Assembly (NCBI GenBank): GCA_943737045.1 | Contig: CALSFV010000261.1 | Span: 372,001-436,000, forward strand | From: Parapristionchus giblindavisi | Taxonomy: Eukaryota; Nematoda; Chromadorea; Rhabditida; Diplogasteridae | Direction: 5' to 3' | DNA: 64,000 nucleotides | Shown here: positions 1 to 64,000 of the stretch, piece by piece | How the letters are laid out: each line of letters begins with the position of its first letter | Position numbering within the stretch: the stretch's first letter is position 1 | The notes under the pieces: generated by a model | Told to the model about the DNA's origin: nothing | What the model saw: the letters and a program-made list of their open reading frames with translations, nothing else | Database searches by the model: none | Translations under genes and position numbers: made by a program

Positions 1-1480
1 CATTTGAACAACAAAGAACGAGTGTGAGCCCCCTCCCCCCAAATCTTCCTCGCTCTCTCTCTCTTCAAGGAATGATGAAGTACAATGTCAAAACTAATGT
101 TAGATAAGATACATTTATTAGAGAAATCAGTCACAATTGAAAACAATTAACATTGAAATAACATATTACAAACACATCGGTTGTATCATGTTACTATGTT
201 ACTATTACTATTACTATTACTATGTTTAGTAAATCAATTGATCTCTCACCTTCCCCCCATCCCCATCCTCTTTTAATAATTTTATTCTTTCACATATTTT
301 TTTGCACTCGAACACTTTGTACTTGTTGAAACACCCTCGCGATGTACGATAAATAAATAAATAAAATAAGCAAAATCATTCGAGGCGTCGAGGTAAAGAG
401 GTACCGCTCTAAAAACACCGAGCGGGTTCGAACCCCGGTTCGATCCAAATGTTTTGCTGATTTTTACAGACACAGAAAACGTGTTCCAAGGTATTTTTTC
501 GTGATAAGAATGATGAAACAAGTTGTTTTGAGTCATTCTGAGCTGGAAAACGTTCATTTTATGGCAACACATCTCTTCTCAAAAGGAGAGTTGGGGCGCG
601 CGCGTGTGATCTCGATGGCGGATATCTCGGCTCTAAGAGCAGGTAGGCCTTAACTTCCAAAAACATAAATGTTCAAAAACATTATAAGAAATATTATAAT
701 GATTAATTAACATTACTGAGACGTTTTTTCCACGTGGAAAAGCAAAATATGGTTTTTTTCAAATTTTTCGGAACTAGGTGATTTTGTGTTTCAAATAACT
801 GTCATATATGGGTATTTTGAGATCGTAATGCTTTTTCGGATGTTTTTGAGTCATTTAAGCTCCTTTGCTGTTTCTTGATAAAGGAATAAGCCGTTCTTTC
901 CTATGACAGGTCCGAGGTCGCGTCACTAAAATCAACGCTTTTTTTTTTGCATTTCTCAAATCCTCCGAAACTTGGGTCATTTTTAGACACATATGGGTGC
1001 AACAAAACGCGCATAGAAGAAAAGTGCACTTTTCCGATTAGGAAAGTTACGTCACTTTTTCATAAAACCGACCGCCCCGCACCGGCGCATGGTCGACAAA
1101 TTACGTCATCAACTGGGAAATGTTGCCCAAATTCTCCTCTCTCGATCCTTTTTTTGAAAAAAATTCTATCATTATTTTGAACGGAGTTATGATCATTTTT
1201 CTGACGCACACTCGAGCCAAAAATACCGTACCGGCCAACTTTGACCGACCGCTACTCGAAAATGAGAGCAGATATGCAAATTCGGCCAACGCAGTTCGAT
1301 AGAGCATCGTTCAAAGTACTTAGTCTGAAATTTTCAGGGGGTCGAAATTTCTACCGCCGCGGACCCTCCGAAACGGTCGATTTTCTCGCGATTCCTCTCA
1401 TAAGATGTATATATTTCGAAACAGAATTTCAAGCTCTTTTATATGAGATCAACTTGTTTTTCGCTTCCCGGTCCCTTTAA
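1..1480. other. No recognisable gene
   Basis: AT-rich sequence with short ACT/TTA runs near 180-230 and the tRNA-like module at 381-446. Open frames at 282-572 and 947-1,480 overlap on both strands and show no domain or splice structure that I recognise. I see no gene here. Confidence 0.5.
381..446 (+). other. tRNA-like module (weak A box, strong B box)
   Basis: Contains the B-box-like GGTTCGAACCCC followed at once by a second GGTTCGATCC. The upstream part resembles an A box only weakly. No acceptor stem closes it, so it is a tRNA-derived or tRNA-like relic rather than a functional tRNA gene. Confidence 0.35.
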
Positions 1481-1494
1481 GCATTTACACAATG

Positions 1495-1740
1495 AACAAA
1501 TCTGGATAGTCCAGGAAGGATCGGGGGCCTCCACCAGACGCGGGATGTCATGGCGGTTGTGCGGTGGATGAAGCAGAGAAGGCGAGTGTCACTCTGGGAA
1601 TAAATGTGTCGATGGATATTGATTAGGACTGCCCAAGAAATCATCAAAGGAATAGAAGCATCTCTTCGATAATGAAGAGGGATCGAAACACGAAAACGAC
1701 TTGGTGGAATCATACATTTTCATATCCTCATAATCGGCCA
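1495..1740 (-). repeat. Dispersed GAK-intron block, copy 1
   Basis: Shares a recognisable segment (centred on CCACCAGACGCGGG and GTGTCGATGGATATTGATT) with 9,290-9,485, 33,870-34,100 and 46,085-46,260. In the inverted duplication the block lies between the GAK C-lobe exon and the adaptor-binding linker exon, so it is either an intron segment or an unrecognised linker exon. All copies hold open frames on the GAK coding strand, but those frames do not resemble any GAK domain that I know. Here the copy stands alone, away from other exons. Confidence 0.6.
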
Positions 1741-2231
1741 ATTATATAAGGCTAATTTTTATGCGAACGTTAAATTTCAGTGAAAAAATTTTAAAAAAAT
1801 CGAAATTGACCCACTTTATAAAAAAACCATGAAAAGGCGCCGAACACAGAAGGGTAAAATCCATGTTCATGAGAAGATTTCAGTGATGATCCATAAGAAA
1901 AGTTCAAAGATCAACCTACAGTAACTCACAAACATGCAAACATATACACAATTTATTGTAAACAAACCGGAGTAGCAATACTCATGTGATCGATATATCA
2001 GTCACTACTAGCAACAATTCGTCACAATCTAATGAATTTAGGATCGGTGAAATTAAGCAAAATGAATCTCCGATCCTAAAGTCATTATTCCCTTGTCAGT
2101 CATCCGTTAGATTTGTTTCGAAAACTAAACTCTATCATTAAAGATGGTGGCCCGCGAATGTTCAGATAAATCACTACACCCCTCTTATGCGAATGCAAAG
2201 TGATATGCGAAGAGTTAGCGCAGCCTCTCAT

Positions 2232-2300
2232 CTATCCCATAGCGCAATGGTAAACGTTCAGAATCTTTACCCGTTTGACGCAAGTTCGAAACCTATTGCC
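2232..2300 (+). other. tRNA-like module
   Basis: A-box-like TAGCGCAATGGTAAACG is followed about 30 bases later by B-box-like AAGTTCGAAACC. Spacing suits an internal RNA polymerase III promoter, but stems are not closed. Likely a tRNA-derived repeat. Confidence 0.45.
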
Positions 2301-2809
2301 GAATTTCCTCAATTTTCAAAAAGCGCGCCCTTCCCTGAACCGGGCCTGATGGTTCATTAATGTTTCTAGCGATCAATAGACTAAATTAGCACAAAATAAA
2401 TAGTGTACTGTACGTAGAATAACTTTTGCTACCTTTCTGTCTTCACAGTTTGTTCAAGAAAATATTCGTGGGACACCACCTTTAATCGTCGCGCCCCCTG
2501 CATATAATGCTGCTCCGTGACTCACGTAGCAGCATTATAAGCAAGGGACGTATGTATGAACAACGGAAACCAGGTCGAAATCAGTATTCAACAAGAGCGT
2601 CCGTTAAAACGAAAGAAAGGATCACAATACATATAGTTGGTTTTGATGCACCCACAATCAAAAGAGCAAAGACCACCCTTAGCGTTTTCTCACAATGCTT
2701 TACAAAATGATTGAAACCAGACTTCAACAAGTTGAATTAACAACCGTGTTTTTATAGAAAAAAATGATTACATTATTTTTTTTCAAATTAGAGCAAAAAT
2801 GAAATATAC

Positions 2810-2849
2810 CTCCTAGCAGATTCATGGCACCGCGTAGCAGGTTCGCCAT
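2810..2849 (-). pseudogene. GAK-like exon 1, isolated copy
   Basis: A 40-base first exon starting with ATG and reading MANLLRGAMNLLG, ending at a GT donor. It is nearly identical to exon 1 at 16,003-16,042, 23,575-23,614 and 59,986-60,025. No exon 2 or later exon follows between here and the window start, so this is a detached promoter-plus-exon-1 fragment. The upstream 2,850-3,250 resembles 22,440-22,800, the upstream region in the right arm. Confidence 0.8.
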
Positions 2850-3420
2850 TGCGGATGAAGTTCAATCGACAATTTGTCGGTCGAGTATGCTTACCGGTTT
2901 GTAAAGTGTATATTAACTGCATTTTTGATATATTTGATGATAGTGTAGGTGAAATTGTGATGCGCTCAGTCGGTATGCGGCGATCTATTTTCCGATCCAT
3001 AGCGCTCCGGTTTCGAGGACGCTTCATGTCAGCTTTGATTTAATTTAAAACTTCTTTGAACCCTTTGTAGATATTATGATAATGCTGGATGGTTAATGAT
3101 GGGGATGAGGGCTCGCTCGTTCGCCACTCATCCACCAGTAACTTGGCGGTTTCATGACTCTCATATTAGCTGTAGTGTGAGGATATTTGTCGATACATCG
3201 GAAAAATTCTAATATTTTTTATGCGTTACGGATAACGTTGATATCGTGAACAGTGAATTAACTATGTAATTTGTTTGATTAAATATTCATAATTAATTAA
3301 TCAATCAATTAAGTTAATAATTGTTTAAAATATACATTTAAAAAAATAATTATTCAAATAAATAACATTAATAATGTTAATAATGTAATCCGTATTAATG
3401 AAATTGAATTGAATATCACA

Positions 3421-3515
3421 CTTAAAGGGAGCGTTACCTCACTCAATGGTCTCTTCATTGCGCACACTATTTCTCTTTGAGACCATTGAGTGAGATTACG
3501 CTCCCTTTAAATGAG
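3421..3515. mobile_element. Hairpin MITE, TTAA-flanked
   Basis: Arms beginning TTAAAGGGAGCG and ending CGCTCCCTTTAA, each followed inward by the matching CACTCAATGGTCTC / GAGACCATTGAGTG, enclose a loop of about 25 bases. Ends lie in TTAA, as with the larger TTAA elements here. A one-ended relative of the terminus occurs near 54,395. Confidence 0.6.
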
Positions 3516-4270
3516 ATAAGTAATGACGAGATTAGCATCAGCCATAGACATGAAATATTGAAATAATAGAATTCCACAATAATGTAATAATGAAATGTAG
3601 TAATAATATCTTCGGTTTCCCGAATTCATTGCATAGTTTTTTCTCTATCCGGCACTACCTCCAAGATTGAATCAGAACATAAATTAAGACATAAATTTTT
3701 TAGGCAAAATTTCGTATGTCTACCAGAAAAGTAGAGAAATTGCGATGAAATCGACGGATTTGTCGCCTAATTTTAAGTTTGGGTACTCATAAACTTCAAA
3801 ATCTTGCGAGCGGGTCTATCCCACGTGATTTTCATGGATCTGGGATGGTCAGGGACCATCAGTGACCGTATGCATGAAAAACGGAAAACCGATTTCCGGG
3901 AAAATGTGACGTCATTAGAGTAGGCGGAGGAGTTTCGGAAAACGCTAATTATGTTACATTTTCTCGGAAAACGGTTTTCCGTTGTTCATGCATACGGCCA
4001 TTGGGTGGAGCGTCCTCAGTCTGCCCTCCGCGCGTCACATGCGGCCCCAGTCACTGACGCCCACACTCACCTCTATCTACTCTTATCGCTGATGACAACT
4101 TATCAGTCAGTCATACGCACAACTCGTGTCACTACTGACAACACTAATACGATCCTCCGAGTAATGAGCAGAAATATAAATTTCCCCCACGGCGGTTCAA
4201 TGAAGAGAAATCCCTAAATTTAACTTTGGCTTGAAGCCTCCCGCATTACAAAAAATCAGCAAAGTTGATC

Positions 4271-4347
4271 TGCACCGGGCTGGATTCGAATCTACGAGGT
4301 TCGGTTCGCTACACAACAGTTCTATCCACTAAGTCATCCCGGCATCT
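4271..4347 (-). other. tRNA-like module
   Basis: On the minus strand, A-box-like TGACTTAGTGGATAGA precedes B-box-like AGATTCGAATCC with tRNA-like spacing, flanked by CCGGG/CCCGG that could pair. Absent from the corresponding place in the palindrome arms, so probably brought in by an insertion. Confidence 0.5.
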
Positions 4348-6625
4348 CTGCCGAATCGTAAAACTCGATGATAGGTCTAAAAAAAGCATTCGTATGGCGA
4401 GCGCCCAAATATACCGTAGTCAACTTTCGCGCTCGAAGAAGTTAGATGTTTTAGTGCTTATCATCACTCAGTTTGCGATACTTTTTTTTTTCCAGGAAAG
4501 AGCCTCTTAGTTACTATCATTGAGCCGCCGTGTCCCCGTGTGTGATTAAATCCATTCTTTCTTCATTTCTAAAAGTGCCATCTGTGGCCGTATGCATGAA
4601 CAACGGAAAATGTTTTTTTTTTCTGGGAAAATGCGACGTCATTAACGTAGGCGGAGGATTTTTGGAAAACGCCTCCGCCTACGCTAATGACGTGACATTT
4701 TCCGGGAAAACGGTTTTTCGTTGTTCCTTTCACGCATCCCTCTCAACGTATCGAAACTTGGATGATTAGATGTGTTCTATGATGGCAGTGTGACATGAAT
4801 TTACTAGGTTGTCATTGTCCGAGGACGAATGAAGGGTGGCAAACCTTTTGACGGCATAAGCGAGGTCACACCGTAATCAGTTCTCAATTGCCCCTTACCG
4901 TACCTGCAACAATATGACCGCACACCATGGTTTCTGCAATAGGCGATGGTACACGAGCAGGGCGAGTGCCGCGAGAGCTGTGTGGGCTGTAAATCACACA
5001 TGACAGGGTACTTTTAATGATATCTATAAACATTACAAAACGCAATCAATTAAATCGATTAATCAATACTGTCATGTCATTCACCGTATTCTAGTTAAAC
5101 AATCAATGAATAAATCAATACCACCTGATATCGTACCCCTAATCAATCATCTACCGTTTACAGTAACCTGTTGAACAGTCAGATCTCTGTCAATCAATAC
5201 TATCCCCTACCGTCGCCTATTCAGTCGATCAATCAATACAATCTACCGTATACCTTGATCTGTTCGGGAGTGAGATCTCTGATCTCATCGTTCCTCCTCA
5301 TATCGGCTATGGTCTTGTATCCTCATCCGGTTGAACTAGCCGACGAGAATCCCTGACTGATCAGAATATCGTCGAAGGTGTTTTTTTTGTCGTCTGAGCA
5401 TAAATTATTGATTTATTGATTATTAATTATATTATTAAAGGAATGCGAAACATGGAATTGTTCAAAAGTGACTCTTTCAAACCTCCGGACAATCACTTGT
5501 CACAAATTGCCTACCACATTCTTTCAAATGAGTGAAGATCTACAGTAACCCTTGCCTCTATATATACTACAATAACCACTCTAAAATACCGTACCTTCTT
5601 AGCGGCTGCGGGCGGTGGATTGATGCCATCAAAGGCGGATCGTGAGTAGTTCGCCTTTGTAGGTAATTTTTATAAAACAAAAATCAATCAATGAAATCTT
5701 CCGGGACGAAAAATCATTACCAATCAATATCGTAGTCAGTACACCGCACCTTCTGCTGCTGTTGATGCAGAGGTGCACTGCTGCGAGTAGATGTTGCCGA
5801 TGACGAGGCTGCTGCAAGTTTCGCATTGTCAAATCATCTTTGTCAAATCGTTTTTGTCAATTATCAATGCCAGAGGGAGTGGCACTACCACCACATACTT
5901 CTTTTGAGTATCAAGACTTATGGCGTAATATCGCGAACTACACGAGTATCAATCAAAGGGTCGCAAAAAATTACTCAATTTAAGAAGCCCGTGCAACCCG
6001 AAACAACCAGGTGAAAGGTCCACTCATCGCTCCTCTTGTTGTTTATTTAATTTAATTTATCATACATGAAAAAGATGCGACAACATTTGAAGAACATTTA
6101 AATGAAAGAATGTGTTGGTCTGATCAGGACGAACACTTATTCCCAATAATACATTTTCATAACCTCGTAATGTGCGGATCGACCTACCAGATAAGGCAAA
6201 TTGTCAATGCGAAAAATTGCAATTTTAGCGCAAAATAACGATTTTTCTAAATCTACCCACCACATTGAACAAAAACTTCGAGAAAATCGATATTGAAATT
6301 CGACTAGTTGATTCGAAAATTCACATCTTATCCACCTTTTCCACTAAACCATGCCAGCAGTTGTTTGGATAGTTAATACATGAGTTCATGAACACATTAG
6401 GATGGTTTTTGTTGGAAGCCACATCACTTTCCGAATCAACTAGCCGAATTTCAATATCGATTTTCACGAGGCTCAGCTCGATTGAGCATCGTTTGAAAAC
6501 GGATTCATAAACAGCATCGAAAACTGATCATAGTCATGCTATTGCCTCATCTCATCTCATATGGCCAGGACAAGTTGACAGCATCAACTTATAAGTAAAT
6601 TAAACATTTTTAAGATCATAATATA

Positions 6626-7881
6626 CAGTAGCAGCCTATTATTTTGAAAAATCATAACTTTTGACTCAGATGAGCAAATCATAACTTTTGACTCCTACTC
6701 CCGTTGTTATGATTCGTCGTCGTAGTATAGTGTAGCGATCCTGGAACCCCTCTATACTTACGCAGCGATAATTATTTCCTCAGTGGGATTTTTCTGTGAC
6801 TTGGTGTTAACAGTGTATGAACAACATTTACTGAGGGGTAGAATCCGCTCTGCGATCCTTTCGGGTTAATTCATTCCTCTGAGAAAATCGAAATTTCCGA
6901 CACCCCTGAATTTGGGCAAAAATGTCATAACTTTGTGTTCAGTTTTGCTGTTGGCTCAAAACAGCCAGATGTCTTCAATATATAGTAGATGACAGGTTAC
7001 TATTGTTTCGAAAAATTTCGAGCTATTCGAAAGAAGTTATAAGTGGAGAAAGGAGGTCGAAAATTGTTAGAATTTTTTTCACGATTTTTCGAAATTCTCA
7101 GAATTTGTCCGATAAGGCTGAGACTTTGCCATAACAATTATCATGATGATAGAATATGATAACTGTAATATTATCGCTAGCGATGCTCTTTTGGTCCCAC
7201 AAAAAATCATTTAAATTTTTGAATGGCCTGAAAAATTCGTACCCTTTCAAATTTCGACCTCCTTTCTCCACTTACAACTTCATTAGAAGAACTCGAATTT
7301 TTTCGAAACAATAGTAACTTGTCGTCTACTATATATTGAAGACATCTGGCTGTTGAACAGAATGGAAATTGATATGAGCAGGTACTTCCTATATCTCAAA
7401 AAATGTGAAAAATTAATTTTCGAAATTTCTAAAAATTGAACCGATCGGGCTCATACTCGGCCACGTTTCGTATCACTCACGTACTATTATCTCAACAAAG
7501 TTTTGAGCCTACAGCGAAGCTGAACACAAAGTTATGACATTTTTGCCCAAATTCAGAGGTGTCGGAAATTTCGATTTTCTCAGAGGAATGAATTAACCCG
7601 AAAGGATCGCATAGCGGATTCTACTCCTCAGTAAATGTTGTTCATACACTGTTAACACCAAGTCACAGAATAATCCCACTGAGGAAATATTTATCGCTGC
7701 GTAAGTATAGAGGGGTTCCAGGATCGCTACACTATAATACGACGACGAATCATAACAACGGGAGTAGGATATGATGCCCACAAGTACTATAGTATCCTGC
7801 CAAAACATGAGCCCGATTGCTCATCTGAGTCAAAAGTTATGATTTTTCAAAATAATAGGCGAATACTTTTGGCTGCTAGTG
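6626..7881. mobile_element. Tc1/mariner-type palindromic element
   Basis: Ends CAGTAGCAGCC...GGCTGCTAGTG lie in TA dinucleotides. Long inverted arms (for example 6,650-6,680 vs 7,820-7,850, and 6,890-7,000 vs 7,500-7,585) make the element mostly palindromic, with no intact transposase. It sits in a late GAK intron. A 5'-truncated copy lies in the right arm between about 35,340 and 37,655 and carries two further insertions. Confidence 0.75.
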
Positions 7882-8531
7882 TAGGACAGAGCATTTAAAA
7901 TTTTTTTTGCAATTCTTGTCAAGCAAAAAAAAATGACAGAATCATTCTTCACTTTTTTGCGGTTACGGGAAGAGAAAAAAGTCGAGAAGAAAGGGAAGAA
8001 TGCGTTGCCATTTTTTTGCTTGACAAGAATTGCTGAAATTTTCAAATACGCCGTTCTATATTACATTATCTGACAATGATCAATTAGGATGCTCGCGCAA
8101 CCCAAAACACCCAGGTGAAAGATCTACTTTGTTGTTGTTCGCCTGATCTGGCAATAAGTCCTATTCATCATCAATAAATCAATAAAATGGATAAATAATC
8201 TAATTAACAAATCAATCAATAAATCAATAATCCTCACCAGGTATGGGATTGGTCGCCAGGAATTCGGCAAACGAATCGAAGGGCTGACTTCATTGAGAGA
8301 ATGATGGGGCTGATGAGTTGCGTTGCATCAAGGATGATGCTACTAATGTCTACAATTAATAATAATTATTATTATCATCATCGAGCTCGCTTATCGCTAT
8401 AAGATTTAGCATTTGCTCAAAACCCTAGACAATATCAGTCATATTCACCCTGCACATTGACGTTTCAACACTATCAGATATTATAGATCAGAGTGAAACT
8501 GAGTGAAACTAATTCATTCACCAGAACCCAT

Positions 8532-8658
8532 AGGTCGAATAGCTAGGTTATCGGTTTTCTAAATGCGGTCACAATCAGGTTTTTTTTTTCTATTTTTGGC
8601 AAATTTTGTCTAAAATGCGGTCAGGCTTGGTACTTTGAAACATACTTGTCGACCTATG
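8532..8658. mobile_element. Short MITE with GTCGA-type ends
   Basis: Starts TAGGTCGAATAGC and ends GTCGACCTATG, with internal AAATGCGGTCA segments in inverted and direct forms. Relatives occur at 34,710-34,840, 45,893-45,950, 58,000-58,035, 63,290-63,365 and 63,525-63,635. The GAK linker exon ends at 8,675, just beside it, as also at the right-arm copy. Confidence 0.55.
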
Positions 8659-9289
8659 CCCGAAACAAACGTACTATTTGACGCCGTTGAGGATGGCGCC
8701 ACGGGCGCGCCAAAGATGTCATCTAGTCCTGTGGCGTACTGCAAATGAGTGTTATCATGCTCAACCATAGATTCTTCATCACCAATGTGGGAAAAATCGG
8801 ACAGCTTACATAAAATATTCGAAACTTGAAATCACCATGGACCAAGAAAGACAAAGTTTAATTCATTCATCTTCTATTATTCTCTCTTAATAATAAACCA
8901 ACACTTCCAAGCGACCCTTGAGCAGTCCGCAAAATCCCATCTACAGTGCCCCATCCTACAGTAGTCTCCAATAAATCAAAAAATCAATGATCAGCTCACA
9001 TTATTCGTCACAGCTCCAGCGTCTCCGAACAGATCAGCGGCAGAGGTCGCGGTTGAAGATGACGTCATCGATAAGGGATCAAAGAGACGACGTCGGTTAA
9101 GTCATAAGTCGTTAGAGTCACAAAGGTTCCAAGCACTCAATGGTGTTGAAAAGCCATGTAAAGGTATGGAAAATGTAAATGGTCTTTCTTTTTCGTATGT
9201 TTTACATTGTAAATAGTATTCATTTGCTTATCTATTTTCTCAACAGACTTTGCACATATTAAAATATACGTCTACAGAATGTTCAAACC

Positions 9290-9485
9290 CGGATAGTCCA
9301 TGAAGGATCGGGGGCCTCCACCAGACGCGGGATGTCGTGGAGGTTGTGTGGTGGATGCAGACGAGAAGGCGAGTGTCACTCTTGGAATAAATGTGTCGAT
9401 GGATATTGATTGGGTGTTTATCAAAGCAGAAACAGGATTAGATCAAAGGAATAAAAGCATCTCATCGATAATGAAGACGGGTTGA
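9290..9485 (-). repeat. Dispersed GAK-intron block, copy 2
   Basis: Second copy of the block described at 1,495-1,740, here in its place between GAK C-lobe and linker exons of the left arm. Its mirror is 33,870-34,100. Confidence 0.65.
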
Positions 9486-9837
9486 AACACGATAACGACG
9501 TGGTAAAATCCAAGAGAACGAATTTGGAATTCGGATCAAATGGCATTTTTTTTAAACCATAAAAAGCTCAAAGATCAGCCTACAGTATGCTCTCTCATAA
9601 ATTTACCACAGCCAAAGTCCAAAGATCAAAGTTCAAAGATCAACCTACCGTATGTCCTCAGGAATTCACTACAGCCAAAGACCAAAGTCCAAAGATCAAT
9701 CTACAGTATGCTCCCTCATGAATTCACTACATCCAAAGTCCAAAGCATACGTGGGCAACCTTTGTCGCTGGAAATTAAAACCGGGTGGGTGGGACGCAAA
9801 ATTTCTTTTTTGAATGCATTTGACAATGTCGCCGACG

Positions 9838-9935
9838 TGTGTTTGTGTATGTATAGCATGAAATGTGAAATAGCTGCCGCCGAAACAGCGGCAGCTATTT
9901 CACATTTCATGCTACATACATACACAAACAATTCT
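9838..9935. repeat. Near-perfect hairpin breaking GAK C-lobe exon (left arm)
   Basis: A stem of about 40 bases (arm AGCATGAAATGTGAAATAGC) with a short loop near CCGAAAC. It sits just past the point where the C-lobe exon (AAGCVMFYLC) stops matching the fuller copy at 55,222. The same hairpin is at 33,491-33,580 in the right arm, so it predates the inverted duplication. The stem is long enough to look like a small-RNA precursor if transcribed. Confidence 0.75.
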
Positions 9936-10498
9936 ATTAGAGTACATTTGCACAGGTAGAACATCACGCAGCCCGCTGCCTGAAATAAATAATAATTATT
10001 GTTGTTGTTGTTGTTGTTATTATGATTATAATCATTGCCAAATAATTTAAATATTTTGCCGATTGGCGGGAAGCAATAGACGCAATAGAATTAATGCCCA
10101 CTAAAATCCATCGACTATGAGCACAGGTTGGTGCGCGAATTCGCCTGGTTACATCGAGAACGAGAAAACAAGAGAATAAAGAGGACTAATAAAATTTACA
10201 AATAAATTGACGATTTTATTGAAAATTTCACTAATTTTACAGTCACCTCCCGTGTTTTTATCACAAAATGTGAGTATCCTCACAAGGGAACCACTTAACC
10301 ATAAGTCATTTTTCTCTAATTTTGATTTCTTGACGCGAATCTACATGGAATAAGGTTTCCAAAAAGGTAGGTCACAAGAATCACATTCGCGTTTTAAGAC
10401 CTTTTTTCAGCTTCTGAAAAAAAGCACTAGATTTGCATCTCGCCCGCCTCTTTCGTGCAGCAGAAAAGACTCGCAGAAGAGAGATAGGGCAGACAAGT

Positions 10499-10570
10499 GG
10501 CCGGAGTGGTGTAGTGGTCTGGAGCGCGCACGCTCACTCCGACTTTTGGTGGTTCAATTTCTCAAGCAGT
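10499..10570 (+). other. tRNA-like module in left arm of fold-back element
   Basis: A-box-like TGGTGTAGTGGTCTGG and B-box-like GGTTCAATTTC at tRNA spacing. It is repeated in inverse at 11,334-11,403, where the B box reads GGTTCAATTCC, so the element could carry two convergent polymerase III promoters. Confidence 0.6.
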
Positions 10571-10672
10571 CGATACTTTTTGCCATGTTTTTCGAGGCAT
10601 TTACATGTTTCAACCTGTTTTGGTATAGCATCTACTGTGCTATTTACATATTTTTTGTCATATACATTGGTT

Positions 10673-11143
10673 ATGGACCTTTTCCCTGTTCGTAATCAGC
10701 TGATAGTCGGATATCTTGCTACTCGCTTTGATGTGAAGACAACGACAACTGTATCCCGTGATGATCTCAATCCGGAAGAACGTAGATGGGCTGATCGTGT
10801 CTTCTCCATGCTGAAGAGAGCGGAGTCAGGTGAGATCGAAGTTCGTGAGCGACTCGAGATGATACAGGAAGATTTTTTGATTTTTTTAAACTTTGTTCAT
10901 AATTCGTTTTGGCAGGTATTGAGCCCAAGTGTCGCCCATTCGAGATTTGTTTCCTATGGTTTTTATAAGGGTGGTTTCGTGTCCCTGAAGCCTGCACCAT
11001 TTCTCACTCCAAAGCAAGTTATGTTTGGTCCCGGCTCCAATAACGATTGTCATTCATGTTTATCAGTTGGTTGTACTATCTGTCCCCGCTGTACCAAGTC
11101 GTTTTGTTCTAATTGTTTCTGGAGAAATCTCCATAGATGTTGA
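10673..11143 (+). CDS. Cys-rich 156-residue protein carried by fold-back transposon
   Basis: Open frame of 156 codons from ATG at 10,673; the frame stays open upstream to 10,433, giving 236 residues. I do not recognise the body, which is mostly hydrophilic with a predicted helical stretch (LNPEERRWADRVFSMLKRAE). The C-terminal 35 residues hold eight cysteines in the order C-x2-C-x4-C-x2-C-x2-C-x4-C-x2-C-x8-C, with CSNCFWRNLH resembling the cross-brace zinc finger that closes some DDE transposases such as piggyBac. That likeness is my inference. The ORF lies between two tRNA-like modules inside the terminal inverted repeats and is absent from the right arm. It could be a transposase remnant, an accessory protein or a captured host exon. 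Confidence 0.5.
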   Translation: MDLFPVRNQLIVGYLATRFDVKTTTTVSRDDLNPEERRWADRVFSMLKRAESGEIEVRERLEMIQEDFLIFLNFVHNSFWQVLSPSVAHSRFVSYGFYKGGFVSLKPAPFLTPKQVMFGPGSNNDCHSCLSVGCTICPRCTKSFCSNCFWRNLHRC

Positions 11144-11333
11144 TTGTTGATCTCTTTTGTTCATGTAGCCCATATACATTGTTACTTTTTCATTTTCGTT
11201 GTTGTTTTCCTTGTAGATATTATGTTTAGGCAATAAATTATTGCATAATTGTTATCGTAAAAGAAAATTTTTGATATTTACATGCACAAATCGTGTTTAA
11301 ACGTCATAGTAAGCAACAGCAAAAATATTTGGT

Positions 11334-11403
11334 GTTAGCGAGGAATTGAACCACCAAAAGTGGGAGTGAGCGCGCGCGCTCCAGACCACTACACCACTCC
11401 GGC
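11334..11403 (-). other. tRNA-like module in right arm of fold-back element
   Basis: Inverted partner of 10,499-10,570. The two copies differ at a few positions (GCGCGCACGCTC vs GCGCGCGCGCTC), so they have diverged or been only partly homogenised. Confidence 0.6.
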
Positions 11404-11763
11404 CACTTGTCTGCCCTATCAAACTTCTGCGAGTCTTTTCTGCTGCACGAAAGAGGCGGGCGAGATGCAAATCTAGTGCTTTTTCCAGAAGCCGAAAAAA
11501 GGCCTTAAAACGCGAATGTGATTCTTGTGACCTACCTTTTTGGAAACCTTATTCCATGTAGATTCGCGTCAAGAAATCAAAATTAGAGAAAAATGACTTA
11601 TGGTTAAGTGGTTCCCTTGTCAGGCATTTGAAGGGTCCTGGATCTGTGATGGTACCACAAAAACACCATTATCAATAATGTTCTGGAGAGCGTATAAATA
11701 TAATCCCTGAATCTACCAACAACACCTGTCCAACATAATACCACCGGCTACAGTACATTGGCC

Positions 11764-11826
11764 GCTACCGTACTCCCCACAACTACCGTACCTTGGCCGC
11801 TACCGTACTCCCCACAACTACCATAC
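11764..11826. repeat. GTACGGTAG minisatellite, left arm
   Basis: About two units of a 37-base repeat built from TACGGTAG and GTGGGGAG motifs directly follow GAK exon 6 on its coding strand. The mirror has three units (32,889-33,000), so copy number has changed since duplication. Confidence 0.7.
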
Positions 11827-11943
11827 CTTGATATAACGATGGGTGACGGGCGGCGATCGTGAGTGGAGATAGGCAATGGATGAGACTGCGTTGAAGATGT
11901 TCGCCACCTACAAATTCATATTGTTTATTTAATTAATTATTAA

Positions 11944-13072
11944 GACATCGGCTCAGTGAGATTCCAGGAAGTGCCGGACATCGACCTCACCGATTTGGCC
12001 CAAAAACCTTTTATGCATACCCCTATGGGCCCCCATCACAAAATTGGTATTCATTTGGGCTGGTTTCTTGAAACACAGATGTGGCGGGTTTTCGAATTTT
12101 AAAAACTCGATTTTCACCGAAAAAAAAATGGAGCGACCTAGGACCAATGTTGGTGTCGATTAATTATAAGTGTAAATAGACAACAAAAACTGGCTATACG
12201 ACGGTCCAGAGATCCGATCGCAAACTGATTTTTTACCTCCTCAAAACATTCTAAAATTAATTAAAATTTTAAAACAAAAAAGTGCAGTCCAATTTTTGCC
12301 CCATCTTATAGAGCAAAAAAATTCCGTGTCGAATGAGTGAAAAAAATCAAAAATCGAAGGACCCGTCTTTTGAGATAAATGGACCTGAAGTTGACACGAA
12401 AATATTTTTGCTTTCAAACCCCCTCATGTTTGTACTCATGTTGAATAGCTCGTCGAGTAGAACAACTTTTATGTTGAACGTTTTGTCTGAAACTCATGTA
12501 CAAGAGAACTACATGAATTAAGATTTATTGAATCCAAATCATATCGATCGCTTGTATCTTGAGAACAAACGACTTTCGTGGAGTAAGATCAACATGAAAA
12601 ATGATGTGCTCGACGAGTACTTTAAAATGAGCATGAACTTGGCAAGGATCCGACAACTTTTTTTACGAGACCATTTTCGAGTCCTTATTTTTCAGCATAG
12701 GTGACTAAATTTTTTATTCGTGAAACAACAAACTAAGTATGGATTTTTTTATTTCTACAATATAGGCGAAAGCATTTTGTGCACAAAAAATATTTTACCA
12801 TTGTTTTACTCAAACTTGCCTGAAAAACCGTGTGAATTAAGTAAACTCATGTATTTCTCCTGTGCATGCGTTTCAAACAAAATGCTTTTCAAAATTCGAA
12901 AACCCGCCACATCTGTGTTTCAAGAAACCAGCCCAAATGAATACCCATTTTGTGTTAGGGGTCCATAGGGGTATGCATAAAAAAAAAAGCGCGCAACCAT
13001 TTTTGGGCCAAATCGGTGAGGTCGATGTCCGGGGTCACTGGCACAACCCTCGAATCTTACTGAGCCGGTGTC
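11944..13072. mobile_element. TTAA-flanked palindromic element, left arm
   Basis: Starts GACATCGGCTCAGTGAG and ends CTTACTGAGCCGGTGTC between TTAA duplicates (11,940-11,943 and 13,073-13,076). A TTAA target and such termini recall piggyBac-type MITEs, but no transposase is present. Long inverted arms contain fragments also found at 29,852-32,772 and 51,605-53,948. Both palindrome arms carry it at the same intron position, so it predates the large duplication. Confidence 0.8.
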
Positions 13073-13127
13073 TTAATATATTAAAATTCTTAATAAAAGC
13101 AAGGATCTACTGTCCGCATTATATATT

Positions 13128-13886
13128 ACCAGCCGGTGGCGCGCCTACGGCGCGCGTTATCGACTGCTCTGGTTGCGCGCTAGGTTGAGTTGTGTACTGT
13201 TTCTTGGCATTTGTAGAAAATCAGCCGTTTTTTTTGTTGAGAATTTCTTCGTATTTTTGAATCTATCTGAGGTGGATGAGATTTGACGATGACTTCGCAG
13301 AATTTTACTCAAATCTGACCAATCGTACTTATTCTGACTGAACCGGGTTACGGTAGTCTACAATAGGCATAATCATATAACTCGAATAATGCTTAGTACG
13401 ACAATTTTTACTCAAAGCTGACCATCGGTACTTAATCTGACCCACCGAACCGGGTTACGGTAGCTAATGATCATATTCCTTATCCTTTATGTGAGATGAG
13501 TGGTGCTACCGTAATCGGTGATCTGCTTGGTTGTGTTACAGTAATATGCACCATGATGTATAACACTAATGTTAACTTTCCTTCCCGTAACTTAATTTAC
13601 GTTAGCATGACTTAATTTCACTTTGTTTACTTAACTGTACTTAACTTATTCCTTATGGCCTTATTACTTAACTTAATCCTTGGCTTATAACTTAAGTAAT
13701 GACGACTTGACTTATTAGCTAACTTGGCATGGCTTGGAACCGGCTAAGCCCCACCCACCGCTGATCAGTTCCATCGCGCACCAAACCCGTCTGGTGTGCG
13801 CCGAGCACTACATTGAAAGAGAGAGAGAGAGAGAGAAGGGGGCGTGGTCGGGTCAAACAGATGACTATTCTGTTTTATTTATAGTG
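13128..13886. mobile_element. 759-base insertion with 8-base target duplication TATATATT
   Basis: Flanked by TATATATT at 13,120-13,127 and 13,887-13,894. The right arm has the empty site with a single copy (29,797-29,804). It begins ACCAGCCGGTGGCGCGCC and lacks obvious terminal inverted repeats. The middle holds many TTAACTTA/CTTAA motifs and a GA-repeat near 13,817-13,838. No coding frame was recognised, so the class is uncertain: a hAT-like derivative from the 8-base duplication, or a retroposon. Confidence 0.7.
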
Positions 13887-15731
13887 TATATATTATAGAA
13901 TCTATAATATTAACTATGTGATGATGATTAAGGAAAGAGATTTCATGTATTGATAGGGTCGATTCGAAAAAAGTAGAAAGATCGTTGGCGGTAACAGGAA
14001 AAAGAAGAGATTCGTTCTCCTAGTGCTAATTTGGGCCAAAATCAATCAATATAGTATTTCAAGCAAAGAATTAATGATTGCAACCTGCTCGAGCGTCAGT
14101 GACTCAGAGATCGATAACGGAACCACCTGATTAATGATTGATTTTGATTATTGATTGTTTCTTAGATTACCGTCATAATGAACTACAGAAATCATAAATC
14201 GATATTGATAATCGATTGGCTTTAGATAACAAACATACTGTACTACTGCACTCATCCACATTGATTATCGATTGGTTCCTCCCAGACTACCGTAGTACCT
14301 GAGCACAGTTCAGTCATGAGGATGAACTCCTTCGCTCCGCTCGCCGTCCGTGCCTCGCTGCAGATGGACGTGAAGTACCGTATGATGTGCGGGTGTCTCA
14401 GCTGGAACAAAGGAAGATATTATTGATTGATTTTCCGTTTTAAAAATTTTAATAATGAAATCGAATCATGGAAACGGTTAGGGGATATGAGAAATTCGTG
14501 AAACATATTTCATACATCAATACACCAGGCTACATTTGCGATATAAAAAGGTAACATAATGCAAATTTCAAATGTTCATCAACGAAAAAAATCGCTCCCT
14601 CATACATACCTCAATAAGGTTAACGCAAGGTTACCAATAAATCACTAAAATCAATCAATAAATCACGAAAATCAATCAATACCTGTTTCAGCAGACGCAT
14701 TTCGTCCTGGATCATTCGTACGGATGCTTCGTCATTGGCCAGCTGCACTTTGAGTGCGTACCAGGCTCCTGACGCGGCGTCCTGACACGTGTATACGGTA
14801 GCGAAGCCGCCTGGAACGAGCGAATCAATAAAGGGTAGTATATAAGTCGTATTCTAAATGCAACGGTTTACTTATCACCAAAAAAAAATAAAATTGAAGA
14901 GAAATGCGAAATGGGGAACGTGAACTCGCCGGGTTGAGCATGGTTGAATCTTGAACCAAGAAAATCAAAATGTTTAAATGCACATACACATGGATATTTT
15001 TTTAAAGAATTTTAAGAATTTTACACGATTGGACTTGTTGATTTAATGTTTCAACTTATCCATAAATCTCTTGAAAAGTATGAGACGTACCTTGCGCGAT
15101 CTGGCTTCGCACGTGTATCCGCTGTCTACTAACATCCAGCTTCTGGCCGACGAGGGAATGACCACCGTTTCCCCCTCCACCACCGTCGCCTGATAATCAA
15201 TCAATCAATAAATCAATAACATTAACAGTAATCATACATTTTCATTCCTTCACAGCTTGAGGACCCACTACATACGGTTCGTTTTCTGCATCTACCCACT
15301 ATATAAGGGTAATTTTTAAGCTAAAAATACAATTTAAGCGAAAAATAACGATTTTACGAAATCGACCCAGTATATATAAAAAACCGGCATAGGGTGATGA
15401 AAATGTATGCCTGATAATCAATAAATCAATACCATTAACAATAATCAATCACTAGTAACAATATTCACGTATCAGTCACTACTAGCAATAATAACCAGTT
15501 GCAGCGTGCGGCAAACCCCAACCAGGACGTTTTCATTTGAAATTAGCAAAACAGCCGAAGTTGAAAACGGTTTTACACTAAGTTGACTATGGTGAGTATC
15601 GTTGTGTACTTCATTTTGCTCAATTTCTCCGTTCCTAAAGTCATTCCCTTATCAGTATCCACCCGCTAGATTTGTTTTTGAAACTAAAATCCATCATTCA
15701 TCTTTCAGCAGCTTTACAAGCAGGTCGAAAC

Positions 15732-15845
15732 CATGAACGGTGACAAACCGTTTACCGCCAAACGTGACGTCACAGGCGTAGGCGGAGGCGTTTGCCAGAG
15801 ACTCTTGTGACGTCAAACGGTTTGCCAACGTTCATGGATACGGCA
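15732..15845. mobile_element. CRE-containing hairpin MITE, left arm
   Basis: Arms run inward from CATGAACGTTGGCAAACCGT to GTGACGTCA, with a centre of GGCGTAGGCGGAGGCG. Mirror at 23,780-23,893; relatives at 61,905-62,042, about 17,530-17,630, 3,865-4,010 and 4,583-4,735. Each keeps a TGACGTCA-like palindrome. Confidence 0.65.
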
Positions 15846-16392
15846 CCAGGATTCAAAAATAGCGTATGTTAATATGAAATAAAGGGGTACGCGAAGATCA
15901 AGGACAGACAAACAAGCGCGTGCTTTAAAAATGATTGAAACCAGATTTCATCAGGAGGAATTAACAACCTTTTTATAAAATTTTAACAAAAATGAAAAAT
16001 ACCTCCTAACAGATTGATGGCACCGCGTAGAAGGTTCGCCATTGCGGCTGAAATCCATCCAATCGATATATCGATCGAATCCAATAAAATTTCATTCGGA
16101 AATTTGCAAATCATGGTCGAATAACCAATCAATAAACTCACAAACCAACACATCAGGTAAGATGAAGTGTTTTATCCGAATGGATGCAGAAACAACGAAA
16201 AAGTTCAAAGATCAAAGACCAAAGATCAAGAATCAACAATAACGATGGGAGTAAGGGCATAACGTAACGATGTGTATTTATGTAATATTAAACTCAACGA
16301 AAACAAGGAAACAACATGATTTGATTGATCGGCAAACTCAACAATAACAATTCAATCGATCAATCGATAATTCATCTACCGTAACCAATTAA

Positions 16393-16496
16393 TCAATACT
16401 CCTTAAAGTGCTGAATCTCGTAGAGTCGAGTGGCACCGTTGGTCGTGCCCACTGCCTTGTAGCCAGACTGCGGTGAGAAATCGATCGACGTAACTC
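16393..16496 (-). pseudogene. UTP18-like last exon, left arm
   Basis: A 104-base final exon reading VTSIDFSPQSGYKAVGTTNG then ATRLYEIQHFKEY and TGA. It matches the carboxy end of the small-subunit processome WD40 protein UTP18, where SPRSGYxAxGNxxGxAxxYRLHHxxxF is characteristic. Role of the family: U3-dependent pre-18S rRNA processing in the nucleolus. It lies just upstream of GAK exon 1 on the same strand. The penultimate exon seen at 57,682 is missing, so this is a fragment. Confidence 0.8.
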
Positions 16497-18300
16497 CTGA
16501 AAGGAACATGCTATCCGCTGTTGCAAAACGTCAGTGACGACTACACCACAAGATCAATAATCCCACTCAAAACACTATCCTGATCAATCATTCAATTTCC
16601 CAAACCCATTATTACGCATTATTTACATAATTAATTAAATTTATTTGAACAGCATTATTTAATTTTACCACCGATATTCATGCAAACATATATTTGTACA
16701 TTTTAAAGTATTATTAACTTAAATGAGTAATTAATTAAATAATTAAATCATAATCAATTAATTATGAAAAATCAATCGTTCACGATATCAAAGTTAACCG
16801 TAACGGATAAAAGAGTTATTTGAACTCGACCGGTGAATGGACAATCGACAAATATACAAACACAACAGCTATTATGAAAGTTATGAAACCGCAAATATGC
16901 GGGTGGAAGAGCGGCGAACGAGCGAGCCTTCTTTCTCACCATTTAATATCCAACTATATCATCATCTCTCTTCTCTCTTATCATACTATCTACAAAGAGT
17001 ACTAAGTAACTTTCAAATTAAATCAAAACTGGCATGAAGCGCTAAACCTGAACGAAACCTGAACGTTATGCGTGGGAAAATGCTCGCAACAGATCTCCGC
17101 TTATTGACCGAATACATTACAATTTCACCAACAGTATCATCAGATATATCTAGAATGCAGTTAATATACACTTCAGAAACCGGAAGGCGGACTTGACTGA
17201 CAAGTTGTCTTCGTATTGTATTGCATAGTTTTTTTTTTCTCTATGTGGACTGCAAGATTGAATTGGAGCATAAATTAAAACCAATATGAAGCGCTCGAAA
17301 CGATAACGGGTGAAAAATCGGGCCGAGCGAGTGGCAATAGTCTGTGAATATCCCCGACGTCTCAAACGCGTGTCGGTGCCCAGAATTTTTAGGCAAAATT
17401 TCGTATGGATACCAGAAAAGTAGAGAAATTGCGATGAAAATCTCTCGCCCAATTTTGCGTGTGGGTACTCATAAACTTCCACGTGATGTTCAGGGATCTG
17501 GTATGGTCAGGGACCATCACAGTTGTGGCCGTATGCATAAACAAGGGGAAAACCGTTTTCCGCGAAAATGTTGCGTAATTAGCGTAGACGGAGGACTTTT
17601 GGAAACCGACTCCGTTGTTCATTCATGCGGCCATTGGGTGGAGCGTCCCATTCTGCGTCACATCCAACCCCATTCACGCATGCCCACACTCACCTCTGCT
17701 CTTATCACTGATGACAACTTATCACTCAGTCAAAAGCACAACTCGAGTCACTACTGACAACACTAATACGATCCACCAACTAATGAGCACAAATATAGAT
17801 CTCCCCAAGTGTGATTAAATCCATTCTTTCTTCATTTCTATTAGTGTCATTGGTTATACCGATCGAAGCTTGGAGGATTAGTTTAGTTCTATGATGGCAA
17901 TGTGACATGAATTTACCGGGTTGAGATTGCACGAGGACGAATGAATGGTGGCAAACCGTTTGACGGCAGAAGCGACGTCACAACGTACGCGAAGGTGATT
18001 GCAAAAACTCAGCCACTTACGCTTGTGACGTACCCATACGTGGGTAACTTTTGCCGTTGGAAATTAAAATCGGGTGGGTGGGAGGCCAAAACTTCTTGTT
18101 TCAATGAATTCTGGCCTAATCGCTGGATAAAATAAATGAAAATGACACCATTCACCAGTCATGATTCATATCTCATCTGTATTTTATCCTTTCGCTGATA
18201 ACTCGACGGACATCCATCAACCTATATTAATTACATATCTGCTCTCTCTCATTTGTTATGATGGAAATAAAGAATAATAAAATAAAAATCAAATGTCATG
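16497..18300. repeat. Upstream region of the locus, mirrored
   Basis: Noncoding sequence nearly identical to the complement of 21,317-23,120. It contains AT-rich runs (16,610-16,780), one GGCCGTATGC-type hairpin (about 17,520-17,640) and the GGTGGGTGGGA repeat (about 18,045-18,110) that recurs at 9,760-9,815, 27,010-27,070 and 33,610-33,690. No gene seen. Confidence 0.6.
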
Positions 18301-18309
18301 CATGCACAG

Positions 18310-18787
18310 CAGGGTTGGGCGTTAAATCAAAATTTAACGGATCCGTTAAATCCGTTAAAATACCAAAGAAATTGTGGAAATCGACTAATTTCGATATTTC
18401 TCCATTTTTAATACTCAATATTAGGAGTAGTAACAGTACATTTCCGAAAACAAAGTAAAATAATCAATATAAAGCATTTCGCAAAAAATGCGAAAACTAA
18501 AGAAGAAGAGCCGGTGACGAAAGTGAATTGCTTTCGATGATCAATTCGAATATGTAGTACTTGTATAACGCTATAGTGAGAACAGAGTACTCGAAATATA
18601 AATTTTAAAAGCATAGAACTTATACAAATAGCATGTTTTCTACCTTTTTTACTACAAAATATTCAATTTATTTTTAACGGATTTAACGGAAACATTTTAA
18701 CGGATTCCGTTAAAAATTAATTTAACGGATGAATACCGTTAAATCCGTTAAATCCGTTAAAACCGTTAACGTTAAATCCCAACCCTG
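18310..18787. mobile_element. hAT-like MITE, left arm
   Basis: Starts CAGGGTTGGGCG and ends CCCAACCCTG, flanked by perfect 8-base duplicates ATGCACAG (18,302-18,309 and 18,788-18,795). The ends are dominated by GTTAAATCC/GGATTTAAC repeats. The terminus and 8-base duplication fit hAT transposons. The element at 55,334-56,508 shares the CAGGGTTGGGC end. Confidence 0.85.
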
Positions 18788-19429
18788 ATGCACAGTAATA
18801 GCACATAAACTGGGAAATGTTAGTAATATCAGTTAAAATGTTTAGGCATGTTTGCGAAGGTTGCCAAAAATACCAACACATTCGAATGTGTCTTCAAGTT
18901 TAAACGAGAGTGAAACACGAAACGAACTGGCGCAAAAAGACATCTGGTACTTCGAAACTTGAAGTTTACTACTCGATTACAGTGGTGCACGTAAGCCTTT
19001 TCAACAGGCTCCACGCGGCATAGCGCCGCACCACGCCCCACCACGCCTGGGATTTTTCTCGATGAATAAAGAGTTAAAAATTATGTTTATAGTAGCGATC
19101 GCTTACCTGTTTGGGAGGCTAAAATATACATAGTAACCAAAATTTTTGATTGTGTCTGAATAGTTTTTCCAAAATTCGTACTTTTGTAATTTTGAAAATT
19201 TAAGAGAGACTATCTGGCTCACAAGGGAACCGAGAATGGCGGGGACCATCAGTGCAAAATTCGTTGACATTGGTCGACTAGGACCCCCCCCCCAGGTGGT
19301 CACAGAACTGTTTTGAACTGTTTGGATATTTGCTTCCTTGGTACCGAAAATCGATTATGAAAATGTGACGGAAATCTGGGCGCAAGCCCCGTGGAATAGT
19401 GTGAAACACTCAAAGAAGACAGTCAGTGT

Positions 19430-19500
19430 CCTCCGTAGCTAAGTGGTTAGAGTGCGGGTTTAGTTTCTGGAATGTCGTTGGTTCGAATCCCCCCTTCTAC
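19430..19500 (+). other. tRNA-like module in central fold-back element
   Basis: A box TAGCTAAGTGGTTAGAG and B box GGTTCGAATCC are excellent matches to the eukaryotic tRNA internal promoter. The inverse copy is at 20,116-20,187. Confidence 0.65.
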
Positions 19501-19731
19501 AATTTCTTTTGCTGTATTTTTTCTTTGCTTTCCAACAGGCAGTTTCAATTTAAACTTCATCTTCAACAACAACAACAACAACGATAACAACAACTACAAA
19601 TCAACGATTGAGAAGTACCTTTTCGCATCGGGAGCAGAAAGAACACGGAGCCATCGACAACTGCATCGATAGATGTAGTTGTCGATGTGAATTGATCCTA
19701 TACTTCCAGCGCTTATTCCCGGAACTGTTCT

Positions 19732-19934
19732 GGAGAGGGAGAGGGAGAGGGAGAGGGAGAGGGAGAGGGAGAGGGAGAGGGAGAGGGAGAGGGAGAGGGA
19801 GAGGGAGAGGGAGAGGGAGAGGGAGAGGGAGAGGGAGAGGGAGAGGGAGAGGGAGAGGGAGAGGGAGAGGGAGAGGGAGAGGGAGAGGGAGAGGGAGAGG
19901 GAGAGGGAGAGGGAGAGGGAGAGGGAGAGGGAGG
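19732..19934 (+). repeat. GGGAGA hexanucleotide array
   Basis: About 34 nearly perfect tandem units at the core of the central fold-back element. It is open in all frames and yields meaningless RG, SL and PL repeat frames. Confidence 0.97.
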
Positions 19935-20115
19935 TCAAAGGAGATGGCTTCATCACGTGATGAAGAAAAGCGAGATCCGAGAAGCAGTTCTGCTACAACT
20001 GTTTCTGGGTACTTCTCAATTGTTGTTGATTTGTGGTTGTTGTTGTTGTTGAAGATGAAGTTTAAATTGAAACTGCCTGTTGGAAAGCAAAGAAAAAATA
20101 CAGCAAAAGAAATTG

Positions 20116-20187
20116 TAGAAGGGGGGATTCGAACCAACGACATTCCAGAAACTAAACCCGCACTCTAACCACTTAGCTACGGAGGAC
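20116..20187 (-). other. tRNA-like module, mirror of 19,430
   Basis: Identical A and B boxes on the minus strand, facing the other module across the hexanucleotide core. Confidence 0.65.
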
Positions 20188-20830
20188 ACTGACTGTCTTC
20201 TTTGAGTGTTTCACACTATTCCACGGGGCTGGCGCCCAGATTTCCGTCACATTTTCATAATCGATTTTCGGTACCAAGGAAGCAAATATCCAAACAGTTC
20301 AAAACAGTTCTGTGACCACCTGGGGGGGGGGGGGTCCTAGTCGACCAATGTCAACGAATTTTGCACTGATGGTCCCCGCCATTCTCGGTTCCCTTGTGAG
20401 CCAGATAGTCTCTCTTAAATTTTCAAAATTACAAAAGTACGAATTTTGGAAAAACTATTCAGACACAATCAAAAATTTTGGTTACTATGTATATTTTAGC
20501 CTCCCAAACAGGTAAGCGATCGCTACTATAAACATAATTTTTAACTCTTTATTCATCGAGAAAAATCCCAGGCGTGGTGGGGCGTGGTGCGGCGCTATGC
20601 CGCGTGGAGCCTGTTGAAAAGGCTTACGTGCACCACTGTAATCGAGTAGTAAACTTCAAGTTTCGAAGTACCAGATGTCTTTTTGCGCCAGTTCGTTTCG
20701 TGTTTCACTCTCGTTTAAACTTGAAGACACATTCGAATGTGTTGGTATTTTTGGCAACCTTCGCAAACATGCCTAAACATTTTAACTGATATTACTAACA
20801 TTTCCCAGTTTATGTGCTATTACTGTGCAT

Positions 20831-21308
20831 CAGGGTTGGGATTTAACGTTAACGGTTTTAACGGATTTAACGGATTTAACGGTATGCATCCGTTAAATTA
20901 ATTTTTAACGGAATCCGTTAAAATGTTTCCGTTAAATCCGTTAAAAATAAATTGAATATTTTGTAGTAAAAAAGGTAGAAAACATGCTATTTGTATAAGT
21001 TCTATGCTTTTAAAATTTATATTTCGAGTACTCTGTTCTCACTATAGCGTTATACAAGTACTACATATTCGAATTGATCATCGAAAGCAATTCACTTTCG
21101 TCACCGGCTCTTCTTCTTTAGTTTTCGCATTTTTTGCGAAATGCTTTATATTGATTATTTTACTTTGTTTTCGGAAATGTACTGTTACTACTCCTAATAT
21201 TGAGTATTAAAAATGGAGAAATATCGAAATTAGTCGATTTCCACAATTTCTTTGGTATTTTAACGGATTTAACGGATCCGTTAAATTTTGATTTAACGCC
21301 CAACCCTG
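20831..21308. mobile_element. hAT-like MITE, right arm
   Basis: Mirror copy of 18,310-18,787 with target duplicates CTGTGCAT at 20,823-20,830 and 21,309-21,316. It was duplicated with the arm rather than inserted independently. Confidence 0.85.
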
Positions 21309-23120
21309 CTGTGCATGCATGACATTTGATTTTTATTTTATTATTCTTTATTTCCATCATAACAAATGAGAGAGAGCAGATATGTAATTAATATAGGTTG
21401 ATGGATGTCCGTCGAGTTATCAGCGAAAGGATAAAATACAGATGAGATATGAATCATGACTGGTGAATGGTGTCATTTTCATTTATTTTATCCAGCGATT
21501 AGGCCAGAATTCATTGAAACAAGAAGTTTTGGCCTCCCACCCACCCGATTTTAATTTCCAACGGCAAAAGTTACCCACGTATGGGTACGTCACAAGCGTA
21601 AGTGGCTGAGTTTTTGCAATCACCTTCGCGTACGTTGTGACGTCGCTTCTGCCGTCAAACGGTTTGCCACCATTCATTCGTCCTCGTGCAATCTCAACCC
21701 GGTAAATTCATGTCACATTGCCATCATAGAACTAAACTAATCCTCCAAGCTTCGATCGGTATAACCAATGACACTAATAGAAATGAAGAAAGAATGGATT
21801 TAATCACACTTGGGGAGATCTATATTTGTGCTCATTAGTTGGTGGATCGTATTAGTGTTGTCAGTAGTGACTCGAGTTGTGCTTTTGACTGAGTGATAAG
21901 TTGTCATCAGTGATAAGAGCAGAGGTGAGTGTGGGCATGCGTGAATGGGGTTGGATGTGACGCAGAATGGGACGCTCCACCCAATGGCCGCATGAATGAA
22001 CAACGGAGTCGGTTTCCAAAAGTCCTCCGTCTACGCTAATTACGCAACATTTTCGCGGAAAACGGTTTTCCCCTTGTTTATGCATACGGCCACAACTGTG
22101 ATGGTCCCTGACCATACCAGATCCCTGAACATCACGTGGAAGTTTATGAGTACCCACACGCAAAATTGGGCGAGAGATTTTCATCGCAATTTCTCTACTT
22201 TTCTGGTATCCATACGAAATTTTGCCTAAAAATTCTGGGCACCGACACGCGTTTGAGACGTCGGGGATATTCACAGACTATTGCCACTCGCTCGGCCCGA
22301 TTTTTCACCCGTTATCGTTTCGAGCGCTTCATATTGGTTTTAATTTATGCTCCAATTCAATCTTGCAGTCCACATAGAGAAAAAAAAAACTATGCAATAC
22401 AATACGAAGACAACTTGTCAGTCAAGTCCGCCTTCCGGTTTCTGAAGTGTATATTAACTGCATTCTAGATATATCTGATGATACTGTTGGTGAAATTGTA
22501 ATGTATTCGGTCAATAAGCGGAGATCTGTTGCGAGCATTTTCCCACGCATAACGTTCAGGTTTCGTTCAGGTTTAGCGCTTCATGCCAGTTTTGATTTAA
22601 TTTGAAAGTTACTTAGTACTCTTTGTAGATAGTATGATAAGAGAGAAGAGAGATGATGATATAGTTGGATATTAAATGGTGAGAAAGAAGGCTCGCTCGT
22701 TCGCCGCTCTTCCACCCGCATATTTGCGGTTTCATAACTTTCATAATAGCTGTTGTGTTTGTATATTTGTCGATTGTCCATTCACCGGTCGAGTTCAAAA
22801 ACTCTTTTATCCGTTACGGTTAACTTTGATATCGTGAACGATTGATTTTTCATAATTAATTGATTATGATTTAATTATTTAATTAATTACTCATTTAAGT
22901 TAATAATACTTTAAAATGTACAAATATATGTTTGCATGAATATCGGTGGTAAAATTAAATAATGCTATTCAAATAAATTTAATTAATTATGTAAATAATG
23001 CGTAATAATGGGTTTGGGAAATTGAATGATTGATCAGGATAGTGTTTTGAGTGGGATTATTGATCTTGTGGTGTAGTCGTCACTGACGTTTTGCAACAGC
23101 GGATAGCATGTTCCTTTCAG

Positions 23121-23224
23121 GAGTTACGTCGATCGATTTCTCACCGCAGTCTGGCTACAAGGCAGTGGGCACGACCAACGGTGCCACTCGACTCTACGAG
23201 ATTCAGCACTTTAAGGAGTATTGA
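23121..23224 (+). pseudogene. UTP18-like last exon, right arm
   Basis: Same 104-base exon as 16,393-16,496, with an intact frame to TGA at 23,222-23,224 and a TTTCAG acceptor. Its GAK neighbour starts 351 bases downstream on the same strand, close enough for a compact gene pair. It includes CACTTTAAGGAG, the undisturbed version of the site into which the TTAA element at 58,263 inserted. Confidence 0.8.
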
Positions 23225-25859
23225 TTAATTGGTTACGGTAGATGAATTATCGATTGATCGATTGAATTGTTATTGTTGAGTTTGCCGATCAATCAAATCA
23301 TGTTGTTTCCTTGTTTTCGTTGAGTTTAATATTACATAAATACACATCGTTACGTTAAGCCCTTACTCCCATCGTTATTGTTGATTCTTGATCTTTGGTC
23401 TTTGATCTTTGAACTTTTTCGTTGTTTCTGCATCCATTCGGATAAAACACTTCATCTTACCTGATGTGTTGGTTTGTGAGTTTATTGATTGGTTATTCGA
23501 CCATGATTTGCATATTTCCGAATGAAATTTTATTGGATTCGATCGATATATCGATTGGATGGATTTCAGCCGCAATGGCGAACCTTCTACGCGGTGCCAT
23601 CAATCTGTTAGGAGGTATTTTTCATTTTTGTTAAAATTTTATAAAAAGGTTGTTAATTCCTCCTGATGAAATCTGGTTTCAATCATTTTTAAAGCACGCG
23701 CTTGTTTGTCTGTCCTTGATCTTCGCGTACCCCTTTATTTCATATTAACATACGCTATTGTTGAATCCTGGTGCCGTATCCATGAACGTTGGCAAACCGT
23801 TTGACGTCACAAAAGTCTCTGGCAAACGCCTCCGCCTACGCCTGTGACGTCACGTTTGGCGGTAAACGGTATGTCACCGTTCATGGTTTCGACCTGCTTA
23901 TAAAGCTGCTGAAAGATGAATGATGGATTTTAGTTTCAAAAACAAATCTAGCGGGTGGATACTTATAAGGGAATGACTTTAGGAACGGAGAAATTGAGCA
24001 AAATGAAGTACACAACGATACTCGCCATAGTCAACTTAGTGTAAAACCGTTTTCAACTTCGGCGGTTTTGCTAATTTCAAATGAAAACGTCCTGGTTGGG
24101 GTTTGCCGCACGCTGCAAACTGATTATTATTGCTAGTAGTGACTGATACGTGAATATTGTTACTAGTGATTGATTATTGTTAATGGTATTGATCTATTGA
24201 TTATCAGGCATACATTTTCATCACCCTATGCCGGTTTTTTATATATACTGGGTCGATTTCGTAAAATCGTTATTTTTCGCTTAAATTGTATTTTTAGCTT
24301 AAAAACTACCCTTATATAGTGGGTAGATGCAGAAAACGAACCGTATATAGTGGGTCGATCCTCAAGCTGTGAAGGAATGAAAATGTATGATTACTGTTAA
24401 TGTTATTGATTTATTGATTGATTGATTATCAGGCGACGGTGGTGGAGGCGGAAACGGTGGTCATTCCCTCGTCGGCCAGAAGCTGGATGTGAGTAGACAG
24501 CGGATACACGTGCGAAGCCAGATCGCGCAAGGTAACATCTCGTACTTTTCAAGTAGTTTATGGATAACTTGAAACATTAAATCAACAAGTTCCTATTCTA
24601 ATCGTGTAAAATTATTTAAATTCTTTTAAAAAAATATCCATGTGTATGTGCATTTAAACATTTTGATTTTCTTGATTCTTTTTTTTGGTTAGATTCAAGC
24701 ATGCTCAACCCGGCGAGTCCTCATTTTGCTTTTTTCTTCATTTATATCTTTTTTTGGTGATCACAGTATCTTTACATTTACAACACTACTGTGATAGTAC
24801 CTATTATTGATTCGCTCGTTCCAGGCGGCTTCGCTATCGTATACACGAGTCAGGACGCCGCGTCAGGAGCCTGGTACGCACTCAAAGTGCAGTTGGCCAA
24901 TGACGAAGCGTCCGGGATGAAATGCGCCTGCTGAAACAAGTATTGATTGATTTTCCTGATTTATTGATTGATTTTTGTGATTTATTGGTCAACTTGCGTC
25001 AACCTTATTGAAGTATTTTCATTTTTAGTTGTGGAAAAAGTGAAATTTGCGTTATGCTACCTTTTTTATATCGCAAGTGCAGTCTGGTGTAATGATGTAT
25101 GAAATATGTTTCACGTATTTCTCATAGCCCCTGACCGTTTCTTTGATTCGATTTTTCTGTCTCATCCATTGTGATATCAAGGTACGGTAGTTGTGGGGAG
25201 AACGGTAGCGGCCAATGTACTGTAGCCTGGTGTAGTACGGTATACAGGGGCTATATTTATACGTTCTCCCGGTCAACTTTGAATATGGTGTGAAACCTGG
25301 ATATACCTGGAATATCCGTTGTGACTAGGGACTTTCTAATTTGCTATATCAGTTATTGATCATTGGACTTTGATCTTTGATCTTTAATCAGTCTGCTCTC
25401 AGGTGGAGAATCTGCTATTCTATTCGATGGGCGTGGTGAAGATATGCGACTTTGGCAGCGCGACGACGCCCGATGACTCGTGGACGACGGCACAACGGAA
25501 GAAGCTAGAGGAAGATGTGAGTTGATCCTTGATCTTTGATCTTTGATCTCTAGTCTTTTATCTATTGTCTTTGATCTTTCGATGGGGGCGAAGGTTAATG
25601 ACATAACATGAACCGCTCTCTCGTAGACAAAGAAAGCGAGAGAGCATTGCCAGAGCGGAGAGTCTGCGTCTGATGACTGTGATGTGTCTTTGCGTGTATG
25701 CAATGATCAATGGCGTTGCGTTCCTTTTCGGCGCAAAAAAAACGAAAAATAAACAATTTCAGCGAAATAATATCAGTTTATAATACTTACGGGACAGTTT
25801 ATAGTTCTGAAAATTTTCGTTGAACAAAATTTATGATTTTTTAGTGATTCGATTTCACA

Positions 25860-26200
25860 CATTTTCATACCCTCACAGTGTGAGGATAGACCCACTATAT
25901 ACGGCGCATTTTCATCATACATTTTCATACCCTCACAGTGTGAGGATTGACCCACTATATACGGGTCATTTTCAGGGTGACCCACTATATAAAGTTAATT
26001 TTTATGTGAAAGAATACAATTTAAGCGAAAAATAATAATTTTTCTAAATCGACCCACTATATAAAAATAATTCGGTGAGGGCACCGAAAATGTATGATTT
26101 TCATTGGCGACACACTAAACTTTTTTTTATAAGAAATATTACAATTTATAACGATTTTTTCTAAATTTACCCATTATATAAAAATAATTCGGTGAGGGTA
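25860..26200. repeat. Tandem and dispersed CCCACTATATA repeats
   Basis: Two adjacent units starting CATTTTCATACCCTCACAGT and containing GACCCACTATATACGG, then weaker units to about 26,200. Single relatives lie near 1,735, 6,175, 15,270, 24,310, 38,080, 46,300 and 62,290, making this one of the commonest families in the window. Confidence 0.7.
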
Positions 26201-26574
26201 CCGAAAATGTATGTTTCTCTATTATAGAATTACAAAAGTTTTGCACACACCGCGCCAAATGCCGATATAGTAAACTTCTCCACCGTTGAGAAAAATGCAC
26301 TATAAATTTTCGGAAGGTTTTTTCGAACGTTTTTTCAATGCATATAATTTTATTTTTATGGAAAGTCCTGTGAAATGATGAGGAAACGCCATAAAATTCG
26401 ATAAAACTAGAGAAAATGGTATGTCGCGCGAAGAAGTGGGCGGAGTCTGAATATTGCGCGGTAAATTGCGGAATTTGTATTGTTCGGACAGTTTTAATTC
26501 TATAATACCTCTTTGTCATTGTTTACAAGTCATTCTAACAAGTCATTCAAGCTGGAGAGGGAAAGAGGGTTCTA

Positions 26575-26782
26575 CTCTGGTATTTTGAAACTTAAAGTCT
26601 ACTTAAATTACGTCACAGACTTTAAGTAGACTTTAAGTAAACTTAAAGTGAAAGAACATTTGACGAAATGCATTACAGTATACTACACCACTTTAAGTAG
26701 ACTTACGTTTCACTTTAAGTTTACTTAAAGTCTACTTAAAGTGGGAAAGTTTAAGTAGACTTTAAGTGGCAAAATACCAGAG
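26575..26782. mobile_element. TA-flanked MITE made of CTTTAAGTAGA units
   Basis: Ends CTCTGGTATTTTG and CAAAATACCAGAG, flanked by TA. The interior consists of repeated ACTTAAAGT/CTACTTAAAGT in both orientations. It is confined to the extra segment of the right arm. A one-ended relative lies at about 56,598. Confidence 0.75.
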
Positions 26783-28721
26783 TATCCTCTTTCCTCCTCC
26801 CTTCCCTTCCCTTCCTTTCCCACCAGAGGGTTTCATGTCGCACATGTTGATTATCTCCCGATTCTATCTTCTCGTTTTGTTGCTGCACTTTGACATAGCG
26901 AAAAAAATGTCACCCACGTATCATAAGGCATTCCTGCCCGGTTTTAGCGCCAGACCCATCCGTTTTATCCAAACTTCACTCAAAAATGAAAACGATTTAG
27001 CCAAAATTAATTCAAAAAGGAAATGTTTGCGTCCCACCCACCCGGTTTCTCGCTACAAAGGCCACGTATGCTTCTACCCTCTTTTCCTCTTCTAACCCAA
27101 TCAGGAAAAAACTTTTTTTTGTTTTCAGATTCGGCGGATATGCTAATTTCAAATAAAAACGTCCTGGTTAGGGTTTCTCGTACACTGCAAACATGTTATT
27201 ATTGGTAGTAGTGATTGATGCATAAATATTGTAACCATTGATTGATTATTGTTAAAGTTGTTGATAGACGTAGCGGCCGAAACACCATAGGGCACAATAT
27301 CAGCTAGCTTATTTATTTTAAAATTTACATTTAAAGTGCATGCATACTTTTTCTTGTACATCTATTAATATTATCAATTTAATTGATTGATTGATTATCA
27401 GACGACGGTGGTGGAGGGGGAAACGGTCACCATTCCCTCGTCGGCCAGAAGCTGGATGTGAGTGGACAGCGAATACACGTGCGAAGCCAGATCGCGCAAG
27501 GTACGTCCCATACTTTTCAAGAGATTTATGGATAAGTTAAAACATTAAATCAACAAGTAACTATTCTAATCGTGTAAAATTATTTATATTCTTTAAAAAA
27601 ATATCCATGTGTATGTGCATTTAAACATTTTGATTTTCTTGATTCAAGATTCAACCATGCTCAACCCGGCGAGTTCACGTTCCTCATTTCGCTTTTCTCT
27701 TCATTTATATCTTGTTTGGTGATCACAGTATCTTTACATTTACAACACTGCTGTGATAGTACACTTTATTGATTCGCTCGTTCCAGGCGGCTTCGCTACC
27801 GTATACACATGTCAGGACGCCGCGTCAGGAGCCTGGTACGCGCTCAAAGTGCAGCTGGCCAATGACGAAGCGTCCGTACGAATGATCCAGGACGAAATGC
27901 GTCTGCTGAAACAGGTATTGATTGATTTTCGTGATTTATTGATTGATTTTAGTGATTTATTGGTAACCTTGCGTTAACCTTATTGAAGTATGTATGAGGG
28001 AGCGATTTTTTTCGTTGAGGAACATTTGAAATTTGCATTATGTTACCTTTTTATATCGCAAATGTAGCCTGGTGTATTGATGTATGAAATATGTTTCACG
28101 AATTTCTCATATCCCCTAACCGTTTCCATGATTCGATTTCATTATTAAATTTTTTAAAACGGAACATCAATCAATAATATCTTCCTTTGTTCCAGCTGAG
28201 ACACCCGCACATCATACGGTACTTCACGTCCATCTGCAGCGAGGCACGGACGGCGAGCGGAGCGAAGGAGTTCATCCTCATGATTGAACTGTGCCCCGGA
28301 ACTACGGTAGTCTGGGAGGAACCAATCGATAATCAATGTGGACGAGTGCAGTAGCACAGTATGATTGTTATCTAAAGCCAATCGATTATCAATATCGATT
28401 TATGATTTCTGTAGTTCATTATGACGGTTATCTAAGAAACAATCAATAATCAAAATCAATCAAGAATCAGGTGGATCCGTTATCGATCTCTGACTAGGGA
28501 ATGGTTCGTAATGGGTACGAAATTACGGTGAGTGACTACCATGGCGATAATAAGCATGGCCGACTTAGTAAGAATCAACTTTCAAAGTCTGCTATTTATC
28601 GATTTTGAAAAACCCGGCGCATTTACGTCGCACGGCTGAAAATGATTGTCCCACCCTTCAATGGGGAAGGGAGGGACAATCACTGTCAAAGACGGAAGAG
28701 TGAACTCTCTATCCAAACCGA

Positions 28722-28795
28722 GCTGTTGTATATTGGTAAGTGCGCGTGGTCATTACTTTTTGCACATGAGTTCGATTCCACCGAGAACATTTTAT
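28722..28795 (+). other. tRNA-like module in fold-back element
   Basis: A-box-like TGTATATTGGTAAGTG and B box GAGTTCGATTCC at tRNA spacing; the inverse copy is at 29,364-29,427. Confidence 0.5.
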
Positions 28796-29363
28796 GACTG
28801 TGTAATAATTTAACAATGAATGCGGATGTTTCAATGGAAATAAAGTCCACAATTTCTATTTATTTTGGTTTTTGCTACTTTTTTCGCTATCTTTAATTTG
28901 TAATCGATGTGATTATATTGTTTTCAAGAGCACACGATGTTTGCAAGTTGGTGTGTTGTAGTTTCATCGATCAGTTGATAGTTCTTCCCTCCATTTATTG
29001 ATTTTTTTCAGGAGTTTGATGACTTATCTTGATCTACACAGTTTTTTATTCTGCTTAAATGGGTGTTTCTGCAATGGTAGTTTCTGGCTTTTTGGCACAA
29101 AAGTTTGGAAATGTTCTGCAGTCGCCAGTAGACATACATGTAATAATACAGTAATATTTAATTTGTTGAACACTTATGTAGATGTTTTCTATGAATTCCA
29201 TAAAGTTGTTACTAGTATCTGATTTTCTACAGATTCGCAACGAAGAAGAGATAACAAAAAAACACCGAAAAAGTAGCAAAAACCGAAATAAATAGAAATT
29301 GTGGACTTTATTTCCATTGAAACATCCGCATTCATTGTTAAATTATTACACAGTCATAAAATG

Positions 29364-29427
29364 TTCTCGGTGGAATCGAACTCATGTGCAAAAAGTAATG
29401 ACCACGCGCACTTACCAATATACCACA
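29364..29427 (-). other. tRNA-like module, mirror of 28,722
   Basis: Minus-strand partner with the same B box. Confidence 0.5.
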
Positions 29428-30543
29428 CAATCATTTTCAGCCGTGCGACGTAAATGCGCCGGATTTTTCAAAATCGATAAATAGCAGACTTTGAAAGTTG
29501 ATTCTTACTAAGTCGGCCATGCTTATTATCGCCATGGTAGTCACTCACCGTAATTTCGTACCCTTTACGAACCATTCCCTAGTGAGTCACTGACGCTCGA
29601 GCAGGTAGGCAATCATTAATTCTTTGCTTGAAATACTATATTGAATGATTTTGGCCCAAAATTGGCACTAGGAGAACGAATCTCTTCTTTTTCCTGTTAC
29701 CGCCAACGATCTTTCTACTTTTTTCGAATCGACCCTATCAATACATGAAATCTCTTTCCTTAATCATCATCACATAGTTAATATTATAGATTCTATAATA
29801 TATAATGCGGACAGTAGTTCCTTGCTTTTATTAAGAATTTTAACATATTAAGGCACCGGCTCAGTAAGATTCGAGGGTTATGCCAGTGACCCCGGACATC
29901 GACCTCACCGATTTGGCCCAAAATTTTTTTATGCATACCCCTATGGGCCCTTAACACAAAATGGGTATTTATTTAGGCTGGTTTCTTGAAACACAGATGT
30001 GACGGGTTTTCGAATTTTGAAAACTCGATTTTCACCGAAAAAAAATGGAGCGACGTATCTTAATGTCGATTAATTATAAGTATCGCAAACTGATTTTCGA
30101 TCGCAAACTGATTTTTTTACCTCCTCAAAACATTCTAAAATTAATTAAAATTTCAAAAGAAAAAAAGTGCACTCCAGTTTTTGCCTCATCTTATAGAGCA
30201 AAAAAATCCGCGTCGAATAAGGGAAAAAAAATAAAAAATCGAAGTCTTTTGAGATAAATGGACCTGAAGTTGACCCGAAAATATTATTTCTTTCAAACCC
30301 CCTGATGTTTGTAATCATATTGAAGAGCTCGTCGAGTAGAACAACTTTCATGTTAAGCATTTTGTTCGAAACGCATGCACAAGAGAAATACATGAGTTTA
30401 CTTAATTCACACGGTTTTTCAGGCAAGTTTGAGTAAAACAATAGTAAAATATTTTTTGTGCACAAAATGCTTTCGCCTATATTGTAGAAATAAAAAATCC
30501 ATACTTAGTTTGTTGTTTCACGAATAAAAAATTTAGTCACCTA

Positions 30544-32015
30544 CAGTACTGGCCAATATTCTATCATATTTTGGTTTTTCAGCCATAACTTTTTTTCGCA
30601 GCCAACCGTTTCTCTTCATTTTTTAGTATGTTTGTATAGATGGTACTGTAATATAGTAGTACCTTTTTTATCCATATTGGATCACAAACAACGGAATAGT
30701 GATCAATTTTCGAAAAAGGACAATTTTCAGCGAATTCAGCACCTGGGCATATCGGCCATTGACGGCTCCGGGGCAACTTGGATTCAGTTCTACGTGTGGA
30801 ATCTGTATGCGGCAATGACTGAGTGAAAGTATCAAGGCATTGGGTTGATCAGGGTGTCGAAGGTGGATGCGAGAATCGCAGCAGAAGTGCGCTGAACCTG
30901 CTAAGACTTCTCGGCAGCGTTCTTTTCCTTTTATATCTCCGCAGCACGCTCCAACTACTCCCATATGTGCAGGATGTTGTTCAGGTTGTATGATTGACTA
31001 TGTTCGTCCATCTCCCGGACCCTACTACCGCGAAACTAGGCGGCAATATGGGGCGGACCTGTGCTTGATATCGTTATTCCGCACCAAAACGAAGCCGCTG
31101 CGGCGCGTTTCGCGGACCCAGGGCAGTATCGTCTTCTCCTAGTTGTTCTCGTAGCTGTAGTGATCGAGAATTCTATACATACGAAACAGGGGACTCGTTT
31201 CGCGGCGGGAGAAGCATCCCCAGGCAAGGTAGCAGCCACCACCGTAGTTGACCGTCGGGCATTGATACTTGAAACCGAAGAGAAAGCCGGTAGGACGACG
31301 AAACCACTTCGTACTATTGCTACGAAAGAGATTGTACTCGCTATCATCGATCCTTGCCCCTGATGGCCACTGCTCGCGGGTCCAGTGCAGATGGTCGCTG
31401 GCCATTATCACCCGTGCTTTTCGATTCTTGCCTGGGGATACTTCTCCCGCCGCGGATTGACACGACTTCGTTTTGGTGCGGAATAACGATCTCAAGCACA
31501 GGTCCGCCCCATATTGCCGCCTAGTTTCGCGGTAGTAGGGTCCGGGAGATGGACGAACATAGTCAATCATACAACCTGAACATCATCCTGCACATATGGG
31601 AGTAGTTGGAGCGTGCTGCGGAGATATAAAAGGAAAAGAACGTTGCCGAGAAGTCTGAGCAGGTTCAGCGCACTTCTGCTGCGATTCTCGCATCCACCTT
31701 CGACACCCTGATCAACCCAATGCCTTGATACCTTCACTCATTCAATGCCGCATACAGATTCCACACGTAGAACTGAATCCAAGTTGCCCCGGAGCCGTCA
31801 ATGGCCGATATGCCCAGGTGCTGAATTCGCTGAAAATTGTCATTTTTCGAAAATTGATCACTATTCCGTTGTTTGTGATCCAATATGGATAAAAAAGGTA
31901 CTACTATATCACAGTACCATCTATACAAACATACTAAAAAATGAAGAGAAACGGTTGACTGCGAAAAAAGTTATGGTTGAAAAACCAAAATATGATAGAA
32001 TATTGGCCAGCACTG
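30544..32015. mobile_element. Nested Tc1-type element with about 590-base inverted repeats
   Basis: Ends CAGTACTGGCCAATATTC and its complement in TA duplicates (30,542-30,543 and 32,016-32,017). The left arm keeps the empty TA at 12,698-12,699. Roughly 590 bases at each end are inverted copies, leaving a centre of about 290 bases with transposase remnants. Confidence 0.88.
31139..31450 (-). pseudogene. Tc1-like transposase fragment
   Basis: The minus-strand frame contains SEYNLFRSNSTKWFRRPTG, then PTVNYGGGCYLAWGCFSRR and LDHYSYENN, matching the conserved middle of Tc1-family DDE transposases (DESxFNLF...RRPxG...PTVKHGGGSVMVWGCFS...LD...Y). The N-terminal DNA-binding part and the last acidic motif are not present in frame, so it is a relic, captured between the inverted arms. 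Confidence 0.75.
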
Positions 32016-32888
32016 TATGCTGAAAAATAAGGACTCGAAAATGGTCTCGTAAAAAAAGTTGTCGGATCCTTGCCAAGTTCATGCTCATTTTAAAGTACTC
32101 GTAGAGCACATCATTTTTCATGTTGATCTTACTCCATGAAAGTCGTTTGTTCTCAAGATACAAGCGATCGATATGATTTGGATTCAATAAATCTTAATTC
32201 ATGTATTTCTCTTGTACATGAGTTTCAGACAAAACGTTCAACATGAAAGTTGTTCTACTCGACGAGCTCTTCAACATGATTACAAACATGAGGGGGTTTG
32301 AAAGCAAAAATATTTTCGTGTCAACTTCAGGTCCATTTATCTCAAAAGACGGGTCCTTCGATTTTTGATTTTTTTTTCACTCATTCGACACGGAAGTTTT
32401 TTGCTCTATAAGATGGGGCAAAAATTGGACTGCACTTTTTTGTTTTAAAATTTTAATTAATTTTAGAATGTTTCGAGGAGGTAAAAAATCAGTTTGCGAT
32501 CGAATCTCCGGACCGTCGTCTAGCCAGTTTTTGTTTTTATTTATACTTATAATTAATCGACACCAACATTGGTCCTAGGTCGCCCCATTTTTTTTTCGGT
32601 GAAAATCGAGTTTTTAAAATTCGAAAACCCGCCACATCTGTGTTTCAAGAAACCAGCCCAAATGAATACCAATTTTGTGATGGGGGCCCATAGGGGTATG
32701 CATAAAAGGTTTTTCTGCCAAATCGGTGAGGTCGATGTCCGGCACTTCCTGGAATCTCACTGAGCCGATGTCTTAATAATTAATTAAATAAACAATATGA
32801 ATTTGTAGGTGGCGAACATCTTCAACGCAGTCTCATCCATTGCCTATCTCCACTCACGATCGCCGCCCGTCACCCATCGTTATATCAA

Positions 32889-33000
32889 GGTACGGTAGTT
32901 GTGGGGAGTACGGTAGCGGCCAAGGTACGGTAGTTGTGGGGAGTACGGTAGCGGCCAAGGTACGGTAGTTGTGGGGAGTACGGTAGCGGCCAATGTACTG
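32889..33000 (+). repeat. 37-base GTACGGTAG minisatellite, three units
   Basis: Three near-identical units (GTACGGTAGTTGTGGGGA...GCGGCCAA) start right at the donor site of GAK exon 6. The left arm has about two. Confidence 0.85.
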
Positions 33001-33483
33001 TAGCCGGTGGTATTATGTTGGACAGGTGTTGTTGGTAGATTCAGGGATTATATTTATACGCTCTCCAGAACATTATTGATAATGGTGTTTTTGTGGTACC
33101 ATCACAGATCCAGGACCCTTCAAATGCCTGAGGATACTCACATTTTGTGATAAAAACACGGGAGGTGACTGTAAAATTAGTGAAATTTTCAATAAAATCG
33201 TCAATTTATTTGTAAATTTTATTAGTCCTCTTTATTCTCTTGTTTTCTCGTTCTCGATGTAACCAGGCGAATTCGCGCACCAACCTGTGCTCATAGTCGA
33301 TGGATTTTAGTGGGCATTAATTCTATTGCTAAGTCTATTGCTTCCCGCCAATCGGCAAAATATTTACATTATTTGGCAATGATTATAATCATAATAACAA
33401 CAACAACAACAACAACAATAATTATTATTATTTATTTCAGGCAGCGGGCTGCGTGATGTTCTACCTGTGCAAATGTACTCTAA

Positions 33484-33587
33484 TAGAATTGTTTGTGTAT
33501 GTATGTAGCATGAAATGTGAAATAGCTGCCGCTGTTTCGGCGGCAGCTATTTCACATTTCATGCTATACATACACAAACACACATCG
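33484..33587. repeat. Near-perfect hairpin breaking GAK C-lobe exon (right arm)
   Basis: Mirror of 9,838-9,935. The exon reads AAGCVMFYLC, then continues into the hairpin instead of the THPFEDSAKL seen at 55,252. Confidence 0.75.
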
Positions 33588-34974
33588 GGTGACATTGTCA
33601 AATGCATTCAAAAAAGAAATTTTGCGTCCCACCCACCCGGTTTTAATTTCCAGCGACAAAGGTTGCCCACGTATGCTTTGGACTTTGGCTGTAGTGAATT
33701 CCTGAGGACATACGGTAGGTTGATCTTTGAACTTTGATCTTTGGACTTTGGCTGTGGTGAATTTATGAGAGAGCATACTGTAGACTGATCTTTGAGCTTT
33801 TTATGGTTTTTAAAAAAATGCCATTTGATCCGAATTCCAAATTCGTTCTCTTGGATTTTACCACGTCGTTGTCGTGTTTCAACCCGTCTTCATTATCGAA
33901 GAGATGCTTCTATTCCTTTGATGAATGTCTCGTTTCTGCTTTGATAAACAAAATCAATATCCATCGTCACATTTATTCCCAGAGTGACACTCGCCTTCTC
34001 GTCTGCATCCACCACACAACCGCCACGACATCCCACGTCTGGTGGATGCCCCCGATCCTTCATGGACTATCCGGGTTTGAACATTCTGTAGACGTATATT
34101 TTAATATGTGCAAAGTCTGTTGAGAAAATAGATAAGCAAATGAATACTATTTGCAATGTAAAAACATACGAAAAAGAAAGACCATTTACATTTTTCCATA
34201 CCTTTTCATGGCTTTTCAACACCATTGAGTGCTTGGAACCTTTGGGAGATCTAACGTCTTTTGACTTAACCGACGTCGTCTCTTTGATCCCTTATCGATG
34301 ACGTCATCTTCAACCGCGACCTCTGCCGCTGATCTGTTCGGAGACTTTGGAGCTGTGACGAATAATGTGAGCTGATCATTGATTTTTTTGATTTATTGGA
34401 GACTACTGTAGGATGGGGCACTGTAGATGGGATTTTGTGGACTGCTCAAGGGTCGCTTGGAAGTGTTGGTTTATTATTAAGAGAGAATAATAGAAGATGA
34501 ATGAATTAAACTTTGTCTTTCTTGGTCCATGGTGATTTCAAGTTTCGAATATTTTATATAAGGTGACCGATTTTTCCCACATTGGTGATGAAGAATCTAT
34601 GGTTGAGCATGATAACACTCATTTGCAGTACGCCACAGGACTAGATGACATCTTTGGCGCGCCCGTGGCGCCATCCTCAACGGCGTCAGATAGTACGTTT
34701 GTTTCGGGCATAGGTCGACAAGTATGTTGCAAAGTACCAAGCCTGACCGCATTTTAGACAAAATTTGCCAAAAATAGAAAAAAAAAACCTGATTGTGACC
34801 GCATTTAGAAAACCGATAACCTAGCTATTCGACCTATGGGTTCTGGTGAATGAATTAGTTTCACTCAGTTTCACTCTGATCTATCTGATAGTGTTGAAAC
34901 GTCAATGTGCAGGGTGAATATGACTGATATTGATGTGTCGACATGCTCAGCATGAAACAATACAGGTTTGTAAA

Positions 34975-35102
34975 TCAAAGAGAATAGATCACATAACATC
35001 TCTATTCTCTTTGATTTGCAAACCATCAAGGATGATGCTACTAATGTCTACAATTAATAATAATTATTATTAATTGTAGACATTAGTAGCATCATTCTTG
35101 AT
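34975..35102. repeat. Two adjacent snap-back hairpins at a GAK linker exon
   Basis: First hairpin: AATCAAAGAGAATAGA pairs with TCTATTCTCTTTGATT. Second: GGATGATGCTACTAATGTCT pairs with its complement around a TAATAATAATTATTATTA centre. The left arm at 8,328-8,400 has the same start but continues normally past the AT-rich centre, so the right-arm hairpin arose by inverted copying of about 30 bases. Confidence 0.8.
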
Positions 35103-35535
35103 GCAACGCAACTCATCAGCCCCATCATTCTCTCAATGAAGTCAGCCCTTCGATTCGTTTGCCGAATTCCTGGCGACCAATCCCATACCTGGTAAGGATT
35201 ATTGATTTATTGATTGATTTGTTAATTAGATTATTTATCCATTTTATTGATTTATTGATGATGAATAGGACTTATTGCCAGATCAGGCGAACAACAACAA
35301 AGTAGATCTTTCACCTGGGTGTTTTGGGTTGCGCGAGCAAGAGCTCGAAATTTTTCGAAACAATAGTAACCTGTCATCTACTATATATTGAAGACATCTG
35401 TCTGTTGAACAGAATGTAAATTGATATGAGCAGGTACTTCCTATATCTCAAAAAATGTGAAAAATATATTTTCGAAATTTCACAAAATTCAACCGATCGA
35501 GCTCATACTCGACCAGGTTTTGTATCACTCATGTA

Positions 35536-36813
35536 CAGGGTGCGCCAAAATTACCCGAACTGATTTCACCATTATGATTCCCAGGCCCCCAATGCAAATG
35601 CGCAACCCCTATTGCAGCATCATGACGAGGGATCATTGACCACTCCCTATTCAAGGTTTCAAGTCAGTTAGTCAAGTCGTCTAGTAATGGGGAAGTCAAG
35701 TCGACTGCCACCCCTCATTCTCAAGTGTACAAGGTAGATTGTCATAGTTCACCAGCTCGGCTTTCACGAGTCGGCTGTATCCGATACCGGTATCGTGTAC
35801 CAGGATCTTGGTACTGACAAGGAACGTCCGGGCAGAGGTAGATCGATTTCAGTTTCCACCGCTACAAACCGAGATCCCATCCGAAAGATGGTGTTTCGAA
35901 ATCACAAGTTTACGATCTGGAGACTCGATATCTCGAACACTTCCATTCTTCGTCTCCTCAGGTCTCAGCTGACTTTTCTCCCTTACAAGTACAGTAAACT
36001 GTTAGAACCGAATGATCGACAGATCAAGCTCCGCTGAGAACGGTGACCTCAACTTTTTATGCGTTGTGCCAGGTCCGCGCATGAAATCAGCACGATGTTG
36101 AGCGAAGATAATATCTCACCTTCAAAGACAACCTGAATATCGAGAACAACAGAATCATTGCCTCTGATCTTAAAGAATCCTACAAGACGGCTGGGGTCAT
36201 GGGTCATATCAGTCTTCCACAATACGCCAAGGTTTTAGCTGCTGTTTGCCCAACTGGAAAGTCCATTCTTGTTTTGCCACTTCATGCGTCTAGATCAATA
36301 AGGCATATTATACCAAGCACATCATCGAAGACGCGCTTCTACTCCGATACCATACCCACTTCGGTCAGGACCACTAGACCTTTCGGCAAGATTCTGTCGT
36401 CAATGACATGACAAAGTTGACCCAGTCGTGGTTTTTCACCCATGATCTCGACAAAATCCATCACACTGAATTACTTCCGAACTCCCCCAATCTCAACCTC
36501 CTCGACTGCAGCGCTTGGAGGTGTTGTAGGCCAAGATGTCCTCTATCAAGCACCAGACCCTCGACTCCCTCAGTGCTCCCCTTCTCAAGGCATGGGTCGA
36601 ACTCGATGACAATTACTTGCGGGAATCGACAGTCGCATATGAGAAGAGACTCAAGGCTTGTGTCAGAGCTAAAAGAGGCGACGGCGAGATTCGCTAGTAC
36701 ACTACTGCTGCCCATATTCTTGATAAGCTTTACCATGAATCATATACTCAAGTCACATTCCCAAGGGGAGAATCATATGGAGACAACAGTTCGGGTAATT
36801 ATGGCGCACCCTG
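35536..36813 (+). mobile_element. Tc1/mariner element, decayed
   Basis: Ends CAGGGTGCGCCAAAATTACC and GGTAATTATGGCGCACCCTG in TA duplicates. The left arm shows the empty TA at 7,482-7,483. The transposase is frameshifted, but the C-terminal part keeps the Tc1/mariner signature LPNSPNLNLLD (family: PxSPDLNPxD), near 36,468-36,505. It is inserted within a copy of another Tc1-type element. Confidence 0.85.
36408..36704 (+). pseudogene. Mariner-like transposase C-terminal remnant
   Basis: The frame carries HDLDKIHHTELLPNSPNLNL then LDCSAW. Downstream, other frames resume family-like residues (ACVRAK-type stretch), showing indels. Nonfunctional. Confidence 0.7.
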
Positions 36814-37015
36814 TACAATTATCTCTGCAAAGTTTTGAGCCTACAGCAAAACTGAACACAAAGTTATGACATTTTTGCCCAAATTCAGGGGTGTCGGAAA
36901 TTTCGATTTTCTCAGAGGAATGAATTAACCCGAAAGGATCGCAGAGCGGATTCTACCCCTCAGTAAATGTTGTTCATACACTGTTAACACCAAGTCACAG
37001 AAAAAATCCCACTGA

Positions 37016-37447
37016 CAAGGGGATGGTCGCAACTGGTCCTGGCCATATGAGATGGCAATAACATGACTAGGATTAGTTTTCGATGCTGATTACGAATCCG
37101 TATTCAGAAAATGCCTAATCGACCTCTGTTCCGAGAAAATCGGTATTGAAATTTGGTTTGTTAATTCGAAAAGTCGTGTAGTTTCCTTCACAAACTATCT
37201 GGATTGCAACGGTAAGATTCGGCAATGTAAGGTAAACTATTGCGAGAGTTTATAGATGAGTTTACCAGCCCTCCCGGACGGTTTGCGCAGGAAACCACTC
37301 AAATTTCCGAATTAAAATATCTATTTCCTCGAAAATCAGGTCGATTAGGCACTTTCTGAAAACGGATTCGTAATCAGCATCGAAAACTAATCCTAGTCAT
37401 GTTATTGCCATCTCATACGGCCAGGACCATTTGCGACCATCCCCTTG
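37016..37447. mobile_element. Fold-back MITE with TGA target duplication
   Basis: Ends CAAGGGGATGGTCGCAA and its complement, flanked by TGA (37,013-37,015 and 37,448-37,450). The empty site with one TGA is at 7,680-7,682. The interior is related to 55,633-56,264 and to 6,300-6,590. Confidence 0.88.
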
Positions 37448-38428
37448 TGAGGAAATAATTATCGCTGCGTAAGTATAGAGGGGTTCCAGGATCGCTACAC
37501 TATACTACGACGACGAATCATAACAACGGGAGTAGGATATGATGTCCACAAGTACTATAGTATCCTGCCAAAACATGAGCCCGATTGCTCATCTGAGTCA
37601 AAAGTTATGATTTTTCAAAATAATAGGCGAATACTTTTGGCTGCTACTGTATATTATGATCTTAAAAATGTTTAATTTACTTATACGTTGATGCTGCCAA
37701 CTTGTCCTGGCCATATGAGATGAGATGAGGCAATAGCATGACTATGATCAGTTTTCGATGCTGTTTATGAATCCGTTTTCAAACGATGCTCAATCGAGCT
37801 GAGCCTCGTGAAAATCGATATTGAAATTCGGCTAGTTGATTCGGAAAGTGATGTGGCTTCCAACAAAAACCATCCTAACGTGTTCATGAACTCATGTATC
37901 AACTATCCAAACAACTGCTGGCATGGTTCAGTGGAAAAGGTGGATAAGATGTGAATTTTCGAATCAACTAGACGAATTTCAATATCGATGTTCTCGAATT
38001 TTTTGTTTAATGTTGTGGGTGGATTTACAAAAATCGTTATTTTGCGCCAAAATTGCAATTTTTCGCATTGACAATTTGCCTTATCTGGTAGGTCGATCCG
38101 CACATTACGAGGTTATGAAAATGTATAATTGTGAATAAGTGTTCGTCCTGATCAGACCAACACATTCTTTCATTTAAATGTTCTTCAAATGTTGTCGCAT
38201 CTTTTTGATGTATGATAAATTAAATTAAATAAACAACAAGGAGCGATGGGTGGGCCTTTCACCTGGTTGTTTCGGGTTGCACGTGCTTGTTAAATTAAGT
38301 AATTTTTTGCGATTTGACAAAGACTATTTGACAAAAATGTCTCTATAATTTCTAAACGGAGATAACGGCTAAAATGACCATGCCAATCTTCGTCAGCGGG
38401 CTCGATAACCACTATACACAAGTGATAT

Positions 38429-38598
38429 AGTACGGAGCTGAGTAAATACAATTTTCATAGAATTTTCGTCAACCGTTTATCTGCCTGACCAGTTTAGTCA
38501 CGAAGTTTAGTCTTTAAATTGTAAATTGTTTTTTAAATGATATGTGAATGTAAAATTAAAAAACAATTAAATCTTACCTTTTGATTATATTTAAATCG
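38429..38598 (+). repeat. Duplicated intron fragment of the RING/B-box gene
   Basis: Nearly identical to 40,524-40,692, which spans the start of one exon, an entire intron and the end of the next exon of the neighbouring RING/B-box gene. Same orientation, about 2.1 kb apart, sitting just beyond the palindrome boundary. Confidence 0.85.
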
Positions 38599-38599
38599 C

Positions 38600-40100
38600 A
38601 TTTTCCCTAACAGCGGAGGGGCGGTTGTGGGGGCATGGCACAATGTTTCAAAATCATCCTAGGCGACTCATATTTGATGGCTGGAGTCCCTAGGGGCTGT
38701 ATACGCTTCAGACAAAAATTGACCCCAATCCAGTGTTTCGGCCCTGGTCCTAGACACTGGACCAGCCCATGTGGGTTGGTCCTCATCAGTAGGATGACTC
38801 TCACAGGAAATTTTATATCACTTGCTGTCACATTTATTTAATGTAAGATAAATAAATAAATAAATTCATTAGCGCCCGAAATTAGCTTATTACTGTTAAA
38901 AATAAGTTAATTAGTTATTTAAATAGGTTGGCGGAAATATTTTATATTTTCCATGAATATTTTCGTGAATATACTCCCCAATTTAATTCATTTAATTCAA
39001 TTCATTATTATATAAATATACTACGTGTTCTCATTATTGTTATTTTCGTGCGTTGTCTTCGGTCGTTTTGTCTATCGTCACTTTGTCTCTCGTTTAATCT
39101 TTAATCTATACCTGTTGTCCATTCCCTATGATTCATTTTCTGATTTTGAATCTCCCGCTCTGGTCACGCTCTCGAACTCTCTTTGCTTACAAGAAAGCCT
39201 GGCCATCGTGAAAAATGAAAAAAAAAAGAAAATATTGTAGATTTTCGTTTAAATAATTTAAAATCCACTTCAGCTTCAGAGGCCCGTCGTCACGGTTTTC
39301 AAAGATGAGCTGAGTAGATTCAATATGCATCTCGTCGAGCAAGGCATTTTCATGCCTGCTTCCCTGCTGTTGACAATAAATTTGCTGTGACAAAGTATTA
39401 GGTTGAGACAGAAAGATATGTGCCAATGTATTTAAGTCTTATATTCGTAACTCATAAGTATTGTATGCTACGATCTAGTAATCGTAGCCTTCTTTCTTAC
39501 CTCCTGACTTTATCATATTGTTTAAACATTTAATTATGAATCTTAAAATACCCCCCGAGGTCAGATAAATTTATTATTATTATAGTAAAAGTTATCCTAC
39601 ATACCATACATAATTTTTTAATGCTAAATCAGCTTATTGATCACAAGAATCATGAATGAATCATCCTTGATGTTTCAGGCAAAGGTGCGAAATTTTGTAA
39701 ATTGTAATGTTCTTCAATAGGTTTCTAACCCTTGACGTTACGCTAACTGTTGAGCACTTTTACCACCGCTCTACGGGATTGATGAATGGTCGTGCTAATA
39801 TCTTGCAATATCAAATGTACCTTGCATAACAGATATGCTATGCATTTGCATAGGCATTCGAGAGCCTCCTTCTTTAATGGGATCTTTAATCGTATTGTCT
39901 AATTAATGTAATTTGACTTTACTAAGAAATGAAATAATAACAAATAACATCCTTTATTTAAACAGTTCAGATATACCGGAAAAGAGAGAACAAGATGAAA
40001 TTATGAATGTATTATAATAATGATAAAAGATAATTGTGACCAATTAGACCATTAGAATGTGGATAATTGTTCCTGAAAAAAATAAAATCACACAAATTTT
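38600..40100. other. AT-rich intergenic sequence
   Basis: Largely single-copy. About 38,625-38,720 resembles 61,395-61,505 (shared GGAGTCCCTAGGGG-like core). About 39,390-39,425 resembles a mariner terminus (ATTAGGTTGAGACAG). On the minus strand 39,240-39,400 there is a good acceptor (TTGTCACAG) followed by about 50 open codons (QIYCQQQGSRHENALLDEMH...). It could be an extra 3' exon of the upstream RING gene, but I cannot confirm it. Confidence 0.4.
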
Positions 40101-40103
40101 TGT

Positions 40104-42719
40104 TTAAATGAGCTTGCAATTATTTATCAGTAAAAATGAAATAAAACTAACTCTTGTCAATCTAATAGCTGTATCAATCGAATCAATAATAACATTAGCA
40201 GATTGAATGAAGGTATCACTCAATTCATCAACTGTCGATTTCAGTTCGTTTGCTTCCTAAATTAGGTTATTTATTTTGTAAATGAGAATTTTAATTACAT
40301 ACTTCCAGTGTGAAAATGGTATCTGCAGCATTGAAAAGCTGCTCACGAAGTTGCACAATCGACATTTTCTGAATCTCGCATAGTTGTCATATACCTTGTT
40401 TTAATTAATAAATTACCTTTATAAGATCCTTTTGTAAATCAATAAATAATTCGCACTTGGATATTATTTCCTCTTTTTTCGATTCTATTTCTTCTTTCTT
40501 CATTCTAACATATTCTCGTGATTTAGTACGGAGCTGAGTAAATACAATTTTCATAGAATTTTCGTCACCCGTTTATCTGCCTGACCAGTTTAGTCACGAA
40601 GTTTAGTCTTTAAATTGTAAATTGTTTTTTTAAATGATATGTGAATGTAAAATTAAAAACAATTAAATCTTACCTTTTGATTATATTTAACAGTTGGATG
40701 GCCAATGTGAGGTTCTTCATAAGAACAACTCCCACAGATAGGTTTATCGTACTGAAAATATTTTATATTACACTAAACGATAGTAAAATAAATATTACTT
40801 TCTTACCTCTATACACCTTGGCTCAGTACAAATTCTAATTTGGGAAGTTTGAACATTCTGAAAAAAAATAAATTCTCGATTGAAAAGAGAACAAAGAAAT
40901 ATATGGAAAATTGTGCACACCTCCTTACAATGGAAGCACCCAGAAACGGTACCATACTTAGATTCATTATTCTTCAGTTCAGCAAGTTCTGCAAACATTT
41001 TTTTAAAATTTAATTTTGAAGCTCAAATCTCACTGAGCGCATGCCGGTTGGTTGGGAAAAATTGTCCATCAACTATTTTATTTATTCTTCGGCAATTTGG
41101 GCAAGAGTAGCTGTAATCAATATTGTTTAAATTGTGAATTTGATTCCTGAAACATACCAATCATCTTTTTTGATTGCTTCAATACATTTTTTGCAGAATG
41201 TGTGACCACAGTGAAGTGTATGAGGAATTCGGATATGTGCATCTTTAAAAATACAAAATAATCGATACTAAACAATTAGTTAAGCAAATTTAGTTTAAGT
41301 TAAATGGAAGATAAACTAACCAAACTTCTCCGTACATATTTCACATGATTGGAAGTCCTCAAGCTCGGAATACAAAGCACTTTCGCTTTTATTTATGACA
41401 TCAGGCTTTATCTTTAAGGAACCAGAAAAGGTGTAGGGACAGAAAGAATGGCGAAGGAAAATACGATGGACTTACAATATATTTATCTGGTAAGCGAGTG
41501 GAATAAATGTGAGTTGAAAATTGGATTTTCCCGTAACTATTTTCAATCGCACTGTACATCTGCACATTCAAAACGCCACTTGTGTCAATTCCAATAATAA
41601 TCGAATCACATTTGAAACTGAACAATCACATTAATTTTATATAATTATAACATCTTCTACTTACTTTGTTTCCACAATTTCATATGATAGATCATTTATA
41701 TTCACTGATACAAGTTTCTTATCACATGACATATAAAAGATCCAATTATTGAATACCACTGATCTTACATACATCTGAAGACATCCTAATATATGAATAA
41801 AATAGCGATTAAACCTCACCTTTGGTAAACCCTTCTTCTCCAAAAACATATCTGACTTAGATTGATAGCAACGTATAATGGCTTCATCATTAACGAAATT
41901 ATTTTTTATACCAATTAACAAGCTCCTTGAAATACATTTATTAAATATTTTATTTCTGATTATTTTTGAAACGTAGTAAATATAACTTACTGATATATAT
42001 GAACTGATTCAAATGCCATTACATCTTTAATAGAAACAAACTCCATTCCTTTACTTGATCGATAATCTTCATTGAATGAAAATGCGAATGATACATTCGG
42101 AAGCTCAACTCTTTCAATAAAATAGTTCGAACAGTAACCTTTATAAACTGATTTATTTTTCGAACCCTGTAAAGTGTATTTATTGCAGCATCGGGATTAA
42201 CATTGAAGTATGTAAATACGAACAGTTTCCTTCTTTACTTGTATGGAGTCCGTGATCATGATCCTTTCGTTTAATAGTTCAGCTTTTTTGATTATATCGT
42301 CCTGTTTAATTAATTTGAAATGACAAAACGGATGTAAATAAAACTCACGTTTCGGAAGAAATAAGCATTCTCAATGATTCCGAATCCTCCGGAGTACTTA
42401 CAATCAGATTCCTTTTCTGCACGCTTCGTTCTGAATTTTACATATTAGCGCTACAGGTCACATATATGAGTTACAGATTTTGTAAGCTATTTCGTTATAA
42501 AATATCTTTATTGCTCTTTGAAATATCAATAAACGATAACGAACCCTTTGATCCATGTGATGATTTTTTTATCATTATCTGCAGACGAATGGTGAACAAA
42601 CTCATCTAAATTGCTCATTACAATAACTACATTATTCATAGATTGGTCGTACCGTTAGAAATTTGATAGAAATATCCGCCTCGGTCTACCGAGTATTTAT
42701 CACGCTTTACAAATTCCAT
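40104..42719 (-). CDS. RING/B-box/coiled-coil protein gene, 16 exons, intact
   Basis: Exons (5' to 3'): 42,653-42,719; 42,545-42,626; 42,349-42,430; 42,239-42,301; 41,991-42,166; 41,665-41,925; 41,476-41,617; 41,321-41,411; 41,158-41,242; 41,034-41,110; 40,921-40,988; 40,807-40,857; 40,674-40,751; 40,417-40,533; 40,303-40,368; 40,104-40,256. Joined length 1,659 bases, all phases consistent, 552 residues then TAA. Residues 1-300: beta-strand-like segments (GGYFYQI, NNWIFYMS), perhaps a propeller. Residues 317-365: C3HC4-type RING (CEIC, CGHTFCKKC, CPNC). Residues 389-430: B-box-like zinc site (CFHC, CTEPRC, CGSC, HIGH). Residues 440-540: charged coiled coil (RMKKEEIESKKEEI). This fits a TRIM-like E3 ubiquitin ligase. 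ATTACAG eight bases upstream of ATG may be a splice or trans-splice acceptor. Name and substrate unknown. Confidence 0.85.
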
Positions 42720-43600
42720 GAAAAAGCTGTAATTAAAGAAATATATCATAAATAAATATATTTATATTTTATTGAAAGACACGAATAATATTCGAAAAAC
42801 AATGGGGGGAATGAGAATATTGCATTATTATTATGAATGGTTTTGGCGTCTTGCCATAGGTTATAAATCCTAATCTGACCTAGCTAGGACATATAGTGAA
42901 TGTGATGGAGGGGGGGGGGCAGAGAGAAGAATGAGGGCGACGGGAGAGGAGATGTTCTCTCAACCCATGGTTTGATTCAAGACCTTGGTGGGATGTGATC
43001 GTTCTTTGAGCGGAGCAGAGATTGTAGAGTTATGAGAGAGGCCAGAGACAGAAATACGAGTGATCTATCCCTGTTTACCAATCGTTCTTTCCCTCGATTC
43101 CCAGTATCTTTCCCGCCATTTTCTGTCTCATGCCAGGTCAAAGTTTCTCGTTCTCTTGTTCTCCTTCTATCCCTTCTTTCTCTATTTTTCTACCTTTCTT
43201 TCCTGATTAGCTATTGGTTATGGTTTATTTCGGTCGTCTTTTGCATACCATTGTTTAGTTGCATATGAACATCAATTATCATAACTAGTTTTTTCTCATT
43301 ATTGTTCATTTCATCATATTCATCGGTCGACTTCTTTCAATCTTCTCCACGTTAGACCCATGTAAAGTTGATCTTTGATCTTTAAATTTTCGTTCACTAT
43401 CTCAAAACACATGTGATTGTTGTTCGAGTGCAGATCTCGGAGTGAGGGTCGTCAAATCGCATAAAAATCTACACAAATGTCAAATGTACGGTACATGCAC
43501 CATTATTCTAGACTCATTTCCTTAAATTTGTATACAGAATCGTGGATAAAAAGCAGCACATGCTTTCACAAAATTTATAAATCCACTATGCTGTTACTTT
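42720..43600. other. Upstream region of RING/B-box gene
   Basis: Short G-run near 42,909, purine-rich 42,910-43,060, then pyrimidine-rich sequence. An open frame at 43,032-43,268 is driven by the TTTCTC-rich composition and has no recognisable domain. The gene's promoter presumably lies here, but no motif is evident. Confidence 0.4.
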
Positions 43601-43609
43601 ATAAAGATG

Positions 43610-44745
43610 CGATTTGTCACACGATTCTTTGTGGTCCTGCTACCCGCAATGCACGTAATTGCACGTACGAGAGAACGTTGCCTGAACGGAGAGTAAAATT
43701 AGCTCGTGGTGTGTCATTAAACTTCGCCCCCGCCCCCCCCCCCCCCACTAAAGGTCAAAGACTAGAGATCAAAGATCAAAGATCAACTGACATCTTCCTC
43801 TAACTTCGTCCGTTGTAAAAAAATCATGCGAACGCGCCGAAAATTTATTATTATTTTTATTATTATATTATTATTAAAAAATCGATCGATCTATTATGGA
43901 TTTGTTAAACTACTGCTTTAATCTGTAATGTAGTCTGTCTGTAATCTCTCTGCAATTTGAGATTTATTCTTCAAATGACGTTAACCTTATTGAAGTATGT
44001 ATGAGGGGGCGATTTTTTCGTCGAGGAACATTTGAAATTTGCACTGTTACCTTTTTATATCGCAAGTGCAGCCAGGTGTTATGCTGTATGAAATCTGTTT
44101 CACGCATTTCTCATATCAACCGACCGTTTCCATGATTCGAAGGTAGAAAAGCATGTTACAAAGTACCTAGCTATTCGACCTACATATGCGATACGCATTA
44201 GTGTGCGATGCTGTACTATGACAGTAAGCTGGTTGATGTGCTCCGATACGCAATCATATTGTGTGATTTGATATTTGGACGACTTAGAATATGCTGTGAA
44301 AGCTGGATATACTAGGTTAAGATGTGTGTGTGCCAAGATGTGTGCCCCCCTATTTCCTGTAGCAGTTCGGTGATTCATCATTGATCTTTGATATTTAATC
44401 TTTTAACTTTTAACTTTGATCTTTATTCTTTGAACTTTGATCTTTAATCTGTCCGCTCGTCTACTGTTCCATTCGAAGGGCGTGGTGAATTTGTGCAACT
44501 TTGGTAGCGCGACGACGAAACAGAAGTCGCCCGATGATTCGTGGACGGCGGTACAACGGACGAAGTTAGAGGAAGATGTCAGTTGATCTTTGATCTTTGA
44601 TCTCTAGTCTTTGACCTTTAGTGGGGGGGGGGGGGGGGCGAAGTTTAATGACACACCACGAGCTAATTTTACTCTCCGTTCAGGCAACGTTCTCTCGTAC
44701 GTGCATTGCGGGTAGCAGGACCACAAAGAATCGTGTGCCCTACAA
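43610..44745. repeat. Small inverted duplication around GAK exon 7
   Basis: 43,625-43,815 is the inverted counterpart of 44,540-44,725, covering the 3' end of exon 7 and its downstream intron. The arms share ATGACACACCACGAGC, AACGTTCTCTCGTACG and GATCTTTGATC runs. The centre (about 43,830-44,530) contains ATT repeats and GAK intron 3 sequence. Confidence 0.8.
44456..44578 (+). pseudogene. GAK exon 7 remnant
   Basis: Reads C-N-F-G-SATTKQKSPDDSWTAVQRTKLEED to a changed donor (GTCAGT instead of GTGAGT). The DFG aspartate is Asn, and there is a four-residue insertion relative to 25,403-25,516. The 5' part is scrambled. It cannot encode an active kinase segment. Confidence 0.8.
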
Positions 44746-44879
44746 CTTGACGATTTCGTGTTTAACAGGTCTGCCAAACACTACCCTGCCGATTTTCCAT
44801 TCAATGGATCCTTACGCCTCTCTGTATCAAACACCACCTAATAAGTACAAGTCTTCTACTTCACGTATATCTACTCTAG

Positions 44880-45055
44880 ACGTAGCGGCCGAAACAGGCA
44901 CTAGGTCGAATGAGAACCGATGAATAATAACCGACTGGATGATAACCATTTGCATACAGTGTCTATTCATTAGCGCTTGTATCTAATATGCAAATGGTTA
45001 TCATCCAGTCGGTTATCATTCCTCTGTTCTCATTCGACCTAGTGCCCGAAACACC
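44880..45055. repeat. Hairpin repeat with CGAAACA ends
   Basis: GCACTAGGTCGAATGAGAAC and GATGATAACCATTTGCATA are each repeated in inverse across a centre at about 44,968. The edges carry CCGAAACA. The same edge sequence occurs near 27,268, where it is not palindromic. Confidence 0.7.
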
Positions 45056-45118
45056 ATAAAACACATCATTATCTACTTTATAATATTATCTATTAATTGT
45101 GCACCGAAAGGCAGACCA

Positions 45119-45215
45119 CGAACTGATTTCAAACTCTCCGCTCTGGCCATACTCTCTCTCTCTCTCTCTTGCTCTATGAGAGAGCGTTGCCAGAGCGGAG
45201 AGTAAAATTTGATCG
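45119..45215. repeat. GAGAGCGTTGCCAGAGCGG family, hairpin copy
   Basis: ACTCTCCGCTCTGGC and GCCAGAGCGGAGAGT face each other around a CT repeat. Single copies lie at 25,640-25,665, 43,670-43,700 and 44,665-44,695, next to GAK exon 7 copies, and weakly at 54,020-54,075. Confidence 0.65.
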
Positions 45216-45544
45216 GCACAGCGTTCTCATGACTTTCAAAGCAAGAACGACCGCTCAACATACAAACTCTCTCGAATACAATGGTCTCTCCTTTGTCTTG
45301 CTTTCGAAGAAAAATGGCTTGGACCAGAATACTGTGTCGGAGAGTAAGCAAAAGAGCGCTGTTCTAACAAGGCGATGTCGCGTTTTAAAGTTTCGCGAAA
45401 AACTTAAGACAATTAACAAACTCAATCCTTCATTAACTCCGAGAACCCCAAAAAATCAAATTTTCGCCAAACAAGAGTATATCGTCATAATCCATCTCGT
45501 ATAGAACACTCCAATCGCCAGACACCGTACGCATCAGCGTTGGA

Positions 45545-45830
45545 AAAATCTCTCTCTCCCTCTCCCTCCCCTTCCCCCCACCCACCCCTATGTCTATGAT
45601 ACTGGTCATCAGTAACACAAACAATACAACCATAGCCATTACTGTATGCAATAACAGTGACCATCCGCTCTCTTCTATCCCCTTCCTAAACCTTTCCCCT
45701 CTCTCTCCTCCCTCCCCCCCCTCTCTCTCTCTCCCCCCCCTTCCTCACCCCCCATCGCTCTACCTTTCTCTTCCTCTCCATCCCCCCTCTCCCCTCCTCC
45801 GTCCATCTTCCCTTCCCCACAGGCCATGAA
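45545..45830 (+). repeat. Pyrimidine-rich tract
   Basis: Long CT/CCC-rich sequence on the plus strand, open but low in information; no gene. Confidence 0.8.
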
Positions 45831-46084
45831 GGGTCAACATCATCTTCCTCTCCATAGGGACGATTCAGAATGATCGATTTTTGGGAAATTTTGGCTCGAA
45901 ATGCCGTTAGGCTTGGTACTTTGTAACATACTTTTCGACCTATGCATATATTTCTAATAATTCACGTATATTCTTCTTTTCCTCTTCATAATCGTATTCT
46001 TTTACCTTGCAAATAGTTCTCATCTTTATTTGCATGTTCATTTTCTCAATAGTCACATATATGCAAGCAGCTACACAATGAACA

Positions 46085-46260
46085 ATCCCGGATAGTCCAT
46101 GAAGGATCGAGGGCCTCCACCAGACGCGGGTTGTCGTGGAGACTGTGTGGTGGATGAGATAGAGAAAGCCAGTGCCACTCAGCGAATATATGTGACGATG
46201 GATATTGATTAGGTGGAATCATCTCAGAAACAAAATTGTATCAAAGGAATGGACAATGAA
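46085..46260 (-). repeat. Dispersed GAK-intron block, copy 4
   Basis: Same block as 1,495-1,740, 9,290-9,485 and 33,870-34,100. Here it lies downstream of the linker exons rather than upstream, so the local order is rearranged. Confidence 0.65.
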
Positions 46261-46729
46261 GAGGGGTTGAAACACGAAAATGACTTGATGAAATCATATA
46301 CATTTTCATATCCGCATGATCCGAGGATTATTATAAGGCTCAATTTCAGGATCGGCCCACTATATAAGGCTCATTTTTATGCGAAATGTTTCTAAAATCG
46401 ACCTACAATGTTTAAAAAAATCATGTGAGAGCGCCCAAAATGTATAATGGCTGCCATTAAACGAATGATTAGTCAGAATAGAGTGGCTACAGTTAGACTA
46501 GCAATAAGAATTATATTCTATATTTTTTGAATCATACGGGAGCGCAGTACTATCTGTCGATGTGACCACGATCAACTAAGATGTTGGCGCAACCCGAATC
46601 AACCGGGTGAAAGATCTACTCTGTTGTTGTTCGCCTGATGAGGCAATAAGGCTTATTCATCGTCTATTAATCAATAAAATAGATAAATAATCTAATTAGC
46701 AAATAAATCAATAAATCAATAAACTTCAC

Positions 46730-46845
46730 CAGGCACGGATTGGTCGCCAGGAATTCGGCGAACGGATCGAAGGGTTGACTTCGTTGAGAGAATGATGGGG
46801 CTGATAAGTTGCGTTGCATAGACGATGATGCACTGATGTCTACAA

Positions 46846-46879
<34 letters not shown>

Positions 46880-48106
46880 GTTATTATCGACCTCACTTAT
46901 AGCCATATTGTTTTGCATTTGCTCAAATGCCTAGACAATATTCACCCGGCACATTGACGTTTCAACACTATAAGATAGATCAGAATCTGAGTGAAAATCA
47001 GTTTGATTTCATCTTTGTATCCCAAAAAAACGTACTATACATCGTTGCGTGATTGACGGTAGTATTCGCGGATGTCACTCCTCCTCCAATAAAGTCTCCC
47101 AGTAGATCTCCTCACGTCGAATGGCTATCTGAGGTGGTGATGTGGCGCCAAAACCAAACAGATCTATTGATCCAAGTGATGGGCTTCTTGTGTCATTTTA
47201 CTCGACTCACCTCTAAACTTTGAGCAGACTACAATTCCGCACCAATCGTTTGGAAAATACAGCATTTGTTCGGGAAAACCATCGATGACGGAACTTCGAT
47301 CGAAAAATTCGAGAACTGGGTCTATCGTGAAGAACCCAGTTTTAAGTGAAATCAATGCAGAATTGCTTAGGCTACAATACCTGGTCGAAAAACTCTGGAG
47401 CAAACTACAACAAGGGATGATTTGTCCAAAAAAACCAAAATTTTGAGTCAAAAAAGAGGTTTAGGAATCAACGCACATACGATGCTAATAGTGAATAATC
47501 AAGGTCTGTGCACCCTAGACGCATCGCAAATGATATTTGGAATTTATCTCAACAATTTGAGAAATTATGATTTTTAAACGTTTTTGCACTTAAATTAATT
47601 TTTCTTATAGCCTGAGGGCACAAACAGGAAATTTCTGCTGTTTTGTGCAATAAGGGCCGGTGACACTCCTAACACCCTAGTATCGACCCCCAGTTCTCAT
47701 TGCTAGCGCTCGCGTCCGGGGGGTGGTCAGTATGATCGAGTCTTACGGAGCATGCCTCTTAATCACTTATAAATCAATCAACGTCTCCAAACGACCCTTG
47801 CGCAGCTCACAAAATTCCATATATAACCTGACCGTAGTCCCAAAAAATCCAATCAACAGCACCAGCCTACCGTAGTTTCAACAAAATCCCATCTACAGTA
47901 CCTCCCTTCCTACCATAGTTTCCAATAAATCAATAATCAGCTCACATTATTCGTCATAGCTCCAGCGCCTCCGAACAGATCAGCGTCCGAAGTCGACGTC
48001 GTTGAAGATGACGTCGTCGAGAAGGGATCAAAGAGCAGCGTCGATGACGTCGTAGTGGCTGTAGGCTTATTAGAGTGTGCAGTAGGAGCAATATCTGTAA
48101 TGATCT
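46730..48106 (-). pseudogene. GAK linker exons, best-preserved copies
   Basis: Two minus-strand exons. 47,946-48,106 (161 bases) reads IITDIAPTAHSNKPT...FDPFSTTSSSTT...DADLFGGAGAMTNN between a TCACAG acceptor and a GTGAGC donor. 46,730-46,930 (201 bases) reads AFEQMQNNMAISEVD, a run of about 12 Asn, then APSFSQRSQPFDPFAEFLATN. Both are fully open, with CGA (Arg) where both palindrome arms have TGA. FDPF and DLF motifs fit AP-2 and clathrin binding by the GAK linker. The exon corresponding to 8,675-8,804 is missing between them and the flanking kinase and J exons are absent, so it is a fragment, though less decayed than the palindrome copies. Confidence 0.8.
47000..47940. other. Intron-like sequence with possible TTAA-element remnant
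   Basis: 47,160-47,460 has imperfect inverted segments. 47,735-47,757 ends TTACGGAGCATGCCTCTTAA, close to the terminus of the element at 58,263-59,632. No coding sequence recognised. Confidence 0.35.
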
Positions 48107-48286
48107 CTGTGACACTAAGGATTTAAGTTAAGTCTTAAGTGTGTAGGGTCACAAAGGGCCCGCAATGCTATTGTGATTTATGTTCTCTCAAATAAACGAG
48201 AGAGCGAAGGAAAGTGAAGAGAACAGAATAACGACCGATCACAAAAAGCGGCCAGATAGGAATAAAGTAGTCTTTGCGGGCCCGGG

Positions 48287-48405
48287 CCCGCAATGCTATT
48301 GCGGGCCCGCAATGATTTTACAGAGCATTGCGCGCCCGCAATGATTTTACAGAGCATTGCGGGCCCGCAATGATTTTACAGAGCATTGCGGGCCCGCAAT
48401 GCGTG
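48287..48405 (+). repeat. Minisatellite of GCGGGCCCGC palindromes
   Basis: About four units of 31 bases, each a GC-palindrome (GCGGGCCCGCAATG) plus ATTTTACAGAGCATT, with a seed copy at 48,157. Striking GC islands in AT-rich surroundings. Confidence 0.85.
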
Positions 48406-48419
48406 TGCGTTATTGCCAA

Positions 48420-49179
48420 CCCTAGTTGCAAGCACTGGTTGCTGTCGCTGCTAAACAGCAGTGACATCGGACGGAGGTTGAGGCTGAAATAGCAGTGATG
48501 ATAATAACCCCCCCCCCTCGCCTTAACATAATGCACACAATTTTTTATCACTTGTTGTCACATTTATTCAATGTATGATAAATTAAATTAAATTAAATAA
48601 TAATACATGGGCAGGGTACATGGTGCTCGATTCTACAGAGGGGCATCCGAACAGAAAATTGTAAGAAAGGGTTAATTTTACTGGGGTCCAAAAAGTTAAA
48701 TTTCATCTAAACTTTACAGGGCTATTCCACAATTTTTGAAAAACCCTAATTTTACCCCCATGTCGGCGCCCGTATATGATAACAATAATAATAGAAATAA
48801 TTATTTCTATTATCATTGCCACAAAATATATTTTATTATTCCGAATAATTGCTAATCAATAAATATTCAACCAATATCCGGATAAGCTATTAGTGACCAG
48901 TGAAATCCATTGACTATGAGCACAGGCTGGTGCGCGAATCTGCCTAGTCACATCGATAAGTGGAGAAAACAAAAAAGCATAGGGCTAATACGAACCACGT
49001 GACCTATTCTGATATACCGTAATCCCACCATACACCACCTACCGCATACCCTCATAACGTGCATGTCTTGGCGCTGGCGGCCGTCCGCTCTCAAACTTGG
49101 AGTGGATTTCGTTAAGCTCTCGCGGAGACGACGCCACGTGACGAGGCGCGACGATATCGCCTGAAGAGCTAGAGTTTTA
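48420..49179. other. No gene seen
   Basis: Includes a copy of the GAK intron segment CTATGAGCACAGGCTGGTGC (also near 10,115, 33,285 and 55,055) at 48,905-48,960 and scattered ACCGTA motifs. No coding sequence recognised. Confidence 0.4.
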
Positions 49180-49551
49180 TGGCGCGTTAAAATGTGGTGG
49201 AAACCCGAAAAAACGACTTTCCGAGTGTTAAAATGTACCCTGGAAAACCGAAAATGGAAAGTCGATATTTGAATTCGCGGGCGCGAATAAGGTGCGGGAA
49301 TTCAAATTTACACTCGCGACTGCGAGTTTCCGATGTCAAAAGAAGACGAAAAGTGAAAGAAAATGAAATTCCGGATTTACTTCGCTATTTTAAACATAGA
49401 AATTGGCAGTCGGAAAGTCGGAATTTGAATTCCCGCACATTATTCGCGCCCGCGAATTCAAATATCGACTTTCCATTTACGGTTTTCCAGGGTACATTTT
49501 AACACTCGGAAAGTCGCTTTTTTCGGTTTTCTACCACATTTTAACGCGCCA
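49180..49551. mobile_element. MITE with TTA target duplication
   Basis: Terminal inverted repeats of about 130 bases starting TGGCGCGTTAAAATG, flanked by TTA (49,177-49,179 and 49,552-49,554). The three-base TNA duplication matches the CAAGGG fold-back group although the termini differ. Confidence 0.8.
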
Positions 49552-49872
49552 TTAGCTGATGGAGCTTGCTCTTTCAGACATCGATAGCTCCACTTTTAAA
49601 GAGATAACTCAATAGTGAACGTTCCTTTATGTTCTACATGACTAATATATGGCGAAAATATATGCACGCATATCGTACATGTAAAAAACATTGTATCATG
49701 AACGGCGTGAATAGATCTGAACGGATCAGGCCGATCAAACGCTAACCAAATTGCCAAAAAAAGCACCGATATCGTAGTATCAGCGACGGATATCCATCGA
49801 GCCCCTAATGCTATTCCATTTGCTGTTGTTCATAATAAGATGTAATAAGAATAATTCAATAAGAATAAGATT

Positions 49873-49988
<116 letters not shown>

Positions 49989-49989
49989 A

Positions 49990-50217
49990 AAAAAACGTTA
50001 CATTTGGCTTACGTCGCCGTCAATTTTGTAGTGTGTTGGGTCTCAAGTGGAAACCCTGATAGTCCATGAAATTACTGTAAAAGGTTAAGGTAGTCAATCA
50101 TTATTGATCGATGGTACGGTAGCTTCTTATCGTACCCCCATTGTCAGGGTTTTCCACTTGGGACTCAACGCACTCCAAAATTGACGTCGACGCGCGTAAG
50201 CCAAATGTAACTTTTTT
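49990..50217. repeat. Inverted repeat next to AAT array
   Basis: GTTACATTTGGCTTACG... and its complement at about 50,200-50,217, together with the CCACTTGAGACC/GGGTCTCAAGTGG portions, form arms of about 75 bases around an 80-base loop. Likely a MITE. Confidence 0.65.
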
Positions 50218-50329
50218 TACGTGACGGCGCAGGCGAGTCAGGCAAATGTAACGAGGCATTAATGATAAAGTTGGAGGGGAGGGGAGGGTATGACGATAAT
50301 AATAATATGATATTGTAGAATGATGTGAT

Positions 50330-50500
50330 GAAGCGGCGCACTTGTACTTATTAGATGTTGTTTTATGCCGAACACTCTTCAAACATTGAATGAAAATCGG
50401 CATGATAGTGCTTTTGGCAGACCTGTGAAACAGGAAATCGCCAAGTTGGAGGGCACGCGATTCTTTGATGCTCCTGCCACCCGGCAAAGCTCGTAATAGG
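50330..50500 (-). other. Unassigned conserved block, paralogous to 44,690-44,860
   Basis: The minus strand reads GTGGCAGGAGCATCAAAGAA, CGATTTCCTGTTTCACAG and GTCTGCCAAA, paralleling the plus strand at 44,706-44,860 (GGACCACAAAGAATCG, ACGATTTCGTGTTTAACAG, GTCTGCCAAA). Both are open in a shared frame (NRVPSNLAISCFTGLP vs NRVPYNLTISCFTGLP), so it could be an exon of this locus that I do not recognise, or a repeat. Confidence 0.4.
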
Positions 50501-51409
50501 TGATTTAAGTTAATAATACATTACTATTTTTGGTTTGCATGCGCATTAAATGTAAAATTAGATAATATTATTTAATGTGAATTAGTAATGTATTGCATTT
50601 TTAATATATTGCATATTGTGCCAGCAAACAAGTTGGGTGTGATGTTTATAACTTTTGTGCATCGAGTCAGGAAGCGAAGAGATGATCGATTTTGGGAAAG
50701 CTGTGGAACTCGGAATCGCCTTGTCTCTCCCGACGTCCGAGTGATTTTTTTGTGTGCTATTAGCCTTCTTGATTGTGCTCTAGATAGAGTGTGGCCGAAA
50801 CATACATTCAACTGGAAATGAAAAAAAAGTTTTTTTCTAGGAATAAGTATTATAAAAGTATTTTTTAAATAAATTTTAAAATGTATTTATCTTCTCGCTG
50901 GGAAAGATTCGCTTTGAAGCACAAAGAATGCAGGCATTGATTGATTAGGTTTCTGCTTCGCCCTTCTGGAATCGATTGAGTTAAACAATTACGAGAGAGA
51001 AATTTAGCACAAGTATGAAACATGGATTCACCAAGTTTGATAATTCAGCGGAAGAGTATTTTTTTAATATTCGAACGAACCATAGAAGTTTAAATAAGGC
51101 GGCCCACACACTGAATAGTTGGTCATGAGGAGCATATGGGATATATTATTGTTAATTAATTAATTAATTAAAATTAATTGATTAATCAATTTATTGATTG
51201 ATTAAATGATCAGGTGAAGAAGTATTTCCGTCTGGCGGCCATCGTCGTTCATCCTGACAAGCAGACGGGTCTACTCCATGCTGCGTTGACCAAGGTATGG
51301 ACTTAGGACTTAGCAGTTGTACTTAAGACTTAGATGTTAGGACTTATCACTTAGCAGTTAGGGTTCTCCATAAGGTTCCCGAACGTATTGTCTTGATCTA
51401 TCTCTTCTC

Positions 51410-51590
51410 TTGACGTATTGTAAAGGAGACCTTAGTTCTTAGGGTCGTCCTTAAGATCCTTAAAGTGACCTTAGTTCTTAGGGTCGTCCTTAAGATCCTT
51501 AAAGTGACCTTAGTTCTTAGGGTCGTCCTTAAGATCCTTAAAGTGACCTTAGTTCTTAGGGTCGTCCTTAAGATCCTTAAGGTCATCGTA
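51410..51590 (+). repeat. Tandem repeat of about 45 bases
   Basis: Four near-identical units containing GACCTTAGTTCTTAGGGTCG and CCTTAAGATCCTTAAAG, in the J-domain intron just before the TTAA element. Confidence 0.9.
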
Positions 51591-51604
51591 ACTTATTCAC
51601 TTAA

Positions 51605-53948
51605 GACACCGGCTCAGTAAGATTCGAGGGTTGAGCCGGTGACCCCGGACATCGACCTCACCGATTTGGCTCAAAAATTTTTTGTGGATACCCCCATGGG
51701 CCCCCATCACAAAATGGGTATTCATTTGGGCTGGTTCCTTGAAACACAGATGTGGCGCGTTTTCGAAATTTGAAAACTCGATTTTCACCGAAAAAAAATG
51801 GAGCGACCTAGGACCAATGTTAGTGTCGATTAATTATAAGTATAAATAGACAACAAAAACTGGCTATACGACGGTCCGGAGATCCGATCGCAAACTGATT
51901 TTTTTACCTCCTTAAAATATTCTAAAATTAATTAAAATTTTAAAACAAAAAAGTGCAGTCCAATCTTTGTCTCATCTTATAGAGCAAAAAATTCCGCGTC
52001 GAATGAGCGAAAAAAATTAAAAATCGAAAGATACCTATTTTGAGAAAAATGGACCTGAAGATGACCCGAAAATATTTTTGTTTTCGAAACCCCTCATGTG
52101 TGTACTCATATTGAAGAGCTCGTCGAGTAGAACAACTTTCATGTTGAACGTTTTGTCTGAAACTCATGTACAAGAGAATTACATGAATTAAGATTAACTG
52201 GATCCTAATCGTTTAGATTGCTTGTATCTTGAGAACAAACGACCTTCATAGAATACGTCCAACATGGGAAATGATTTACTCGTCGAGTTCTTTAAAATGA
52301 GTATAAACATGGCAAGGTTTCGACAACTTTTTTTTCTTGACCACTTTAGAGGCCATGTTTTTCAGAATAGGGGCCAACAATTTTTTTTCGTGAAACAACA
52401 AATTAAGTATGGATTTTTGAGGTCTACAATATAGGCGTAATCAATTTGTGCACAAAAAATATTTTTCTTTCGTTTAACTCAAAATTGGGTGAACAACCGT
52501 GCGAATAAATAAAACTCATGTAATTCTCTTGTACACGAGTTTCAGACAAAACGTTCAACATGAAAGTTGTTATACTCGACGAGCTCTTCAATATGAGTAC
52601 AAACATGAGGGGTTATGAAAACAAAAATATTTTCGGGTCATCTTCAGGTCCATTTTTCTCAAAATAGGTATCTTTCGATTTTTCATTTTTTTCGCTCATT
52701 CGACGCGGAATTTTTTTCTCTATAAGATGCGGCAAAATTTGGACTGCACTTTTTTGTTTAAAAAAAAATTATTTTCGTTTTACTCAAAATTAGCAGGAAA
52801 ACGTGTGAAACTCTCTTGTACATGAGTTTCAGACATGACGTTCAACATGAAAGTTGTTCTACTCGACGAGCTCTTCAATATGAGTACACACATGAGGGGT
52901 TTCGAAAACAAAAATATTTTCCGGTCATCTTCAGGTCCATTTTTCTCAAAATAGGTATCTTTCGATTTTTCATTTTTTTCGCTCATTCGACGTGGAATTT
53001 TTTTCTCTATAAGATGCGGCAAAATTTGGACTGCACTTTTTTGTTAAAAAAAAAATTATTTTCGTTTTACTCAAAATTAGCAGGAAAACGTGTGAAACTC
53101 TCTTGTACATGAGTTTCAGACATGACGTTCAACATGAAAGTTGTTCTACTCGACGAGCTCTTCAATATGAGTACACACATGAGGGGTTTCGAAAACAAAA
53201 ATATTTTCCGGTCATCTTCAGGTCCATTTTTCTCAAAATAGGTATCTTTCGATTTTTCATTTTTTTCGCTCATTCGACGTGGAATTTTTTTCTCTATAAG
53301 ATGCGGCAAAATTTGGACTGCACTTTTTTGTTAAAAAAAAAATTATTTTCGTTTTACTCAAAATTAGCAGGAAAACGTGTGAAACTCTCTTGTACATGAG
53401 TTTCAGACATGACGTTCAACATGAAAGTTGTTCTACTCGACGAGCTCTTCAATATGAGTACAAACATGAGGGGTTTCGAAAACAAAAATATTTTCCGGTC
53501 ATCTTCAGGTCCATTTTTCTCAAAATAGGTATCTTTCGATTTTTCAATTTTTTCGCTCATTCGACGCGGAATTTTTTGCTCTATAAGATGAGATAAAAAA
53601 TGGACTGCACTTTTTTGTTTTAAAATTTTAATTAATTTTAGAATGTTTTAAGGAGGTAAAAAAATCAGTTTGCGATCGGATCTCCGGACCGTCGTATAGC
53701 CAGTTTTTGTTGTCTATTTATACTTATAATTAATCGACACTAACATTGGTCCTAGGTCGCTCCATTTTTTTTCGGTGAAAATCGAGTTTTCAAATTTCGA
53801 AAACCCGCCACATCTGTGTTTCAAGGAACCAGCCCAAATGAATACCCATTTTGTGATGGGGGCCCATGGGGGTATCCATAAAAACATTTTGGGCAAAATC
53901 GGTGAGGTCGATGTCCGGCACTTCCTGGAATCTCACTGAGCCGGTGTC
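51605..53948. mobile_element. TTAA-flanked element with 287-base tandem repeats
   Basis: Ends GACACCGGCTCAGTAAG and CACTGAGCCGGTGTC between TTAA at 51,601-51,604 and 53,949-53,952. It is related to 11,944-13,072 and 29,852-32,772, but expanded by four tandem 287-base units between about 52,520 and 53,600. No transposase frame. Confidence 0.88.
52520..53600 (+). repeat. Four 287-base tandem units
   Basis: The CTCTTGTACAYGAGTTTCAG start recurs every 287 bases (near 52,525, 52,812, 53,099 and 53,386). Units two and three are nearly identical, unit one is more diverged. Confidence 0.92.
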
Positions 53949-54022
53949 TTAAGGCGATCATGATCGAGTTGAACGACGCGTGGAACGCCTTTGAGGAAGC
54001 AGGATCACCCTCGTTGACGTAG

Positions 54023-55221
54023 AGAGACAATGGCAAATGGAGAGAGCGCCAGAGACGCAGAGACAGAGAGCGAGAGAGTATGGGAAATGAGGAGAGTGTG
54101 TCAGAGAAGCAGAGGACGTGGTCTCTTCTATGGTCTTCGCTCTCTCGTCGAGTCGTTCTGTCGTCACTTATGATGGGAGCCTATGAATCAGATGATTCTC
54201 TACCTCTCCTTATTCTCTCCCTCTCCCTCGTTTCCCTTACAATTAGTCTATCTATCTATGTTATAATCTCGCAGGGTTGTGAACCATTTTTATTTTATCC
54301 TCGTCTTTTTTCTTCCTTTTCTCCCTATTCCTTCTTGTATTGTCTATCATCACTCAATCATTTCACTCGTTCGTATGACTTATAATTGGTTCTTAAAGGG
54401 AGCATGTCAGCGGTCTCTTCGCCTCCTTACACAGACTGCATGATTTTAAGGCCAGAAACTCAACTCTAAAACACATTCCTCTTCTTTTGGGTTCAAAGAA
54501 CAATTACATAAATATATAAATCAGAATACTGTATATCCGATGAGAGAGGCCCAGAGGTGATGAAGAGACTGTTGGACTGACTTTTGTCTGTGTATTCTTT
54601 CTTTTCTTTCCGTATCTCTCACGCACTCTCAATTCCATTATATCTTACCGTGATTTCACAGTGGTTTCTATAGAGTATTCGCGTTTTTTGGATCAGAGAT
54701 TCTATTTCCTGGCTGCGTTGCAGAATATTTATATATCATAAAAATAATTATATATTTATTATAAATATGCAAATGCGTCAGATCCCAGACCATTAAGTGC
54801 GTGTGTGGGTACTCATTTTTTGTGATAAAAACACTGGTGGTGACTGCAAAATTAGTGAAATTTTTAATAAAATCGTCAATTTATTTGTCAATTTTGCGGG
54901 TGGGTACACCAAAAATGCAATTTGTTGGCGGGCTGGTCTATCCCATACGTTAAAAACTGATCATTACTGGATTCGTTCGACCGTATTAGTCCACTTTATT
55001 TCCGTTTTGTTGTTTTCTCTGGTTATCGATGTGACCAGGCGGGGTCACGCACCACCCTGTGCTCATAGTCGATGGATTATGGTGTGCATTAATAAGTCTT
55101 CTAGTTAACTCGGCAAAATATTTAAATAATATGGCAATGATAATAATAATAACACTAATAGTAACAACAACAACAACAACAACAATAATAATAATACTTA
55201 TTTATTTTTTATTTACTTCAG
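54023..55221. other. 3' flank of J-domain copy and intron sequence
   Basis: 54,023-54,120 is GAGA-rich. 54,800-55,215 parallels the intron before the C-lobe exon in both palindrome arms (33,140-33,440), including AATAAAATCGTCAATTTATTT and an AAC/AAT repeat. No gene seen in the remainder. Confidence 0.5.
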
Positions 55222-55632
55222 GCAGCGGGCTGCGTGCTCTTCTATCTGTGCACGCATCCCTTCGAGGATTCAGCCAAACTGCGTATCATTTAGGCCAAGT
55301 ACGCCTTCCCGCCGCATGACCAAAGTTACCTGCCAGGGTTGGGCGGAAAAATTTTCCGTTACCGATTTTTCACCGGTTTTACCGGTCTGTGACCGCAAAA
55401 TTTACCGACCGGTAAATTTTACGATTTCTCAACGGTAATTATCGAAATTTGCACTAGATATTCTGGGTATCTCTTGGTAATATTATGTTTGAAATCTCGA
55501 GAAATTGACCATATCCGAATGTAATATTATAATACGTCTCAACAGACTACAGAAGATTTATTGTAACCATAAATAACTCTTTTCAAATTTAATAACACAG
55601 TAAAAGAAATGAAATTCTTTTGTTATAACTAA

Positions 55633-56264
55633 CAAGGGAATGGTCTCAGTTTGGCCTGACCTTATGAGACGTCAATAGTGTAATTAAAATTAGTTATATA
55701 TGCCGATCGCAAATCCGTTTTTAGACAGTGCCTAATCGACCTGATCTTCGAGAAAATCGATCTTAAAATTTGGCTTTCTGGGCTGGCTGGTCGATTCGAA
55801 AGTTTGCATGGTCTCCTACACTAAACTATCCCGATGGGATCATTAGCTCATCTATCAGATATCAAGACATCGACTTCCGTAGTGTAGTGGATAAGGTGTC
55901 CACGTGCACTTTTGATTGCCACGGGTTCGATTCCCTTTGAAGCAATTTTCTTTTGCTGATTTTTTTCGTCTCGAAAGATTGAAATATTTTATAGTGATTA
56001 TGAAAACCTGTAAAGAAAATAGGAAAGTAGGTCGTTGTCTCGATAGTTGATAGATGAGTTAACGAACCCATCTGGATATTTTAGTGTATGATACAGCATG
56101 AACTTACGAAACAGCCCAGAAAGCCAAATTTCAATATCGATTTTCTCGAAGCTCAGGTCGATTAGGCACTGTCTAAAAACGGTTTTGCGATCAGCATACA
56201 TAACTAATTTTAGTCACACTATTGACATCTCATAAGGTCAGGCCTAATTGAGACCATTCCCTTG
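55633..56264. mobile_element. Fold-back element with TAA target duplication, nested in hAT-like element
   Basis: Ends CAAGGGAATGGTCTCA and its complement, flanked by TAA (55,630-55,632 and 56,265-56,267). Interior related to 37,016-37,447. Carries a single tRNA-like module. Confidence 0.85.
55873..55942 (+). other. tRNA-like module in nested fold-back element
   Basis: A box TAGTGTAGTGGATAAGG and B box GGGTTCGATTCC at tRNA spacing. It differs in sequence from the modules at 10,499, 19,430 and 28,722. Confidence 0.6.
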
Positions 56265-57681
56265 TAAGTAAGAGCAAATCAGCCTTTTGCCATTCAGATA
56301 TGTATATGTAGATTCAGGCACGATGTCGCAGATCTGGTGGCATGAATAAACGTAGAGACAACACTTTTTGCAATTTTGTTTTGCGATTTTACAAGGATTT
56401 TAAGAGTTTTACCGTTCTTACCGTTTTACCGATTTTTTACCGGTATTTCAGACCGGTAAATTACCGTAACCGAATTATTTACCGGTCACCCTTTACCGCC
56501 CAACCCTGTTTCCTGCCCTTCCGACCGCGCATTGGTGAGATGTTGACCTCTGATCTTTAATCCAATGCTCAATGATCATGCGGTCAACAACTATCACTCT
56601 GGTATTTCAAAACTTGGTTGCGAATTTAAAAAAAATCGAACGAAGAATCAAAGCGAAATTGTTTGTGGGTACTAGGAAGGAATCAATAGACAGGAATGTC
56701 TCTTCAAGTTTAAACAAGAGTGAAACACGAAACGAACTGTACACTTTAAGTTTTTAAATGCCATAGCATTTACCATTGCCTCTAGAAGTAGCGATAGTTA
56801 TCGTTGCTTTATGTTGTTTCAGATTATAATATCTATATCACTAATATGTACCGTGACAGCTATATGTGTATTACAGAATGTTCTCTACGTCCGCTACGGA
56901 ACTCCTGGAGCGTATTGGCGCCCTCGCTGCTGCCCTTCAGGGTGCGTTCTATCGATTGATATAGGCAGACTGTGCCTGGTATGGGAGAGACAGAGTAATT
57001 ATTGGGATATTTGTCAGAGAAACGGCAGTGTCCTCACCCTGCACGAACGTTGGCAAAACTTCGTGCAGGGTGAGAACTCAGCCTAGTGGGGGGGGGACAT
57101 CGATCCGACCATCCTTACTGGCGCAGAACCTGCTCATCAATGGCCATCAACCGCGGGCGGCCCGGCGCCTCCAGGTGGGGAATTATCGATTTTGAGATTT
57201 TATTGATTCATTTTATTGATTGATCATTTTCCTTCATCATAGTCACATCACGTTATTTATTTATTTATTTATTTGTTTTTTTTTGTTGGTTTATTTATTT
57301 ATTTATTTATCGCACACCACAAGCGGGATAGTAGTACTCGTGGATTGTTTTATATGTGGCAAGAACAATAGGAGAATTAGAGAAAAGTTGTTTCTATGTT
57401 GAGAGCACGAAACATGCATTCACCTAGTGGGGTGTGGAACGGGACACAAAACCCCGATTCCTGGTAGTTGTAAATCTTAGACGCTAGCGTTGATATGTAG
57501 TGATAGTGAGTTATGTGAATGATGTAATGCGTAATAATGGGCTTGGGATATTGATTGATTGATACTGTTTTGAGTGGGATTATTGATTTTGTAGTATGGT
57601 TGTTACTGACGTATTGCAATAGCGGCTGTAAAACATTAGTTTATTGATTGATTTATTGAAATATAGATTGAATAATCACAG

Positions 57682-59643
57682 ATGAATTCTCTGCGCGCGA
57701 TGCACGTGCCGACGGGAACGATGATGACTGATCTACCCGCCCGATTCGAGAAGGTTCTTATCGATTTTTTTCACTTTTCAGTTATCGATTGATTACGTTG
57801 TTTTGAGTAATTATTAGTTAATTTATCGAAGACATGATCATAATACAAGGGGGAGGTCGAATATCTCTACCTTTTACTTGATAGTTTTATTGTTACAATT
57901 ATTAAATACGTGCATGCATATCACTCCTGTACATTGATTTACTTACTAAATTAATTTTGAAAATGTGGCCTTGTTTATAAAAAATCCAAGTTGCGGCTAG
58001 CCTTCATAGTTTGTAGCGTACTTTTCGACGTATGTAGGGCGGTACTGTAACAATAATAATAATAATATTGAATGAATGGTTCCATACGACTATCTGTATA
58101 AGGGGGAAGTTAAGAGAGATCGAAAAAAGAATTATCGATGTATTCTCGTCATACCGTATCAGAGCGTGTTCCGTTCAGGAGTGACGTCGATAGATTTCTC
58201 GCCACAATCTGGCTACATGGCAGTGGGCACGACCAATGGCGCCACTCGACTCAACACTTTAAGAGACCGGCTCGGTAAAAATTCACTATACCCCGGAAAT
58301 TTCCCCTAGTAAAAGGATTCAGGTCTCCATGCTTTCATGGTGGAAGGTGGCCTGGCTCCTATTTGCAAAAGTGTTGTGAGTCTCCAACGCGGCAAAATTC
58401 CAAAGTCGAAAAAATGGCAAACTTCGAAAAATCATATTTTGCGAATGAAACCAGTTAGCCTCGATATTGTTTCACGGTATAGTTGGCCATCTCAAAAGTG
58501 CGTAGAAACACTAGGAACATCGAATTATGGACGTCTACAAACACGTTTTTCAGCATTTCCGCGAGATTTTCACCCAGTCAAAATCAATAGACCGTAACTT
58601 CCTATAGCACATAAAATAGCCCACACGATTCTGCACTAATAAAACATAATTTCAAACGAATCGAGATTTTCTCAGTATTTAAAAAAAATCAAAATGTGCT
58701 TTTTGGGGCTGTTTTTTCGCCCCCAGACCACTTTCTTGGAGGGAATTGGATATGTTCTGTGTATCATGCGACATTCTGAGATGGGCTGAGCAAGAATCCA
58801 CTGAAACCCAAACGGCTGGCGCGCTCCTGGAAAAGTCGATTTCCATGACCTTCATGGGTTCATGGTCCGAAAATCTCGAAATTTTTCATGACTGGAAATG
58901 CTTCTTTCTTGTGGTCATCATGAAGCATGCTCAGTGTGAATTACTACGAAATAGTTTTCATCGTTTCATCGATCTGTTCAAATTTTGCAGAAAAAAATTT
59001 GTTCGGAAAAATATGTAAATAATCGTAAATAATTCAAATCTCATCCACTTCATCTGAGATCACGACAATGATGTACTCAGCCCATCTCAGAATGTCGCAT
59101 GATACGCAGAACATATCCAATTCCCTCCAAGAAAGTGGTCTGGGGGCGAAAAAACAGCCCCAAAAAGCACATTTTGATTTTTTTTAAATACTGAGAAAAT
59201 CTCGATTCGTTTGAAATTGTGTTTTATTAGTGCAGAATCGTGTGCGCTATTTTATGTGCTATAGGAAGTTACGGTCTATTGATTTTGACTGGGTGAAAAT
59301 CTCGCGGAAATGCTGAAAAACGTGTTTGTCGACGTCCACAATTCGATGTTCCTAGTGTTTCTACGCACTTTTGAGATGGCCAACTATACCGTGAAACAAT
59401 ATCGAGGCTAACTTGTTTCATTCGCAAAATATGATTTTTCGAAGTTTGCCATTTTTTCGACTTTGGAATTTTGCCGTTGACCGCGTTGGAGACCGAATGC
59501 CTCAATCACTACACTTTTGTAAATAGGAGCCAGGCCACCTTCCACCATGAAAGCATGGGGGGCCTGAATCCTTTTGCTAGGGGAAATTTCCGGGGAATCC
59601 TCAAAATGGTAAATAATTACGGAGCTTGTCTCTTAAGGAGTAT
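57682..59643 (+). pseudogene. UTP18-like last two exons, split by a TTAA element
   Basis: Exon 57,682-57,753 reads MNSLRAMHVPTGTMMTDLPA then RFEK, matching UTP18 NALRLVHLPSxTVFSNFP. Exon 58,179-58,260 reads VTSIDFSPQSGYMAVGTTNG then ATRLN. The following TACGAGATTCAG of the intact copies is reduced to AA, and CACTTTAA is interrupted by the element at 58,263; the tail GGAGTATTGA resumes at 59,637. The penultimate exon survives only in this copy. GAK exon 1 follows at 59,986, the same gene order as in the palindrome. Confidence 0.8.
58263..59632. mobile_element. TTAA-flanked fold-back element in UTP18 exon
   Basis: Begins GAGACCGGCTCGGTAA and ends TTACGGAGCTTGTCTC between TTAA duplicates (58,259-58,262 and 59,633-59,636). 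Nearly the whole element is an inverted repeat (58,315-58,985 vs 59,050-59,580) about a centre near 59,020. The uninterrupted target, with one TTAA, is at 23,211-23,214. Confidence 0.9.
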
Positions 59644-59985
59644 TGATTGATTGGTTGATTACGACAGATGAATTATCGATTGATCGATTGAATTGTTATT
59701 GTTTGCCGAACAACCTAATACTGTTGTTTCCTTTTTTTTCGTTGAGTTTACTATTACATAAATACACCTCGTTACGTTATGCTCTTACATACATCGTTAT
59801 TGTTGATTCTTGATCTTTGATCTTTGAACTATTTCGTTGTTTCTGCATCCATTCGGATAAAACACTTCCTCATACCTAATGTGTTTGTTCGTTATTGATT
59901 GGTTATTCGAGAATAATTTGCATATTTCGAAATGTGTAATTGTATTCAATCGATATATGTATCGATTGGGTGGATTTCAGCCGCA

Positions 59986-61128
59986 TTGGCGAACCTGCTG
60001 CGTGGTGCCATGAATCTGTTAGGAGGTCAATATTTCTTTTTTATTCTAATTTTATAAAAAGGTTGTTAATTCCTCCTGGTGAAGTCTGGTTTCAATCATT
60101 TTTAAAGCACGCGCTTCTTTGTCTCTCCTTAATCTTCGCATAACCTTCCATTTCTCTAATCTCTGTTTCATTTTCTTTTCTTTGATTATGCCATCGTTAC
60201 AATTCTAAAATGACTGTGATATTACCTATTATTGATTCGCTCGTTCCAAGCGGCTTCGCAACCGTATACACTTGTCAGGACGCCGCGTCATTAGCCTGGT
60301 ACGCGCTGGCTAATCACGAAGCGTCCGAATGATCCAGGACGAAATGCGTCTGCTGAAACAGGTATTGATTGATTTTCGTGATTTATTGATTGATTTTAGT
60401 GATTTATTGGTAACCTTGCGTTAACCTTATTGAAGTATGTATGAGGGAGCGTTTTTCGTTGAGGAACATTCGAAATTTGCATTATGTTACCTTTTTATAT
60501 CGCAATTGCAGCCTGGTGTAATGATGTATGAAATATGTTTCACGCATTTCTCATATCCCCTAATCGTTTCCAAGATTTCAATATTACAATATTTTGCGAA
60601 AAATCAATCAATAATATCTTCCTTTGTTCCAGCTGAGACACCCGCACATCATACGGTACTTCACGTCCATCTGCAGCGAGGCACGGACGGCGAGCGGAGC
60701 GAAGGAGTTCATCATCATGAGTGAACTGTAGTCTGGGAGGAAGTAATCGATAATCTATGTAGATGAGTGCAGTTATACAGTACCAATCGAAAATCGATAT
60801 CGCTTTATGCTCCGGCTTTGCAGGGTAGTATTGTAGCAAGTAGCGTACGAAAAAGTAACTTACTTTGAGTTACTGTTTCGCTATTTCATGAGCATATAGA
60901 GAAAAAGTAAATAAAAAGTAAGTTACTTTTCGCGCTACTTACTAATACTGCAAAACCGAAGTGATTGCAATAGTTCAGTACAACAGTTATATAATATAGA
61001 AATCACTTACTGTAGTTCATTATGACGGTGATCTAAGAAAGAATCGATAATCAAAATCAATCAATCAATAATCAGGTGGATCCGTTATCGATCTGATCAC
61101 GAGTGGCCAGTCACTGACGCTCGCACAG
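59986..61128 (+). pseudogene. GAK exons 1, 3, 4 and 5, third plus-strand copy
   Basis: Exon 1 (59,986-60,025) has lost its start (ATG to TTG). Exon 2 is deleted. Exon 3 (60,250-60,361) has a mutated acceptor, lacks LKVQ including the ATP-binding lysine, and has a 4-base deletion giving a frameshift. Exon 4 (60,633-60,729) loses its donor to a deletion and runs into TAG. Exon 5 (61,076-61,128) is the only complete one in the window: it reads GSVIDLITSGQSLTLAQ with a proper donor and supplies the reference for the deletion in both palindrome arms. Confidence 0.85.
60811..60962. mobile_element. Hairpin MITE in GAK intron 4
   Basis: CTCCGGCTTTGCAGGGTAGTA and TACTGCAAAACCGAAG, plus AAGTAACTTACTTT segments, form an inverted repeat of about 60-base arms. 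Absent from the other copies of this intron. Confidence 0.65.
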
Positions 61129-62690
61129 GTACGTAGTCATTTATTCTCGGCTTGAAAGATTCTATTGATTGATTTTTAGCTAAAAATTAGCACTCGGAGA
61201 ACTAATCTCTTTTTTGTCCTGTTATCAAACACGATATTTTTCTACTTGTTTCGAATCGTCCCTATCAATACTACCAAAACCAATTGCAAATCATTCTATT
61301 TCATTCTCATCATTCTAATTTCCTTAATCTTTATCATTTATTGAATTGTATAGAGTATAGTGCATCTTTGCAAGAATATTAAAAGGCGTTCTCGCTAAGA
61401 CGGCAAGTAAAGTGGCACAGTTGGTGAAAATCGTTTCTATGCGCTCAAACTTCACAGATGGAGTGCCTAGGGGTGGGATAGACTTCAGCCAAAAAATTGG
61501 ACTCCAAATGTGATCTTTGATTTTTGATCTCGCGAAAAATAAAGTTGAGATCATATCTTGTTATATACCATTCGAAAGAGCGCAAAAAGTTATGCTAGAA
61601 TGTAAATTTTCAGAGCTCTAGGTCTAGTATAGCTCCCGTAATGTGCGAAAGCCCAAATTTTTTGGACGTTTTCAATATTTAAAAAAATAAATCAGCACTT
61701 TACAATAATCTCCGGGGAATTTCACTGACGCTATCTTGTAGCAAATTTAATGTAGAATTTAATAAAAATTAATTGAGAAAAATCGATTATGTCTAAACAT
61801 CACTTTTAAGCCAACGCTATCGCCCGATCGAGTTCATTATTATGGGGTGGGTTCGAATCCCGCCAGAGATTAGAGAAATGGAAGGTTATGCGAACAGTGG
61901 CCGTAACGTTGGCAAACCATTTGGTGAGAATCGTGATGTCACAAGCATATGGGGATGAGGGGGGTGGGATTCCTAACAAACGCCTCCGCCTACGCTTGCG
62001 ACGTCATGCGTGCCGGCAAATGGTCTGGCAACGTTCATGGATACCTAGATATATTATACATACGGTCATGTGGTGTTACATTTTCAAAACGTGCGCACGC
62101 CGCACGCCAATCAATAAATCAATCAATCAATCGATATTCCTCACCAAAGTTCCGTAAAAACAAAGGTTCAATTTCAATCTATCAACAAATAGCTATCAGT
62201 ATGCCAAATATCACATTACACTAATTATTAACGTTGCTGTTGTTGTTCTGATCAGGATGAACAATTATTCCCAATAATACATTTTCGTAACCTCGAAATG
62301 TGAGGATCGACCCACTATATAAGGCTCATTTTATATGTTTTCATTTTATATGTTTATATTTTATATTTATATTTTATATGCAATTTAAGCGAAAAATAAC
62401 GATTTTTCTAAATCTACCAACAGTATTTTTTTTAAAATCATGTGAGAGCGCCCAAAATGTATAATGGCTGCCACTAAACCACTGATCAGTGATCTAATCG
62501 ATTAGTCAGAATGGAGTAGCTGCAGTTAGGCTAGCAATAAGAATTATATTCTATATTTTCGAATTCCAAAGCTTCAGCACTATCTGTCGAGTTGACCATG
62601 ATCAATTAAGATGCTCGCGCAACCCGAATCAGCCGGGTGAAAGTCTGTTGTTGCTCGTCTGATCAGGCAATAAGACTTATTCGTCATCAA
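61129..62690. other. Intron 5-like sequence and repeats, no gene
   Basis: 61,130-61,300 parallels GAK intron 5 (13,950-14,080 and 29,610-29,760). 61,905-62,042 is a CRE-type hairpin relative with an interrupted arm. 62,270-62,460 belongs to the CCCACTATATA family, and 62,580-62,690 resembles 46,555-46,665. No coding sequence recognised. Confidence 0.5.
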
Positions 62691-62693
62691 TAA

Positions 62694-62865
<172 letters not shown>

Positions 62866-63147
62866 TTTAAAAAATCGACCACTTTAGTATGGATTTGTTA
62901 AGTAGTCTGTCTGTAATTTGTGATTTATTGGTCAATTGGCGTCAACCTTATTGAAGAATGTATGAGGGTGTGATTTTTCGTCGAGGAACATTTGCATTAT
63001 GTTACCTTTTTATATCGCAAGTGCAGCCTGGTGTAATGATTTATGAAATAGGTTTCACGCATTTCTCATATCCCCTAATCGTTTCCTCGATTTCATTAAT
63101 ACAATATTTTGCGTAAAACCAATCAATAATATCTTCATCTGTTCCAG

Positions 63148-63726
63148 CTGAGACACCCGCACATCATACGGTACTTCACGTCTATCTGCAGCGAGGCACG
63201 GACGGCGAGCGGAGCGAAGGAGTTCATCCTCATGACTGAACTGTGCTCAGGTACAACGCTAGTCTGGGAGGATTCTATTGATTGATTTTGAGTCGAATAG
63301 CTACGTTACAGAATTTGAAAATCCGGCCAGGTTTCGTAGTTCGTTACGTACTTTTCGACTTATGGGAGGAATCAATCGATAATCGGTATAGATGAGTACA
63401 GAATGATGGTTGTCTAAAAAGCAATCGAAAATGTATATGGATTTAACATTACACTAGTACAGTATGATGGTTATATAGCATAAGAATCAATTGGTAATCG
63501 ATTTCGATCGATGATTACTCCATATGTCGAAAAGTACGTTATAAACTATGAAGCCTGACCGCATTTTGAGCTGAAACATCCCGAAAAATAAAAAAACCTG
63601 GCGGCATTTTGAAAAAGTGTAACATTCGACCTACTCTTGTACATTATGACTGTTATCTAAGAAACAATCAATAGGTGGATCCGTTATCGATCTGATCACG
63701 AGTGGCCAGCCACTACACTCGCGCAG
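63148..63726 (+). pseudogene. GAK exons 4 and 5, fourth plus-strand copy
   Basis: Exon 4 (63,148-63,250) is fully open, reading LRHPHIIRYFTSICSEARTA then SGAKEFILMTELCS, with an intact GTACAA donor, better preserved than at 28,196. Exon 5 (63,675-63,726) has a one-base deletion and an altered acceptor (AATAG). Two GTCGA-type MITE arms lie in the intron. The window ends in intron 5 sequence. Confidence 0.82.
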
Positions 63727-64000
63727 GTAGGCGATCATTAATTCTTTATTTGAAAGTTTTCTATAGATTGATTTGGCCCACAATTGGCACTAGGAGAACG
63801 AATATTTTCTGTTTTCCTATTACCGCACACGATATCTTTTTACTTGTTTCGAATCGACCCTATCAATACATGAAATCTCTTTCCTTAATCTTCATCACAT
63901 AGTTAATTTTATAGATTCTACAATATATAATTACGGCAGTTGTTCATTGCTGTGATAAAGAATACTGAAAAATAAATAAATAGATAAATAATAGGAATTT

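Follow-up and report, generated by a model that had tools for sequence, protein, structure and literature searches.

Fold-back inverted duplication is a mechanism that is already known, and it is usually inferred from rearrangements in patients or in yeast. Transposons of the Tc4/Tc5 type have CAAGGG or CTAGGG ends, are flanked by TNA target copies, and prefer CTNAG as a target. The human fold-back inverted duplications described in PMC3907307 have an unpaired spacer whose edges show inverted homology, a joint with a hybrid repeat (in Alu and LINE cases) and a copied arm beyond, and the locus described here has these parts as well. Nematode transposons of this type are treated in PMC6829131. 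The element family at our locus resembles Tc4/Tc5-type transposons in its CAAGGG or CTAGGG ends, TNA copies and long inverted repeats, with a transposase domain in a related copy at 10283-11619; the flanks of our central copy are mirrored and not direct repeats. Root-knot nematode fold-back elements were considered as members of the same family and rejected, since the account in PMC3169594 makes them Mutator-type with 9-bp target copies. Among the open-access papers listed, judged mostly by title, we found none on a palindrome centred on a Tc4/Tc5-type element.

The window is a stretch of 64,000 nucleotides from Parapristionchus giblindavisi (contig CALSFV010000261.1, positions 372,001 to 436,000), and we confirmed that its assembled sequence contains a mirror-image stretch around a CAAGGG element. 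Positions 14458-19593 match 25154-20020 in inverted orientation at 97.2% over 5,170 columns, and the midpoint of symmetry, at ~19,806, lies inside the element. Judging from the sequence, this is on balance probably a real, layered palindrome of the nematode chromosome, in which the element came first, its left flank was copied by fold-back, the copy was joined at a kinase paralogue, and the outer arms are older. The central features are:

19222..20396, + strand: Tc5-like CAAGGG fold-back element, 1,175 bp
19222-19593: left terminal repeat of the element
19594-20019: unpaired centre, 426 bp, with a GGAGAG array at 19732-19933
20020..20396, - strand: right terminal repeat, a near-copy of the left (1 mismatch, 6 private substitutions in common, left-type column 328)
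19219..19221, + strand: TCA target copy on the left
20397..20399, + strand: TGA on the right, the mirror of TCA and not a direct copy of it

The element belongs to a repeat family in the genome (best 40 of 259 candidates scored), with CAAGGG ends and direct TNA copies as in Tc5-like elements. The first-pass annotation had claimed that every other member here has direct TNA copies. This holds for three further elements examined in the window (10283-11619, 28494-29582 and 37016-37447), which end in CAAGGG or CTAGGG and are all flanked by TGA/TGA. In the genome sample, identical direct TNA flanks 15/17 of the copies with both ends; of the two exceptions, one has TAA/TGA and the other is the central copy itself. 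The TCA and TGA reported for the central copy were verified on the sequence. Since a single base separates them, the trinucleotides are weak proof by themselves, and it is the kilobases of mirrored flank that carry the proof. Among the 16 other two-ended copies, whose flanks were read for 434-1,500 bp, none is mirrored from both edges. The Tc5-type transposase domain PF04236 was detected at 2.7e-8 in the one-sided copy at 10283-11619, and one of the ten window ORFs tested had a Pfam match; when the Tc5-like ORF was searched at the protein level, none of 142 candidates scored at E 0.001. As a side observation on the same genome, exact copies of SL1 numbered 351, against 0 for the control, which marks it as that of a nematode.

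The two terminal repeats of the central element are unusually alike, being 1 base apart where those of 14 other copies are 4-21 apart. This comparison includes copy L032 and leaves out L046 (117 differences, rearranged) and L045 (608 bp); the upper value of 21 is that of copy L024 in the joint alignment. Six substitutions are common to both central repeats and occur in 0/28 other repeats. Both also carry the left-type state of column 328, which is present in 4/14 left repeats and 0/14 right repeats of the other copies, so that the right terminal repeat looks left-type. Right-type sequence is kept in the centre adjoining the right repeat, and the change to it falls within (CAA)n at the right repeat's inner edge, where the exact switch base is uncertain because the switch lies in a microsatellite. 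The spacer thus has inverted homology at its edges and a hybrid repeat at the joint, as in fold-back, on few diagnostic columns. From these few columns we infer that copying would have run from left to right; rare states at columns 63-66, 76 and 182 favour the opposite direction, right to left. The centre itself (19594-20019) has no mirror counterpart and forms a single-copy spacer between inverted copies.

Beyond each repeat, the flank is the reverse complement of the opposite flank, as in a fold-back inverted duplication. Mirroring is perfect for 489 bp from the first base beside the element edge, and the first 1,500 bp of the arms are 99.93% identical. The inner arms consist of two layers:

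16651..19221, + strand: innermost left arm, proposed template (1 substitution and 1 single-base indel relative to the right)
20397..22966, - strand: innermost right arm, proposed copy
15131..16650, + strand: second layer of the left arm, ~1% diverged, 16 substitutions
22967..24491, - strand: second layer of the right arm

The innermost 2.55 kb differs by 0.04% (1/2,551), against 14/1,520 in the second layer (p=9.7e-6). The arms had been described as almost identical and meeting in the element, which is correct out to ~L15131/R24491 but not beyond, where 70/602 sites (12%) differ between 15090-14458 and the right arm. Divergence therefore runs outward from 0.04% to ~1% (over 1.5 kb), then 12% in the kinase-gene paralogue and 2.4% in the outer arms, and the inner and outer parts as wholes differ strongly (15/4,019 against 133/5,492, p=8.7e-18). 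Single-base and run-length differences between the arms, noted in the first-pass annotation, were both found.

Inverted host DNA had also been said to continue for kilobases from the element. The mirroring does extend over kilobases, but ordinary host DNA was rejected for the flank next to the element, which consists of remnants of two other elements:

19204..19221, + strand: left end (only) of a high-copy element with TTAA flanks, its 18-bp terminal repeat (GAGAGACTATCTGGCTCA)
20397..20414, - strand: mirror of the 18-bp repeat
18978..19203, + strand: one arm of a TA-flanked CAGTGG MITE, 226 bp
20415..20640, - strand: mirrored MITE arm, including ~27 bp usually missing from natural right arms

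Both the MITE arm and the TTAA-element end are mirrored as left parts. Natural right arms of the MITE usually start at query position 377, whereas the mirrored arm reaches 404 and then continues into the 18 bp of the TTAA element. Neither the natural MITE spacer nor the 183 bases that open the interior of one TTAA element were found in the window, and a ready-made joined 18-bp palindrome had 0 matches in the genome with up to 3 mismatches allowed.

Near the end of close identity lies an exon of a GAK-like kinase gene, and near this conserved exon the arms change into a diverged paralogue:

15091..15189, - strand: GAK-like kinase gene exon (by eye; alignment), near the end of close identity
24433-24531, + strand: its right counterpart
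24534..27361, no strand: right-arm-only stretch, made up of the diverged paralogue (24534-25154) and 2.2 kb

The family assignment comes from a three-exon composite peptide from related copies, which matched solved structures; the single exon gave no match to them. The right-arm-only stretch is absent at the corresponding place in both the left arm and a copy on contig C57. Loss of 3 kb from the left arm by simple deletion between direct repeats was rejected, because the copy on C57 is arranged like the left arm, which also has an odd tract of its own at ~14770-14950.

Further out, mirror homology is patchy but collinear, in blocks out to 5,961 and 38,312:

5961..14830, + strand: outer left arm
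27740..38312, - strand: outer right arm, with ~2.4% divergence from the left across aligned blocks
10283..11619, no strand: one-sided left-arm insertion, CAAGGG element with an ORF for the C-terminal part of a Tc5-type transposase, TGA copies, right-arm site empty
13129..13886, no strand: one-sided left-arm insertion between 9-bp copies, right-arm and C57 sites empty
28494..29582, no strand: one-sided right-arm insertion, element with CTAGGG ends between TGA copies, left-arm and C57 sites empty
30544..32015, no strand: one-sided right-arm insertion, TA-flanked fold-back element, left-arm and C57 sites empty
37016..37447, no strand: one-sided right-arm insertion, short CAAGGGG element between TGA copies, left-arm site empty

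Block by block, outer divergence is 0.7-4.2% with no smooth gradient, by which arms of a single uniform age were rejected. Over 0.65 kb, left and right differ by 2.6%, left and C57 by 1.9%, and right and C57 by 2.9%, so over that length the outer pair are no closer kin to each other than to C57. Most likely, the outer arms did not arise in the inner fold-back but form an inverted pair of greater age, drawn from a repeat family local to C261 and C57. Past 5961 and 38312, no mirror was found among the matches listed (4-6 kb per outer flank queried, ~40 candidates scored per search). The right flank had no other C261 match among those listed, and for the left flank C261:437 kb (96/83%) was no better than C261:48 kb (95/84%). 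An inversion between whole-contig haplotypes was rejected, since these queries listed no near-allelic mirrored partner on C261. The stretch at 40-42.7 kb, which had been proposed as a single-copy reference for coverage, is not single copy, as C205, C224 and other contigs carry many sequences related to it.

The first-pass annotation had suggested a snap-back at the element. The near-copied right repeat and the left-only MITE and TTAA parts support this, but a single outward-copying event does not fit the stepped divergence, the right arm's paralogue and 2.2-kb interruption, and the kinship with C57. In the history that we favour, the CAAGGG element would have been in place before the palindrome. 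A break or stalled fork would have left a free 3' end at the right repeat's inner edge, which may have snapped back by way of the (TTG)n/(CAA)n stretch and paired with the left repeat, with the 426-bp element centre as the unpaired loop. Copying onto the right would then have taken in the left repeat, TCA, the remnants nested beside it and 2.5 kb or more of the left flank. Homology would have guided the joining of the free end to an inverted paralogue of the GAK-like kinase that the right side already contained. The element's original right flank was not found.

A mis-join of assembled sequence or haplotypes, in place of one DNA molecule, is possible for the inner mirror. The assembly path would have folded at the near-identical repeats, or haplotypes or paralogous loci would have been joined head to head, and we consider this unlikely, although it is the alternative to which we give most weight. 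Contigs C658 and C291 end inside copies of the CAAGGG element, so such elements do break assembly; a fold through the repeats would also yield one repeat twice, and near-identity over the innermost 2.55 kb is expected from read reuse or polishing with ambiguous reads. Against it stand 16 substitutions between the arms from 16650 to 15131, five clean one-sided insertions in the outer arms (two left, three right) with empty sites opposite, and the finding of no mirror in the first kilobases queried past 5961/38312 despite ~378 kb and ~259 kb of contig beyond; nor can a single fold by itself account for the layers.

It is improbable that the entire palindrome, as far as 5961/38312, arose in a single older fold-back, with repeated central breaks homogenising the arms outward and the right-arm extra inserted later. 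The divergence minimum at the centre, the collinear outer blocks and the lack of a near-identical C57 copy of 8430-9560 among the matches listed speak for it, but the uneven outer divergence, the kinship over 0.65 kb and the left arrangement of the C57 copy, which has no right-arm insert, speak against it. Still less credible is insertion of the element at the dyad of an existing palindrome, with one target copy later mutated or converted. With the element removed, the dyad would read CTNAG, and a one-base change separates TCA from TGA; a similar joined palindrome was found nowhere else in the genome, and a new insertion should show the usual left/right repeat differences, so extra conversion would be needed. 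Gene conversion between the arms after some other origin could also have homogenised the repeats, target copies and flank. We are doubtful of a broader idea, that fold-back transposons recurrently nucleate palindromes, seeding them through their own repeats, after which hairpin breaks are repaired from the opposite arm and homogenise outward. Such repair would account for the step from 0.04% to 1%, and the divergence profile would then be a record of repair-tract lengths. Two other palindromes seen in the genome have centres without a CAAGGG element, which counts against the history that we favour.

If reads confirm the fold-back copying that we favour, mirrored target copies together with homogenised terminal repeats would be a rule that can be scanned for in any genome, and such a scan could show the frequency with which palindromes and duplicated genes are seeded by fold-back transposons; at this locus, part of a family of GAK-like kinase genes would be an example. 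In ODIRA, as set out in PMC4689423, inverted repeats likewise lead through a replication error to inverted copies, but that model predicts an inverted triplication, whereas the matches listed here include only two near-identical copies of the inner arm. In the human cases described in PMC3907307, pairing is by two separate elements or by 2-8 bp, whereas here both repeats belong to one transposon; the human products described there are large and lie beside terminal deletions, translocations or rings, whereas our arm is interstitial and kilobases long. The yeast hairpin-mediated foldback inversions described in PMC7467729 involve copying from a hairpin and then a homology-mediated secondary rearrangement, which we propose took place here at the kinase paralogue. 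Those are selected laboratory events, whereas this is an apparently natural locus that appears to preserve the joint itself, with a hybrid terminal repeat within one transposon, nested elements represented by left parts only, and target copies that have become inverted where they had been direct.

Within the window (C261:372001-436000 in an assembly of 251 Mb and 703 contigs; C57, C205 and similar names are other contigs of the same assembly), the main inverted match pairs 14458-19593 with 25154-20020 at 97.2% identity, and its arms join within the CAAGGG fold-back element at 19222-20396. Mirroring of the flanks starts at the first base adjoining the element and runs for 489 bp with zero differences, and the first 1,500 bp mirror at 99.93%. 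Further collinear inverted blocks reach 5961/38312, so the palindromic feature spans about 32 kb; the first-pass annotation was right about the mirrored arms and their joint in a fold-back element, but its extent of 10 kb was too short. When 4-6 kb of each outer flank was queried against the genome, no mirror was found beyond 5961/38312. For the right flank (38.2-43.5 kb; 39 of 4,416 candidates scored), the closest relative listed lies on C205 (92%), and the listed matches include none elsewhere on C261. On the left, partial relatives of the flank occur on C261 at 48 kb (95/84%), 437 kb (96/83%) and 571 kb (87/87%) (40 of 7,883 scored); the 437-kb relative is on the mirrored side, yet it is no closer than the one at 48 kb. 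The earlier reading of 40-42.7 kb as single copy fails, with 38863-42800 having many relatives (C205, C224, C29, C208, C30) at 66-92% identity. Separately, C205:2159248-2173089, near the C205 end, and C30:985948-998660 have matching scores in inverted order, which suggests overlapping unjoined contigs or a large duplicate.

The central element belongs to a repeated family (40 of 259 candidates scored), and a one-sided relative (10283-11619) has coding sequence for the C-terminal domain of a Tc5-type transposase (E 2.7e-8). Direct, identical TNA target copies flank 15 of the 17 copies having both ends. The central copy has TCA/TGA, as first noted, and one other copy has TAA/TGA; TCA and TGA differ by one base, so we do not rest the case on target trinucleotides. 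None of the 16 other two-ended copies shows mirroring that starts at both element edges; some have short inverted repeats more distant from the element. By eye, part of the element's terminal repeat (19430-19500, and likewise its mirror) resembles a tRNA and includes a GGTTCGAATCC box; ARAGORN called no tRNA in the window.

In a joint alignment, the left and right terminal repeats differ at 1 site in the central copy and at 4-21 sites in 14 other copies, leaving out L045 (a 608-bp copy) and L046 (a rearranged copy with 117 differences). Both central repeats have common substitutions at six columns, found in 0/28 other repeats, and both have T at column 328, a state seen elsewhere in 4/14 left-type and 0/14 right-type repeats. 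Across 13 copies, rarer states favour the left type at columns 197, 219, 243 and 258 and the right type at columns 63-66, 76 and 182. The element centre adjoining the right repeat is still right-type sequence, which places the switch within the inner-edge (CAA)n tract. The homogenised repeats would be the expected remains of the left repeat copied over the right, a reading we hold with moderate confidence because arm-to-arm gene conversion could leave the same pattern.

Remnants of two other families are nested beside the element:

18978-19203, single arm of a CAGTGG-ended MITE, compared with the usual copies in the genome
19204-19221, 18-bp terminal repeat of another, TTAA-flanked family, from a genome 24-mer search

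In usual MITE copies the left arm extends to query position 404 and the right arm begins at ~377, with ~84 bp of spacer separating them. The 24-mer containing the 18-bp repeat matched 674 times with 3 mismatches or fewer, versus 0 for the control (100 places listed); plus/minus pairs ~1.2 kb apart occur among the matches listed at C124, C204, C288 and C404, and the one pair read has TTAA on its flanks. At C37:779915-796477 this 24-mer recurs four times at 5.51-kb spacing, which suggests a tandem array. An ordinary nest would run rightward into the TTAA-element interior, then the MITE spacer, then the natural right arm. For the MITE spacer and 183 read bases of that interior, the window has nothing beyond 15-base matches, and the right side shows both elements as mirrored left parts, the mirrored MITE arm including ~27 bp usually missing from natural right arms. 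The 18-bp mirror alone would be expected naturally, since terminal repeats are inverted, but that does not hold for the mirrored MITE arm or the kilobases past it. A 27-mer query for a ready-made joined palindrome had 0 genome matches at up to 3 mismatches.

The arms diverge in layers, with one substitution and one 1-base indel between 19221 and ~16651, 14 substitutions from 16650 to 15200 (16 when extended to 15131), and 70/602 differing sites across left-arm 15090-14458; single-base and run-length differences had been reported before, and these bear that out. The two inner layers differ in divergence (1/2,551 vs 14/1,520; Fisher test, p=9.7e-6), as do the inner arm and the outer blocks (15/4,019 vs 133/5,492; p=8.7e-18). 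The right arm alone has a diverged paralogue plus 2.2 kb at 24534-27361. Five one-sided insertions (two left, three right) have clean target copies, with the opposite arm empty at the same site, and four one-sided segments are without clean ends:

7028-8089
25155-27361
30024-30354
35407-36831

A third copy of 12516-16508, on C57, follows the left-arm arrangement to the limits of the fetched locus. It is without the three one-sided insertions in its range, which are thus true insertions, and has 331 bp absent from the left arm, indicating a left-arm deletion. Over 14107-14760 the differences are 17/654 (left-right), 12/649 (left-C57) and 19/655 (right-C57); the two arms are no closer to each other than to C57, so the outer pair need not derive from the fold-back. 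Among the matches listed, C57 gave no near-identical copy of 8430-9560, so this comparison covers part of the outer arms only. Arm-like repeat fragments occur at several further sites on C261 and C57. A 287-bp tandem repeat (52525-53619, 3.8 copies, 97%) has related sequences within both arms. A composite three-exon peptide, built largely from the C57 copy with some sequence from window copies at 60-63 kb, gave matches to cyclin-G-associated kinase (E 7.4e-19) and to the kinase domain of Pfam (E 4.6e-10); given an in-frame stop there, the C57 copy looks broken. The 22-base SL1 leader had 351 exact matches in the assembly (0 for the reversed control), with many on C145 spaced ~1.17 kb, which identifies the genome as a nematode's.

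It is possible that the central mirror, known here from assembled sequence, is an assembly product. Reuse of reads would produce such near-identity close to the centre, and C658 and C291 end within copies of the element (C658:415248-415860, C291:489061-489483), so the family marks assembly breaks and does trouble the assembler. Two other palindromes, cut by the fetched stretches so that their arms may be longer, are without a CAAGGG centre: C205:2012317-2022000 (in L059, C205:2012001-2022000), which may be recent, converted or an assembly product and has a 1,372-bp spacer between arms 100% identical over at least 4,156 bp, and C261:25001-32985 (in L069, C261:25001-33000), where a 127-bp spacer separates arms 99.7% identical over at least 3.9 kb. 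Whether real or assembled, palindromes in this genome thus do not share a single origin. An inverted pair with identical scores on C2 (2010262-2010611, minus; 2021571-2021920, plus; 1.2 kb between them read, L070) is perhaps another.

With a mirrored joint, homogenised repeats, divergence layers and one-sided insertions all observed, the locus probably arose naturally, judging from sequence, as a fold-back inverted duplication that a single transposon seeded, on top of an inverted pair of paralogues of older date. In the proposed mechanism, a 3' end at the right repeat's inner edge would have folded via (CAA)n onto the left repeat, copied at least 2.5 kb, and then been joined by homology to an inverted paralogue. 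The locus would be a good example of an already known kind of rearrangement. In single-stranded yeast DNA, rearrangement rates are similar whether inverted repeats lie 12 bp or 30 kb from each other (PMC10164571). Fold-back duplications in humans whose joints are hybrid Alu or LINE sequences (PMC3907307) parallel the proposed element-seeded fold-back, and yeast foldback inversions, stabilised through homology-mediated secondary rearrangement (PMC7467729), parallel the proposed joining at the inverted paralogue.
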